A stretch of 64,000 bases of DNA from Deroplatys truncata (taxonomy: Eukaryota; Arthropoda; Insecta; Mantodea; Mantidae). The translations under genes were made by a program, and so were the position numbers. The stretch lies in NCBI GenBank assembly GCA_030765065.1, contig CM060988.1, positions 201,374,565 to 201,438,564 on the forward strand, given 5' to 3'. Positions 1 through 64,000 of the stretch are shown piece after piece (the stretch's first letter is position 1; each line of letters begins with the position of its first letter). The notes under the pieces are model-generated. The model was not told where the DNA came from and searched no databases. It saw only the letters and a list, made by a program, of their open reading frames with translations.

Positions 1-242
1 TTTATATCACACTTGACGCTTGACAACTTAAACAATTCTAATCACACCCTACCTTAAATACTCCGGATGCTGTTACTAGAACGTTCGCGACTGCCAAGAA
101 CTGCAAACGGTTCGCCTGAGGTGTATACAAAACGTATGTCATGCACGTGGCATCGAATTACACCATTAATGCCAATAATACGGGGTAAAATGCAGTAGTT
201 TACGTCCCATTATACAGCATTTTCAGAACCATTTCTGCAAAA

Positions 243-282
<40 letters not shown>

Positions 283-768
283 ATTAACATGGAGTAGATA
301 GAAAAATGAAGGATAATGGTTACACAAAGTCAAGTTAATGTAACATATCATTAATTTTTTTGAACATATCAAATATATTTAGGAACAATCAACAAAGGAT
401 CGTAAATTGTTTCATGTGTGCAGCGGGACGAAGCGGTTTACAAGGATAACAAAGTTAAAATAACAGAGCCGTGGTGTATTCAATATGACAATAACCAGGG
501 GTAGATATGAAAGCTGATCCACCCTCCCGTGAAAACGAAATTAGAATTTTCTATAATAGCCCATCAGTCATTTTTCTATACTGAAGTCATTAGTTATGCT
601 CATCTAACACAGGAAATTAAAACGTCAAATGAAGATCACATACAACCATTATAAAATAACCGACTGGCTGCAGTTAACGACAAAAATTGTTGACAGTTCC
701 AACTTCTTATTCCGAATTCACTATTTTATTTCTCTGTCAATTTACATGATAGCATTTTCACGTATTAT
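1..768. other. AT-rich sequence without a recognised gene
   Basis: Apart from the TA microsatellite listed separately, I see no coding region, tRNA-like box or similarity to other repeats of this window here. Confidence 0.6.
244..280. repeat. (TA)n microsatellite
   Basis: An uninterrupted run of about 18 TA dinucleotides. Confidence 0.97.
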
Positions 769-2106
769 ACAAATACACTGCCGTTTGTGAAAATTGCAAC
801 ACAAGAAGGGAACGCATGAATTCAATGAATTTAATACCACAAGTTAGGTACATGACAAGTAACAAATAATAAACTTTCAAATCTATACATGACCTTTGAG
901 CCCTAATATTTGGCGTGGCCTCCATGCGCTGCAATAGAGCTGCTCTACGCCGTGGCATTGAATCAAAAAGGTTCTGAATAAGTTCCTGAGGGATTTCCCT
1001 CCACGTAGTTTCTATTCCAGCCCAAAAATCCGTAACACTGGTTACTGGAGGACCGTGACGCACCAGGTGCCGACCAACCATATCCCACACATGTTCGATG
1101 GGTGAACGTGCAGGACAGGGAAGCTCTTCGAAGAAGGCTCGTACATTCCTCGCAAATGTGGACGGGCATTGTCCTGCTCAAATCTGGCCTGAAGCAGGGG
1201 CAGTACCTCAGGCTCTACAACCACCGTTAAGTACCGATTGCTGTTCAAAGTGCCCCCAATTAGTAGGAGGCGAGATCGGTTGTTGTAACCAATGGTGCCC
1301 CAAACCATCACACCTGGTGTTTGTCCGCTATGCCGCTCAACAATGCAGCCCTTCAGGTTGCGTTCACAACATGCGGCCATCACTGTAGGATACGTTGAAG
1401 CGGGATTCGTCCGAAAAGACTACATTTTGCCACTCAGCACCCCAGTGACGGTGTTCACGTGCCCATTGCACGGAGCTTGTGGTTTCTGGACAATGGAAGC
1501 CGACGTAATGCCATGCATGCAACCAGTCCAACCTGCAGCAGACGGCGGCGAACCGTTGATGCAGACAAGTTCACACCTGTTGCAGTGCTCCAGCGTCGAG
1601 CCAACACTGTGGATGAAGCTGTGCGATCCGTTATGGTCATGCGGATGGTCATCCCGTGCTGTGGTCATGTTCCTTGGTCCAGTACCCGCTCTTCGCTGCG
1701 TACGACCTTCATCTATCCACTGCTTCCACACACGCATCATTGTCGTAGCAGCATGTCCTGTACGAGCCGAAATGTATGACAAACCCGCTTCCCGGAGACC
1801 GAGCATTCTGCTCCGTTCGAACTCACTCACATGCCGATATGGCTCCCTTTGACGTCGACGAGACATACTGGCACTCACTTTCATGTTTCCACCTTGTTTG
1901 ACAGCTCTGTACTGAATACACTGGGGGCAACACTGACCTTGTCAGACCGACACGAGAGGACTCTGCTCGACCTACGTGTTCCCCATCTCTCTGCAAACCT
2001 AATCACTTACTGCTTGCACACTCTTCTACACTTCCTTCAAGTTTGGAGGTATTCGGGAAATTCTTTCTTGGTGTTGCGATTTTCACAAGCGGCAGTGTAT
2101 ATTTGC
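769..2106 (-). mobile_element. Decayed Tc1-like DNA transposon
   Basis: About 1.34 kb bounded by imperfect terminal inverted repeats of about 45 bp. The left end (ACTGCCGTTTGTGAAAAT, starting near 778) matches the reverse complement of the right end near 2058-2105. The interior encodes a Tc1-type transposase on the minus strand with several frameshifts. Length, TIRs and transposase type fit the Tc1 branch of Tc1/mariner. Flanks are AT-rich; the right end is followed by TATA, but an exact TA duplication is blurred by small indels in the left terminus. Confidence 0.88.
880..1866 (-). pseudogene. Tc1-type transposase pseudogene (DD34E, frameshifted)
   Basis: This would have encoded the DDE transposase that binds the TIRs and moves the element in the nucleus. 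The likely start is the Met at 1866, giving MSRRRQREPYRHVSEFERSR, followed by a helix-turn-helix (AGLSYISARTG) that extends to about 1640. The reading then shifts frame near 1650. The first catalytic motif VVFSDESRF lies near 1397-1423, in a frame different from both flanking segments. GVMVWGTIGYNN and QDNARPH (second Asp) lie in the 1042-1383 frame. The third motif reads ARSPIEHVWDM near 1080-1110, which lacks the three residues DLN of the usual SPDLNPIE; the catalytic Glu remains. The C-terminal part (IPQELIQNLFDSMPRR) reaches about 900. At least three frame changes make it non-functional. Confidence 0.9.
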
Positions 2107-2278
2107 TCTACTATATAAATGCAAAACTATGTTAAAATTTTCCAAAAATAACCAACGATCTTGACTAAAACATTATAATTTGCTGAAAATTGCGACCATT
2201 TCCCAAATTTTCGTGTGGGTTTTCTACTACTCGTACTCTATGACGGTTTTAATACTTACAGTATGTGAGTAATTTATA

Positions 2279-3260
2279 GTGCACTTATTCAAATTGTCTT
2301 CCCTCTGCATTGAGACATCTCTGAAGGCGATCTGGGACACTTAAGGATATTGTGGCGTATTAATAATTTGGGGGCTTACATTATTGTTCTACATTGTCAT
2401 TACAGAAACATTGTTGTTTACGCCGCTCTTGGCTGGTAGCCTTGCTAGCTACGTGTAGTGGGGGATAGCGTCACTCTCAGTTAGGATTCTGTGAGAAACG
2501 GACCGCGTGTGTAAGCCGAGCTTTGGATCGGTGGACATCTCTCCCCACCTTCCATTTTTAATAATGTAGGAACCCCAAACGGTTGGAAAATGAACCTAGG
2601 AATGTGTAAGTAGATTTGTGTTATGGACTTTGTGCAGTAAAAACCCACGCCTTCCTCTTAACCTCCATACCACGTTTCGCAGCCAAGTAAGTGTAAGTCC
2701 CCTCAATGTTCGTGCTGGGTACTCAAAATTAATTTAATTTTCATGTGAACTTTTAGGCCATCTACCCAGCATGTAACAATATTTCTTCATACAATTGTGG
2801 ATTCGAATCAATCTGAAAAGCATTATCAATGGCGTTTGTTAAGTCTTCGATTGTGGTTGGTTCTGAAGCATAGGCCATATCTTTAATCAATCCCCAAAAT
2901 GAAATGTCGATTCGAGTGGGGCCTGGTGATCTGGGAGGCATTTCTATATCGCTCGTCTTCCAATAACTCTTCCACCAAATACCTCATGAAAGTAGTTTCG
3001 CACAGCTACAGCTCAATGTGCTGGAGCACCATCATGCTGAAAGTAAATTGAGTTGAAATTGTTTTAGTTCATTTGTAACTCTGGAACGACATAGGTAGTC
3101 AACATTAGTTGTTTTTCAAAAGTGATGTGATGATTTTCTGTATACCAGTATGTGCAATTATTTCTGTTGACGTGACCAGGTAATTTATATGTTGCTTCAT
3201 CACTGCAAATAATTTTACGAATGAATGATTTATTGTCTCTTGAACCTACATGCAATTTAT
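2279..3260 (-). pseudogene. Mariner/IS630-type transposase remnant, C-terminal half
   Basis: On the minus strand, CSDEATYKLPGHVNRNNC (first catalytic Asp, about 3160-3215) is followed by YFQHDGAPAH (second Asp, about 3015-3045) with a stop directly after the His. PPRSPGPTRIDISFWG (third Asp region, about 2895-2945) and IKDMAYASEPTTIEDL follow. The end of the family (RLQRCLNAEGRQFE) is found only at 2290-2345, after about 415 bp of foreign sequence. Spacing between the second and third Asp is about 40 residues across a small frameshift, so it resembles the DD41D element at 62 kb. The N-terminal DNA-binding half is absent. Stop codons, a frameshift and the insertion make it dead. Confidence 0.85.
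2346..2761. repeat. Unidentified ~0.4 kb insertion in the transposase relic
   Basis: The minus-strand transposase reading runs up to about 2762 and resumes with its C-terminal tail at about 2345. The intervening 415 bp lack similarity to the transposase. They start with TGTGGCGT near 2350 and contain a possible polyadenylation-like AGTAAA near 2637, so a solo LTR is conceivable, but I cannot establish matching ends or a TSD. Confidence 0.4.
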
Positions 3261-3350
3261 ACGATGGAGTTGATTATTATTTCTCTTCCCCTTATATTTA
3301 ACATTCGTTGCATATAGAATGGGGAAGTATCATTTTCCACCATTTACTTT

Positions 3351-4200
3351 ATGTCCTTGTTACCCTTTTCCCGTATTTTCTCCAATTTGCTTTATGTCTC
3401 TTTTAACCACTTTAACCTAATTTTTCCAAAATATTTTCCTGCTTTCTCCATATATTCATTTGATCTTGTATTGAAAATCTTTCTAACTTTTAGCTCTATT
3501 GGCAAATTTTTCCATTTCTCTAGTGTTAAATTCTCTCTTCCTTTATCCGGGTCCTCACATTCCAGAATATAGGCCAATAGTCATGTAATCCATTACATTT
3601 AGTACATGTCTCCTGTCCTCGCCCATGCATACCCCATTCTGGCCTCTGTGGCATACTTCGATGTATTTTCTTTTCCGCATTCTGTTTTAAAATATTTATA
3701 ATCTATTAATGACCTTTTCTTCTTGAAACTGCTTATAATTTCTTGCTTTTCAATATCCTCCACTCTTGTTCTAACTTCTTTCCAGAAACCCTTACTTTTG
3801 TTGTTTCTTTCTGCCCATGTTTCCCCCATTCCTATTTCATCCAATGTTGTCTGTATCTTGTGCATCCAAGTTTTCTTTTTCCCCATTTTCTCCTGTACAC
3901 CCAAGCATTGCTTTAGTATCTCATTTTCCTCTAGTAGTTTTATTCTGAACCAGTATTTGAGTGCCCTTTCTACCATTTTGAGCTCCTACCCTCCGTAGTT
4001 CTGCTTGTGCTATTCCATTCGGTGAACTCCTTGGTAATCCCAGGCTTATTTTGCAAAAAATCTTATATACAGCATCTACGTTTTTCCAGCCCCCATATCT
4101 CTGCTGTGTATAACACCCTTGCTTCCACCACTGTGCTATATATCCTTTCTAGCCACGCAATTTGCATTTCTGTAGTTTGTTTACACATATTCCTGATTAC
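3351..4200 (-). pseudogene. Non-LTR retrotransposon (LINE) ORF2 C-terminal remnant
   Basis: Minus-strand segments read like the region just after the reverse transcriptase domain of insect LINEs. TAEIWGLEKR near 4085-4120 corresponds to the usual YGAEIWG motif. It is followed by RALKYWFRIKLLEENEILKQ (about 3910-3970), then WMHKIQTTLDEIGMGETWAE and FWKEVRTRVEDIEKQE, and a lysine/glutamate-rich tail to 3392. The frame breaks at least three times, and the RT and endonuclease domains are missing, as expected for a 5'-truncated, decayed LINE. It lies between the two halves of a mariner-type transposase on the same strand. Family assignment rests on motif memory. Confidence 0.65.
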
Positions 4201-4209
4201 CTGTATTGC

Positions 4210-4642
4210 TTGAATAATTCTATGACAAAAATCACTGTTACGGTGCTGAAACTCATTCAGAACTGATTCACAAAGCTGAAGCCTACGATCAGAATCGTCT
4301 TCTAGTAGAAGCGTGTATGAGACGCAGTAACTAGTGCTTAAATTTAGCTTGATTGTAAAATTCTCCGGACAGACGTTCGCGAAACATTGTTCGACAGCAT
4401 GCCTGCGGACTCTGTACAATAGCTTGTAACACTTTCACGTTTATCTCCTCATTTAATGATGGCCTACCTGATCTATAGCAGTCCGTCATTGATCCATTTG
4501 CTTCAAAACGTTTCCGTAAATTGTAGACCGCCTTCCCTATTGGTGGAACAGAATTGAAGTGTCCAATCCATTTATCAATTAATAAGACATAACTACCTTT
4601 GTACCATCTTTGAATACAAACAATTCTTTCTTTTTTCAACAT
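4210..4642 (-). pseudogene. Mariner-type transposase N-terminal fragment
   Basis: From the Met at 4642 the minus strand reads MLKKERIVCIQRWYKGSY, then PPIGKAVYNLRKRFEANGSM and DCYRSGRPSLNEE. This is the paired HTH and GRP linker of IS630/mariner transposases. After a frameshift near 4400, DDSDRRLQLCESVLNEFQ and NSDFCHRII (about 4212-4310) lead up to where the first catalytic Asp should follow. The sequence then passes into the LINE remnant. Residues FCHRII overlap in alignment with FIRKII of the downstream half at about 3215, so the two halves need not come from one copy split by a single insertion. Confidence 0.8.
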
Positions 4643-5194
4643 AACAACATGGGCAGAGAACGTATCTACGCAAAACAAATGTCTAAATAAACATTTGACA
4701 GCAGAGTGATGATTTAGCAATCCTCTAGTGTGTATATGAGTGACTAGTTATCATATGAACGTCACAGGCGGGTAATTTGAAATTCATGGCAGATTAAAAC
4801 CACAATAGAGTAGAACTAGTAATAAGTACTGACTGTGGTGAACTTTGATTTTGATCTCACGGAGGACAAAGATGTTTCTGAGAATTTTCTCTTCGTTAAT
4901 TTGGTTACTAACATTTTTTTTTAAATGCAGACGAATATTTCCTGAATCGCTGTGTGCGAGTTTATCATGGGCAGAGAACTCGTGTTAATATAACGTCTCA
5001 CCTTGGCTTTTGAGGTTAGGCACTGTTTCATAACTCAACAGTTGGTACGTGACGTGATCATCTGTATAATACAAGATGAAGCAAAACTAGAGTGCTTTTC
5101 CCTTCACATTGTGGCCGCCGCAGCCCGGACTCCCGCCGAAACAGTTATAAAATCTTCGTAATCGCCTGACTTTCTCATAGTGCAATTACAATGA
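4643..5194. other. No recognised feature
   Basis: AT-rich sequence. No convincing ORF, repeat or tRNA-like box seen. Confidence 0.5.
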
Positions 5195-5815
5195 TCATAA
5201 GAGATAATGGAAATATTGTCCTCTATTCACAAATTTTTGGCATCTTTTCAAGCAATTTTCATTAATATTACAGAGCTCAGTATCGGATTCAGTGAATTTC
5301 TCGCCTGATGCTTTCTTTTAATTCTAATTTGTGGCATACATCCTATTTTTCAAGTTTCCCCATAATAAAAATCACATAGGTACAGTTAAATCAGAGGATC
5401 GCAAGAGCCATAATTCCTTACTAATTATCCTATCTTCAAAAATGTTCTAAATAGATTTAATGATTCGTCAGCTGTATGCGCGGTAGCCAAGTCTTGTTGG
5501 AAAAATTCAGACCGATATATATTCCAAGTCGGTCAGCAGTTCAACAAATGGCGTAAGCCCTTCTTTACCTCTCTGCATTTATCTCTGTTCAAATGTTATA
5601 GGTGCTATTATTCTGTATGCATTTACTGCACACCAATTTTCACGTCATGCAATGGAATCTCGTGTGTAAAGTCGGGTTTCTCTGTACTCCAATATTTGTT
5701 ATTTTGCGAAGAAACATCGCCATGTAAATGAAACCATGCTTCGTCAGAGAAGCATATTAACTGTGGGTCAATAATTACTCTATCAGTTCGCAAAATCCAA
5801 TTACAGACTCTTGAT
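5195..5815 (-). pseudogene. Mariner/IS630-type transposase remnant
   Basis: Minus-strand reading gives ICFSDEAWFHLHGDVSSQNN (first Asp, about 5695-5755), then IPLHDVKIGV and, after a frameshift, CAVNAYRIIAPITFEQ. FFQQDLATAHTA (second Asp) lies near 5475-5510, a weak third-Asp region and LLWGNLKNRMYATN near 5320-5375, and the typical C-terminus CLKRCQKFVNRGQYFHYLL near 5195-5250. It lacks the N-terminus: it is abutted at about 5836 by a family X copy. Multiple stops and frameshifts. It belongs to the same broad group as the relics at 2.3-3.3 kb and 8.1-8.6 kb. Confidence 0.8.
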
Positions 5816-5835
5816 GATCACATGAAAAATGTGCC

Positions 5836-6405
5836 ATGACATCGCGAGAAACAACAGATGAGCGACAGCACTTTAAGGCACTGAACGTTGACAAAGTAAT
5901 GAAAATTCAAATCAATAACAACGGATATCTCGAAATTGGCTGATGCCACATAAAAACTTATTTGAAGTAAATTGTGTTTTAAAGAGATCTACAAATTTTG
6001 TACACTACGTTTTTTGTGTATCTCTTGTGGATTACCAGTTATACAAAACTCCTTCAGAACGAATAGACCTTAGTAACTATTTCCATAAAATTCAAGGTAT
6101 ATATTTATTCGTCATGCAGAAATCCTGTATCGTTAATCAAAATCGTTACAGCCTTTTTTTTAATTAAATTTTTGCATATAAACGGTAGTTTGGTGTCGCA
6201 TCCTTGGAGGATGCTGAAATTAAATACGAAGTTTGGTGTTGAACGTAATTTTTGTTTTGGAGTTATGCTGTTTACAGACACAAACACACACGGGGTGTTA
6301 GGTTTTTTAATAATTTTACTTCAGGGGACCTCAAAACGTGTATTTCCGTTGAAATCTCGGCATCGAATATTTGGGTGGAATGCAACACTTCCTACAGCGA
6401 AACTA
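5836..6405 (-). mobile_element. Family X element, truncated
   Basis: Matches the internal part and the CCACCCAAAAATTCGA end of the X family (strand minus means the ACTTTCTCTACTAC-CCACCC end lies at the right). It lacks the outer GTGTTAC end and the terminal ACTTTCTCTAC. Confidence 0.8.
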
Positions 6406-7011
6406 TGAAGCTTGGAATGGCTGTGATTTTAGCTTCTAAAGTTGGTACTCAGATGTCAAGGCCAACTATGAGTCGCGCGTTTCCTGTTTCGTGATTTTCA
6501 TGGCCTCCTTAAAGTGGTCATAAAAAGCGACGAAGGCTGCAGCGACCGGCCACTGTATCATCAGTCGATATGAGGCTCAAGTTCATTAACCCGCCATTTC
6601 ATTAACCGACATGAAACAAATGAAAGTAAACTTTGCTACGCAGTCAATTTCAGAGATGAAATAACATCAAGAGCGAGCGAGGGTAAACTTTGTCGAGTCG
6701 AGGCTTTTAAAAACCGCTCCGCTGTTGTAATCAAAAAATAAAGCCAAGCCAGCCTAGAGTATTTGTGAAACATTTAACACATGCGTAGCCCTACTTTGGT
6801 AATTACTTTTCGATATTTTTGCAGTAAATTTAAAATGTTAGCTGAGAAATTAAATAGAATGGTATTTTCGCATTTCATTCTTGATATACGTATGAAAGGA
6901 AGCAGTAAAAGAATTCCTCATTTTTACTTTTTGTACTGCACCATAATGTTTATGTCGAAACTTCCCCTCCCCCCAAAAAAATTTAGAAAAAAGGTCCGAA
7001 AAGGTTATTTC
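6406..7011. other. No recognised feature
   Basis: AT-rich intervening sequence. No ORF with recognisable similarity. Confidence 0.5.
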
Positions 7012-7300
7012 AAATAAACTGTTAGTTTCTCTTAATGTTTACCGGTTATACAAAATACCTTCTGAATGAAGAGGACTTCATAGGCTATTCCCAGAAAATT
7101 GAAATATCCTATGAATAGCAAGTTCGTTACGTATTGGCAATTTCGGTTTGGGTCACGCTTTTCTCACAAACACACGCATACATTCACACGCTTTAATTCA
7201 GCTGCCCTCAAAACACGCATTCCTGATTAGGTAAATCCCGGTATCGAATTTTTGGTGAAATGTGGTACTTGCTCTACTAGGTAAGTGGTAGAGAAAGTAA
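7012..7300 (-). mobile_element. Family X element, internally deleted
   Basis: Starts in the X interior (TTTACCGGTTATACAAAAT) and ends with GTAGAGAAAGTAAAAAT near 7280-7300, the intact right terminus. The middle is missing. Confidence 0.75.
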
Positions 7301-7439
7301 AAATATGAAGTGATACATTCACATGGCTTTCTCTCGACTGACAAATGCCTACACATGCAGTACTCATATTAAACATGATTCTTCTATCCTCACTACGTTA
7401 CTCAAGATATATTTTTGCTTAAGAAATGCTACAAATTAA

Positions 7440-7740
7440 ACATACCCTAGTTCACTCATTAGAGCACCAGCCTGCTGTGTAAGAGGTCCCAGGTTCGATT
7501 CCCGGCTGAGGAGTGTGAATGTTTCTCTAGCCAAGATTACTACCTATCCTCCCCAGAATTTGGAAATATAAATATGAATGTGCAAGTGATCTAAAGTATA
7601 AAACCCAAAGAAAAACCAGAAATCCATTGGAAAATGTATACGACTTAACTCTATTGCCGATAGGCAATATGTTCTAAGAGTAAATGGCCGCCGATATGAC
7701 CACTGCAATTAAAGGTGGGATATAAATGGAGGGGGGAAGA
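7440..7740 (+). mobile_element. tRNA-derived SINE candidate
   Basis: A tRNA-like head at 7446-7515 has a box-A-like TAGTTCACTCATTAGAGCA and a perfect box-B-like GGTTCGATTCC. A non-tRNA body follows with no acceptor-stem pairing. The 3' limit is uncertain. Confidence 0.6.
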
Positions 7741-7861
7741 AGTATATCAGCAAGAAGATTTCAAAATGCGGAAACAGCATTCGAATGTTTATTTGTCGTA
7801 ACAAACTCTTTCGATGAAAAGGAACGGAGAGGGAGGAAAGAAGGAAGTGTATAAAACCTAA

Positions 7862-8032
7862 TCAAATAAAGGAGGACTTCACAAGCTATTAGTACAAAAC
7901 TCGAAATAAACCCCAAAAATCTACGGTATTAATCTAAATATTATAACCACTTTTAAGAAAATGGAAAGCAATGAATAATTTTCCATATAAAGAGTAGTTT
8001 GGGGTGGGAGGTTGTCGTAAAAAAAACACTCA
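7862..8032 (-). mobile_element. Family X fragment
   Basis: Matches the X interior around GGAGGACTTCACAAGCTATT and AGTTTGGGGTGGGAGG. It is cut off on the right close to the fold-back element at 8061. Confidence 0.65.
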
Positions 8033-8060
8033 TATTATATATATACACACACATAAACAG

Positions 8061-8803
8061 GGAGAGCCAAAAAACTACGAACCAGTTGCGCGGTGTTTTT
8101 CCTGTCCGCGTGCTCCGCGCTCGTTGCCGTCTGCCGCTATCATAGAAAGGCGCGGATGGAACCATACAACATTTTTACTTTTAAAGGCTTTACTTCCTAA
8201 CTTTATGAAAGGAGATGCTGAAACTGGCCACCATCGTTGTCCATACATTTTTGGCACCTCTTTAGGAAATTAACCATCACTCGCCGTAGTTCACGTTGAG
8301 AAATGCTGGCAATTTCCTGGCGGATATTTTGTTTTAATTCTTCCAGGGTGTGTGGGTTTGTCTTGTACACTTTGTTTTAATTTACCCCAGAGACAGATAT
8401 CGCAGGGGGTAAGGTCGGGGGGACCGAGGGGGGCCACAAATCTCTACTAATAATTCTGTCCTCAAACGCACTTTCAATTGCTCTCATGGAAATATTGGCC
8501 GTATGAGCTGTTGCAGAGTCTTGTTGAAAAAAGGCAAAATCACGCTCCCTGTCTGTTAATTATCTAAAAACAGGGGGCAAAATTGTATTCACATATGCAC
8601 GGGCTTCAACTGTTGACTCAAGACTGTTGACCACTTTCAGCATCTCCTTTCACAAAGTTGGTAAGTAAAGCCTTTAAAAGTAGTTTTAAACTTTTTGTAT
8701 GGTTTCATCCGAGCCTTTCTATGTTAGCGGCAGACGGCAACGAGCGCCGAGGTCGTGGACAGGAAAAACACCTTGCAGCCGGTTCGTAGTCTTTTGGCTC
8801 TCT
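8061..8803 (-). mobile_element. Fold-back, deleted mariner/IS630-type element
   Basis: About 740 bp with arms of about 180 bp in inverted orientation. The left arm begins near 8061 with GGAGAGCCAAAAAACTACGA. The right arm, reverse-complemented, begins near 8803 with AGAGAGCCAAAAGACTACGA, and the match continues through the CGTTGCCGTCTGCCGCTA segment to the AGGAGATGCTGAAA segment. The arms contain the last codons of the transposase, so the right arm looks like an inverted copy of the element's 3' end rather than an ordinary short TIR. Confidence 0.82.
8205..8640 (-). pseudogene. Transposase C-terminal half inside the fold-back element
   Basis: On the minus strand a frameshifted QQDSATAHTA (second catalytic Asp) lies near 8500-8530. 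GPPDLTPCDICLWGKLKQ (third Asp region) lies near 8375-8430, and the C-terminus ending PKMYGQRWWPVSA / frame-shifted MDNDGGQFQHLL lies near 8205-8260. The first Asp and the DNA-binding domain are absent, so the element could only move with a transposase supplied in trans. Confidence 0.75.
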
Positions 8804-9440
8804 GTATTATACCATGTGAGTCAGCTGCGGCAGCTGAATTTATGCAACGTGCTAAGCGACATGTGTGACTTGCGCCTTTCTTGAATGCCTTCTAATGGCT
8901 GATTTGCATAACACTTTATAAAGGAGGGATAGATAACTCAGTGCATAAGTGTTTTACGGGACAGAATGCAATCCCATGTATGTCAATTTCAAAAACATTG
9001 CACCCTGACACTGGCAGCTGCAGCAACACTTTTAGCTGATTTTACTAACTTTTATTCTTTAGCATACATTCATGCACACCTTTGAAAACGCCCCTGAAGG
9101 AACAACTTATCACAGGCATTCGGTTGACAAAACTATTTGAAAACAAAATGACAGATCTACGCAGTGCGTCCAATTGGATTGAAGCCGTCAGCCAACAAAG
9201 GTTCACAATACCTACAGCCTTTGCAAAAAATGCTAAGTATTAGGTAGATAATTTCCCTTCTGTCATAAACTATGACATGTTTCAGTTCATACAGTAACTG
9301 TAATGACTAACGCAGTCTCTTTATTTGAGTTAAAACTACCAAACCGAGCTCATAACACTGTAAGAAGCTGCAAACAGAGTGTAAATATTCGAGGTGGGGT
9401 CAAGTTCTGCCGTTACTAATTGGTATAGCAACTTAAGATC
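8804..9440. other. No recognised feature
   Basis: Unremarkable sequence without a supportable gene or repeat. Confidence 0.5.
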
Positions 9441-9525
9441 GCAAGGTAGCATTAGCCGAATGGTATTATCATGCTGGCTTTAACACTGTCCCATTTCAGT
9501 TCGGGTTCAAATCCTTCGGGTTAAG
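9441..9525 (+). mobile_element. tRNA-like SINE head candidate
   Basis: Box-A-like TTAGCCGAATGGTATTATCA and box-B-like GGGTTCAAATCC are spaced about 45 bp apart. No credible cloverleaf stem at the ends, so a SINE head rather than a tRNA gene. Confidence 0.5.
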
Positions 9526-10117
9526 TTCAAAATTTTTATTACCTTTTGATTTATCTCTTTTGGTCTATAATTTGTTAACATAAGTATGCACAAAATAGAA
9601 TAATCGTCATGTTTTCAACCGCAAAGCCCAAATCATCTACGGGCTCTCATACGTGAAGAATGCAGGCAGATTACACCGCGGATGTTACAGCATGCAAGAA
9701 GATCTCTCCGGTAACGTCACAGATGTGCATTGATGAAGGGTGTCATCATTTTGAACATTTACTTCGTTGATGAAATCCACGCTCTTTAACAATTTATTAT
9801 TCTGTTTACCCGTGAACTTAGCACATTTACAACTCTTTTGTCAGTAGAACAAGTGAAACATAAGGTTTAAACATGAAACAAAAACTATTAGATTTAATAT
9901 CGTCGGTATCCGCACAAAAGAATGAAAGCTAACTACATAACACGCTTAAAACACCAGATACGGTACAGATTATTACGGTAAACATGATATACAATTATCT
10001 GCTTGTAATTGTTGTGTCTCTGGCTCACAGGAGAGCAAATAAAAAAAATTAGTATACTAAAATACAGAAAATAAACCAAGGAGAAAAAAAGAACCATAAC
10101 AATTTGATGCTTGTATT
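9526..10117. other. No recognised feature
   Basis: AT-rich. Nothing I can support. Confidence 0.5.
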
Positions 10118-10190
10118 AGATTCGAACCTCCGAAATTAAACTTTGCTTCACCATATTCCGGCAGCTAACCCACTCGGCTAACTCACTCTC
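10118..10190 (-). mobile_element. tRNA-like SINE head candidate
   Basis: On the minus strand GTTAGCCGAGTGGGTTAGCTG (box A, about 10161-10182) precedes AGGTTCGAATCT (box B, about 10119-10131), as in Leu/Ser-type tRNA-derived SINEs. Confidence 0.55.
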
Positions 10191-10439
10191 TGCTGTTCTT
10201 TGGGAGAACATTCCTCTATCCCCTTGCAAGCGTTATATCTATGAACAGCCGCCTTGTTTAAGGCTTTCACAGCTCCTTGGTTCTCATTCAGGCCTTTAAT
10301 TATTAATGCTAGTTCCGTATAGTACCGAATAGAACTGTAGAGCTACAATAACAGTTTGTTTGCTAAAAGGGTCGATGTTTTCACATTAGACTAAACTGCG
10401 GGTTGCATAGATACGAATACCTAGTGGCAGCTAACTCAC

Positions 10440-10492
<53 letters not shown>

Positions 10493-10634
10493 AGGTAGCC
10501 CATACAAGCCGTCCTTAGTTGAAGTTAGTTTATACCGAATAGCGCGGATGCCAGAAGGTTTGCCTAAGCAAAGGGGACTCCATAACTACAGAGAGAAGAC
10601 CAGTGCTTGAAAACGAACACTAATTACTATTACT
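10191..10634. other. No gene; contains TA microsatellite
   Basis: Nothing recognisable apart from the TA run at 10443-10490. Confidence 0.5.
10443..10490. repeat. (TA)n microsatellite
   Basis: About 24 TA units without interruption. Confidence 0.97.
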
Positions 10635-10710
10635 GGTCCCAGAGCTCTTTCAGTAGAGAAACTGCCTGCTACATGAGCTGTTCTGGGCTCGATTCCTGGC
10701 TGGGCTCCAG
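10635..10710 (+). mobile_element. tRNA-like SINE head candidate
   Basis: CCCAGAGCTCTTTCAGTAGA resembles a degenerate box A, and GGCTCGATTCCTGG a box B. Weak. Confidence 0.4.
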
Positions 10711-11484
10711 AAAGTTGTCTTTAAATAAAAGCATTTCACTGTATCCCAGAGTCTGGTGTTTGAATGTGACAGTACCTATATGTAAATGTGTGTGTATGTG
10801 TGTGTTATCGGTTATTTAATAAGCAATTCGCTCATTAACAAGAATTCAGGATTGCTGCTTGACGCAAATCTAAGCACGCGTGTTAAGTCATTTAGTTCCA
10901 TGACAGTTAATCTATATCAGTACAACTATATGACACCAGTTGGTGCCGCAAGGTTAACAATATTAAACGAACTTATATTTTTATTATATTTATGTAACCT
11001 TAAATATGCGTTAGAATTAAATTACTTTCTATTAGTGCATTATGCATAATAAACATATGCAAAAACATGCCCGCCTTGGTAGACGAATTGATAAAAGGGC
11101 CCACGTTCTACCTGGGATGATCTTAACATTATTTCGGTACGTCCAAAATGCGCAGAAGGCAGATGCCGCGACTGAAAGTATTCAGTACACACCCTTCGAG
11201 CATTTGGCGCGTCTCCGCACAGATCGTAGCCGTATTCGTTCCCTTTTTGTCTGAATGACCTGACTCGCACTGCAAGCAGACGACCATGAGACTCTTATCA
11301 GTACCAAACTACAGGGTAAACACATGCAGACAGCAGCATTACTCAGTGAACTTTAGCTTTGTACATGCACTGCCCCTTTCAACAGCAGTGATGTAGCAAA
11401 TTCTTTTGCACCTATGTATGCGGGAAACATAAAACTGCAAAAGAAGACTTGTTTGGGCTACATGGTATTTATAGAGGCACAGAT
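10711..11484. other. No recognised feature
   Basis: A short TG-rich patch near 10785-10805; otherwise featureless. Confidence 0.5.
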
Positions 11485-11592
11485 TTTTAATACTCTTTAT
11501 TCAAAGGACTTCAAATCATGCATTTCTAGTGAAATCTCGGTATAGAAACTTTCGGTGGAATGCAATACTATAAGTAGTAGAGAAAGTAAAAA
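11485..11592 (-). mobile_element. Family X terminal fragment
   Basis: The last ~100 bp of X, ending GTAGTAGAGAAAGTAAAAAT. Confidence 0.75.
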
Positions 11593-12181
11593 TCTCAACG
11601 ACTCTACGGACAAATAAAGAAACAGTGTGCTGACCTCAAGTCGATGCCCGCCGCGTTATCTCCCGAAACTGGCGCACGCGGCGGAAAAGGATGTGAAATA
11701 TGGCGGCACAATATTGGATATTAGGGCTTTAATCGCTGCAAAGATTGGACCGGGGGATTTCTTATTACGCTGCTCCAAGAGGCAATAAAAGTAAAAGATC
11801 GTGTGATAAAAACGTCGGTCGGTAGCTGAGGCTATATGTATCAGGTTCCCTGACCTGGAGGGATGTGCCAAAATGTTGCGGTATCAGCCGGTCTTTTCTG
11901 CAGTTTCAGATCCGTGCACATTCTTCTCCAGAAGACCTCAAAACGGTGCTTTAATACATCTATTCTCATATTATAAAGAGAGAGCATCTGTATGTATAGA
12001 GCTTACATTTGGACGCGTGGCCGTATTACGCGGAATTGCTTGCCCCGCACCGCGCTGTTCCGGCTAATCAATTGATAAGTTGTGAGACCATGTGTTTCAG
12101 TGTTAGTTCCGTTGTAATGCGTATACTTTATCTTGTAGAGCAGTTATTCCCTGCTGTTCGTTAATAAATTTAGGGAGATGC
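11593..12181. other. No recognised feature
   Basis: Short open frames with no recognisable similarity. Confidence 0.5.
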
Positions 12182-12345
12182 GACCTATTTTTGATAACAG
12201 AGTGCGTTTTACAGAGGAAATCCTCGATGACAAAGTTAGAACGAAGTCCAAAGAAATCTCTGAGAAAGCTTGCCCAGGAATTTCGCAAACCTCGGCTTGG
12301 AATGTCACTAAACTGGAATTGTGATATTGTGAGAAGAGCTAATTT
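12182..12345 (+). pseudogene. Mariner-type transposase N-terminal fragment
   Basis: One frame reads LERSPKKSLRKLAQEF. The other reads TSAWNVTKLEL immediately after. Together these give the second HTH of the same transposase group as the fragment at 38.2-38.5 kb (SPKKSQRRVAQQVGVLKTS). Only about 50 codons are recognisable, with a frameshift in the middle. Confidence 0.65.
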
Positions 12346-13466
12346 GTGCTGTTGGATAACGTTAATGATCACTCTGTAGCCGTGTGCTAATACAAAAGCT
12401 GTGAGAGACGTATGGGCAACATCTTGTGTGTGGTTATTGTAGTTGTATTTATGGTGATATGAATATCCGACGTAAACAGCGTGCTTTCTGGCCACGCGAA
12501 CAAGTACCTTGTATATACATGGTCAGGTTTGGCAACTAAAAGATAAGATGCAGGAAAAACAAAAAGAATCGCTATGATACAGTTGCGATCCCAATGCCAA
12601 AATATTTCACTAAGTCTCATGTAAGAAAGTTTTGCTTTATTTCCCTCAAGTTAGTTAGCAGGGCTTGTTAAATAATCGTAAAAAGACAGAAAATTGCTAA
12701 CATTAGAAATCAATGAACTGATATTTTATAATTAACAACTGAGAATATTATTTCTCTCGGTGGTCGCAGACTACGCGTATTTTCCAAAGAGGTTATCTTG
12801 GTGGTCTGGGACAGCGGGATCTTCATATTCACTAGCTTCACATCTATTTCGTTGCAGGTATAATTAAGGGTTTCGGTATTATGTAGCTTTTATGTTGTTA
12901 AATAACTATGGGACCAAAGAAAAGATACAGAGGTTCATAATTTCGAGCATTGCGAGCAATGACTGTTCCACCACCAAAGGGGCGCTTATAGACTATGCAG
13001 CATTTCCAGAACTTGGAAGGCTCTCGGGGGGAGGCCAAGGAAGTTAAGATGTTCCGCCGATTTTTCACATGGCATTCTGTGAATATCCGAGGATTTTTCA
13101 TCCCTTATTAGAAATAGTTGGGGCTATATGAAATTAAAATTACGAAGAAATAAGGGGAGGATTCAAAATAAAAATCTTGTGGGTTATTGTACAATAAATG
13201 CATATAGAATGGGGGTGGAAATAAATTAAATTAAGTAGTCATTCGAGTTAAGAAAGCTACCGGTATAAGGTCCTATAACCCAATTATTCATAAACTCGCA
13301 CGGAAAAGTACTAAGTTTCAGATAAGAATAAAAACAGAATTAATATATCAGTTTTCTGAAGAAAGAAATATATTTTAATTTATTAATTGCTCACATACTT
13401 CTTATAATCAGAGTAAAAACAAACTGTTCAAGAACTTTGAAGATCAATCTCTAATCCTTGTTTGTA
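12346..13466. other. No recognised feature
   Basis: About 1.1 kb without a supportable ORF or a repeat shared with the rest of the window. Confidence 0.5.
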
Positions 13467-14680
13467 CGAGGGCTGTCCCAGAAGTACCCGACCTAACAAA
13501 GAAAACACAAAAACATCTTTATTTCTCTACATAGTCTCCTTTCAGCTCGATACACTTTTCCCAGCGATGTTCAATAGCTTCAATACCCTGTTTATACTGA
13601 GAACCTCGAGTTCTGCAAAATAGCCATCAACTGCAGACTCCACCTCTTCATTGTTGGCAAATCTTTTACCACCAAGCCATTTCTTCAACTTTGGAAACAG
13701 AAAATAATCAGAGGGGGCTAAGTGTTGTGAATATGGTGCATGAGGGAGCAATTAGAACTTTAACTCATTGATTTTGGCATGGCGATAATGGATGTGTGAA
13801 CTGGTGCATTGTCTTGATGAAACAAAAGCTTCTTTTCCACTAAATGCGGTCGTTTTTGCTTGATTCCATCACTCAGACGCTGCAATAAGTTTGCATAATA
13901 CTCGCCATTGATTGCTTTTCCTTTTTGAAGATAATCAATGCAAATTATTCCACACAGATTGCAAAAAAAACTTACCCATGACCTTGCCTGTAGATGGAAT
14001 TGTCTTCGCCTTCTTTGGAGCCGATTCTCCGCTTTCAATCCACTGTTTGGACTGTTCCTTCGTCTCAGGTGTGAAGTGATGGACCCATGTTTATGAATCG
14101 CCTTTATTGCAGCGAAACATCGCCAAACACTCGACTAAAACATCTTCACGATGTTGCTTTTGTTCCATTGTGAGTAAACGCGGTATCCATCTTCCGCACG
14201 GCTTTCTCATGTCTAAATGTTCAGCTAGTGTGCGATATACAGCACTTTTTGAAATGCCTACGATGTCTGCTAGCTCGCGCACTCAGTCGACGACCATTTT
14301 GTGGATTTTCCTCACAATTTCTGGCGTGGTCACCTCATTTGGTCGTCGTGGCAGCTCTTAAACTCTGCCACCCAATATTTTACTGTTGTAAACGAAGGAG
14401 CAGACTCCCCCAGAATAGAATCTAGCTCAGCTTTAATATTAGTTTGACTAAGACCTTTCAAATGAAAGTATTGTATCACATAACAATGGCCAGTTTTATA
14501 CATGTTTACAAATTCACTGAGAGAGTTCACTATTGATGGCTGCTAAACAATTACTAAAGAATGTAGCATTGTCAAACTTCAAACAAGGTTTATAAGGGTG
14601 GTACTTTCTACCATAGTGATTTGTTTGAAACAACAACCGTTATATATACGTCAGGTCCGGTACTTCTGGGACTGCCCTAG
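13467..14680 (-). mobile_element. Mariner element with TA target duplication
   Basis: The 1214-bp unit is flanked by TA on both sides (13465-13466 and 14681-14682). TIRs of about 30 bp: left CGAGGGCTGTCCCAGAAGT, right (reverse complement) CTAGGGCAGTCCCAGAAGT. Length and TA TSD are typical of mariner. Confidence 0.93.
13542..14530 (-). pseudogene. Mariner transposase pseudogene (DD34D)
   Basis: The minus strand starts at Met 14530 with FVNMYKTGHCYVIQYFHLKG (first HTH), then SFTTVKYWVAEFK. The second HTH lies at 14091-14282 (MRELADIVGISKSAVYRTL). The WVHHFTPETKEQSKQW motif near 14040-14095 is preceded by DS-stop-T where DETW is expected, so the first catalytic motif carries a stop. FHQDNAPVHTS (second Asp) lies near 13790-13830. 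After a frameshift and an in-frame stop, YSQHLAPSDYFLFPKLKKW (third Asp, about 13680-13735) follows. Counting through the frameshift, 34 residues separate the second and third Asp. Dead copy, about 345 codons in total, normal for mariner. Confidence 0.92.
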
Positions 14681-14682
14681 TA

Positions 14683-15793
14683 CTATGAAGCCGTCCCAGC
14701 TTCAAAGTTCTGTAACGTTTAATGTTACCTACTCTGTTGATAAGTTTTATGGTGGCATCACCTCGTAGCTCGTTCTGCGTTGTCTCGTGCGCATGCGCGA
14801 GTATATTTTGAAAGGATAACGCGTTTAGTTAGCGGATAAATTTTAATGATTAATAATATCTTCAGTTTGAGAAGAGTCGGTGACTGCTGAATTTACGAAT
14901 TAATCATTTCTATAAGAATGATCAAGCGAAGCGTTAGTTGCTGTACATCGCAGAAATCCTGATCGGAAAGATCCTTCTCAATAGCCGCTACACACGCGAG
15001 TCACGAATGTGTCTCTTATTAGAATGTACGAACTTTTCTAAACTTAAGCTCTGCCCACTCCTACCAAAGTCCCTTCTCGCGCGGTCTAATTTTAAAATCC
15101 TACGCATGCGTCTCTTAACTTGTTGCTAAGCCGTACCTTTCCCTTTTATAACTTACAGAATTGCTGGCTACGTCACTTTGCAAATGTACTGTCCTCAACC
15201 CTGACTGCATTCCAAGAATCTTTAAGCTAATGTGTTCTATACTCGGCTGTTACTAATGTCTTGTTTACATGACTTGCTAATTACCTTTTTTTTGGACAAA
15301 TCTTTCAATTCAGCTTATTACATTATATATTGATTTATAATATGGTAATTATTTTTATATCTTATCATTTACATTTTACGGCACCAAGTACTAGATAGAA
15401 ACGTTTGATCTCCGAGACAAAACGTAATCGTTTCCAATGCCAACTCAAATAAAAAGAGCGACATTACAGAAGGCGGGTGGTAGGATTCCACAAAGAGTGT
15501 TTTGAGAGTAACTGTCATTCTTAACGCTGTATGTGGGGAACGCGAGCTGCCCTATTTTGTATTCCAAATTAACACTGGAATTTGTTGGCGCTGCAGAGCC
15601 ACAAATTGGCCGTGGGCTGGGATCACATGTTTACCATTCAATTGGTTGCTGCTGCAACTTTATCTCCACAGATTTGGTATTGGGGGAGGGGTTGCTGCCA
15701 TACTAAAGTAGACGTGTTTGTATCCATAACAGCCTGCCATGCATATGCCACATTTGCTAAAATAGGTAAAAAACTTAAGACATTTTGTTTCTT
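14683..15793. other. No recognised feature
   Basis: No coding or repeat signal seen in 1.1 kb. Confidence 0.5.
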
Positions 15794-16020
15794 GCATTTT
15801 TTGCTTTCTCTCCCACGTAGCTAGTAGATAGAGAACGCATTGCAGTCCACCCAAAAAAACATTTTTAGAAAAGCTTCTCTGAACTGCATAAGTCAAAAAC
15901 GAAGATTCGGCTAAACACCAAACTTGGTATTTAAGTTCAGTAACTTACAAAGATGCGACACGAAAGATACTTTCATGACCTGTGAAGTCACCTTCATTGT
16001 GAGCAACTTTTGTATTAATG
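15794..16020 (+). mobile_element. Family X fragment
   Basis: Begins with GCTTTCTCTCCCACGTAG and has the CACCAAACTTGGTATTTAAG segment. Internally deleted before TTCATTGTGAGCAACTTTTG. Confidence 0.7.
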
Positions 16021-16221
16021 TTACATATACATATTGCTCTATATTACATTATAGTTGCAATTCATGTCAAAAGTGATTGTGAAGTTTTAAAAGTTTTTAA
16101 CATGCATTTTTTTAGAGTTAAGAGTTTAGTTACCATTCTGTTGTATAAGCTTCCATGGCAATTCGTAAGAAAACATCGGATGTGTTACATTCATATGAAT
16201 TTTCTAACAATTATTGTTAAT

Positions 16222-16695
16222 AGAATTAATTGTTCTTTCACACAATCCGTGTGTTGGAAAGGTACAATCAGGCGACTGAAAAATTCAGTGCCATAGCCGG
16301 TATTTGAACCACGGATCTCCCGGTCTCCGTCAGGTTGCTCTAACTACTGAGCTACCATGGCAACATGCCGGCACGTCATTAAATTCTCCAGCTGATTCGC
16401 ATTTTTCCCGGTAAACCACAAGGAGATCTCAAATTGTATTGAGATGTCATACCCCAATGGCGACTTACATTCTTTGTAAGTACTTTAAGTTCCGGGCTTT
16501 ATAGTTTCAACCACTATTAGGTCAATTAATGGGAATTTAATTTACTGGGGAAAATGCGAATCAGTTGGAGAATTTAATGTCGTGTCGGCATGTTGCCATG
16601 GTAGCTCAGTGGTTAGAGCAACCGAGACTGGGAGATCCGTGGTTCAAATCCCGTCTATGGCATTGAATTTTTCAGTCATCTGATTCTACCTTTCC
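16222..16695 (-). mobile_element. Fold-back SINE with two opposed tRNA-like heads, copy 1
   Basis: GGAAAGGTACAATCAG (16257) and CTGATTCTACCTTTCC (16680) form a terminal inverted pair. Each arm then carries the same tRNA-like sequence: box A GTAGCTCAGTGGTTAGAGCA, box B GTGGTTCAAATCC. It is on the minus strand at about 16298-16375 and on the plus strand at about 16591-16665. The loop of about 130 bp contains TTAATTGACCTAATAGTGG on the minus strand. A 13-bp direct repeat AATTATTGTTAAT flanks it (about 16208-16220 and 16697-16709). A second, partly collapsed copy lies at 49443-49776. Confidence 0.72.
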
Positions 16696-16779
16696 AATTA
16701 TTGTTAATTTTATGTAGCAAACCAATCGAAGATGATTATGAAGCCAGTGGCTTTGGCCTTAAGACTGCATAGCTACTCT

Positions 16780-17060
16780 TTCCATGACATCGCCGGGTCG
16801 TCTTCCGTTCCCGAGGTCGTAGGTTCAAACCCGGCGGAGGGCGATGGATTATTTAGGGTGTAAAAATCCTTAGCATGGCTTCCTTCGGAAGCGAAGTAAA
16901 GCCGGTGGTCCCGTGTCGTAGATTTACGGCACGTAAAAGAACCTCAAGCCTGATAAAGAGGCCTCTGAGCAAAATGTCCAGTCCTTGACGTTCAATATAG
17001 AATGGGACGCTAAGGACCATAGTAGTTAAAGAGCGTCCATAACTAAAACTCAATTTAATT
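16780..17060 (+). mobile_element. SINE with conserved ACGGCACGTAAAAGAACC core
   Basis: Box-B-like AGGTTCAAACCCGGC lies near 16820. A non-tRNA core with CCGTGTCGTAGATTTACGGC and CACGTAAAAGAACCTCAAGC follows. The core recurs at 22850-22995 inside an X copy. I recall similar sequence as a widespread invertebrate SINE core, but cannot name the family. Confidence 0.68.
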
Positions 17061-17061
17061 T

Positions 17062-17410
17062 ATGACATCGCCGGAAGCAACGCAATACCGACACCACTTT
17101 TAAAAAAGTGACAAAGTATTGATAAATGCAAACCAATAATAACGGATACCTTGGAAACGCCTAATGTCAGAAAATTGTTATATAAATTGCCTGTCTTAAA
17201 ATATCTATTTTTTGTAAAGTAAGTTTTCGTTTATCTTATACAAAATTCCTTCAGAATGAAGAGATCTTCACAGGCTATTCGCAGAAAATGCAATATAGAT
17301 ACTTTATCACGTATTTTAAACATATGGTTTTAGAGCCATTTTTAGAAAATCAAACATATACAGTTTTCCATGTAAACGATGATTCCCATACCAAATTTCA
17401 AGATCAGTAG
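17062..17410 (-). mobile_element. Family X fragment
   Basis: X interior from TGACATCGC through the AACGGATACCTTGGAAACG and CTTCACAGGCTATTCGCAG segments. Ends before the terminal CCACCC block. Confidence 0.7.
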
Positions 17411-17489
17411 ATAACACTTGCAAAGATAACACACCAAGATTTAAAGAAAATCTCACCACTCCATAGTATCCTTTGTATGAGAATGTTTT

Positions 17490-17880
17490 CTTATCAAGTA
17501 TATCCTGAATTTAGTGTGATTAGCATGTGAAGTCCTCTCCATTCTGAATGAATATTGTAAAGGCTTGTAGGTCCTCTTGTATTTTCATTTTTCATGACCC
17601 GTAAACCAGTATTCAATCTCATGAAAATGTGATAAAATGAGAAGTTGACTCAAAATGCTAAAATGCTATATACAATTTTACAATGTTTTTATTTATCAGT
17701 TATACGTTTTTCTTCAAAATGCTAAATTTCTTATTTGGAAACGCTAAAAAGCACCACCCGTATCATCAACCATTTCCGAGATATTCGCTGTTATTGATTA
17801 AAACTTACGAAAACTTTGTCGTACAAATTTTTGAAGTGCTAAGTCAGTATTCTTTTGTTTCTAAGGTTGGCATTTAACCG
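17490..17880 (+). mobile_element. Family X fragment
   Basis: Opposite orientation to its neighbour: ATATCCTGAATTT, CATGACCCGTAAACCAG, ACCATTTCCGAGATATTCGC and TTTGTTTCTAAGG segments in X order, with gaps. Confidence 0.65.
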
Positions 17881-18474
17881 ACTGTGGTAGAGAAGTCAAC
17901 TGGTACTGCCTGTTCCCCCCACGCAGCAAACAGATCAGTCGACGTTTTTGACGTTTCTATGGAGCATGAAACCCTTACTTTTGCACTCAAGTTGGCAGAA
18001 ATGTTTCCTGTGCCACTTGACGGAGCCTGAGAGGGTAAAATGGGATAAAGACGGCGAGTAGTCGATATAACATTCATTCTGTGCTCGCTCACCGGATCAA
18101 AACTGCTTGCCTTTCTCTTTATTTCACCGCTATAACAAGCCATTCCTCCACAAACAGTTCCCATTCTTCAAGCTAAACGTTTACAGAAATAGTTACCATT
18201 CTGTACAAGAGAGGGGACTTGTATGACATCCCGAAAAACAAATCAACGACCACTACAGAAATACTAAATATTTCAAAATTCACATCGAGGATGTGGTTAA
18301 TACACACATGCTGAAATTCTTCCTGGCACCACAATAAACAGCAAATAACACCACTTCATAGGCCATACACAGGTTTCTAGTCCATTTTTTTTAGGTTTTT
18401 CTTGATTAAAATAGTTTTTTGGGGGGGGCATAGTGGATCAATACAGGTATCAATAATTTTGCTTTTCTGGTACT
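17881..18474. other. No recognised feature
   Basis: A 96-codon minus-strand frame exists here but resembles nothing I know. Confidence 0.4.
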
Positions 18475-19335
18475 TAGTTGTAAGATTTATTTTTTGGCTT
18501 GCAGTAGATAGTTACATACATTCTCAAATTTTCTGGCGTAAGCGATTTCCTATTATCACGTAACACATCCTTGTATGTAGAAAAGGTTCTTTCAACGGAA
18601 CATGACGTCACTGGAGTGTAGAAGTGCAGCAGGTTCTAGGAGTAGTTTTCTTGTATACTCTTCTCCCAACAATACTGAGTTGATGATTTTCATTGCTCAA
18701 AACCAGGATTTCGTTGAAGACTTTTCTGCAACTCCCACTGGTCCAGGTATTTCTTTACTGGAAACATTGCCAATGATATCTAGAGCATCTTTCAGTGGCA
18801 AAGTTGTACTTTCCAACAGGAGAGTAGCTTCTGGTATAAAACAAAAATGTGTCAATATACGTAAGGGAAGCGGTAAGAGTGGGACACTCGAGTCATTTCT
18901 TAGCCTTGGCAATGCAGGAAGCTTCGTTTCACATTTTTAACGTCTTTTAAGTGCTAGGCATAGAAAATGGAAGCAGACAGCCAAGTTCCCCAGTGGCATA
19001 AGTTCGGCTCAGGTGGAAGAGGGGTTGCTGCTACTTTCTCTTTGAATAATTGTATACGTGTTGGAGCTTTTAAGAAAACCTTCTGGACCAAAGATATCAG
19101 GCTGTTCATGTCATTGAAGTGGCTTATAATCTCCTCCGCAAAGCGGTGCAGGCCGTGGGCCAAGCACGTAACATGTAGCATGGTGGGGTGTAGAACTGTA
19201 TGAACCCCCCCCCCCCGGTCATCAACATATTGGCAGAAATGTCTGTCACTAACAAAAGTGAAGTGTGGATCTGCAGGAATCCACTTTTGCAATAAATGTG
19301 ATTTAGGCATTGTTTCACTATACAACAATACACTA
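18475..19335 (-). pseudogene. hAT-superfamily transposase remnant
   Basis: Minus-strand order is as follows. A frameshifted LVTDISANMLMTG (catalytic-core region) lies near 19225-19260. LHVTCLAHGLHRFAEEI lies near 19125-19185. The frame then reads FLKAPTRIQLFKEKVA and LPPEPNLCHWGTWLSASIFYA down to 18954. A second segment spans 18697-18912. The hAT C-terminal dimerisation signature CSVERTFSTYKDVLRDNR with LTPENLRMYV lies near 18500-18600. The order and motifs match domesticated-like hAT transposases common in insects. At least two frameshifts; N-terminal BED zinc finger and TIRs not found. Probably a fossil. Confidence 0.8.
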
Positions 19336-19694
19336 GAAAAGTACTCTCGGTGTACTCTGTGTGACCGATTGGAGGCGATCCCGTTAGGCGGGTTACGCTC
19401 CTCCTGACCACGTCACATGTGCTGCGTTTAACTGTCGCAACTTCAACTATCTACTGACTATAAGTGCTGGAAATAATTTTACAATGAGTTTCATTCATTT
19501 CGAAACTGGTAAAGCAACCATTTAGGTTATTTTAGGTGTCACCCCCTCATTTAGGTTTTCTTTTTCTGCTCCAGGTAGTGTAAAAGGAGTATATATGTTG
19601 AAATGTGTTAATTAAATAGCGAGGAAAATATAGGTTAAAACCTAAAAATCCGGGTCCTATTCATAGCAACTATAAACAAGAACTGTCACAAAAA
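19336..19694. other. No recognised feature
   Basis: No ORF or repeat I can support. Confidence 0.5.
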
Positions 19695-19850
19695 ATGGGA
19701 AACAATTTACGTGAGGGATTTGACTTTACAATTCACGTCGTACATTACCGAATGCTCGCGCCGTACATTTTATCACAGTCCAGTGAAGGGGAACCATCAA
19801 GGAACCACAACAAGCTCTGAGCAATAGACACTGAGATAATGGGATATTAA
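19695..19850. repeat. Single-copy relative of the 34.4-kb tandem repeat region
   Basis: Shares AATTCACGTCGTACATTAC, CGCGCCGT, TACATTTTATCACAGTCCAG and CACTGAGATAA blocks, in order, with 34305-34470. Here the 119-bp unit is not amplified. Confidence 0.65.
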
Positions 19851-20245
19851 GATTCTAATTTTACCTGCGGCGGGCGCTAGATAAAACAAAACACCGACAT
19901 TCTGTTAAACGTGTGCTACCCTGATAAAGGCAAACACGAGAACTAGGAGCAATTCCAGCCGGCTTTGCAACGTTGAACGTTTTATTCTGGTATGCCGGAA
20001 ACAATTGCAGCGCGATATAAATCAGACTCTAGCCATACAAAGGGGAATGCAGTGGCCAGTACAAAACGATCAAAGGCTGCATAGCGCTTACGGGCATGTT
20101 ATTGTTTTGGGGGACGGGGGGGGGGGTTAGGCCTGATACACAATCATTGGAATTTCCACTTCAAGATGACCAAACATTATCTCTACTGAATGATTCGCTA
20201 CTGTTTTACTGCCGAAAGGAATTCCAGGGTATAACATCTGTGCTG
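19851..20245. other. No recognised feature
   Basis: Contains a poly-G run near 20107-20126. Nothing else. Confidence 0.5.
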
Positions 20246-20425
20246 CATTCATGTGACTTTCTCTACTCACACTTTTATCTACTTCTTGTTAACCAGAATA
20301 CAGTAGATAAAGCTATATTCAGATGTTTAAAAAGCGAATCGTTATGTAATGGCTTTGAAATTCCATACTCTGCAAGATATTAGGAAGAATCTGATGTTAC
20401 ATTCACATGACATTCTCTCTCTTTC
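20246..20425 (-). mobile_element. Two short family X terminal fragments
   Basis: TTCATGTGACTTTCTCTAC at 20249 and again GTTACATTCACATGACATTC at 20397: two outer X ends in tandem, both cut short. Confidence 0.65.
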
Positions 20426-20436
20426 CACTATCCTTT

Positions 20437-22078
20437 ATTGCTTTCTCTACTGCGTAAGTACGGGAAGTATTGCATTTCGATACCGAGATTTAACCAGAAA
20501 TACATGTTTTGAGGTCCCTTAAATCCAAATAAAGCATTTTTAAAAACATAACTGTGTGTACCTCTCAACAGCATAACTGAAAAACAAAAGTCGAATAAAT
20601 ACCAAACTAGATATTTAGATTCAATATCTTGCAACGATGCAACAAGAATATTTAAAACAAAACTCCCCCAAACCTAGACCGCCCTTTACATGGAACATTT
20701 TTCGAAATGTTTGGTTTTCTAAAAAATGGCTGTAGCAATTTTGATTAAAACACCATATGTTTAAGATATTTTCATGGCAAATAAAATGTATATCTTGAAT
20801 TTTCTGGGAATAGCCTGTGAAGCCCTGTGCATTCTGAAGGAATTTTGTATAAAGTTGTGTAACCGGTAAACCTTAAGCGATAGACAAAAACATACTACAC
20901 AAAAAATCTGATGTGTTACACTCACATGACTTTCTCTACTCTTGTACAAACTATTTTTACAAACGGTTATTCTCCATCTACTTCATATTAATTGAGATAT
21001 CGAGATGTTAATCTCAATGCTAATTTTCTTATAGGTGTAAGGGGAATTGGTAGGTTTTAAGCGATAGTGAAATATTTTAAGAGCTGGTTCCTATGTGGAG
21101 TGTTCCATTCTCTTTGCATGTCCAGGACAAATAAAATTGAATAACGAATTTGAGAAAAAGTATAAGTATTGGAAAAGTTAAGGGAATAACAAGCAATATC
21201 TCGAAAATGGATCACTCAACAAAAAAAATGTAGGATATGACATAAGTTGTGTATTTTAACGCGATCTACATTTTTTGTGTAGTAAAATTTTATCTATCTC
21301 TTATGGTTTACCAGTTATGCAAAAGTCGTTCACAATGAAGAATACTTTTGGAGACATACCCAGAAAAATTCGAGATATACATTTCGTTTGTCATGAAAAT
21401 ATCTTAAACATACGATATTTTAATCAAAATCGTTAGAGCCATTTTTGAGAAAATTAAAATGTTCCAAAAATGTTCCATGTAATGAGTAATCTGGGGTGGG
21501 GGGATTTTCTTGAAAACCTTCGTGTCGCATCTCTGGAAGATACTGAACCTAAATACCAAGTTTGGTGTTTATCCGACTGTTCGTTTCTGAGTTATGCGGT
21601 TCACAGACACACACACGGACATGTTTCCAAAAATGCTTTTTTATGGATTCAGGGGGCCTCAAAACATGTATTTCCTGTGAAATCTCGGTATCGAAATTTT
21701 GGGTGGAATACACTACTTCCCCTACTTACTATACGTAGTAGAGAAAGTAAAAATGTAGATCTCTTTAAAACACACAATTTATTTAAAACTAGTTGTTTTG
21801 TTGCATAAGCCGTTTCTGAAATATCCGTTATTAAAGGTTCGAATTGTTCATTACTTGGTCATTTTCTTAAGTCCAGCATATAGCGTCCAGTTGTTAAAAC
21901 ATTTGACTATCGCTGTTCCCTTTGTATCTATAACGAAATGTGTAATGTAGCTGTTTCTGTAAAGGTTTATTTGGATAAAAATGCAGTAGATAGAAAAATA
22001 AAATTTAGTACTAACAATTTGTATACTCACTAATAAACAATAGAGGGTAGAGAAAGTAATGTGAATTTAACATATCAA
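20437..22078 (+). mobile_element. Family X element split by a second X copy
   Basis: The X sequence runs from GCTTTCTCTACTGCGTAAG (20440) to ACTACACAAAAAAT (20907). It resumes at GTAGATCTCTTTAAAACACA (21755) and ends at GGGTAGAGAAAGTAATGTGA (about 22045-22078). Removing 20908-21754, one AAAAAT included, restores the X consensus exactly at the junction. Confidence 0.9.
20908..21748 (-). mobile_element. Family X element, full length, nested
   Basis: This 841-bp copy runs from CTGATGTGTTACACTCACAT to TAGTAGAGAAAGT. It is flanked by AAAAAT at 20902-20907 and 21749-21754. The host copy has a single AAAAAT at this site, so the repeat is a true target duplication. Confidence 0.92.
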
Positions 22079-22640
22079 GTATTATTTTCGTTACCATTTA
22101 ATATTATTCGCACAAGTCTGAAATTACCTTAGATATATAAATCTGCAGAAAATGCCACGTCACACGAGTCAGACGGCTTCTGTTTTCAATCTGCAGGACC
22201 CAAATGAAAACTCCGCTGTATGTAAAGCAGAAGATTGGACTCGGCAAACTCGTTTAGACAGTCAGAAGTTTTGTTCTGTGATACGCGCGCGACCTTATCT
22301 AATCCAAGCCATTGAATTTCGTCCCGTGTCTCAAAAAAAAATGAGATTTTCTTGGTCCCCAATGAGATGCGCGTCTGTTAATATTCCTACATCTCGTGCC
22401 CCTGACAAAGTAATATCTGTTCCCTGCCTCACAAAACAATCGACTGATGACTGGCAAATAAACTCATTTCAGAGAGTATAAAAGTGCGGGAGGGAGCGTG
22501 TGAGATGACATTACACAACTTAGATGGCGCTGTTACAACTCTACATACTTCCGGTTACTGGATGTCAACTAAAATATTCTGGGCGAGTATTATAAACTGA
22601 TTACGCTTTCAAACGGTGATGTGAAGGGGGAAAAAAAGGT
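22079..22640. other. Unrecognised sequence with a 109-codon frame
   Basis: A plus-strand frame at 22152-22481 resembles no family I know. I do not call it a gene. Confidence 0.4.
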
Positions 22641-23722
22641 TATTTTAACATTCGCATCACTTTCTCTACCCACTCTTCCTATACAATATTCTTACAAAAT
22701 ATAATTACTTTCATTGCCACGTACCTAGTAGGTATAAAAAGGTATTGCATTCCACCCAAAAATTCGATATCGAAATTTCACCGGAATACGTGTTTTGAGG
22801 TCCCCTGAATAAAAAATTAGAAAAGTGTGTCTGTTCGCAAGAAAAAAATCCTTAGCATGACTTCCTTCAGAAGGAAAGTGAAGTCAGTGGGCCCGTGTCG
22901 TACATTTACGACAAGTTAAACAACCTCAAGCCTGATAAAGAGACCTCTGAGCAAAATTTCCAGTCTTTCCCGCCCATTAAAGAACGTCCACAAATAAAAC
23001 TAAATTTCTGTGTGCCTGTGAACAGCATAACTCAAAAAAGAAAACTCGGAAAATACAAAACTTGCTATTTAAGTTCAGTACTTTCCAAAGATGTAACATG
23101 AAGATTAAAAAAATAATCTCCTACCGCATACAACCCTTTACAAAGAAGATTTTTCGAACCTTTTTATTTTATAAAAAAACTGCAAGTATTTTGACTAAAA
23201 TTCCACATATGAATGATATTTACAAGAAAATAAAATGTATATCCTGAATTTTCTAGATATAGCCTATGAAGTCCTCTTCATTCGAAAGGAATTTTGTATA
23301 ATCTTGTATAACTGGTAAAATTAAGCGATAGATGAAAACGTACTACAAAAATGCAGATCTCTTAAAAAACACAATTTATTCCAAATGAGTTCTTTTTTGT
23401 GTGTAGCATAAGCCATTTCCGAGATATCCGTTATTAAGGGTTCGAATTGCCCATTACTTGGTCATTCTCTTGTCCTTACAACATTCAGTTGTTTCTCGCG
23501 ATGTCATGGAAACAGTATGGAATTTTAAGGCAGCATATAGCGTTCAGTTGTGAAACATTTGACTATCGCTGTTCTCTTTGTATCTATAACGAAACGTGTA
23601 ATGTAGCTGTTTTATGAAAAGGTTTGTTTGGATTAAAATCTAGTAGATAGAAAAATAATTTCAGTAACAATAGTTTGTATATCCACTAATAAAGATAGGA
23701 GAGAAAATCATCTGAATGTATT
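22641..23722 (+). mobile_element. Family X element carrying a SINE fragment
   Basis: An outer-end fragment (22641-22702) is followed by an X copy starting ATTACTTTCATTGCCACG and ending GGAGAGAAAATCATCTGAAT. X sequence is interrupted between about 22845 and 22998 by the SINE core and resumes with GTGAACAGCATAACTCAAAA. Confidence 0.82.
22848..22997 (+). mobile_element. SINE core fragment inserted in family X
   Basis: AAATCCTTAGCATGACTTCC, GTCGTACATTTACGACA and CAAGCCTGATAAAGAGACC match 16855-17040. The tRNA-like head is missing (5' truncation). Confidence 0.78.
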
Positions 23723-23734
23723 GCATCGAACTAA

Positions 23735-23965
23735 TTCATTAATCGAGATAAACGTTTGCAGAAATGGGTTTATTATATTTCATTGTAGATACAAGCGGAA
23801 TACAGACTGCCAAAAATGAACAAACGTCGACTTAAAAAAAATTAAGTATTTGAACATTCAAGCCAATAACAGCAATATCCTGGAAATGGTTATTCCTACA
23901 CGGTTTACACAGAAAAACACAAGTTTACATTTTGTCATGTAAATATCTCTAACAAATTCCGACTT
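23735..23965 (-). mobile_element. Family X fragment
   Basis: Matches X from ATCGAGATAAACGTTTGCAG to TTGTCATGTAAATATCTC. It then stops abruptly where the heat-shock-type promoter block begins. Confidence 0.72.
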
Positions 23966-24201
23966 TGTGCAAGTTTTCACTGTTCTGGTTCAACTTCACT
24001 AGGAGTTAACTAAGACGAACTAGTTCAATTCCCCGTCACTTCACTTCCTTCGTGACGTAGTCTCTTCTTCTGGAGGTTTGCTCGCTGGGGAGTCGAACAC
24101 AATACCCCCACAGTCTCTCGCTCCGCAGCAGTCGCCACAAACTCGCTGGTAAAACGGCACCCCTTGTCGCGCCGGAAACCCACCCACCAACTTCCTCGTT
24201 C

Positions 24202-24233
24202 ACTGACTCCTCTCGCGAAAATGGCTGCTTATA
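24202..24233 (-). promoter_or_regulatory. Core promoter: TATA box and TCAGT initiator
   Basis: On the minus strand TATAAG lies at 24228-24233 and GAGTCAGTG has its initiator A at 24204. The TATA start is thus 29 bases upstream of +1, the canonical spacing for insect genes. The heat-shock elements lie immediately upstream. Downstream, 24204 to about 23966 reads as a purine-rich leader with repeated AAGTGAA-like motifs, but no Hsp coding sequence follows. Confidence 0.65.
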
Positions 24234-24240
24234 CAGGCAA

Positions 24241-24270
24241 GGAAACTTCCAGAACATTCTAGAACCTTCT
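24241..24270. promoter_or_regulatory. Heat-shock element, six contiguous perfect units
   Basis: GAA at 24242, TTC at 24247, GAA at 24252, TTC at 24257, GAA at 24262 and TTC at 24267: six alternating pentamers with no mismatch, a textbook binding site for the HSF trimer. It sits 8-40 bases upstream of the minus-strand TATA box. Confidence 0.88.
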
Positions 24271-24297
24271 GGACACGCGTTCTGGAGAAGGGGCCAA

Positions 24298-24315
24298 GAA
24301 ACTTGCAGAATGTTC
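24298..24315. promoter_or_regulatory. Second heat-shock element
   Basis: GAA 24298, TTG 24303 (one mismatch), GAA 24308, TTC 24313: four units, three perfect. Confidence 0.75.
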
Positions 24316-24438
24316 TGGTTACCCGCCGATAGCGTCCACGAAGCTTCTCCTACGCTGTGTTTCCATACTATCACTACAACTTTACGTTAATGCCACTAAA
24401 TGACAGCACACTATGGCAGAAGTAGGTAACGTGCACGA

Positions 24439-24451
24439 GAACGGAAACTTC
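24439..24451. promoter_or_regulatory. Possible third heat-shock element
   Basis: GAA 24444 and TTC 24449 form a perfect inverted pair, with a further GA-rich pentamer upstream. Weak alone; its position with the other two supports it. Confidence 0.45.
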
Positions 24452-24548
24452 TCCCGCTTATTCCATACCATCCACACTCTCAACTACAATTTATAATGTA
24501 TTTGCTTGAAGAAGATGCTTGTTACGTTATTTACGTTGTTTGCACCAA

Positions 24549-25439
24549 GTATGGAAAGCCGATTTGAAGTTGTTTGTATTGAAGGAGTTATTATATTTCA
24601 ACTGTTGGGGAGCTGAACTTGTAGTAGTTGCAACCGCACGTATAGTAAACAGTTTCCGGTAGCCTTCACCCCAAGTTTAAAAATATTAGCTTTGTAATTT
24701 GACTGTTTCTTTAGATATTTATTTATGTTTGCCTTGGCTGCGTTAGTATTATTGTTTTAGACATGGATGTCTTAGCACGGTTGTGGTACGACTAAGAATG
24801 TAGGCTTACAAAGATTATAATTTTACTTCACTCCTTTTATTACTGCTTGACACGATTTAAATAATACTTCACTGATAGAGAGAGCTGCGAGATGTTTTTA
24901 TTTAATACTTGCACTTTTTAGCACGTAAACTTATTTTTCGTCTCACACGAATACGTATTAAATCTCTCGAGGACGCATCACGCATCCGGTTATAATCACT
25001 GTCTGCAGGCAGCTGAACTGATTTCAACCGTCTAAACTTGTAAATTTCTGTATTTGAAGTCTCTGATTGGCTATTCCTACTCCAATAGAATACTTGCATT
25101 TAACTAAAGCTTTTTCTGGTTGTTGATTGGCTATTTCATAAAGTGTCACTAAAATTACATTATTGTTACTCCAATAATCAGAAGTAGCATTATTAAACTC
25201 CCAAACTCATTATTGCCTCAAGGTTACCTCATTATTAGCAACGTTTAACTTATTATTCTCACAGCTCCTACATTATTGAATTACGTAATACATTCATATA
25301 ACATTATTGAACATGTTTACAATAATATAAGCATATGCAATGGCTGTTACATACACATATTGCTTCAAGGCGGGCTGTTATTGAATTTACATATTATATA
25401 ATTTTACTGAAATCATTTAAGTGTTAAATACTGCCTCAT
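24549..25439 (+). repeat. ~0.9 kb direct repeat, left copy
   Basis: From GTATGGAAAGCCGATTTGAA to AATACTGCCTCA. Most of the 0.89 kb matches 28819-29787 in the same orientation, for example TCTCTGATTGGCTATTCCTA and CTCATTATTGCCTCAAGG. A partial inverted copy lies at 41905-42480. The two copies bracket the transposase relic at 25.5-28.4 kb and so could be its long terminal or subterminal repeats. Confidence 0.85.
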
Positions 25440-26330
25440 ACTTTAAGTTGAAACATGGAAAGTGTGTTATATTCACGACAGTGCCAAAACGTTTAATATT
25501 GAAAATTATTATTTAAAATCTGGGTTAGGTTGAAACATGAAGAGTACAACCAACACCCGCTTGTAACCATAAGACCAAAGATATCAGGATATATTCCATA
25601 TTTGACTGCCAAAGGTGCAATTGGATGTTTCTCGGCTCGAACAGGAATTTTGTTAGAAGCTTCACGTACTACTGTGATTAGGATGCCGAAAGCATTCGAT
25701 AGTGTTACTCTTAATTGCATGAGGTTCCTCAACATTATGCATGAAATAATGTGAAGATTCACAATAGGCACATTTGGCACAAGCCTAAGAATCACATTCT
25801 TGAATTGAGCAACATGTGCGGGAGTATTGTACCCACCCGCTTGCCAGGGATGCTGATTCACTGGAGCAGACAACTGGTTATGAATAATACAATGCAATTT
25901 CATTATGAAAAATTCTATTTCCTAATTTAGTATCGAAGTCACTGCAGAGAGTCCTTATATAGTCTGTTAGCCTTCTTGCATATATTTTATATTGTCGGAA
26001 GAAATATACATCCAAAGACTGTTCGTATTTTGTTGTTTTTGGTGGAATGATCATGCATTCAATGTGTCTACCCGCAAATGATTCATTTACTGTTGTGAGC
26101 ACTCCAGTAATCACATAGTAATATGCAGTTCTGGTTATTTGTGACATTTTCTCTCAAAGGACATTCAAGAAAAAATGGTCTTTTTGATATTTCCCAAACT
26201 TGTAGCTAGCCTCCAAATTTATGTTTGGTGGAAGACTGCCTTCAATATCTTTTTTAACTTTGGGGCCAAAATTTTTTCCCTGAAGACCAATACATCTACA
26301 ATTCAAAGTCCAACATCTATTGTATAACTA

Positions 26331-27813
26331 CACTGGTGTGCAAAAGCTAAGGACGACAGTAATGTTCGCATGCTGCGACACTGACATAGCTCGATGAAAC
26401 TGCTACAGTAGGCAAATAAACGAAATATGCAATGAGACGAACAAAAATGTCACTTTTATTCATGGACCATAAGCTACACTAAAGTCAATACGACATATGA
26501 TGGCTCTCTAGATTTACAGAAACAGATACAAAAGGGTGTATGATCACCACGGACAGCAATGTGCTCCCATGCTGGCCACAAGGTTGGTAAGCAGTTCTTG
26601 TGGTAGGGCATTCCATTCTTCCACCAGCGCTGTTGACAACTGTTGGATGGTCGTTGCTGCATGTGGATGTGCTGCAATGTGTCTCCCAAACCATACCACA
26701 CGTGTTCGATAGGATTTAAATCGGGGGAACGGGCAGGCCAGTCCATTCGCCGAATAACCTCTCGCTGCAAGAGATCCTCCACCTGCGCTGTTCGATGCGG
26801 TCGCGCATTGCCATCCATAAAAATGAAGTCAGAGCCGACTGCACCCCTGAAAAGACGCACATGGGGAAGGAGTACAGTATCACAATAACGTTGACCAATG
26901 AGCGTACCGTGTTCAAAGATTTGGAGGTCGGTGCGCCCATGCAACATTATGCCTCCCCAAACCTTAACACCCGGACCACCAAAACGATCATGTTCAAGGA
27001 TGTTCCTGGGTTCATTACGTGTTCCCACCTCTCGCCAGATAAGGGTACGTCGAGAATCACTACTTAGACTGAATCTGCTCTCATCCGAGAAGAGCACGCG
27101 ACCCCATTCCTCGTTGGTCCAGTTTTGATGCTCTTGGGACCATCGCAAACGGTGCCATCGATGTGCGGATGTCAATGGAACACAACGTACTGGCCGTCGG
27201 GCAAATAGGCCACCTCTGTGTAGTCGCCGTGCCACTGTGTATCGTGAGATTGCGTGCCTAGCTGTCCTGTTAAATGTGGTTCCAATTGCACCCGCTGTTT
27301 GGCGTGGATCCCTTCTTGCCTGTTGTATAACGTAGCGGTCATCTGCTGCTGTAGTTGAGCGTGGTCGACCACCACCTCTCCTTGAGACAGCAGTGCCTAT
27401 GGTTTGGAAGGTTCCCCATGCACGTGAAACAATGCTGTGAGCAATTCCAAACTCCTGAGCAACACTCGTCACACTTCGCCCTTCTTCCAGTTTCCTGATG
27501 ATTCTTCCCCGTGTGAAGTCATCCAAATGGTGTCTACGAGCCATGTTGCAATGAAGACACCACTGCATTGCAACGTAACAGCTCGCTAATTGCCACACAC
27601 CGTCTTCTTCTGTTTCGTCAACTGCCCCGTGTTGCGGGAGCAGACCCATTTGGCACTATAGGCTCGCTACACTCACGCCACGTGACGTCCAGCTTTCTGT
27701 GTACGTGTGAGAGGCCTCTGGCAACATGCTCCCGGACCTTCAATTACTTCCACCAAGTAGTCCATTTGCTATGTTACTTTACGCATCTCGTCCTTAGGTT
27801 TTGCACACCAGTG
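26331..27813 (-). mobile_element. Tc1-like transposon, nearly intact
   Basis: The 1483-bp unit is flanked by TA at 26329-26330 and 27814-27815. TIRs of about 27 bp: left CACTGGTGTGCAAAAGCTAA, right (reverse complement) CACTGGTGTGCAAAACCTAA. It carries one transposase ORF on the minus strand and is inserted into the DDE transposase relic. Confidence 0.95.
26474..27544 (-). CDS. Tc1-type transposase, open but catalytically altered
   Basis: I chose the Met at 27544 (MARRHHLDDFTRGRIIRKLE); the frame extends 35 codons upstream without family similarity. Length 356 residues, normal for Tc1. Two HTHs (residues 8-50 and about 80-110) bracket a GGGRPRS linker. VLFSDESRF carries D154, and WPARSPDLNPIEHVW carries E280. 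The second motif reads MDGNARPH at 243-250, where the family has MDDNARPH: the catalytic Asp 34 residues before the Glu is Gly245. About residues 292-330 are out of frame (another frame reads STALVEEWNALPQEL), and HIAVRGDHTPF returns to frame, so two compensating indels are likely. Probably inactive despite the open frame. Confidence 0.88.
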   Translation of the reverse strand: MARRHHLDDFTRGRIIRKLEEGRSVTSVAQEFGIAHSIVSRAWGTFQTIGTAVSRRGGGRPRSTTAADDRYVIQQARRDPRQTAGAIGTTFNRTARHAISRYTVARRLHRGGLFARRPVRCVPLTSAHRWHRLRWSQEHQNWTNEEWGRVLFSDESRFSLSSDSRRTLIWREVGTRNEPRNILEHDRFGGPGVKVWGGIMLHGRTDLQIFEHGTLIGQRYCDTVLLPHVRLFRGAVGSDFIFMDGNARPHRTAQVEDLLQREVIRRMDWPARSPDLNPIEHVWYGLGDTLQHIHMQQRPSNSCQQRWWKNGMPYHKNCLPTLWPAWEHIAVRGDHTPFCICFCKSREPSYVVLTLV

Positions 27814-28818
27814 TATGAGTTGTATTCTGTGCGGACTGAACCAAGGTAACTGTTGATTTTCTCCCTTTTTAAAAATAATTTCGCACCAGAAGTTAGCGTG
27901 ATGTGTCTACGGCACATTCTGTATTCTTTCTTGAGTCGTACTATAAAAGATACAGAACATTTAAAATTTGTGTGTCGAATTTCTCTTGCTTTTTGCATTA
28001 CCAAAAATTTCAGGTGCCGGTAATGGACACATTTTCCTTCATTCCTTGCCATGTCATATTAGATAGAATCTTTTGTTTTCTCACCACTTTTTCGACTGTC
28101 TTGTTTCCTCAAAATTGGTGTTCATTACGTCTTTTTTTCTCTCCACACAATCAAATATTACTTTGATGTTCGATGTGCCTTCGATGTCTCATCAATAACG
28201 AGTGTAGGTTTGAAACTTCACGTGGAGGTGTATGATAATCATAAATACGTTCAAGACGTTCTTCCGAAAATTTGCTACAATACTAACAGTATAGGATTTC
28301 TTTTCTGGCGAAGGTTCATAGTCACTAGAATCATTAACACTAATGATCGCATCATCATATATTCAAAGTCTTTTTCTTCGTCCACTACCCTATGCAATGT
28401 AATTTCAGTTGAGCATTTTCAATGAATTTTCATGTTTCTGAATAATCAAATCCACCAAAAACTTTGCGAAAGTGTAATCATCCTGTCCTACTCAGTCTTC
28501 CATCGGATAACGCCTACTTCACTTGGATGTCACAAACGTTCCAAATGTTAATGGTTTCGTTCATTTTTCCTTTAGTATAGTAAACACGTCATCTACTTGC
28601 TGAGGTAACTGATTTTACTCCCCCTCCTCCAAGACTGCCAGCGCTATCGTGTGCAAACAAGCGAAACATAATCGAATGCCTTCGCAGAATTGTGAGATGC
28701 GTCTGTGTGCAAATTTTTAAAAACAAATTCCTGTTCGAACCGAGAGACATCCCTTTTGAGAGACTAGGTGACTGTGGCAGGGTTTGACAACTCTCGGATG
28801 CGAAGGTTATTGTTTCAC

Positions 28819-29164
28819 GTATGGAAAAGCCGATTTGAAGGAGTAGTATTGTATTTCAACTGTTGGGGAACCGAACTTGTAATTCGTTGCAACCACACGT
28901 ATAGTAAAGCGTTTCCGGTAGCCTTCGCCCCAAATGAACTTTCAGGTGGCCTTTGCCCCAAGTTTAAAAAGTATTAACTTTCTAATTTGACCGTTTCTTT
29001 AAATATTATATATTTATGCTTGCCTTGGCTGCGTCAGTATTTTTGTTAGAGTCATGAATGTCTTGGCAGGGTTGTGGTGCAACAAGAATGTAGGCTTACG
29101 AAGATTATAGTTTTACTTCACTCCTTTTATTAATACTTGATACGATTTAAATAACACTTCACTG

Positions 29165-29204
<40 letters not shown>

Positions 29205-29787
29205 GTGAGATTCCTTTATTAAATACTTGCACTTTTTAACACGTAAACTATTTTCGTCTCACACGAATACATATTATACTTCTCGAGGACGTGTCTCGCG
29301 TCCGGTTAGGAACACTGTTTACAGGCAACTGAATTGATTTCAACCGCCTAAACTTGTAAATTTCTGTATTTCAAGTCTCTGATTGGCTATTCCTAATCCA
29401 ATAGAATACCTTCATTTAACTAAAGCTTTTTCTGCTTGTTGATTGGCTATTTTTTATAAACTGCCACTTTTATTACATTATTGTTTCCAAGAATCACAAG
29501 TAACATTATTAATCTCTCAAACTCATTATTGCCTCAAGGTTACCTAATTGTTAGCAACTTTTAACCTATTATTCTCACAGCTCCTACATTATTAAACTAC
29601 GTAATACATTCACATAACATTATTGAAAATGTATACAATAGTATACAATAACAAACATATATAATGACTGTAATATACACTTTTTATATATTGTTAAATA
29701 CACATATTACTCTAAGGCGGGCTGTTATTGAATTTACATATTATATAATTTGACTGAAATTATTTAAGTGTTAAAAATACTGCCTCA
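28819..29787 (+). repeat. ~0.95 kb direct repeat, right copy
   Basis: Same order and orientation as 24549-25439, including GTATGGAAAAGCCGATTTGA, the GA-rich tract (expanded here) and AATACTGCCTCA. The extra length comes from the GA microsatellite and a small duplication near 29640-29700. Flanks differ from the left copy. Confidence 0.85.
29166..29203. repeat. (GA)n microsatellite
   Basis: About 18 AG units inside the right direct repeat. The left copy has only about three at the same site. Confidence 0.95.
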
Positions 29788-30549
29788 CGGACCGTCATTA
29801 GCGCATACCCCCTCCTCTTCCGGTAAGGTAGCGTCAATACGGTCATGGTTCAAATTATACCTCAGGTACTGTAATTTACATATTACTTCATTCTTGCCCT
29901 GAAACTCTCTACTTGATTATGTGCACAGCAACAAACATCCACCAAACAACCCGTTCTTTCGTCAGGCATCATCATCGTTGTTGGGAGAGGATGCACTTGT
30001 CTACATCAGTATCACTTCACATTTTCAGAGCTGACTAAAATTTTGCGAACATCCAAAATGTATAATCCGTGCCGCTGCTGTTAAGGGCGGTTGTTTAAGC
30101 TTTGTTTAAGCCGCCTTCTTAACAACAAAGTTACGGAATGGCCCTGCAGGTTCTTTTAATAGGAGCAAGTTGTCATGGAAACAAGAGGCATGTACTATAA
30201 CATGTACGAGACAAATGAAAGCCGATACAATTTCAGCAGGCCGTGTACTAACTAATCGGAACCGCACGTGTGATCAATAATGGTAGAGTGTAAACAAACT
30301 GCGACAGGAAAACAATATGATCCGTGTTTTGTCCTGTCACGCTGCAAAACATTCATCACGCAAAAACTTCAAATTAACTGACAACCACGTCACATTACAA
30401 TATCTCCACTCAGACGTTAAATCGTTCCTTTTATACGGCCAGATTAACGGATTAAGAAACAGGAATCGGTGCGCAAGAGAGATCCGGATCATTGTGTCGC
30501 TCATACTTACACAAATGTCATACAATATTGATATGAGGCTCTGTTCAGT
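29788..30549. other. No recognised feature
   Basis: No supportable ORF, repeat or tRNA-like box. Confidence 0.5.
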
Positions 30550-31070
30550 TTCCCTGAGGTACAACATTCTGTATCGAGACTTCACGGAAATACATGTTTT
30601 GAGGCCACCTGAATAAAAAGAACAGCATAACTCATGTTCGTTCGATAAATACCAAACTTGGTAGTCGAGTTCAACATCTTCCAAAGAATTTTTATTTTCT
30701 CAAAAATGGCTAACTATTTTTATTAAAATACCATACATTTAAGGTATTTACATGACAAATAAAATATTATATCTGATGCATATCTTGAAGTTTCTAGGAT
30801 TAGCGCGTTAAGTCCTCTTCCTTTTGAAGGAGTTTTGTATTACTGTAAACGTTTAGAGATTGACGTAAAACACGTAAAAACCTCTTTAAAAGACACAATT
30901 TACAACTCTTTCTGTGGCATCAGCCATTTCCGAGATATCCATTGTTTTGAATTGCATCGATACTTTGGCACCTTTTTAAAGTGCTGTCGTTCTTCAGTTG
31001 TTTCTCTGAATGTCATAGAAAGAGCATCGAATTTCAAGGCTAGCACACATCTGCTTATCGATTAGGTTTC
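30550..31070 (+). mobile_element. Family X element, truncated
   Basis: ACGGAAATACATGTTTTGAG, ATACCAAACTTGGTA, TTTACATGACAAATAAAAT and ATTTCCGAGATATCC in X order. Both termini missing. Confidence 0.78.
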
Positions 31071-31216
31071 CTTTAGAAAAATTGTAAGAACAAACCCTTC
31101 TTTAATGTGTCTGTCCCCTTTTGTACACACATGTATATACAATTTGGCATAATGTTTTTTTTTTATATTCTGAAAATGTTAAAGGTAAAAATTTAAAAGT
31201 TTATTATATAGACCTT

Positions 31217-31654
31217 ACGGAGCGAGATGGCTCCGCGGTAACGTGTGAGAAATGCATTCGGGAGGTCCCGGGTTCGATTCCCGGTGGCCGCCGGTTCCTA
31301 ACATGCGTTTTTCGTGGTTTTCCCTCTCTCCCCATTTCCTATAATTTCATTTCCCTATCATGTTTCAGGTCGACTCCGGCAAAGAGGCTTGCGAATTGGA
31401 ACTTCTTCTCGGCCCCGCTAGAGGGAAGCCTGTCTAGCCTCCACTCCTGGGTCGTGTTTTCCCGATCTCACTAGAGGGACCTCTCCGAGCGACCCTCTCG
31501 TGGTCGGGTGGTCAAGCCTGGAACCGTTAGGGAACTCTGTGCATCTCTGTCGACCTGCGCTAGCCTCGCATGTCTCCTGCGGTTCGCGCATCTCATCCAT
31601 TCCTCCCGGAGGTGCAAGCATCGAGATGTAACTGTCCCCTCCCTTAACTAGTCC
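31217..31654 (+). mobile_element. tRNA-derived SINE with perfect 12-bp TSD
   Basis: Flanked by TATATAGACCTT at 31205-31216 and 31655-31666. Head: GAGCGAGATGGCTCCGCGGT (box A) and GGGTTCGATTCCCGG (box B), followed by TTTTTCGTGGTTTTCCC. The later part shares GGAACCGTTAGGGAAC with the SINEs at 35.76 and 43.2 kb. The 12-bp TSD indicates LINE-driven retroposition. Confidence 0.92.
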
Positions 31655-31666
31655 TATATAGACCTT

Positions 31667-32261
31667 TAGAAGGCTTACACTGTTTTCTCGGTGCATTTTT
31701 TAAGATCCTTTGCTTGTTCATCAGTTTATATTCCAGTTTTAATGAAAAAGAGTGCGTGAATATGTACACGGTTTGTCTCAGCCTGCAGTGTAACGACATA
31801 TTATTCTGGAGAATGAGAGTTTGTTGGTAGCGTGTCTGTTAGGTTAAGACAGCACGGGTACATATGCTGTGCAAAGTCACGCTCCGCTGAGTTTCGGTTA
31901 CACTAATCTCATAACCGATACATACATACATACGTGAGTTATGGGGGGGAGCTAGGAGTTTACCGGTAATCAAATAACCCCCCGCCTGGTCCAAGTCAGC
32001 CAGGCTAATGTAATTTAGTGGTTCTCTCTCAAAACTGCATTACATCTGTCAAAACACGCATTCAATTGTCTGTCTCTACCTGCATAAAAACAGGGTGTGT
32101 TGCATTTGACTAGGGCGTATGCAGTCAAATGGGGTCAAAATGCATAGCCTTTCCTCTTTAATTATCTACTGCACGTACAAACACTGCCATGTCATTATTT
32201 TTATATTCGCCTTGCATCTGTTTGATACACAACAATTTCCACTACCCTTCTTCCACAAACT
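31667..32261. other. No recognised feature
   Basis: Short CATA repeat near 31920. Nothing else seen. Confidence 0.5.
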
Positions 32262-32450
32262 ACTCATACGAAAGTTTATTCCTCCACCTACTATCTTAAT
32301 CGAGATAAACATTTGCAGAAATGTTCCATTACATATTACATTGTAGATACAAGAGGAATACAGGATAGTCAAATGTTTAAAAAGCAAATCGCTATAAGAT
32401 GGCTTTAAAATTCGATGCTATTTACACGACATCGCAAGCAAATACAGAAA
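32262..32450 (-). mobile_element. Family X fragment
   Basis: TTAATCGAGATAAACATTTGC through AATGTTTAAAAAGC and TTAAAATTCGATGC, the outer-end third of X. Confidence 0.7.
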
Positions 32451-32571
32451 TGCGACTTACCACTTGATGCAGTAATTTGTATCACAAATTACTTAAATGT
32501 AAATAATGATTGTAATATGAATATGCATTTTTATGTGACATTGATTTCAGATGTTTATTGATTATAAATAT

Positions 32572-33254
32572 TGTTGGGAAGTAAGTTTATACGACCTTAC
32601 TGAAGCTGTCAATAATAGCGCAATAATGCAGCGAGGGGGGGTGAGCTGTTTATCATTATTGGAAACGAGGAAGTTACGTAATGTTGACGCGTTTTCGGTA
32701 GAAACTTCTGGAATGTTTTCTCCCTAAAGCATATGTATTCATAATTTTAATTGGATATTAAAATAGACGCTAATGTTGGCGCGTTTTATTAGCCAATTGC
32801 AGTTCAGTTATAATCTTTAGGCGTATCTGGATGCAGGAGTATAAATAAGCTAGGTTAGAGGTAAAGTCAGTCAGTCGCTCAGTTCATCAAAATTCTTAGT
32901 ACATTACACGTCGCCTTCAGTCGGTCAGTTCATCAAAAATCTGTGTACACTACACGTCGTCTTCAGTCAGTCAGTTCGTCATACATCGGATATAGATTCA
33001 CAAGTTACGCGCAGCAGAATTATGAAAGATCTAAAGTATTGTAAGGTTAATTATACAAAAGATTGAAGTACGTGGATTAAAAGAATTATCAGTAAGAAGT
33101 TATTATAACAGTTTCAGTTTGGCGAGTGTCAAGATCAATGTATAAATGTGATAGTTAACGTGTTCGACAATAAATGTGTAAAACAAATTTCTTCATCAGT
33201 GTAATTTTTGGATAAAAGATTCCTTTCCGTTTACACAACCCTGATCAAGAAACA
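32572..33254 (+). promoter_or_regulatory. LTR-like block with TATA, initiator and poly(A) signal
   Basis: Begins TGTTGGGAAG and may end ACA at 33254. TATAAATAA starts at 32840 and the initiator A of TCAGT is at 32869 (29 bases apart). Three imperfect ~54-bp repeats with CAGTCAGTTC and ACACTACACGTCG follow the start site (about 32865-32990). AATAAA lies at 33169. This is the layout of a retrotransposon LTR (U3-R-U5). No TSD, primer-binding site or gag-pol is visible, so a solo LTR or a host promoter fragment remain options. Confidence 0.5.
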
Positions 33255-33654
33255 TGTTCGACCGAGACATAATAGCTAGCCGGAGGACAGTAAACAAAAA
33301 TTAAATCAAATAACAGTCGCATTCTTTCGAACACTAACACTGCTGCAAATTGCTAACACCAGATGGAGCTACAAACCGAACAAATGAATGACGTCACAAG
33401 ATGGCTTCAACACTGATGTAAACAAACATTATAAGCAATACCGCATCAAATTGGCTACCACACCGTGGGGCTACAATAATGTTAAATAAATACAACATTA
33501 AACCACCGCACACTTTAAAAAAAATTAAAAATTAGAAAATTCAAAACAAATAAAACAAATACCTCGGAAATCGCAAAAAAAATATATATTTGACAAAATT
33601 GTGTATTTCAGTAAGATGCGCACTTACGTTTAATATATTTGCACATCTAATAAA
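33255..33654. other. No recognised feature
   Basis: Very A-rich near 33480-33600. No gene seen. Confidence 0.5.
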
Positions 33655-34030
33655 ATTCATATCTTGAAGTTTTTCTGAACGGTCTATGAAATCCTCCTCA
33701 TTCTGAACACATTTTGGTTAAGCAGGAAAGCGTGTCTTACACCCAAAAGCTTACTTCAGGAAAGACGTAACTTTCGCTGGCACTTTTTATGTTTGAAATG
33801 CTAAGCCATTCTCAGGATGGTATGGAAACAGCAGAAAGTTTCAATCCCAGGAAAGAGCGACCCGCTTTTTAAAAAATTAACTATCATTACACTATCCTGT
33901 ACCCATTCCTCTTCTACCTGCAATAAAATGTGTAATGGCACTATTTCTGTACACGTTTATCTCGATTAACATGAAGAAGATGGAAAAATAAGCTTTGTAC
34001 GAACAGTTTGTATAATACGTTTAAAACGAT
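33655..34030 (+). mobile_element. Family X element, truncated
   Basis: TCATATCTTGAAGTTTTTCT, TTTATCTCGATTAACATGAA and the outer-end AGATGGAAAAATAAGC segments in order. The CCACCC half is absent. Confidence 0.7.
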
Positions 34031-34381
34031 AGCGAGAAGAGACCTATGAATCATACTTGCCAATTTTACATCATCCAGCAAAGCATAATAATTGTGCTAT
34101 GACATCTAATTTAAAATGCGTAATATGTTCAGTGAAGTAAATGCACAAAAATTGTATGTAGAATAAATAGGAAACGTATTCACACTTCACTAACGAAAAC
34201 AGATTTCCGGTCCATATTTCACATTTCATATCATCAACTACAAATATAAAGTGTCACAGAACTGGGAAACTTATATCCCGCAGTCATAGAGCGCCAATAT
34301 AACAAACAATTTACTTGAGGGAGTTGACATTGGAATTCACGTCGTCCATTACTGAATGTTCGCGCCGTGATTATCACACGT
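34031..34381. other. Unique flank of the 119-bp array
   Basis: Only 34305-34381 is recognisable, through its similarity to 19695-19770. Confidence 0.45.
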
Positions 34382-35060
34382 CACTAGTGGTGCTATACAT
34401 TTTGTTACAGCCCAGTGAAGAGGGACCATGATCATGATGAAGGATAGACACACAGATAAGCTCTGGTCTATCACAGGACTGTATACCATACACTAGAGGA
34501 CACTAGTGGTGCTATACATTTTGTTACAGCCCAGTGAAGAGGGACCATGATCATGATGAAGGATAGACACACAGATAAGCTCTGGTCTATCATAGCACTG
34601 TATACCATTTACTAGAGGTCACTAGTGGTGATATACATTTTGTTACAGCCCAGTGAAGGGGGACCATGATCATGATGAAGCATAGACACACAGATAAGCT
34701 CTGGTCTATCATAGCACTGTATACCATTTACTAGAGGTCTCTAGTGGTGCTACACATTTTGTTGTAGCCCAGTGAAGGGGGACCATGATCATGATGAAGG
34801 ATAGACACACAGATAAGCTCTGGTCTATCATAGCACTGTATACCATTTACTAGAGGTCTCTAGTGGTGCTATACATTTTGTTGTAGCCCAGTGAAGGGGG
34901 ACCATGATCATGATGAAGGATAGACACACAGATAAGCTCTGGTCTATCATAGCACTGCATACCATTTACTAGAGGTCACTAGTGGTGATATACATTTTGT
35001 TACAGCCCAGCGAAGGGGGGCCATGATCATGATGAAGGATAGACACACAGATATGCTCTA
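34382..35060. repeat. 119-bp tandem repeat, about 5.7 units
   Basis: Units start at CACTAGTGGTG at 34382, 34501, 34620, 34739, 34858 and 34977. Each carries ACCATGATCATGATGAAG, containing the palindrome CATGATCATG, and GATAGACACACAGATAAGC. Units differ by a few substitutions shared between neighbours, indicating recent amplification. Confidence 0.96.
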
Positions 35061-35611
35061 CCGTATATCTTGGCAGGTATATACATGCAAGAAATGGTAT
35101 TTTTTCCGTTAAAGAAATATTTCTGGCTGTATGCTTCAAACATATGCTCCCCTATGGTAGTAGATTCCAAATTGTGACTATTTAACAAAAGTGCAGGGGC
35201 AGAGCTGTTGCCTACCCCTCCCCAGTTAGGGCGATACATTACGTGTATTTAAGGGCTAATGTTTTATGGGGCCGTGGAATTATTTTAACACTAAACCCGA
35301 CAAAACGCTAGCGATTGCCAATTTACTGGGCTTTTGTTCGCCACCCCAATGCAGCTTATTAAAGGTTTAGTAATCTTAAACAATGGTGTCAGGCCTCTAT
35401 TGTATCGGCGTTTTCATTTTACCCCAGCATTGTAACAATTTTCTTTGATATAAACACAAACGCCGCGAGCGAATTCGAAATTCTACGAATCTTTTTGTTT
35501 TTCTGTTGTCAAGTTTTTCACTGATTAAATGGAGAAGTGATAATACTGGCTGGATGAAACATTGCAGTTATCGTATTCCGTTATCGAGATTTTTCTAGAA
35601 TTACACACTTC
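35061..35611. other. No recognised feature
   Basis: A 70-codon minus frame here has no recognisable similarity. Confidence 0.5.
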
Positions 35612-36803
35612 TACTCTCTCTACTACCTAAAGCAAGCAGAGGAAGTATTACATTCCACGCAAAAATTCGACAGCGAGATTTCACCGAAGGTTCAGTGTCT
35701 TCCAGGGTTGCGACAGGAAGGTTTTCAACAAAAACATCCGATCCCAAACAATCCTTTACAGAGGGCAGATCACCGCACGCAGGCGTGCTTCTATGGCGAC
35801 TCCTGGGAGGGAGGGATGAGGTGAGAGACCTAAAGGGTACAAGCCCAGGCGGGTTCCCTAACGTTTCCAGATAGAACGCCTCCAACGCTGAGTCCCCGAA
35901 GGAGACCTGCCCGAAAGCACCCAGAGGCAGATGTCCAACCGAGTGGACCCTGGACGACGTCACTTAGAAATCTCAACATAACCGCTGTCAGCCTCAACCG
36001 CCGAACACTGTCACCTGCTCCTACAACCCTGAAACAAATGAGAAGGAACATGATGGATACAGGTAACGAGGGGCAGGAGAGTCGTGATAGGTGAACCATC
36101 CCAGCATTCACCTTCTGGCTCGGGGAAACCACGGAAAGCCCATGGGTCAGAGTGGACGTCGCCGGGGATCGAACCGGGGACCTCCCGAATACGAATCGCA
36201 CGCGTTACCGCGGCGCCACTCGGATCGCACTTTAAATACCAAACTTTTCGTTATTTTTTATTTTCTAAAAAATGGCTCTAAAATTTTTTGATTAAAATAT
36301 TTTACGTTTAAGATATTTACATCACAAATGAAGTCATTGTCTTGAATTTTTTGGAAATAGCCTGTGAAGCTCTCCTCATTCAAAATGACTTTTGTATAAT
36401 TGATAAACCGTAAGACATGGACAAAATACGAGTATTAACTGCAAATAAACGTAGAGCTCGTTAAAGAGCACAGTTTGTCAAATTTATCATTTTAGTGGCG
36501 GTAACCATTTCCGAGATATTCTTTGTTACTAGTTTGAATGTTCAAATACTAAACTTATACATTTTGCTAGTGGCAAGCAGCTATTCGCTTTTTTTTCCGT
36601 GGTCTGAAAACTTTAAGGCCATTACATGCGATCCGCTTCTTAAAAACCCGACAAACGCTTTCACTACTTTAACGTTGTATGAAATACGAAATACCTAAAT
36701 GTTTAATGAACGTTTATCTCGATTAGCAATTAGTAGATCGAAGAGCTAACTTGTGTAAGATTAGTTTGTTGAGCAGTGGGTAGAGAAAATAATATGAATG
36801 TAA
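35612..36803 (+). mobile_element. Family X element carrying a SINE
   Basis: X begins CTCTCTACTACCTAAAGC and ends GGTAGAGAAAATAATATGA. X order is interrupted between about 35758 and 36230 by a minus-strand SINE. Its right end directly abuts the next X copy through ATTTTT (36805-36810). Confidence 0.82.
35758..36230 (-). mobile_element. tRNA-derived SINE inside family X
   Basis: Minus strand: GAGTGGCGCCGCGGTAACGC (box A, about 36205-36225), CCGGTTCGATCCCCGG (box B, about 36165-36180), CCATGGGCTTTCCGTGG, CTGGAAACGTTAGGGAACCC. Same family as 43218-43720. Flanks CTTTACA and CTTTAAA are a plausible short TSD. Confidence 0.85.
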
Positions 36804-36810
36804 CATTTTT

Positions 36811-37638
36811 ACTTTCTCTACTAGTATAGTAAGTACGGGAAGTATTGTATTCTACCCAAAAATTCGATACCGAGATTTCACCGGAAATACATGTTTTGAG
36901 ACCCCTGAAATAAAAAATTTTTTTGAAACATGTCCGTGTGTGTCTATGAACAGCATAACTCAGAAAAGAACAGTCGGATAAACACCAAACTTGGTATTTA
37001 GGTTGAGTATCTTTCAGAGATGCGACAGGAAGGTTTTCAAGAAAATCCCCCCACCCCCACCCCAGATTACCCTTTCCATGGAACATTTTTCGAAAATGTT
37101 AATGTTCTCGAAAATGGCTCTAACGATTTTGATTAAAATATCAAATGTTTAAGATATTTTCATGACAAATGAAATGTATATCTCGAATTTTCTGGGAATG
37201 TCTCTAAAAGTATTCTTCATTGTGAACGACTTTTGCATAACTGGTAAACCATAAGAGATAGACAAAATTTTACTACACAAAAAATGTAGATCGTGTTAAA
37301 ATACACAATTTATGTCATATATATTTTTTTTGTTGAGTGAACCATTTTCGAGATTTTGCTTGTTATTCCCTTAAATTTTCCAATACTTATACTTTTTCTT
37401 AAATTCGTTATTCATTTTTTTTATGTACTGGACATACAAAGAGAATGGAATACTCCACATAGCAACCAGCTCTTAAAATATTTGACTATGGCTCAAAGCC
37501 TACCATATTCCCCTTGCATCTACAAGAAAATTAGCAATAAGATTAACATCTCGATTTACATGAAGCATATGGAGAATAAGCGTTTGTAAAAATAGTTTGT
37601 ACAAGAGTAGACAAAGTCATGTGAGTGTAACACGTAAG
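36811..37638 (+). mobile_element. Family X element, full length
   Basis: 828 bp from ACTTTCTCTACTAGTATAG to GTCATGTGAGTGTAACACG. Flanked by ATTTTT (36805-36810) and ATTTTA (37639-37644). Confidence 0.9.

Positions 37639-37642
<4 letters not shown>

Positions 37643-37682
<40 letters not shown>
37643..37682. repeat. (TA)n microsatellite
   Basis: About 20 TA units at the right edge of an X copy. Confidence 0.96.
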
Positions 37683-37683
<1 letters not shown>

Positions 37684-38209
37684 CTTGACAATATCAACAA
37701 CATAAATATGTTAAGTTAAAACATTTATGTGGAAAATAGTAAAACCGTTTGATAATTCCTGATTTTGAAATTATTTTCCTACTCCATCACCATCAAAACA
37801 GATTGACACCACAATTTCAGGTATTATGGGGAAAGAAAGAAACAAAGATAAACCTTCCTCTACTACATGTATACAAAAATGTTGTAAACCGCATACATAA
37901 AAAATTGTTTAAAAACGGTACACCTTTCGAAAATGAAAAAAATACTGAAAAAGCCATAACAAGTAAAATAATGAGCGGTCGCTTTGTGACCCGGCGAAGA
38001 TCGCGTATATGCATGATTCGCTTGCACTGCAGTGATCTCGGTATGATCCGCTAGCTCACTAGCGGGAATGACCTGCTCAAGGCTACGCTTATCGGTTGTG
38101 AACGTCAACGTAAAGACTAGAGTTGGTTCACTGTGCATGTCAAAAGTGAACAGTTATTCAAATAGTTATGCTGTATGTGAATTATGTTAGATTTGCTCTT
38201 GTCTTGCTG
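37683..38209. other. No recognised feature
   Basis: Overlapping short frames on both strands (37749-38138) with no recognisable similarity. Confidence 0.45.
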
Positions 38210-38510
38210 TTAGTTCATTGGAACAATTTTCGTGCGATACATATGCAAAAACGGAACCATGTAGAGAATTTTATGAGACATTCCTGGTATTGCAGTTCCA
38301 AATAGTGATGCTGTCAGATGTCTGGTTAACAAGTATAGGACAACGGGATCGCTAAAGACTAAACCTAAGAAGTGAAAAACACAAGTTCTAACGGAGGAAA
38401 AAATTGACGAAATTGGATTCGGACGCTCTCCAAAGAAGTCTCAAAGACGTGTTGCACAGCAAGTGGGTGTTTTAAAAACCTCTGTTCATATAGCTGCTAA
38501 ACTTTTAAAA

Positions 38511-41121
38511 CTTTTTTTCCTCTTTTTCATTTTATGTCGCTTTAACTCCCTGGTCATATCCCGAAGGATCTGTTGGTGGATAATCTTAGAACAATATGTT
38601 ATGGAGTTAGCCTTCTAGGTCTCATCCCTGTAACCACACGCTTCATGCCGTGCAGATGGCATTAGGTGTTGTCCACTCCAACCGCCGCCCTCACACAGAA
38701 AGGCAGACAGTTAGCCCTCTAGGTCTCATCCCTGTAACCACTGCTTCATGCCGTGCAGATGGCAATAGGGTGCCGTCCAGTCTAACCGCCGCCCTCGCAC
38801 AGAAAGGCGGACAGTTAGCCTTCTAGGTCTCATCCCTGTAACCACCTGCTTCATGCCGTGCAGATGGCATTAGGGTGCCGTCCAGTCTAACCGCCGCCCT
38901 CACACAGAAAGCAGACAGTCAGCCCTCTAGGTCTCATCCCTGTAACCACTGATTCATGCCGTCCAGATTGCATTAGGGTGCCGTCCAGTCCAACCGCCGC
39001 CCTCACACAGAAAGGCGGACAGTTAGCCTTCTAGGTCTCATCCCTGTAACCACCTGCTTCATGCCGTGCAGATGGCATTAGGGTGCCGTCCAGTCCAACC
39101 GCCGCCCTCACACAGAAAGGCGGACAGTTAGCCTTCTAGGTCTCATCCCTGTAACCACCTGCTTCATGCCGTGCAGATGGCATTAGGGTGCCGTCCAGTC
39201 CAACCGCTGCCCTCACACAGAAAGGCGGACAGTTAGCCTTCTAGGTCTCATCCCTGTAACCACCTGCTTCATGTCGTGCAGATGGCATTAGGGTGCCGTC
39301 CAGTCTAACCGCCGCCCTCACACAGAGAGGCGGACAGTTAGCCTTCTAGGTCTCATCCCTGTAACCACCTGCTTCATGCCGTGCAGATGGCACTAGGTTG
39401 CCGTCTAGTCCAACCGCCGCCCTCACACAGAAAGGCGGACAGTTAGCCTTCTAGGTCTCATCCCTGAAACCACCTGCTTCATGCCGTGCAGATGGAATTA
39501 GGGTCCCGGCCAGTCTAACCGCCGCCCTCACACAGAAAGGCGGACAGTTAGCCTTCTAGGTCTCATCCCTGTAACCACCTGTTTCATGTCGTGGAGATGG
39601 CATTAGGGTGCCGTCCAGTCCAACCGCCGCCCTCACACAGAAAGGCGGACAGTTAGCCTTCTAGGTCTCATCCCTGTAACCACCTACTTCATGCCGTGCA
39701 GATGGCACTAGGGTGCCGTCCAGTCTAACCGCCGCCCTCACACAGAAAGCAGACAGTCAGCCCTCTAGGTCTCATCCCTTAACCACTGATTCATGCCGTC
39801 CAGATGGCATTAGGGTGCCGTCCAGTCCAACCGCCGCCCTCACACAGAAAGGCGGACAGTTAGCCTTCTAGGTCTCATCCCTGTAACCACCTGCTTCATG
39901 CCGTGCAGATGGCATTAGGGTGCCGTCCAGTCCAACCGCCGCCCTCACACAGAAAGGCGGACAGTTAGCCTTCTAGGTCTCATCCCTGTAACCACCTGCT
40001 TCATGCCGTGCAGATGGCATTAGGGTGCCGTCCAGTCCAACCGCCGCCCTCACACAGAAAGGCGGACAGTTAGCCTTCTAGGTCTCATCCCTGTAACCAC
40101 CTGCTTCATGTCGTGCAGATGGCATTAGGGTGCCGTCCAGTCTAACCGCCGCCCTCACACAGAGAGGCGGACAGTTAGCCTTCTAGGTCTCATCCCTGTA
40201 ACCACCTGCTTCATGCCGTGCAGATGGCACTAGGTTGCCGTCTAGTCCAACCGCCGCCCTCACACAGAAAGGCGGACAGTTAGCCTTCTAGGTCTCATCC
40301 CTGAAACCACCTGCTTCATGCCGTGCAGATGGAATTAGGGTCCCGGCCAGTCTAACCGCCGCCCTCACACAGAAAGGCGGACAGTTAGCCTTCTAGGTCT
40401 CATCCCTGTAACCACCTGTTTCATGTCGTGGAGATGGCATTAGGGTGCCGTCCAGTCCAACCGCCGCCCTCACACAGAAAGGCGGACAGTTAGCCTTCTA
40501 GGTCTCATCCCTGTAACCACCTACTTCATGCCGTGCAGATGGCACTAGGGTGCCGTCCAGTCTAACCGCCGCCCTCAGACAGAAAGATGGACAGTTAGCC
40601 TTCTAGGTCTCATTCCTGTAACCACGTGCTTCATGTCGTGCAGATGGAATTAGGGTGCCGTCCAGTCCAACCGCCGCCCTCACACAGAAAGATGGACAGT
40701 TAGCCTTCTAGGTCTCATCCCTGTAACCACCTACTTCATGCCGTGCAGATGGCATTAGGGTGCCGTCCAGTCCAACCGCCGCCCTCAGACAGAAAGATGG
40801 ACAGCTAGCCTTCTAGGTCTCATCCCTGTAACCACCTGCTTCATGCCGTGCAGATGGTATTAGGGTGCCGTCCAATCTAACTGCTTGCATTGTCTGTATA
40901 TAGATGGCATAGCATTCGCTATTACCACTTATTTTTTCATTTTACTATTGTTTTAGGCTTAAGGTTGAACTTGGGTCGTGGTATTAAATATCCAATATGG
41001 CATTTACCTTGGGGACTGAGGAAAACCATGAAAAAACCTCAGACAAATTGGTCGGACCACGGGATTTGAACCCGCGACCTCCCGGCCACAGACTTTGCCG
41101 CCTGAGCCATCCCGCACGGTC
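38511..41121 (-). mobile_element. Composite SINE-VNTR retroposon, copy 1
   Basis: A 2611-bp unit on the minus strand with a perfect 9-bp TSD CTTTTAAAA (38502-38510 and 41122-41130). Parts in order of transcription: a tRNA-like head with GCGGGATGGCTCAGGCGGCA (box A, about 41095-41115) and CGCGGGTTCAAATCCCG (box B, about 41062-41080). A body follows with GTCTGAGGTTTTTTCATGG and AATACCACGACCC, then about 22 tandem 105-bp units, then a tail CACCAACAGATCC...GGGAGTTAAAGCGACATAAA with an A-rich end. Head, body, VNTR and tail all recur, in order, at 53961-54825. No coding capacity; mobilisation presumably by a LINE, as for SINEs. Confidence 0.9.
38606..40885 (-). repeat. 105-bp VNTR of the composite retroposon, ~22 units
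   Basis: Each unit carries GTTAGCCTTCTAGGTCTCAT, CCACCTGCTTCATGCCGTGC, TAGGGTGCCGTCCAGTC and CCGCCGCCCTCACACAG on the plus strand, repeating every 104-105 bp. Marker variants (CACTAGGTTGCCGTCTAG, CCCTGAAACC, GGGTCCCGGCC, GTTTCATGTCGTGGAG) occur twice, 837 bp apart, giving an eight-unit higher-order repeat. Confidence 0.97.
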
Positions 41122-41382
41122 CTTTTAAAATTGAAACTCCACAGAGTGACATCATAACCCCATGAGGAAAGAAATACCAAAAATGTACCATCTTATAACA
41201 AGGTTAGTACTCGTGCACGTTACTCTTGATTATGTAACGCGGGAGTTTAAGAATGGAAAGCCCCGCCGTCTAGGAGCACACATACACGCGATCCGGGCTA
41301 GACCATAATACTAGTCTTTTGCTTTTTCTGCACCTTAAAAAAACACGCATATTCTGTAGGTTTATTTGGCTGCTAGAATTTT

Positions 41383-41860
41383 AACTTTCTCTACCACATA
41401 CCTATGGTAGTATTGTATTGCACCTACATATTTGCTATCCAGAATCCCGAAATACTTGCTTTGAACCGCTGCGTGTGCGTGTGCTTTCTCAAAAATAGCT
41501 GTAGTGATTTTTATTAAAATACCATACGTTTAAGATATTTTCCTGACAAAATCATAAAGCTTCTACCAAAAGCCTGTGAAATACCTTTTCATTCCGAATG
41601 ACTTTTGTATAACGTTGTTTAATTGGTTAACTTTTACTATAAGACCTGGCAAAAAATTTATCAGTCAGAAAAATGTATGTCGGAAATGACGTATTCGTAT
41701 GAATTTTGCAAGACTCGATAATCTTTTAAAGCGTCAAGTCACCATTCGTTTGTTTCTCGTAATATCATGCAATGAATGGTATTTCAAAGCTAGCATATAC
41801 TGACCCGCATCTATCATTTCAGTCTGTTGTAATCCTCCTGTGCCCACAAAGAAACACAGT
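41383..41860 (+). mobile_element. Family X element, truncated
   Basis: AACTTTCTCTACCACATACC start, ATACCATACGTTTAAGATAT interior. The outer end is missing. Confidence 0.75.
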
Positions 41861-41904
41861 AGCTGCTCGTGAGCATAACGTTTATGATATTGAGTCAGTA
41901 TTTT

Positions 41905-42480
41905 TAACGCTTAAATATCAGTCTAATTATATAAATTAATACCAGCCCGCCTTAAAGCAATATCTGTATGTAATAATATATAAAGTGTACGTAAAAGTCA
42001 TTGTATAATAATGTTATGTTAATGTATTATGTAGTTTAACAATGTAGGAGCTGTGAGAATAGAAGCAAGCTGCTTTCCGTAGCAAACAGAATTACAAAGT
42101 AAAAGTCGATAGTTGGTATCAATGAGGTAACCTTGAGAAAACAATAAATTAGAAAGTTTAATAATGCTAGTAATAATTCTTGGAAAATAATAATGTATTA
42201 TTTAAAACAGTTTTTAAATAGCCAATCAAAAACTAGAAAAAGCTTAAGTTAAATAAAAGTATTATTGGAGTAGGCTTAGCCAATTTGAGACTTGAAATAG
42301 AGGAAATATACAAATTCAGCGGCAGGCGCTACAAGATTGCGTACCCGATCGGTACGATGCAGGTTAGGTGTGAGACATAGAAAATTCATTGCGGTGAGAA
42401 TAATATAAAGTTTACGTGTTAAAAAGTACAATTAACAATAATCTCACAGCTCTACGGTAGGATATATCAGTGAAGTGTTA
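41905..42480 (-). repeat. Inverted partial copy of the 24.5/28.8-kb direct repeat
   Basis: On the minus strand, segments such as ACACTTCACTGATATATCC, TAAACTTTATATTATTCTCA, AAGTCTCAAATTGGC and TACATTATTGTTAAACTACA follow the order of 24870-25430. The first third of the repeat is absent. Confidence 0.72.
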
Positions 42481-42485
42481 TGGCA

Positions 42486-43020
42486 TAGTGTGAAGGCTGG
42501 CATAGGACGACAAGTCGCTCTGATTTCACCAGATATACTGCCAGCTAACTGTCGACCATGTGACGTTTGGTTGTGGGGATATTTGTAAGATCGTGTCTAT
42601 CAGGGACATAAAGGATGGCATAGGACGACATGTCGCTCTGATTTCACCAGATATACTGCCAGCAACTGTCGACCATGTGACGTTTGGTTGTGGGGATATT
42701 TGTAAGATCGTGCCCATCAGGGACATGAAGGATGGCATAGGACATGTCGCTCTGATTTCACCAGATATACTGCCAGCAACTGTCGACCATGTGACGTTTG
42801 GTTGTGGGGATATTTGTAAGATCGTGCCCATCAGGGACATGAAGGATGGCATAGGACATGTCGCTCTGATTTCACCAGATATACTGCCAGCAACTGTCGA
42901 CCATGTGACGTTTGGTTGTGGGGATATTTGTAAGATCGTGTCTATCAGGGACATGAAGGATGGCATACGACATGTCGCTCTGATATGCTGCCAGCAACTG
43001 TCGAATTGGGAGACCTTGTT
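42486..43020. repeat. 114-bp tandem repeat, about 4.5 units
   Basis: CTGTCGACCATGTGACGTTT recurs at about 42550, 42667, 42781 and 42895 (spacing 117, then 114). The last partial unit ends near 43010. The unit is 38 codons long, so the array is open in one frame on each strand: plus 42560-43117 (185 codons, MTFGCGDICKIV unit) and minus 43110-42526 (194 codons, ILQISPQPNVTWSTV unit). Neither repeat peptide resembles a known domain. The non-repetitive start of the minus frame (AWAQEKGIKEQTYDNG) could be an older coding piece, but I cannot support a gene. Confidence 0.9.
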
Positions 43021-43217
43021 GAACAGTGTTTGTAACAACAGTTCCGAATCGCCGTTATCATATGTTTGTTCTTTTATGCCCTTTTCCTGCGCCCATGCCA
43101 TCATGTTCACACCATAATTTCACCTGAAGGTAAGATTTGGAACTAATTATTTTTGGCATAATTCGCGTGTGCCTTGGTTAATCACCGTAACTGTATTTCA
43201 CACACCTACGATCATTA

Positions 43218-43720
43218 ACTGAGCGAGGTGGCGCTGTGGTTGCGTGCGCGACTCCACTTCGGGAGCTCCTGGGTTCGATCCCCGTCGACCATCTTCTGAC
43301 CCATGGGTTTCTCGTGGCTTCCCCCAGGTCGGCAGGAGAATGCTGTGGTTGTTCATCTTGCACCACGGCTCTCCTGGACCTCACTTTCTGCACCCATCAT
43401 CTTCCTTGTCATGTGTTCCAGGGTTGTACGATCAGGCGACAGTGTTCGGCGGTTTGTGTGGGACTGCTCAGTTATGTCCCGCCCCGGGGGTTCAGGTGGC
43501 TTGTGGCTGGACGCGGGCGGCGTAGGATGCGTTTAATCTGGAAACGTTACGGACCCCATTCATGCTTGCTCCCGTCGTCATATAGATCTGGTCTCTCCCC
43601 TCGTATCTCCCTTCCTCCCAGGATCACTGTAGAAGTAAAAAGGGCCGTTACGGCCTACTTGCGGTGTTCTACACCGGTTATGGCAGCACCTCCTTCGTTC
43701 GTACCCTTACACTTTACCTG
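43218..43720 (+). mobile_element. tRNA-derived SINE with 9-bp TSD
   Basis: Flanked by CGATCATTA at 43209-43217 and 43721-43729. GAGCGAGGTGGCGCTGTGGT (box A), TGGGTTCGATCCCCG (box B), CCATGGGTTTCTCGTGGC, CAGTGTTCGGCGG and CTGGAAACGTTACGG match the SINE at 35758-36230. The 222-codon frame inside it is fortuitous. Confidence 0.92.
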
Positions 43721-43764
43721 CGATCATTACAGTCCGTGCCACGCTGAACATCTTCACCCGCTAC

Positions 43765-44249
43765 AAGTAATGTTTGTTTCTTATTATCGCAGGGGACTCG
43801 GCGCTGCCCCAGTGAGGATATTGCACTTATGCCCCACAAGGGGGCGCCCCCAGGAGAGAGGAGACACCGGGAGGCCAGAACCAGGATTGACGACACAGCA
43901 GTGACAGGGTCCCTACAGTCGGACAGGCAACCGGGGACCCCCACCGTACACAGAGGATCCAACATCCCACTCTGAAGTGCGGTCCGTTTAATCCCGCAAC
44001 CAGCCAAAAACCGAGGGACGGAGAAGGTTCCGAGAGAGCATCCTTTTTTGCTGCCACGCCGCACCGAAACACCATCGCCTACACTTCCAACCCCGAAACA
44101 CACCTAACGGCGTGAAAGATGAAACGCCAGTATTTGCCTGAAGACCCGGGAAAGCCGCCGAAAAAACCCATGGGCTATCGACGGGAATCGAACCCGGGAC
44201 CTCCGGATGCGAGTCGCACGTGTTAACAGGGCACCACCTCACTCGGCAG
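43765..44249 (-). mobile_element. tRNA-derived SINE, inverted neighbour
   Basis: Minus strand: CCGAGTGAGGTGGTGCCCTG (box A, about 44225-44247), CCCGGGTTCGATTCCCG (box B, about 44185-44202), CCATGGGTTTTTTCGGCGG. Head resembles 43218; the body diverges. TSD unclear. Confidence 0.82.
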
Positions 44250-44760
44250 AAACAATGTTACTATTTAGTGCAAAAGCTGCTCGAAAAAAGAAATCAGTTG
44301 TACAAGTAACGATAATTTATTTTGTAATCTCTTAGGTTTAATAGAGCTAAAAGTTTATACGTATGATTTATGCTGATTGTTTGGCACCAACGATAATGCT
44401 ACCATAAGCTTGTGAGCAAATAATTAGTACGAATCGCGAAGCCTTGGTTATGACAACGAACGCTAATATTCGCACCTCTGGGCATATAATCAAGATATAT
44501 TCCCGACAGTCGGACACCCATTTCAATTTCCGGGACCTGTGATTGGCTGCTTGACCACGTTACCGGAATTAATTCGCGGATATTACTTCCCGACCACAGT
44601 GCCGGCGCGACGCAGCTTGAGACCAGAATATACCTACAAAACTGCATTTGCTGGAGGCGGCGCTTGGTCGGAAATCTCATTTGTTCCTTTCCCTGCTCAG
44701 GCGTATCCAAACCAATGGAGATAAACTTTCATTACACACAGCAGGTAAACCGACTGTCAG
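44250..44760. other. No recognised feature
   Basis: A 103-codon minus frame (44399-44710) has no recognisable similarity. Confidence 0.45.
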
Positions 44761-44766
44761 ATTTTT

Positions 44767-45562
44767 ACCTTCTCTACTACGTACATGATAGGCAGACAAA
44801 GTATTGCATTCCACCCAAAGGTTCGATACCGACATTTCGTCGGAAATACATGTTTTGAGGTCCCTTAAAATAAAAACAAATCATTTTATAAAAAGGCCCG
44901 CGTGTTGTGAACAGCATAACACAAAAACGAAAAGTCGGATAAATACCAAACTTGGTATTAAGTTCAGTACCTTCCAAAATGGAACACGAAAATTTTCAAG
45001 AAAATCCCCACACACCAAACTACCCTTTAAATGGAAAATTTTCCGAAACTTTTTAATCTTCTAAAAATGGCTCTTAACGATTTTGATTAAAATAATATAT
45101 ATTAAAGATATTTACAAAACAAATAAAATGTATATCATGAATTTTCTAGGAATAGCCTATGAAGTCCTCTTCATTCGGAAGGAATTTTGTACAATCTTGT
45201 ATAACTAGTAAACGTTAAGCCGCAGACGAAAAGAAACTACACGATTTATTTTAACTTTGCCATTTTCGAGATATTCGTTATTAATGGTTCGAATTGCTCA
45301 ATTTTTGTCATTACTTTGTTTCTCAGGATTTTACAAAAAAAAAGTATGGCATTTTAAGGTAGCATATAGCGTCCAGTTGTTAAACATTTGACTATCGCTG
45401 TTCCCTTTGTGTCTATAACGAGATGTGTAATGTAGCTATTTCTGTAAAGGTTTATCGGGAATTAAATAAAGTAGATAGGAAAATAAAACTTTCGAAAGAA
45501 TAGTTTGTATACCCACTAATAAACGATAGAGGGTAGAGAAAGCCATGTGAATGTAAGATCAG
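44767..45562 (+). mobile_element. Family X element, full length
   Basis: 796 bp, from ACCTTCTCTACTACGTAC to GCCATGTGAATGTAAGATCAG. ATTTTT at 44761-44766 and 45563-45568. Confidence 0.9.
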
Positions 45563-45568
45563 ATTTTT

Positions 45569-46060
45569 AAAAAGCGTGTAGCTGTGATGTTTTTGAGATT
45601 CCACGCTCCTTGCATGACCCGAGAAAAAAACGAATAGCGACTTATCACTTGAAAAAAGCATAAATATCTGCAAATTCAAACCAATAACAAAGAATACATA
45701 GGAAATGTTTAATGCTACAAAAAGTTAATGAAGATAAATTCTGTGCTTTAGCGGGATATATATGCTTTGGGAGTAAGCTTTTGTTTATCTCTTACGGTTT
45801 ACGTAAAATTATACAAAACTGTCTCCGAATAAAAACGACTTAACAGGCACTACTCCTAAAGTTTTTAGAACAATTTTTTAGAAAATCTAGCATTTCGAAA
45901 ACTCTTGCATGTAAATGGTAATTTTGGGGGGGGTCGGTTTTTAAAAAGCTTCCTGTCACATCTTTGAAAGACGCTGAACTTATCAGACATTTCGTTCTTT
46001 AGTTATGCTGTTCACAAATATATCTTTTGTTTTTGAATTCAGGGAGGCTGAAAACGGGAT
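45569..46060 (-). mobile_element. Family X element, truncated
   Basis: Opposite orientation, directly adjoining. TTGCATGACCCGAG to CAGGGAGGCTGAAAACG in X order. Both ends worn. Confidence 0.75.
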
Positions 46061-46111
46061 ATATACCGCGATGTGGCCAAGAGGTTAAATGACGTTAGTT
46101 AAACAAAAAAT

Positions 46112-47009
46112 CTGATGTGTTACACTCACATGACTTTCTCTACTCTTCTACAAACTATTTTTACAAACGCTTATTCTCCATCTACTTCATGTTAATCGAG
46201 ATAAACATTTGCAGAGTCTATGTTATTGCTAATTTTCTTGTAGATGTAAGGGGAATATATATTTACAAGGGCAATATAGAAATACAGTAGCCTTTAAGCA
46301 CATACATATCTCTTAATAGCTGGTTGCTAGGTGCAGCACCATTCCCTTTGCCACAGATTAATACTCTTTGCATATCCAAGACAAAAAAATGAATAACGAA
46401 TTCCCATTTGAGAAAATAAGTATTGAAAAACTTAAGGGAATAACAAGCAATATCTCGAAAATGGTTCACTCAACAAAAAAAAAATGTATATGACATAAAT
46501 TGTGTATTTTAACGCAATCTACATTTTTTGTGTTGTACAATTTTGTCTATCTCTTATGGTTTACTAGTTATGCAAAAGTCGTTCACAATGAAGAATACTT
46601 TTGGAGAAATTCCCAAAAAATTCAAGATAAACATTTTATTTGTCATGAAAATATCTTAAAAATATGATATTTTAAACAAAATCGTTAGGGCCATTTTTGA
46701 GAAAATTAAAATTTTCGAAAAATGTTCCATGTAAAGGGTAATCTGGGGTGGGGGATTTTCTTGAAAACCTTCGTGTCGCATCTCTGGAAGGTACTGAACC
46801 TAAATACCAAGTTTGGTGTTTATCCGACTGTTCGTTTCTGAGTTATGCTGTTCACAGAAAGACACATACACACATGACATGTTTCCAAAAATGTTTTTTT
46901 TTTTTGGATTCAGGGGGTCTCAAAACATGTATTTCCGGTGAAATCACGGTATTGAATTTTTGGGTGGAATACAATACTTCCCCTACTTACTCTACGTAGT
47001 AGAGAAAGT
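46112..47009 (-). mobile_element. Family X element, full length
   Basis: 898 bp from CTGATGTGTTACACTCACAT to GTAGTAGAGAAAGT. AAAAAT at 46106-46111 and 47010-47015. Confidence 0.92.
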
Positions 47010-47024
47010 AAAAATTGAAATGTT

Positions 47025-47415
47025 TACTTTCTATATTAACCATAGGTAATAGTTGTGGAAACTTTTATCCCACCCAAAAATTCGTTAAGGAGATTTCGCT
47101 GGAAATTCATGTTTTGGGATCCACCGAACGAACAAAGTATTTTCGAATTTTATAAAACTAACAAACTGTAAAATACACAAAAACTTACGCTAAGTAAGTG
47201 TCTCATCTCTTGAAACTCTGCAATTCTTGTCTCCCCTCCCTTTTCTTTTGTTTTCATCATAAGAGCTTCTTACCAAATGAATAAACATTTGAATGCTGTT
47301 GCTGTAAAAATATATCGCGAGTAACGTAGCTAGGAGAAAAGAATTACCTACTTCTTATATGAATATATGTGAATTTGTAACTGGCAGAGAAAGTCGTGTG
47401 AATGTAACTTTGTGT
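47025..47415 (+). mobile_element. Family X element, internally deleted
   Basis: Start TTTACTTTCTATATTAACC and CCACCCAAAAATTCG; end GCAGAGAAAGTCGTGTGAAT. The middle ~450 bp is missing. Confidence 0.75.
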
Positions 47416-47569
47416 TAAGGAGTTTATTTAGTTCAGAGTAGGCATGCATCTTTACATAGTTCACATTGCTACTATCTAACTCTGATTGTATTCTATCACA
47501 GACAAAACTTTCTCAAACTTCAAGCATTCAACCAACAGCATGTTGCAAATAAATTCCATAAATAAGCGA

Positions 47570-48960
47570 AACACTGACATCAACCGAATTTCCGCGCAAA
47601 GAAAACATTAATGAGAAGTTCCGGTTGATCAACACCGCCAAAGTGTTTTTTCCAAAGCTTCCCATTTGTTGTGCGACCTTCAGGGGAACGTCGTTTCACC
47701 AGCTTCTGTCGGTCTTCGTTACCTTCGACAGTAGGGTGATAATGTGGATGGCTTTCACGTTGGGCTTAGGGATACTGAGTTAGAAGAGAAATAGAACCAT
47801 GGACCTAAATAGGGGACCGGGTCTGCCAACGCAGAGACCACACCCTCGCAAACACAGGAGAAAACTCGTGGGGCTTTCCATTAGGAGCGGTGTCTATTTT
47901 ATATACCGCCCCCCCCTGCCTGGTCGAAATCGGGCAAGGACACCTCCCGCACCGACCCTTCCAGGCAGGGACGGAAGTGGATACGCCACTTACGCGCGTC
48001 AGGCCAGCAGGGCGAACCCTACTGGGGGAGACTACCGAACAACCTCGGTGGGGCCGACAGTTTCTAGCTACCGTCTACCAGCTATCCCTCATGGCTGGTG
48101 CCGGAGATTCTCGAGGCGTTTCACAACCCCGCCTGGGCGGAATTAACATAGCCAGGCGCACCCAATCACCCATGGGTATCGGGAATCACTGCCTCGCCGA
48201 GTTCAACCCAATCCGAACAACTCCCTTTCGGGAGGGGCTCAGATGTTCGGCCCGGCGTACTTCTGGTAACGTCAGAAGTACCACGAGTGCTAAGGGTCCG
48301 CAGCGCCCGCACCACGGCAGCTGAAGGGGTCGGAACCCCCACCCCCTTACGGGGAAAGAGAACCATGGACCACCAACAACAGAGGAAACCACTGAGCAAT
48401 CACAACGCCCCTCAAAATGTTCATCAACAAAACCTCGGTTTGATTAAAACAGGCAAAATGTTAATCCGAATTTTTGTTGATCAACACAGCCAAGACGTTA
48501 ATTAATCCCAATGTTTGTTGATCAACACCGCCAAAATGTTAATCAACACAGCCAACACGTTAATCAATCCGAATGTTTGTTGATCAAGGCCGCCAAAATG
48601 TTAATCAACACACCCAAGAGGTTAATCAATCCAAAGTTTTGTTGATCAACAGTGCCAAAACGTTAATCAACGTAGCCAACACAGTGAAAATATTAATGAA
48701 ACCGAATTTTTATTGATCAACACAGCTAAGACGTTAACAATCCGAATTTTTGGTTAGCAGCACCGTCAAAATTTTAATCAACGTAGTTAACACAGTAAAA
48801 ATATTAATTAAACCCAATTTATGTTGATGAACATCGCCAAAATGTTAATCAAATCGAATTTTTGTTCAACACCAGGAAAATTTAATTAAAACCATCAACA
48901 CAGTCGAAAAGTTGATCAACACGTATTGTTGTTGATAAACGCGTGTACATAGTTTAATAA
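47570..48960. repeat. ~61-bp GTTGATCAAC array flanking a GC-rich block
   Basis: The motif TTGATCAACACCGCCAAA occurs at about 47625. It recurs about every 61 bp from 48470 to 48720, alternating with GTTAATCAA, then decays to 48940. The stretch 47790-48370 between is GC-rich, has no recognisable protein, and carries perfect small hairpins: GTACTTCTG/CAGAAGTAC (48257-48265 with 48273-48281) and CTCCC/GGGAG (48221-48225 with 48230-48234). Confidence 0.7.
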
Positions 48961-49430
48961 TAACGCTAACCGGTGTTGTCGCGCCATCCGATTCAGAAGT
49001 TGTGAACGCCTGTATTGAGAGGAAGCCAGCGGGGGGTGAGCCCCCTCCCATTCCGTCAACGAGGGACGACTTGAGGCTTCAAAAAGGCACGTTTTAACGT
49101 ACTTGGGGCTGTCACTCAGACGTTCGGTACAACGGATGATCCAATAAGATTGTACGATCTGCCTACCTCAGGCGTTTACGAAGATTTATATATCCACTAC
49201 ACGCGGTCGGTCGCATGTCTCACATTCTCTGTCAAGTGTTATTTATTTTCACGTCTGCTATACAATTTATTCATACAAAAGCTTGCTGGTATCAGTGCTC
49301 ATTTTCTAAGAAGTATAAAAATGTGTGCATTTAAAATAACTTTGCAATCACCACACACTGAAAAAGTTGAAAAAATAAATCAGTGCAATTATTACACCAA
49401 TAAAATTAAAATAACAGAACAAGTTAACCA
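48961..49430. other. No recognised feature
   Basis: A 103-codon plus frame from 49150 has no recognisable similarity. Confidence 0.45.
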
Positions 49431-49442
49431 TAATATTGTTTG

Positions 49443-49776
49443 GAAAGGTAGAATCAGATGAGCTGAAAGAAAAGAACTTGTGAAAGAACAATTAATTCCA
49501 TTAATTTACCTAATAGTGGTCGAAACTATGAAGCCTGGGACTTACAACATTGTAAGTCGCTTTGGGGTATGTCATCTCAATACAATTTGAGATCTCCTTG
49601 TGGTTTACCAGGAAACATGCGAATCAGCTGGAGAATTTAATGTCATACCGGTATGTTGCCAGTGGTTAGAGCAACCGGACGGAGACCGGGAGATCCGTGG
49701 TTCAAATCCCGGCTGATTCTACCTTTCCATCCTTGTCCAACACACGGCTTGTATGGAAGAACAATTAATTCCTATA
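49443..49776 (+). mobile_element. Fold-back SINE family, copy 2 (one head)
   Basis: GGAAAGGTAGAATCAG (about 49443) and CTGATTCTACCTTTCC (about 49708) form the terminal pair. The loop TTACCTAATAGTGGTCGAAA, the GCGAATCAGCTGGAGAATTT segment and one tRNA-like head (GTGGTTCAAATCCCGG) match copy 1; the opposed head is missing. ATAATATTGTTT flanks it on both sides (about 49431 and 49777). Confidence 0.75.
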
Positions 49777-49860
49777 ATATTGTTTGTTCTTTCTGCACAT
49801 AAACAATCAGAACATTCTCTCTACTAATTTGGCTGCTACAAAATTCTCAAGTGCAAACAC

Positions 49861-50055
49861 CGACACGAGTAGCGAGACTCGTGAGCGGGAGGTCTGCAGT
49901 TCAAATCCCACAAGGAACGTCCGCGCTGAATGAGGTTTTTCCAGGTTTTTCCTCAATCCTCATAACTGACAACCCTTCTTCCCAAAATTTCATTTCACTT
50001 CATATTTCATCAGTGTATACCGCCTGTGGTGCCGTACTATACACACATTGCATAT
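49861..50055 (+). mobile_element. tRNA-derived SINE
   Basis: Box B GCAGTTCAAATCCC near 49890-49903, then GAGGTTTTTCCAGGTTTTTC and CTCAATCCTC, a body shared by many insect SINEs. Ends near an AATAAACA-like A-rich stretch. Confidence 0.68.
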
Positions 50056-50079
50056 TAAAATAAACATTTTTTCTCCGAT

Positions 50080-50212
50080 AATTTGGCTGCCAGACGAATA
50101 GTTTCTGAGAGTTTATCCTAAGCTGTTGGAGACCTCTCGCATAAAGTGCTTTGGGTACGGTGGACCCAGAAAGTACATCCTCTACCTGCTAAAGATACGT
50201 TGTAGAGAAAGT
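50080..50212 (-). mobile_element. Family X terminal fragment
   Basis: Only the terminus GTTGTAGAGAAAGTAAAATT is clear. Confidence 0.45.
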
Positions 50213-50866
50213 AAAATTAGTGTCCTGATGACCATGGCGTCGCACAGTGTTGCCATGACAACAGACTGGAGCGCGGTAAACAAACCCCTTGAGTACAGTT
50301 ACTGACACAAGAATCAATCACAAACTCTGGACTACACTTACCCCGTAGGCGATATCCATAAGCTGGCCACATCACCGAACACTACAACACACACGTGATG
50401 ATCAACTGTACAAGAGACAGACGCCTGTAAAACAAAACACAAGCAGCACGCGGTGTCTAGCTACTCGCTCGATAACGGAGCGTTGATTCGTCATCGGCAG
50501 TAGGCCCCGGAAGGAGCATTGTGTTGGAGTGGGCTTGTTTTTCCCCCTTCATCGAGGACTGGGTTTGTACCTCGGAGCAGCGTTTCACCACACACAGAAA
50601 AAAAAAGCTTTGTTTCCCCCCCTGCTGTCAGTTTTAACACGAGTGGCGTCACTTAACCACCAGCACCACCTCTGGAGATGGCGTTACAAAACCAATACGT
50701 AGTACCAACTGTAAACATATATCACTGAGCACCTCTTATCATCCGCCGCATCCTTTGACAACTCTAACTTCATTATTTTCTGTCTACACTTCACTTCCTA
50801 GCTCAGTTACCCCCTACAGCATTGCTTCCAAAAATTCGATAGGTATCGCTCTCCAGAATTAAAAAA
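50213..50866. other. No recognised feature
   Basis: No supportable ORF or repeat. Confidence 0.5.
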
Positions 50867-50867
50867 C

Positions 50868-51617
50868 CCGATGTGTTACATTCGTATGACTTTCTCTAAA
50901 AGGGTATCTATCGCCTTGAAGGTTTAAAATTCCAGTATATTAAGCTTTGACAAAATCTAGTCATATTGCAATAAAAATTCTGATGTAACACTCACATGAT
51001 TAATCTCATTAAAGCTTATTTCTATCTACTTCATTTTAATCCAAATAAACCTTTGCAGAAATATCTACATTACACATTTCGTTATAGATACAAAGAGAAC
51101 AGCGATAGTCAAATGTTTAACAACTGGACGCTATATGCTGGTCTTAAAATTCCATACTGTTTCTATGACATCGCTATAAACAACTGAATGTTGACATGAC
51201 TTTACGAGAATGACCAATAAATGAACAATTCGAAACTTTAATAACGGAAACGGCTTATTTTAAATAAATTGTGTATTTTAAAGACATCTACTTTTTTGTG
51301 TAGTACGTTATTGTCTGTCGCTTAATGTTTAGCGGTTATACAAGATTATACCCAATTTCTTAAAAAATGGAGTGTATTTCACAGGCTATTCTTAGAAAAT
51401 TCAAGATATGCACTTTTATATGTTGTGTAAATATGTGTATTTAATAGGCATATCGTATTTTAATCAAAGTGGTGCAGCCAGTTTTTCAGAAAATAAAAAA
51501 TAACGAAAAAATTTCCATGTAGAGGGTTGTTTGGTATGGGGGAATTTTCTTGAAAAGCCTTTTTCTAAAAATTATTTTTTGGTTCAAGGAGCCTCAAAAC
51601 ATGAAATCTCTGTATCC
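50868..51617 (-). mobile_element. Family X element, worn, with duplicated outer end
   Basis: GATGTGTTACATTCGTATGA (50869) is followed by a second outer end CTGATGTAACACTCACATGA (about 50980), then X sequence to ATGAAATCTCTGTATCC. It abuts the next copy head-to-head. Confidence 0.75.
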
Positions 51618-51623
51618 ATTTTT

Positions 51624-51751
51624 ACTTTCTCTACCATGTATAGTAAGTAGGGGAAGTATTGTATTCCACCCAAAAATTCGATACCGAAATTTCACCGGAA
51701 ATACATGTTTTGAGATCCCCTGAATCTAAAAAAAAGCATTTTTGAAACATG

Positions 51752-51782
<31 letters not shown>

Positions 51783-52518
51783 CTGTGAACAGCATAACTC
51801 AGAAACGAACAGTCGGATAACACCAAACTTGGTATTTAGGTTCAGTATCTTCCAGAGATGCGACACGAAGGTTTTCAAGAAAATCCCCCCACCCCAGATT
51901 ACCCTTTACATGGAACATTTTTCGAAAATTTTAATTTTCTCAAAAATGGCTCTAACGAATTTGATTAAAACATCACATGTTTAAGATATTTTCATGACAA
52001 ATAAAATTATCTTGAATTTTCTGGGAATGTCTCCAAAAGTATTCTTCATTGTGAACGACTTTTGCAAAACTGGTAAACCATAAGAGATAGACAAAATTTT
52101 ACTACACAAAAAATGTAGATCGCGTTAAAATACACAATTTATGTCATATACATTTTTTGTTGTTGAGTGAACCATTTTCGAGATATTGCTTGTTATTCCC
52201 TTAAAATTTTCAATACTTATTTTCTAAAATGGGAATTCGTTATTCATTTTTTGTCTTGGATATGCAAAGAGTATTAATCTGTGGCAAAGGGAATGGTGCT
52301 GCACCTAGCAACTAGCTATTAAGAGATATGTATGTGCTTAAAGGCTACTGTATTTCTATATTGTCCTTGTAAATATATATTCCCCTTACATGTACAAGAA
52401 AATTAGTAATAAGATAGTCTGCAAATGTTTATCTCGATTAACATGAAGATGGAGAATAAGCGTTTGTAAAAATAGTTTGTACAAGAGTAGAGAAAGTCAT
52501 GTGAGTGTAACACATCAG
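51624..52518 (+). mobile_element. Family X element, full length
   Basis: 895 bp from ACTTTCTCTACCATGTATAG to AGTGTAACACATCAG. ATTTTT at 51618-51623 and 52519-52524. Confidence 0.92.
51755..51782. repeat. (GT)n microsatellite within family X
   Basis: About 14 GT units at a place where other X copies carry CACACA or TGTGTG of varying length. Confidence 0.93.
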
Positions 52519-52578
52519 ATTTTTTTTTGTTGGAATACAATAACTCACTGTAAGTACGTAGTAAACTAAGAAAAAAAA

Positions 52579-52675
52579 ACCTGATGTGTTACATTCACAT
52601 GACTTTTCTACAAACTACTTTTATATAACCTTAACTTTCTACCTCCTTCATACTATCGATAGCTTTAAAGCATAG
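52579..52675 (-). mobile_element. Family X outer-end fragment
   Basis: CTGATGTGTTACATTCACAT followed by about 70 bp of X, then unrelated sequence. Confidence 0.7.
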
Positions 52676-53526
52676 TACTCAAAAACTAATCAGTTTTTTT
52701 TTCCTCCTACATTCATTTTTTTTATTCGCATAATGTCTGCTTCGATTCCACTAAGGATCTAGGAAGCCTATTCTCACGCTGCGTTATTGGTGGTTGGTAC
52801 CAACTGCAAAAATGGCGATATTTGGTGATCTACGAATTCAAAATCTAAAAGAAGTGGTACAAGATCTAGCGCCACATAATACGAGCAATGCAGTAAAAAA
52901 CATGGCATCGTTCTCCCATTATAATTATCTTACCGAATTGTTTATAATTTTTCTTACGTAACTTAATTGAGCTTTCAAACTCATTCTTGTCATTTCACAA
53001 TTATTTCGAGGCCTTACAAAGGTTCATTAACCTTAATTAAATTACCGTAAAACTATCAGTACTTGCGGTATGACTGAAGAGTGTCTGCTTGTACCTGTAC
53101 CATTGGATCAACCTGAATAAAACCCTAAAAATTGTAGTTTTCATACAGCTTCCAAAAAGCACCCTATACTTATTTTCAAACCCTTACAGAATACATATGT
53201 TCAACGTTCTCTAATACAGTATTCCATAAAATAAGTTTCATCTGTGCCAACATGCCCAGGAACTCACCAATTTCCAACAGCAATTTAGCTTAACAGCGAT
53301 GCCAGATCGGTATCATTATCGTCAAGACGTGACAACATGGTTGTGTAACGTGTGGCATTCTACCATCCCCCTCCCCTGTCTCTGTTTCTCCCCCTACTTC
53401 CGGCAGAGTAGCCTACATACAGGCGTACCATTTCATAGTTCCGTGCTTCATTGTTCCTTTCTTCTTCTCTAACATCAGTCGCAATTACAAACAGGACCAA
53501 AACTTCTAATGTAGGAAAGCAACACA
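52676..53526. other. No recognised feature
   Basis: No coding or repeat evidence in 0.85 kb. Confidence 0.5.
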
Positions 53527-53528
53527 TA

Positions 53529-53568
<40 letters not shown>

Positions 53569-53570
53569 TT
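53527..53570. repeat. (AAT)n microsatellite
   Basis: About 14 AAT/TAA units. Confidence 0.96.
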
Positions 53571-53960
53571 TATGTACATTTTCTTACATTCGCTACACTC
53601 CACCGCCATTCTTTATCCACTCTTCAACTATTGTTAAGAAAGCCTATTTTTCTATCTACTTCATGTTATTCGAGATAAACGTTCACATAAATTAGTTTCA
53701 TTACACCTTTCGTTATCGGTACTAGAGAGGTACAGGAAACACAAACGATAGTCAAATGTTTAACACGCGGCTGGCCATATACTGACTTTGAAAGTCCACA
53801 CTCTTGCTGTTATACAAGAAACAAAAGAATAATGACTTAGGATGTCAAATGAGTATAAAAGAATTTGAAGACTCAATCCAATAAAAACGAATATCTCGGA
53901 AACGGTTAACGCCATAGCACTTTTATTTGACTAATTATGTGCTTAAACAAGATATACATA

Positions 53961-54825
53961 ACCGAGCGGGATGACTCAGGTGGTAAATTTGTGGCCCGCA
54001 TTCCGGAGGTCCCGGGTTCAAATCCCGTGGACCGGCCAATCTGTCTGAGGTTTTTTCGTGGTTTTCCTCAATCGCCAAAGTAAATACTGGATTGGATATT
54101 AATACCACGACCCAAAGTTCCACCTTAAGTCTAAAACAACAGTAAAATGAAAAATAAGTGGTAACAGCGAATGCTATGCCATCTATCTACAGACAATGTA
54201 AGCAGTTAGACTGGACGGCACCCTAACGCCATCTGCGCGTCACGAAGCAAGATGACATTTCCAGGGATGAAACCTAGAAGACTAACTGTCCGCCTCTGTG
54301 TGAGGGTGGCGGTTAGACTGGACGGTATACCCTAATGCCATCTACACGGCATGAAGCAGGTGGTTACAGGGATGAGACCTAGAAGGCTAACTGTCCGTCT
54401 TTCTGTGTGAGGGCGGCGGTTGGACTGGACGGCACCCTAATGCCATCTACACGGCATGAAGCAGGTGGTTACAGGGATGAAACCTAGAAGACTAACTGTC
54501 CGCCTCTGTGTGAGGGTGGCGGTTAGACTGGACGGTATACCCTAATGCCATCTACACGGCATGAAGCAGGTGGTTACAGGGATGAGACCTAGAAGGCTAA
54601 CTGTCCGCCTTTCTGTGTGAGGGCGGCGGTTGGACTGCACGGCACGAAGCAAAAGATTCGGTAGCTATGCGCTAGGGTCCCTGTGACACGTGACAGAACG
54701 AGTGGTTAGAGTGATGAGACCTAGAAGCCTAACTGTCAAGAGTTATTCACCAACAGATCCGTCGCGATAGACCAAGGAGTTAAAGCGACGTAAAAAAAAT
54801 AGTTTAAAAAATATATATATATATA
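53961..54825 (+). mobile_element. Composite SINE-VNTR retroposon, copy 2
   Basis: Begins ACCGAGCGGGATGACTCAGG (box A) and CCCGGGTTCAAATCCCG (box B). Body GTCTGAGGTTTTTTCGTGG, AATACCACGACCC, GAATGCTATGCCATCTAT matches copy 1. About five 105-bp units (54190-54745) follow, then the shared tail CACCAACAGATCCGTCGCG, GGAGTTAAAGCGACGTAAAA and an A/T-rich end. Imperfect flanking GATATAC/TATATAC fits a TSD within the host X element. Confidence 0.87.
54190..54745 (+). repeat. 105-bp VNTR of composite copy 2, about 5 units
   Basis: Units alternate between two types (AAACCTAGAAGACTAAC and GAGACCTAGAAGGCTAAC), giving a dimer of about 212 bp. They are reverse complements of the 38.6-40.9 kb units in window coordinates. 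Confidence 0.94.
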
Positions 54826-55269
54826 CTTTTTTTGGTGAAATTTTATCTATCTCTTGGTTTACCAGTTATACAAAATCATTCCGAATAAAGAGAACTTCGC
54901 AGGCTCTTCCCAGAAAATTGGAGATACACATTTTATTTACCATGAAAATACCATAAACATATGGTATTTTAATTTAAAAAAATCTATACAGACATTTTTG
55001 AGAAAATAAAAAAATAACGAAAACTTTTCCATGGAAATAGTAGATTTGGGTGGGGGTTGTTCCTGAAAATCTTTATGTTACATCCTTGAAATATCTTTTC
55101 GTTTTTGAGTTATGCTGTTTACAGACACAATGATCTTTTTCTAAAAATTGTTTATTTGGGGGTGGCCTCAGAGTGCCTCAAAACATATTTCCGGTAAAAT
55201 CTCGACCTCAAATTTTTTGGTGTAATAAAATACTTCCTTTAGTTCATACAAGTACATAGTAAAGTAAAA

Positions 55270-55292
55270 GACAGAGAGAGAGAGAGAGAGAA
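55270..55292. repeat. Short (GA)n microsatellite
   Basis: About 11 AG units directly after an X copy. Confidence 0.9.
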
Positions 55293-55530
55293 ATCGTTAG
55301 ATTTTAATGAGCTGTAGGTATCTCTTACGATGAAATGAAAAGGTAGTTTAGAATGGGGTGGGGTATAATATCAAGATCTTCGATTTGCAGCCTTGAAATA
55401 TAGTATCTACAACTCTTCTTCTGAGCTTAAGAGACCTTTAAACCTTGATTTTCAATTCAATCTGGATATCAAATATTTGGATTTAACATATTACTCTCTC
55501 AACCTACTGCATATAAGTGGTACAGAGTAA
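55293..55530 (-). mobile_element. Divergent family X fragment
   Basis: GTAGTTTAGAATGGGGTGGG and the GCCTTGAAATA segment parallel X, but similarity is low. Confidence 0.45.
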
Positions 55531-55844
55531 AAGTATAATAGTAAAAACAGAAGTGGTTGCTATGGATATTGCGTTGCTATGCCATCTGGCGAGGAAAGAG
55601 CACAACACAAAGAAGCCACGGTCTGTTAATCGCGTTACCCCTCCATTCATGCACAAAAAAGGGGTGGGTTTTACATCGTCCACGCCAAGCGACATATTTA
55701 GGGCTTTAACTACACCTATCTTGAGGTTGGGTCACTATGGCAACTCATGTCATTTGTTTGTGCGTCTGGTCGCGTTTCATTCAATATCGATATTGCCCGA
55801 CTCTTCTTGTTACGTGATTTTTACTGTTTTTACCACGTAGGCTC
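55531..55844. other. Unrecognised sequence with a 107-codon frame
   Basis: Plus frame 55517-55840 has no recognisable similarity. Not called as a gene. Confidence 0.4.
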
Positions 55845-56570
55845 ACAGTAGGTATTCGATATCGACATTTCACCGGAAATATATCTTTTGAGCTTCCGTG
55901 AATAAATCAATAAATTAAAAAAAAACATTTTTAGAAAAAAATGTGTGTGTCCGTGAACAGCATTACTGATAAACGAAACGTCAGATAAATACAAAATTTG
56001 GTATTTAAGTTCAGGAGCTTCAAGGATGCGACACTAAAATTTTCAAAAAAGCCCACCCTTAACTAACCTATACGGAGCATTTTTCGAAAATTTTTATTTC
56101 TGAAAAACAGATCTAACTATTTTAAATATAGTACATTATATTAAAGATATTTACATGTCAAATTAAACGTATATCTTGAATTTTCTGGGAATAACCTGTG
56201 AATTCCTCTTAATTCGGAGGCAATTTTGTATAATCTTGTATAACTGGTAAAGTTAAGCGACAGACGAAAACGTACTACACAAACAATGTAGATCTGTTTA
56301 AAACACACAATTTATTTCAAATAACTTTTTTTGTGGCATCATCCATTTCAGAGATATCCGTTATTAACGGTTCGAATTGTTTAATAGTTAGCTGTCCTTT
56401 TAGAAGTCCTGTCGATTTTCAATTGTTTCTCGGGATGTCATGAAACAGTATGGAATTTTAAGGCCAGTATATAGCGTCCAGTTGTTAAACATTTGACTAT
56501 CGCTCTTTCTGTAAAGGTTTATCTCGATTAAAATGAAGTGGATAGGAAAGTAAACTTTCGTAAAAAAAAT

Positions 56571-57459
56571 CTGATGTGTTACACTCACATGACTTTCTCT
56601 ACTCTTGTACAATCTATTTTTACAAACGCCTATTCTCCATATGCTTCATGTTAATCGAGATATCAAGATGTTAATCTTATTGGTAATTTTCTTGTAGATG
56701 CAAGCGGAATATGGTAGCTTTTAAGCGATAGTCAAATATTTTAACGCTGGTTGCTATGTGGCGCATTCCATTCTCTTTGCATGTCAGGACATAAAAAAAT
56801 GAATAACGTATTTGAGAAAAAGTATAAGTATTGGAAAATTTAAGGAAATAACAAGCAATATCTCGAAAACGGTTCACTCAACAAAAGAAATGTATATGAC
56901 ATAAGTTGTGTATTTTAACGCGATCTACATTTTTTGTGTAGTAAAATTTTGTCTATCTCTTATGGTTTACCAGTTATGCAAAAGTCGTTCACAATGAAGA
57001 ATACTTTTGGAGACATTCCCAGAAAATTGGAGATATACATTTCATTTCTCATGACATTATCTTAAACATATGATATTTTCATCAAAATCGTTAGAGCCAT
57101 TTTTGAGAAAATTAAAATTTTCGAAAAATCTTCCATGTAAAGGGTAGTCTGGGGTGGGGGGATTTTCTTGAAAACCTTCGTGTCGCATCTCTGGAAGATA
57201 CTGAACCTAAATACCAAGTTTGGTGCGTCTCCGACTGTTCGTTTTTGAGTTATGCTGTTCACAGACACACACACAGACACACACACAGACACACACACAC
57301 AGACACACACACACACAGACACACACACGGACATGTTTCCAAAAATGCTTTTTTTGGATTCAGGAGGTCTCAAAACATGTATTTCCGGTGAAATCTCGGT
57401 ATCGAATTTTTGGGTGGAATGCAATACTTCCCCTACTTACTATACGTAGTAGAGAAAGT
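56571..57459 (-). mobile_element. Family X element, full length, nested
   Basis: 889 bp from CTGATGTGTTACACTCACAT to GTAGTAGAGAAAGT. Left flank AAAAAAAT, right flank AATAAT: target repeat slightly decayed. Confidence 0.9.
57264..57330. repeat. (CA)n/(ACAG) microsatellite within family X
   Basis: CA units interrupted by regular G every 8-12 bases, at the same site as the GT tract at 51755. Confidence 0.93.
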
Positions 57460-57657
57460 AATAATTTATATACCCACTGATAAGCGATAGAAAGTAGAGA
57501 ATGTGAGTTAATTAATAAAATTTACAACAATTTACACAATACTTTATGTTGTATATAATACATATTTTGCTCTGTTTTGTAAATAAGCATAATATGTTAG
57601 CAGTAAGCAAATTGTGCTGTATATTTCCTTGTTTTACACGTATATTTTATAAATATA

Positions 57658-58928
57658 CGAGGCGTGTTCCAAAATTAAGGTCCGGTGAACAATATTTAAC
57701 GGATGGTAAGCCTGAACGACGTTTCACGACTGCAGCGCTGTCTACCGACTCATGAGAAACCTACCGCAGTGTTGGTGTGACACAGTAGGCGTTTGCTAGT
57801 CGGTGAGAGCAGTTCGCAATGTCCGCGACAGTTGTAGATCCCGCCAGTTGTGAAGTGCGCGGTGTGATTACCATTGTGAGTTGTGCCTCATGTATGGATC
57901 GGACATAATCAGTGACAAACAGGTTCAACACTGGTGGAAATTCGAAATGGCCGCACAAATGTACACATGAAAGCGGAGTGGCAGGCCCCGTATTTGGACC
58001 GACGACATCCTTGAGGAAGTGAACCAAAGATTTCGAAGTGATCGGCGTTTGACGATTGGTGGTCTGGCCGATGAATTCCCAAATGTTGCTCGAACCTCAC
58101 TTTACAGGATTGTCACTGAACACCTTGGGTATCGGAAACTTTGTGCGAGGTGGATGCCAAAACTGCTCAGCACAAAGAGCAACGAATGCGTAGTGCACGA
58201 CAGTTTTTGGAGCGCTATAGACAAGATGGAGATGGTTTGTTTTCCCAAATTGTTACGGGCGACGAGACATGGATAGCGTAGAACAACGCTGAATCGAAAC
58301 AGTCAATGCAGTGGCGCCGTTCCGGTCCACCCAAACCAAAAAAAGTGTAAGCAATCGCCGTACACGAATCGCAAAATGATGGCTACCGTGTTTTGGGACG
58401 AAAAGGACGTCGTTTTGATTGATTTCATGGACCGTGGGTCAACAATTACAGCTGACGTGCACTGTCAAACGCTTACCAAACTGAGACGTGCGATCCAAAA
58501 TCGACGTCGCAGGAAACTGTCGTCTGGCATCATCCTCCTGCACGACAACGCACGCTCGCACACTGCTGCAAAAACCAAGGAGAAGATTCAAAAGTTTCTT
58601 TGGGAACACTCTGACCACTCTCCGTACAGTCCCGACCTGGCACCAAGCGACTATTTCCTCTTCTTGCATTTGAAACGGTGGCGAGTGGACAACAATTTCA
58701 AACCGACGATGAACTCAAGACGAGGTTCAAGTCCCAGGCGGCAGACTTCTATGCCGAGGGGATAAAGAAGTGGTGCAGCCTTACAGCAAGTGTATAGATG
58801 TGAACGGCGATTATGTGGAAACGTAAAGTATATATGTAGGCACATATTACTGTCAATAAAAACCTTATCTCATGAGCGACCTTGTTGTTATTATGAGCAA
58901 ACGGACCTTAGTTTTGGAATACGCCGAG
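57658..58928 (+). mobile_element. Mariner element with TA target duplication
   Basis: 1271 bp with TA at 57656-57657 and 58929-58930. TIRs of about 28 bp: left CGAGGCGTGTTCCAAAATTA, right (reverse complement) CTCGGCGTATTCCAAAACTA. Confidence 0.94.
57820..58765 (+). pseudogene. Mariner transposase pseudogene (DD34D)
   Basis: The likely start is ATG 57820, but the N-terminal third is frameshifted. 58019-58276 reads RLTIGGLADEFPNVARTSLY (second HTH) and ARWMPKLLS. The first motif IVTGDETWIA (about 58245-58277) is in another frame and followed by a stop. 58376-58765 reads MATVFWDEKDVVLIDF, ILLHDNARSHTA (second Asp) and YSPDLAPSDYFLF (third Asp) with exactly 34 residues between. All three Asp codons survive, but stops and frameshifts make it inactive. 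Different mariner lineage from 13467-14680, judging by TIRs. Confidence 0.92.
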
Positions 58929-58930
58929 TA

Positions 58931-59439
58931 TTTTTATTTTATTCACTTATCTTCAAATTTGATTTACAAATACGATACTTTCAAATAATACGAGCCATTG
59001 CGTCAGTGTTGAACTTTGGCAACGCAATAAACAGCTAGTCACATCGGTAAATTTCCGCCTCATCTGGTTGCAGCCGTTCCCTCGCGGTGTGAATGTGGCT
59101 GTTCTCGGAATTGACCAAGTATGGTGGTTACACACAATATTAAATTCAGTTTAGTATCTCTTAAGATTTATAAAAATGTAGTCTACTAGTTTACATAAAG
59201 CAAAACACCTCAAAATATCCAACCGTTAATGTTAGCAATTCAATTCTGAAAATATTCCTACAGGTTCGCCATCATTCTCCAGGTGAAACGTCACGTCAGT
59301 GGTGTGGTGTAGCTTGAATATTCCTGCAATCATGCCAAAAGTAAACGTGAGCGACAAAGCTAGGTTAAGGGATTCTCTTTAATATTAAACAGAAATTTTG
59401 ATAAACTTCCACAATATTTTTATTCACGGAGAGTTTGTC
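58931..59439. other. No recognised feature
   Basis: No ORF or repeat I can support. Confidence 0.5.
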
Positions 59440-60356
59440 TTATCTTTTACGTGATCCAGGTTTCCCTCAATGCTCCAGTCCACTTCACCCTTGGGCTTAT
59501 TGTGCCACCTGTATCGTTTTAAAGCCAATTCTTTATGTCTGCACGCCTTATCAAGGAATACACTCTCATGACAGATATGGTTTCAAATTCTTCTGGTTCT
59601 AAAAACATTTTCCCAAAAGCCAAGTCAGTACAGGAGCATATAATGTGCTGGGCTGTTTCAGCGTCTTTCTTGCACAATCTACAATCTCAGTTACCCTGAA
59701 ACACTCCCATCTTGTTAAGACACTTTTTCACTGGAGCATGTTCTGTGAGAAATGCAATAATTGTTCTTGGCAGAAGTATGTTACATTTAAGCAAGCTTTC
59801 AGCTCTTTTCTTACCTGGTTCTCTAATAGTTTACCATCTTCATTTCCTGGAGTTTTATACTAGGCTTTATGATGTTCTACTTTGGACCAGTTCTTAATAG
59901 CCTCTCTTACCAAACATCTAATTGTTCCTAGAGCTGACTCAGCCAATAAATTGTGAAGCTGCTCCTTGTCTTGCAAGTTCATCAACTTTTTCATTTTCCT
60001 CTATACCACTATGACCGTGCACCCAGATGAGTTGAACTTCACTCTGTTCTGCCAAGTTTGTGAGCAGGCAGTTTGAAGGCAGTCCTGACGTTACCTTATG
60101 GGTTATATGAATAAAAATGAGTATATAGTATATGCTTCACTTTTTCAAGAAATACTCACTTTCGGAAGAATAAAACCTTTCGAGTATCTACTTTATTTTG
60201 ATAGAGTAGAACATGCTCAGACATCCATCTTACAAGAGTATGTACTCTTATTTGGTATGACTAAAAACTAGTATATTCTCAGTTTTACGAGTCCATTCTC
60301 CTCTCATGTTGAGCATAGTTAGATGCACACTCACTTTTGAGTATATGTTGATTTTT

Positions 60357-61202
60357 ACTTTCTCTACTACATATAGTAAGTAGGGGAAGTATCGTATTCC
60401 ACCCAAAAATTCGATACCGAGATTTCACCGGAAATACATGTTTTGAGACCCCGAATCCAAAAAAAAATCATTTTTGGAAACATGTCCGTGTGTGTGTGTG
60501 TCTGTTTGTCTGTGAGCAGCATAACTCAGAAACGAACAGTCAGATAAACACCAAACTTGTTATTTAGGTTCAGTATCTTCCAGAGATGCGACACGAAGGT
60601 TTTCAAGAAAATCCCCCCACCCCAGATTACCCTTTACATGGAACATTTTTCGAAAATTTTAATTTTCTTAAAAATAGTTCTAATGATTTTGATTAAAATA
60701 TCATATGTTTAAGATATTTTCATGAGAAATAAAATTTATATCTTGAATTTTCTGGGAATGTCTCCAAAAGTATTCTTCATTGTGAACGACTCTTGCATAA
60801 CTGGTAAACCATAAGAGATAGACAAAATTTTACTACACAAAAATGTAGATCGCGTTAAAATACACAATTTATTTCATATGCATTTTTTGTTGTTGAGTGA
60901 ACCATTTTCGAGATATTGCTTGTTATTCCCTTAAATTTTCCAACAGTTATACTTTTTCTCAAATGGAAATTCGTCATTCATTTTTTTTGTCCTGGACATA
61001 CAAAGAGAATGGAATGCTCCACATAGCAACCAGCTCTTAAAACATTTGACTATCGCTTAAAGCCTGCCATATTCCCCTTGCATCTACAAGAAAATTAGCA
61101 ATAAGATTAACATCTCGATTAACATGAAGCATATGAAGAATAAACGTTTGTAAAAATAGTTTGTACAAGAGTAGAAAAAGTCATGCGAGTGTAACATATC
61201 AG
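60357..61202 (+). mobile_element. Family X element, full length
   Basis: 846 bp from ACTTTCTCTACTACATATAG to GCGAGTGTAACATATCAG. ATTTTT at 60351-60356 and 61203-61208. Confidence 0.92.
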
Positions 61203-61239
61203 ATTTTTTTAGTTAAACTAAATATGAAGAGAAAGTCAA

Positions 61240-61785
61240 CTTTATTAATTAACCTTACTATGTAAAGTGTTAACTTCAAAATCCAGATACCTACTTATAT
61301 AACTTTATAAGAAAACTGTTTCATAGTTGTTGTATACCTAAGTAGTGTAAATATGCTGGGATTCTAAAAACAGTCGGATGACTTCATCCAGCATCTCATG
61401 AGTTATGACTTTTCAATCCACAATTATTCCTTTCTTTTTGCTATAACCGTTTTATTTATTGGTTTTCTAACATTGTCATGAACATTCAAGGAGTTCCAAA
61501 ATCGTATATTGCTTCATGAAAACATAACCTAGAAGTATCATTGAAATTCAGATTTATTAATTAAGCTTATTATGTAAAATCCTAACCCCAAAATTCAGTT
61601 ACTTAAGGTTACTTATAACAAAACTCTTTCATAGAAAATAGTGTAAACATCTCAGGATTCTAGAAACAGTCTAGTTTGAACCTGCATCCGGCACCTTATA
61701 ATTATGACTTCAGAATTTGTGAATATTTTCTTTTTGCCTGTTTTATTGATAATAGACGTTTGCCTATTTCATTTTATGTATTCTT
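61240..61785. repeat. Diverged tandem duplication of ~300 bp
   Basis: TTTATTAATTAACCTTACTATGTAAA (61240, quoted in part) has a counterpart in TTTATTAATTAAGCTTATTA at 61551. GGGATTCTAAAAACAGTC (61358) has a counterpart in AGGATTCTAGAAACAGTC (61653), and CATGAGTTATGACTT in TATAATTATGACTT. It belongs to the 60109-63423 transposon. Confidence 0.65.
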
Positions 61786-62009
61786 TTGCTAATTTAAATT
61801 ACGGCTATGCTTGTGTGTGTGTTGCTTCAATTAAGTTGTCATTTCTTGAAGGACTTCATATTTCTCTAACATTTCTGTTGAAACTTGTTATGCAACACAG
61901 GATAATTCCTGAGCAGTTTAGATGGGACATAACCTAATACAGTAAAATCTAGTCCTCTAATTCAGAATGCCAAACAACACAACACCGCACAATCAACGAA
62001 GTTAGTATA

Positions 62010-63284
62010 TGGTCAAAGAGTGTCCTATCTTTCACATGTGATAGCTGCCGTTGTTACTGAGTTACAGCAGTCATTTTTTTATGTGGTTACAGTTGTTATT
62101 GACTAACAGCCATGGAACGTTACAGCATTCAGCAACGCGTACAAATTGTGAAAATTTATTATCAAAATGGATCTTCCGTTCGCCAAACCTTCCGTGTATT
62201 GCGTGAAGCTTACGGTGTGTGTAATCGTCCCTGCGAGAGAACGATTCGGCGTTTGATCGATAAATTTGAAAGAAGTGGTTCTGTCAGCGATCAAAGAACG
62301 CCTGTACGTAATCGACGTAAGCGCTCCAACGAAAACATAGGCGCCGTTCGTGAGAGTGTACGCGAGAACGGAAACAAATCAATTGCTCGTCGAGCGCAAG
62401 AATTGGGGCTTTCGCCGACCACAACTTGGCGAATTCTGCATCTGGACTTGAAGTTTCACGCTTACAAAATGGTATTACCTCAAGAGCTAAAGCCCAACGA
62501 GCATAGGCTGCGCCGTTTATTCGCTGACTGGGCTATGGAACAATTGGAAGCTGACACGGATTTTTGTCGAAGAATCATCTTCAGCGACGAAGCCCACTTT
62601 TGGCTGGATGGTTGTGTTAAGAAACAAAATTGCCGCTATTGGAGCAATCACAATCCAATGCAGATTCAAGAACGACCACTTCATCCCCAGAAGGTTACTG
62701 TGTGGTGTGGATTTTGGTATGGTGGAATCATTGGTCCATATTTTATCCAAGTTGGAGAAGCTCTAAGTGTCAATGGAGAAAGATACCGGGCTCTTATAAG
62801 GTATTATATTTGGTCTCGATTGGATGGTATGGATCTAAGAAACATCTGGTTCCAGCAAGATGGTGCCACACGTCATACTGCTCTCGAAACAATCGATCTT
62901 TTGAAGGAGAAGTTCAGAGGTTTCATCATTTCCCGTGGTGGTGATGTTAACTGGCCCCCGAGGTCATATGATTTAACGCCGTTGGACTACTTCTTGTGGG
63001 GTTATGTTAAATCTCGAGTTTATGTCAACAAGCCAGAAACAGTAAATGATCTTATGAATAACATCACGCGTGTTATTCGTGAAGTTGGACCTAATTTACG
63101 TTCTTTTGTCATTGAAAACTGGGTCAACCGTATACGCGCAACCCAACGAAGTCGCGGCGGTCACTTAAATGATGTTGTCTTCCACACGTAATGACATTAG
63201 TTATGTTCCAAAATAAACATCTATCATTCATAGAACATGTTTTATATAAGTTCAAAGATAGGACACTCTTGTTGAAAGACCCTA
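62010..63284 (+). mobile_element. DD41D (rosa-like) mariner-family transposon, apparently intact
   Basis: About 1.28 kb with TA-rich junctions (62006-62009 TATA and 63283-63286 TATA). The TIRs share GAGTGTCCTATCTTT (left 62019-62033; right, reverse-complemented, about 63256-63270). The outer few bases GGTC/GGGTCTTTCAA are offset by a small indel. One uninterrupted transposase gene lies between, with AATAAA at about 63212 after the stop. Confidence 0.88.
62112..63191 (+). CDS. DD41D mariner-type transposase, intact ORF
   Basis: A 359-residue transposase that would bind the element's TIRs and catalyse cut-and-paste transposition in the nucleus. Start ATG 62112 in GCCATGG context, preceded by stops. 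Residues 1-60 contain the first HTH (QQRVQIVKIYYQNGSSVRQT); residues about 90-112 the second HTH (SIARRAQELGLSPTTTWRIL), with an RTPVRNRRKR linker between. Catalytic residues: D159 in IIFSDEAHFWL, D250 in WFQQDGATRHTA, D292 in YDLTPLDYFLWG. 41 residues separate D250 and D292, the DD41D signature of the rosa/visitor-type lineage. C-terminus GGHLNDVVFHT. No stop or frameshift, typical length. It could be active or recently active. Confidence 0.93.
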   Translation: MERYSIQQRVQIVKIYYQNGSSVRQTFRVLREAYGVCNRPCERTIRRLIDKFERSGSVSDQRTPVRNRRKRSNENIGAVRESVRENGNKSIARRAQELGLSPTTTWRILHLDLKFHAYKMVLPQELKPNEHRLRRLFADWAMEQLEADTDFCRRIIFSDEAHFWLDGCVKKQNCRYWSNHNPMQIQERPLHPQKVTVWCGFWYGGIIGPYFIQVGEALSVNGERYRALIRYYIWSRLDGMDLRNIWFQQDGATRHTALETIDLLKEKFRGFIISRGGDVNWPPRSYDLTPLDYFLWGYVKSRVYVNKPETVNDLMNNITRVIREVGPNLRSFVIENWVNRIRATQRSRGGHLNDVVFHT

Positions 63285-63840
63285 TACTTACATTTAAGTG
63301 GCTGTTGGGATGAGTGTGAGGTAGTAGGCTTTTATTCTTATGAAAACGAGTATGTTCTCATTCAGCTGAGTAAGTGCTCATACTCATGAGTACAAACCTT
63401 GCTAAAGTACTTGCATTTTATTCATATGACTACTTAGAGCCTTAAGTGCAGCCTGGCTGTTTACCAGTAAAACCTCTCCTTATGTTTTCATGTATGCTTT
63501 GAATAGCATAAATTACAGTAGCACATTCACCCAATGGAGAAAGATTTGCACCTTCTTCATATGCCATATACTCCAGATCCTGTTCCTGATCCATCCTTTG
63601 AGCCATATAAAAGTTTTCTCAGGAATTTCCAGAGTTTTTTCGTCCAATGCTCAGAATCAATGATGATCCTAAAGTTGCTTATAAAGTGTTTAATTGGAAT
63701 TACGTAGTCTGATGCCATCTTCTAATTCTTAGCAAACCTGAGTCTATTTCTCAGTTGCTTCGCCTGTTGTAGTCTATTTTGCCTGCTTCATTGTTCAAGA
63801 GTGTATCCAATGCTGCAGTACGATTGTTTTCATAACTCCC

Positions 63841-64000
63841 ACGGAGAGATTACATAAAATTCCCGTACATTTTTATTTTATGTCGATACGCTGTCTTAAT
63901 GCTCCTTGTATGTGCGTATTTATGAGCATATCATGCAAGTTTTCAATGTACAAATGCATACATGTTAAAGTTGTTATCAAAACATAAAATTCCTTCCCCA
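63841..64000. other. No recognised feature
   Basis: Continues the LINE's upstream side; too degraded to read. Confidence 0.4.

Follow-up and report, generated by a model that had tools for sequence, protein, structure and literature searches.

A tRNA-headed SINE family of the mantis Deroplatys truncata appears to seed satellite DNA

The window analysed, a stretch of 64,000 nucleotides of the Deroplatys truncata genome, contains two loci that are copies of one tRNA-headed SINE family, in which the core of the element is repeated in tandem (Table 1). Copies ranging from a single core up to approximately 40 units coexist in the one genome. The explanation that we consider probable is that the core of this SINE is prone to tandem amplification, short forms being inserted and arrays then growing in place, mostly in outer chromosome regions. 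Copies of the SINE appear to serve as starting points of satellite DNA.

Table 1. Features of the two SINE copies, numbered from the first letter of the window.
Feature	Position	Strand	Evidence
Copy 1, flank repeat TTTTAAAAG on the 5' side, candidate target-site duplication	41122..41130	-	sequence reading; AT-rich
Copy 1, tRNA-like head; motifs resembling A and B boxes, the B box at 41072-41062	41050..41120	-	blastn against L009 head, 86%; motif search
Copy 1, SINE body; T6 run 41036-41031	40882..41049	-	blastn, 90% over 169 columns
Copy 1, 22-unit array of the ~105-bp core unit, with 837-bp (eight-unit) block duplication	38605..40881	-	
Copy 1, SINE tail; mutations in part of the hairpin stem	38521..38599	-	blastn, 89%
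Copy 1, A-rich end	reaching 38511	-	
Copy 1, 3' flank repeat TTTTAAAAG	38502..38510	-	sequence reading
Copy 2, tRNA-like head; B box 54015-54025	53961..54037	+	blastn, 90%; motif search
Copy 2, SINE body; T6 run 54051-54056	54038..54204	+	blastn, 93%
Copy 2, array of 5 core units of ~105 bp, 210-bp period stronger, last unit longer	54205..54737	+	
Copy 2, SINE tail; CGTCGC...GCGACG hairpin 54760-54790; A/T-rich end to ~54825	54738..54808	+	blastn, 92%

The basic element is short, approximately 416 bp with one core, and comprises a 78-bp head, a 168-bp body, an 84-bp core and an 86-bp tail with an A-rich, (TAAAA)-like 3' end. In array copies the core and a linker of about 21 bp are tandemly repeated, yielding the unit of about 105 bp. 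TRF resolved 21.8 copies of 105 bp (93% matches) in copy 1, and 4.2 copies of 105 bp (86%) or 2.1 copies of 210 bp (93%) in copy 2. The arrangement exceeds chance. Searches of the same genome with exact 30-mers yielded 947 matches for body-core junctions, 3555 for unit-unit junctions and 1028 for tails, and none for each reversed-pattern control. The order of head, body, core or cores and tail was constant in all 30 head+body matches fetched from the genome, six of which had a single core; unit counts are accurate to about one unit, the two counting rules disagreeing for some copies. One copy scored as single-core (L003) has a longer first unit and a total length of about 615 bp.

Body and tail were located at opposite ends of the array in 19 of 26 distinct array loci found genome-wide through the unit; one SINE end was absent in five, and two were not traced to an end. 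An earlier note on this DNA had proposed, from about 22 and about 5 units with head, body and tail at the window loci, a single retroposon with a tRNA-derived head, and had named as support the finding of many loci with target-site duplications at which a 105-bp array is flanked by the head on one side and the tail on the other. The shared order, the 19 bordered arrays and the flank repeats described below bear this out, and the contrary outcomes that it had named, heads and tails lying independently or arrays existing mainly as free satellite, were not found in the fetched loci. An ordinary dispersed satellite adjoining SINE pieces by chance would accord with the excess of unit-unit over body-core junctions and with the five arrays that lack one SINE end, but the unit belongs to the one-core SINE and no array devoid of any SINE end was present among the fetched loci, apart from L076, which was not traced to an end. 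Such an origin is very improbable.

The earlier note had also likened the element to hominid SVA, as a retroposon with a satellite inside it. The reading of an SVA-like element with a foreign satellite is not supported. As in SVA-type elements, a central VNTR lies between differing 5' and 3' domains in the 19 bordered loci, but the resemblance breaks down in that the parts are not unrelated and the VNTR is not always present, since the repeated unit consists of the core of the SINE itself with a linker, and one-core copies occur. The hominoid VNTR composites SVA, LAVA, PVA and FVA, as presented in the available text of PMC4432496, share with this family a non-LTR nature, a central tandem array, the keeping of edge units and remodelling at the DNA level, whereas those elements are composites of unrelated parts.

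Dispersal by retroposition is indicated by the flanks. Of 51 copies, 21 have flanks with an exact repeat of 10 bp or more, compared with 0.6% of mispaired flanks, and with the threshold lowered to 8 bp the figures are 32 copies and 7%; dispersed copies with target-site duplications are as expected of a tRNA-derived SINE. Copy 1 lies outside this 51-copy test and its 9-bp flank repeat is AT-rich, and the flanks of copy 2 match over 6 bp only. A clear flank repeat was absent in several long-array copies (L073, L075, L086 and L087). The head carries motifs that resemble the A- and B-box consensus; the Rfam tRNA model yielded no match for the two window heads, nor, at E up to 1, for the L009 head. 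Pol III would be expected to terminate at a T6 run such as the one in the SINE body, and the presence of that run weighs against the explanation that we prefer.

A partner LINE was sought through the 3' hairpin. The exact hairpin preceded by a non-SINE 4-mer gave 10 matches in the genome, of which six read AGAT, like the SINE minus one base, and four were not traced. No partner LINE was found in this way; since an exact match was demanded, the search does not show that one is absent. Substitutions per site in 46 tails were 0.055 for the stem, 0.047 for the loop and 0.060 for the surroundings, and of 264 stem-pair cells 236 were unchanged, nine changed yet paired and 19 broken. No constraint on the hairpin after insertion was seen in these tails.

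Compared by description, insect tRNA-derived SINEs such as the HaSE families (PMC3272025), the SINEs of Blattella (PMC9191728) and lepidopteran SINEs (PMC8010984) resemble the present family in having a head, a body, a short tail repeat and target-site duplications. Internal arrays do not feature in the available text of PMC3272025, in which the term 'tandem repeat' occurs 0 times, or of PMC8010984, in which 'tandem' occurs 0 times, and that of PMC9191728 gives tail microsatellites only. No insect SINE with long internal arrays was found in a search of open-licence PMC papers.

The history of the arrays was examined by comparing units within this one genome. The nearest relative lay in the same locus for 69% of 382 inner units, and the units of L027 diverge by 0.6% within the locus and by 9.9% from those of other loci. 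No common unit order was found in 528 pairs drawn from 33 loci. The eight-unit block duplication in copy 1 is recent, and signals of block duplication were detected at lag 6 in L051 and lag 9 in L083; at approximately 600-950 bp these blocks exceed the roughly 200 bp given for slippage in the available text of PMC4432496. A long unit of the first type was found inside the arrays of L086 and L076. Units at the array edges behave otherwise than inner units, first units being common by position across loci in 14 of 28 cases and last units in 16 of 28, where about 3.3 would be expected. In a tree of head and body the long arrays did not form a single lineage (20 changes; shuffled mean 22). Hairpin-driven slippage was rejected as too weakly backed to be claimed, the fold of the 105-nt unit giving z-scores of -1.95 as RNA, -1.18 as DNA and -0.40 for the other strand, and the core alone -0.77.

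These comparisons suggest that long arrays have probably grown locally, after insertion, and that the forms that retropose seem to be short, with one to about three units. The earlier claim that the whole composite moved as one fits such short forms, whose first and last units are common to loci, and is not supported for long arrays, which are private to their loci and carry block duplications made in place. Alternatively, RNAs already containing long arrays might be retroposed in the manner of SVA, array length being fixed either at the source or at reverse transcription. The inheritance of first and last units is compatible with this, as are the 13-bp flank repeats of L014 (7 units) and L067 (5 units), and L068, L077 and L084 lack body and head and still contain 8-16 units and the tail. 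Units of L063, L068, L064, L073 and L082 are often nearest to those of other loci, which likewise weighs against growth in place. Against retroposition of long forms stand the private, near-identical units of loci such as L027, the confinement of block duplications to single loci and the want of a common unit order, although comparison of 33 loci leaves room for rare moves of long forms. We regard this alternative as unlikely.

Long arrays prefer outer rather than terminal chromosome regions. Within 20% of a contig end lay 37 of 39 long arrays of one unit type and 25 of 32 of the second, compared with 15 of 40 SINE tails, whereas none of the three exact patterns (body-core, unit-unit and tail) matched in the first 16 Mb of C1. 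Among copies not picked by unit, unit number and position were weakly linked (rho -0.25, p 0.06, n=55). Contig C16 (707 Mb) contributed 0/39, 0/40 and 2/39 of the chosen candidates scored in three lists, a tally of selected candidates on which we base no claim of scarcity. The window also holds an unrelated family of 114-bp arrays, and this too was outer-enriched (18 of 25 among the matches listed), so that the outer pattern is not special to this SINE. That family would suit a history in which arrays grow uniformly everywhere and long ones are merely retained in outer regions, through weaker selection or fewer deletions. Nothing decisive opposes it; near-identical units and duplicated blocks show recent growth, not its rate by region. 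We give uniform growth with retention rather less than an even chance.

The nearest precedent is provided by the SINE-derived satellites (sSats) of squamates, as described in the available text of PMC10702118. In both systems the unit is a portion of a SINE, numbering from few to very many, edge units continue into SINE sequence, unit variants alternate in long loci, and loci are preferentially subtelomeric, the longer ones more strongly so. The two differ in host group and in their borders, as squamate arrays usually retain one SINE end and both only in minor variants, whereas both border 19 of 26 arrays here. Homogeneity of squamate units rises with array length; no such rise was seen in the 105-bp arrays (unit number against within-locus distance in 28 loci, rho 0.30, p 0.12). 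EhSINE1 of Entamoeba histolytica, in the available text of PMC2996970, similarly varies in the number of its internal repeats, by which its classes are defined; these are one to four repeats of 26-27 nt, whereas the arrays of the present family reach about 40 units of 105 bp. Pieces of SINEs have also become tandem repeats in the satellites of Hydromantes and Xenopus derived from tRNA-related SINE parts and in HzSINE1 microsatellites, as listed in a table of PMC9659126 that does not say if the SINE borders persist.

Under the explanation preferred here, copies carrying from one to about three cores would be inserted by target-primed reverse transcription, to which the observed flank duplications point, presumably with the enzyme of some LINE that may recognise the 3' hairpin. 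Once inserted, the array would grow and homogenise in its middle at the DNA level, as comparison of units within one genome suggests. Single units and blocks of as many as about nine units would be duplicated, for which unequal exchange is the simplest route; the SINE ends, like the first and last units, would remain as inherited. Frequent exchange in the outer chromosome parts, where the long arrays mainly lie, may be what favours them there. The outcome would be a graded series, with an ordinary SINE at one extreme and, at the other, a satellite with SINE borders and some 40 units or more.

More tentatively, and at somewhat under even odds, the SINE may be a standing vehicle that sows satellites. 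Retroposition would spread sources with two or three tandem cores, and every insertion in an outer region would found a satellite that grows independently between the SINE ends, which stay fixed as its borders. A single genome would in that case contain many dated replicates of the birth of a satellite, from one core to tens of units.

The beginnings of satellites have mostly been deduced from finished arrays. In this family the starting copy, with one core, known borders and a target-site duplication, coexists in many replicates with all stages up to about 40 units, so that block size, growth and dependence on position become measurable in a single genome. The available text of PMC10702118 leaves open a possible restriction of such SINE-derived satellites to squamates, and the present family would be a clear case outside that group, in a form that usually keeps both borders.

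A query comprising the head and body of copy 1 yielded 2668 first-look candidates in the 4.29-Gb assembly, of which 40 were scored and 30 fetched. The order head, body and core was identical in all 30, and the tail lay within the fetched stretch in 28; the exceptions were L001, the query locus itself, with its tail in the window, and L011, for which the tail was located later. A single core was present in six of the 30 (L006, L009, L018, L020, L026 and L030). The SINE majority sequence, derived from 13 one-core copies and L003, whose first unit is longer, is 416 bp in length, and the divergence of these 14 copies from it was 2.2-6.4%. In multi-unit copies an 84-bp core followed by a linker of ~21 bp is repeated, and the final core adjoins the tail directly. 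Since core and linker repeat and one-core copies exist, the 105-bp unit is part of the SINE itself. Of the 28 loci containing at least three units, 16 had first units of 141-192 bp, and a unit-length variant of 103-105 bp occurred in L027, L050 and L051. L011 (contig C3, 11.64 Mb) has ordinary last units and 88-bp middle units with their own linker, the latter being a separate local amplification. Among 55 placed, non-redundant copies from the head+body or tail searches, 17 had one unit, 21 had two, nine had three or four and eight had five or more; left out were the query L001, L002 (small contig), two tail matches already present in the first set, and L023, which was taken to be a segmental duplicate of L022. 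L022 and L023 (contig C15, 43.3 and 29.9 Mb) hold one SINE copy with near-identical flanks, 13 Mb apart, which points either to segmental duplication or to duplication in the assembly.

Features of the window, with positions in nucleotides
Feature	Position	Strand	Remarks
SINE copy 1	41120 to 38511	minus	22 units
SINE copy 2	53961 to about 54825	plus	five units
114-bp tandem array	42491-42984		4.3 copies; open on both strands, ~197 codons
119-bp tandem array	34380-35059		5.7 copies, 95% identity; separate from the present SINE
Other tRNA-like SINE head	31210-31330		
Other tRNA-like SINE head	49687-49960		
Rfam tRNA match	16289-16361	minus	faces away from the next
Rfam tRNA match	16595-16662	plus	faces away from the preceding
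Open frame	26474-27655	minus	HTH_Tnp_Tc3_2 and DDE_3 transposase domains
Open frame	58277-58765	plus	Transposase_1
Open frame	62103-63191	plus	DUF4817 helix-turn-helix

The earlier note had described two loci sharing a tRNA-like head, an internal array and a conserved tail, and this description was borne out, with the unit numbers tabulated. A search with the tail alone gave 682 candidates (40 scored, 30 fetched, two already in the head+body set). Core, body and head lay upstream of the tail in 28 of the 30 loci, including L032, where ~1.1 kb of other sequence separates the cores. The array of L051 continued past its stretch, body and head being reached on extension, and L041 starts at the core. 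Separate searches from either end thus generally found both ends together. A two-unit query gave 376 candidates, of which 40 were scored, yielding 30 stretches that represent 26 distinct loci. Initially 13 of these had body and tail (one, L070, with body present and head absent), eight were cut by the stretch and five were missing one end: the body in L068, L077 and L084, the tail in L074 and L080. Nine open array ends were extended and eight terminated in SINE sequence, reaching body and head in L051, L064 and L066 and the tail in L065, L082, L088, L089 and L011; L090 was still array at ~40 units. After extension, body and tail were present in 19 of the 26 loci, L076 being counted at its original stretch.

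Exact flank matches of at least 8 bp were found in 32 of 51 copies with head and tail and reached 10 bp or more in 21, the corresponding rates for flanks paired across different copies being 7% and 0.6%, although a few shorter matches (L003, L027) sit in the A-rich tail itself. Clear 13-bp flank repeats border copies of one (L030), seven (L014) and five units (L067). No clear flank repeat was detected in L073, L075, L086 and L087, each with five or more units, nor in several short copies among the 51. The majority sequence has a T6 run 13 nt downstream of the head, and in 62 of 72 copies at least five consecutive T occur within 45 nt of the body start; such a run would be expected to stop Pol III. 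The family tail has a hairpin with a six-pair stem ahead of the A-rich end (64-nt fold, z -3.3, 2 of 200 shuffles equally good); stem conservation was no better than that of the surroundings in 46 tails. Stem-loops of this kind at the 3' end are recognised by stringent-type LINEs, according to PMC5135761.

The nearest relative lay in the same locus for 69% of 382 inner units from 28 loci, the extreme being L027 (unit distance 0.6% within the locus, 9.9% between loci); L063, L068, L064, L073 and L082 had the reverse pattern. No clear unit order was common to loci among 528 pairs with at least five units per locus, and the best in-register pair (z -3.3 against shuffled order) could be given by chance over 528 tests. 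Copy 1 contains an 837-bp duplication of eight units, with 95-100% identity across seven 105-bp steps, and neighbouring units differ by 1-10%; mean unit distance dips at lag 8 (0.035 versus 0.056-0.074). Similar dips occur at lag 6 in L051 (0.009) and lag 9 in L083 (0.056), and the arrays of L086 and L076 contain a long first-type unit. Because the blocks exceed the length of roughly 200 bp given for replication slippage in PMC4432496, their more likely origin would be unequal exchange or break-induced copying. Positional sharing across loci was seen for 14 of 28 first units and 16 of 28 last units, about 3.3 being expected. Retroposed forms would carry one, two or about three units, the middle of the array growing later, after retroposition. 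A head+body tree of 75 copies was star-like, 60 of its 72 inner branches being open and none starred, and the 27 copies of at least five units were dispersed over it (20 changes, shuffled mean 22; 92 of 500 shuffles as low as 20).

Of the loci found by unit, 37 of 39 lay in the outer 20% at one or other contig end (40% expected if uniform; KS p 2e-13), compared with 15 of 40 copies found by tail and, one copy on a small contig being dropped, 22 of 39 found by head+body. For a second unit type the outer 20% held 27 of 35 loci, or 25 of 32 once the query locus and two loci common to the first set are removed. Among copies not selected by unit, the relation of unit number to position was weak (rho -0.25, p 0.06, n 55). 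In the complete genome, exact 30-mer patterns matched unit-unit junctions 3555 times, body-core junctions 947 times and tails 1028 times. On contig C1, the 100 listed unit-unit junctions comprised 96 in 36 loci at 16-56 Mb, 19 loci having two or more, and four in four loci at 56-85 Mb, none having two or more (Fisher p 0.003, the cut being chosen post hoc); body-core and tail marks taken together numbered 31 at 16-56 Mb and 16 at 56-85 Mb. Body-core marks on C1 were mildly outer-enriched (51% of 91 in the outer 20% at either end). The exact body-core junction was absent from 0-16 Mb and 321-339 Mb of C1 and frequent just inside; other repeats may form blocks at these ends. Since the unrelated 114-bp array family is outer-enriched too (18 of 25 among the matches listed), tandem arrays in general probably show this position effect in the D. 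truncata genome.

Members of the 114-bp array family occupy at least 25 places on other chromosomes or on the same one, most of them in the outer parts of chromosomes. The stretch at 31210 has a 16-bp exact match to the present SINE body (a GT-rich motif after the head), and related SINE families may therefore coexist. The two Rfam tRNA matches are similar to one another and to the stretch at 49650, and are probably another tRNA-headed repeat.

No insect case of such a SINE-derived array emerged from searches of the open PMC literature. SINE-derived satellites as such are not new, since an extract of PMC9659126 tabulates satellites from tRNA-related SINE parts for a salamander genus and Xenopus. 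The repeats of EhSINE1, in the portion of PMC2996970 drawn upon, number one to four and measure 26-27 nt. According to a passage of PMC4432496 (2015), its authors knew of no non-LTR retrotransposons with complex internal tandem repeats other than VNTR composites. The SVA architecture proposed previously holds for the plan, which the present SINE shares with the SVA-type elements in that passage, but not for the array origin, the 105-bp unit being a piece of the SINE itself. The closest described kind, judging from sections of PMC10702118, is that of squamate SINE-derived satellites, with which the present family shares a graded series and a subtelomeric preference; in contrast to these, the array is usually bordered on one side by the body and on the other by the tail, and homogeneity does not rise with array length. 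The earlier observation is real and partly reinterpreted: it is well supported that the window loci represent a SINE whose core turns into satellite, a conversion that most likely happens in place.
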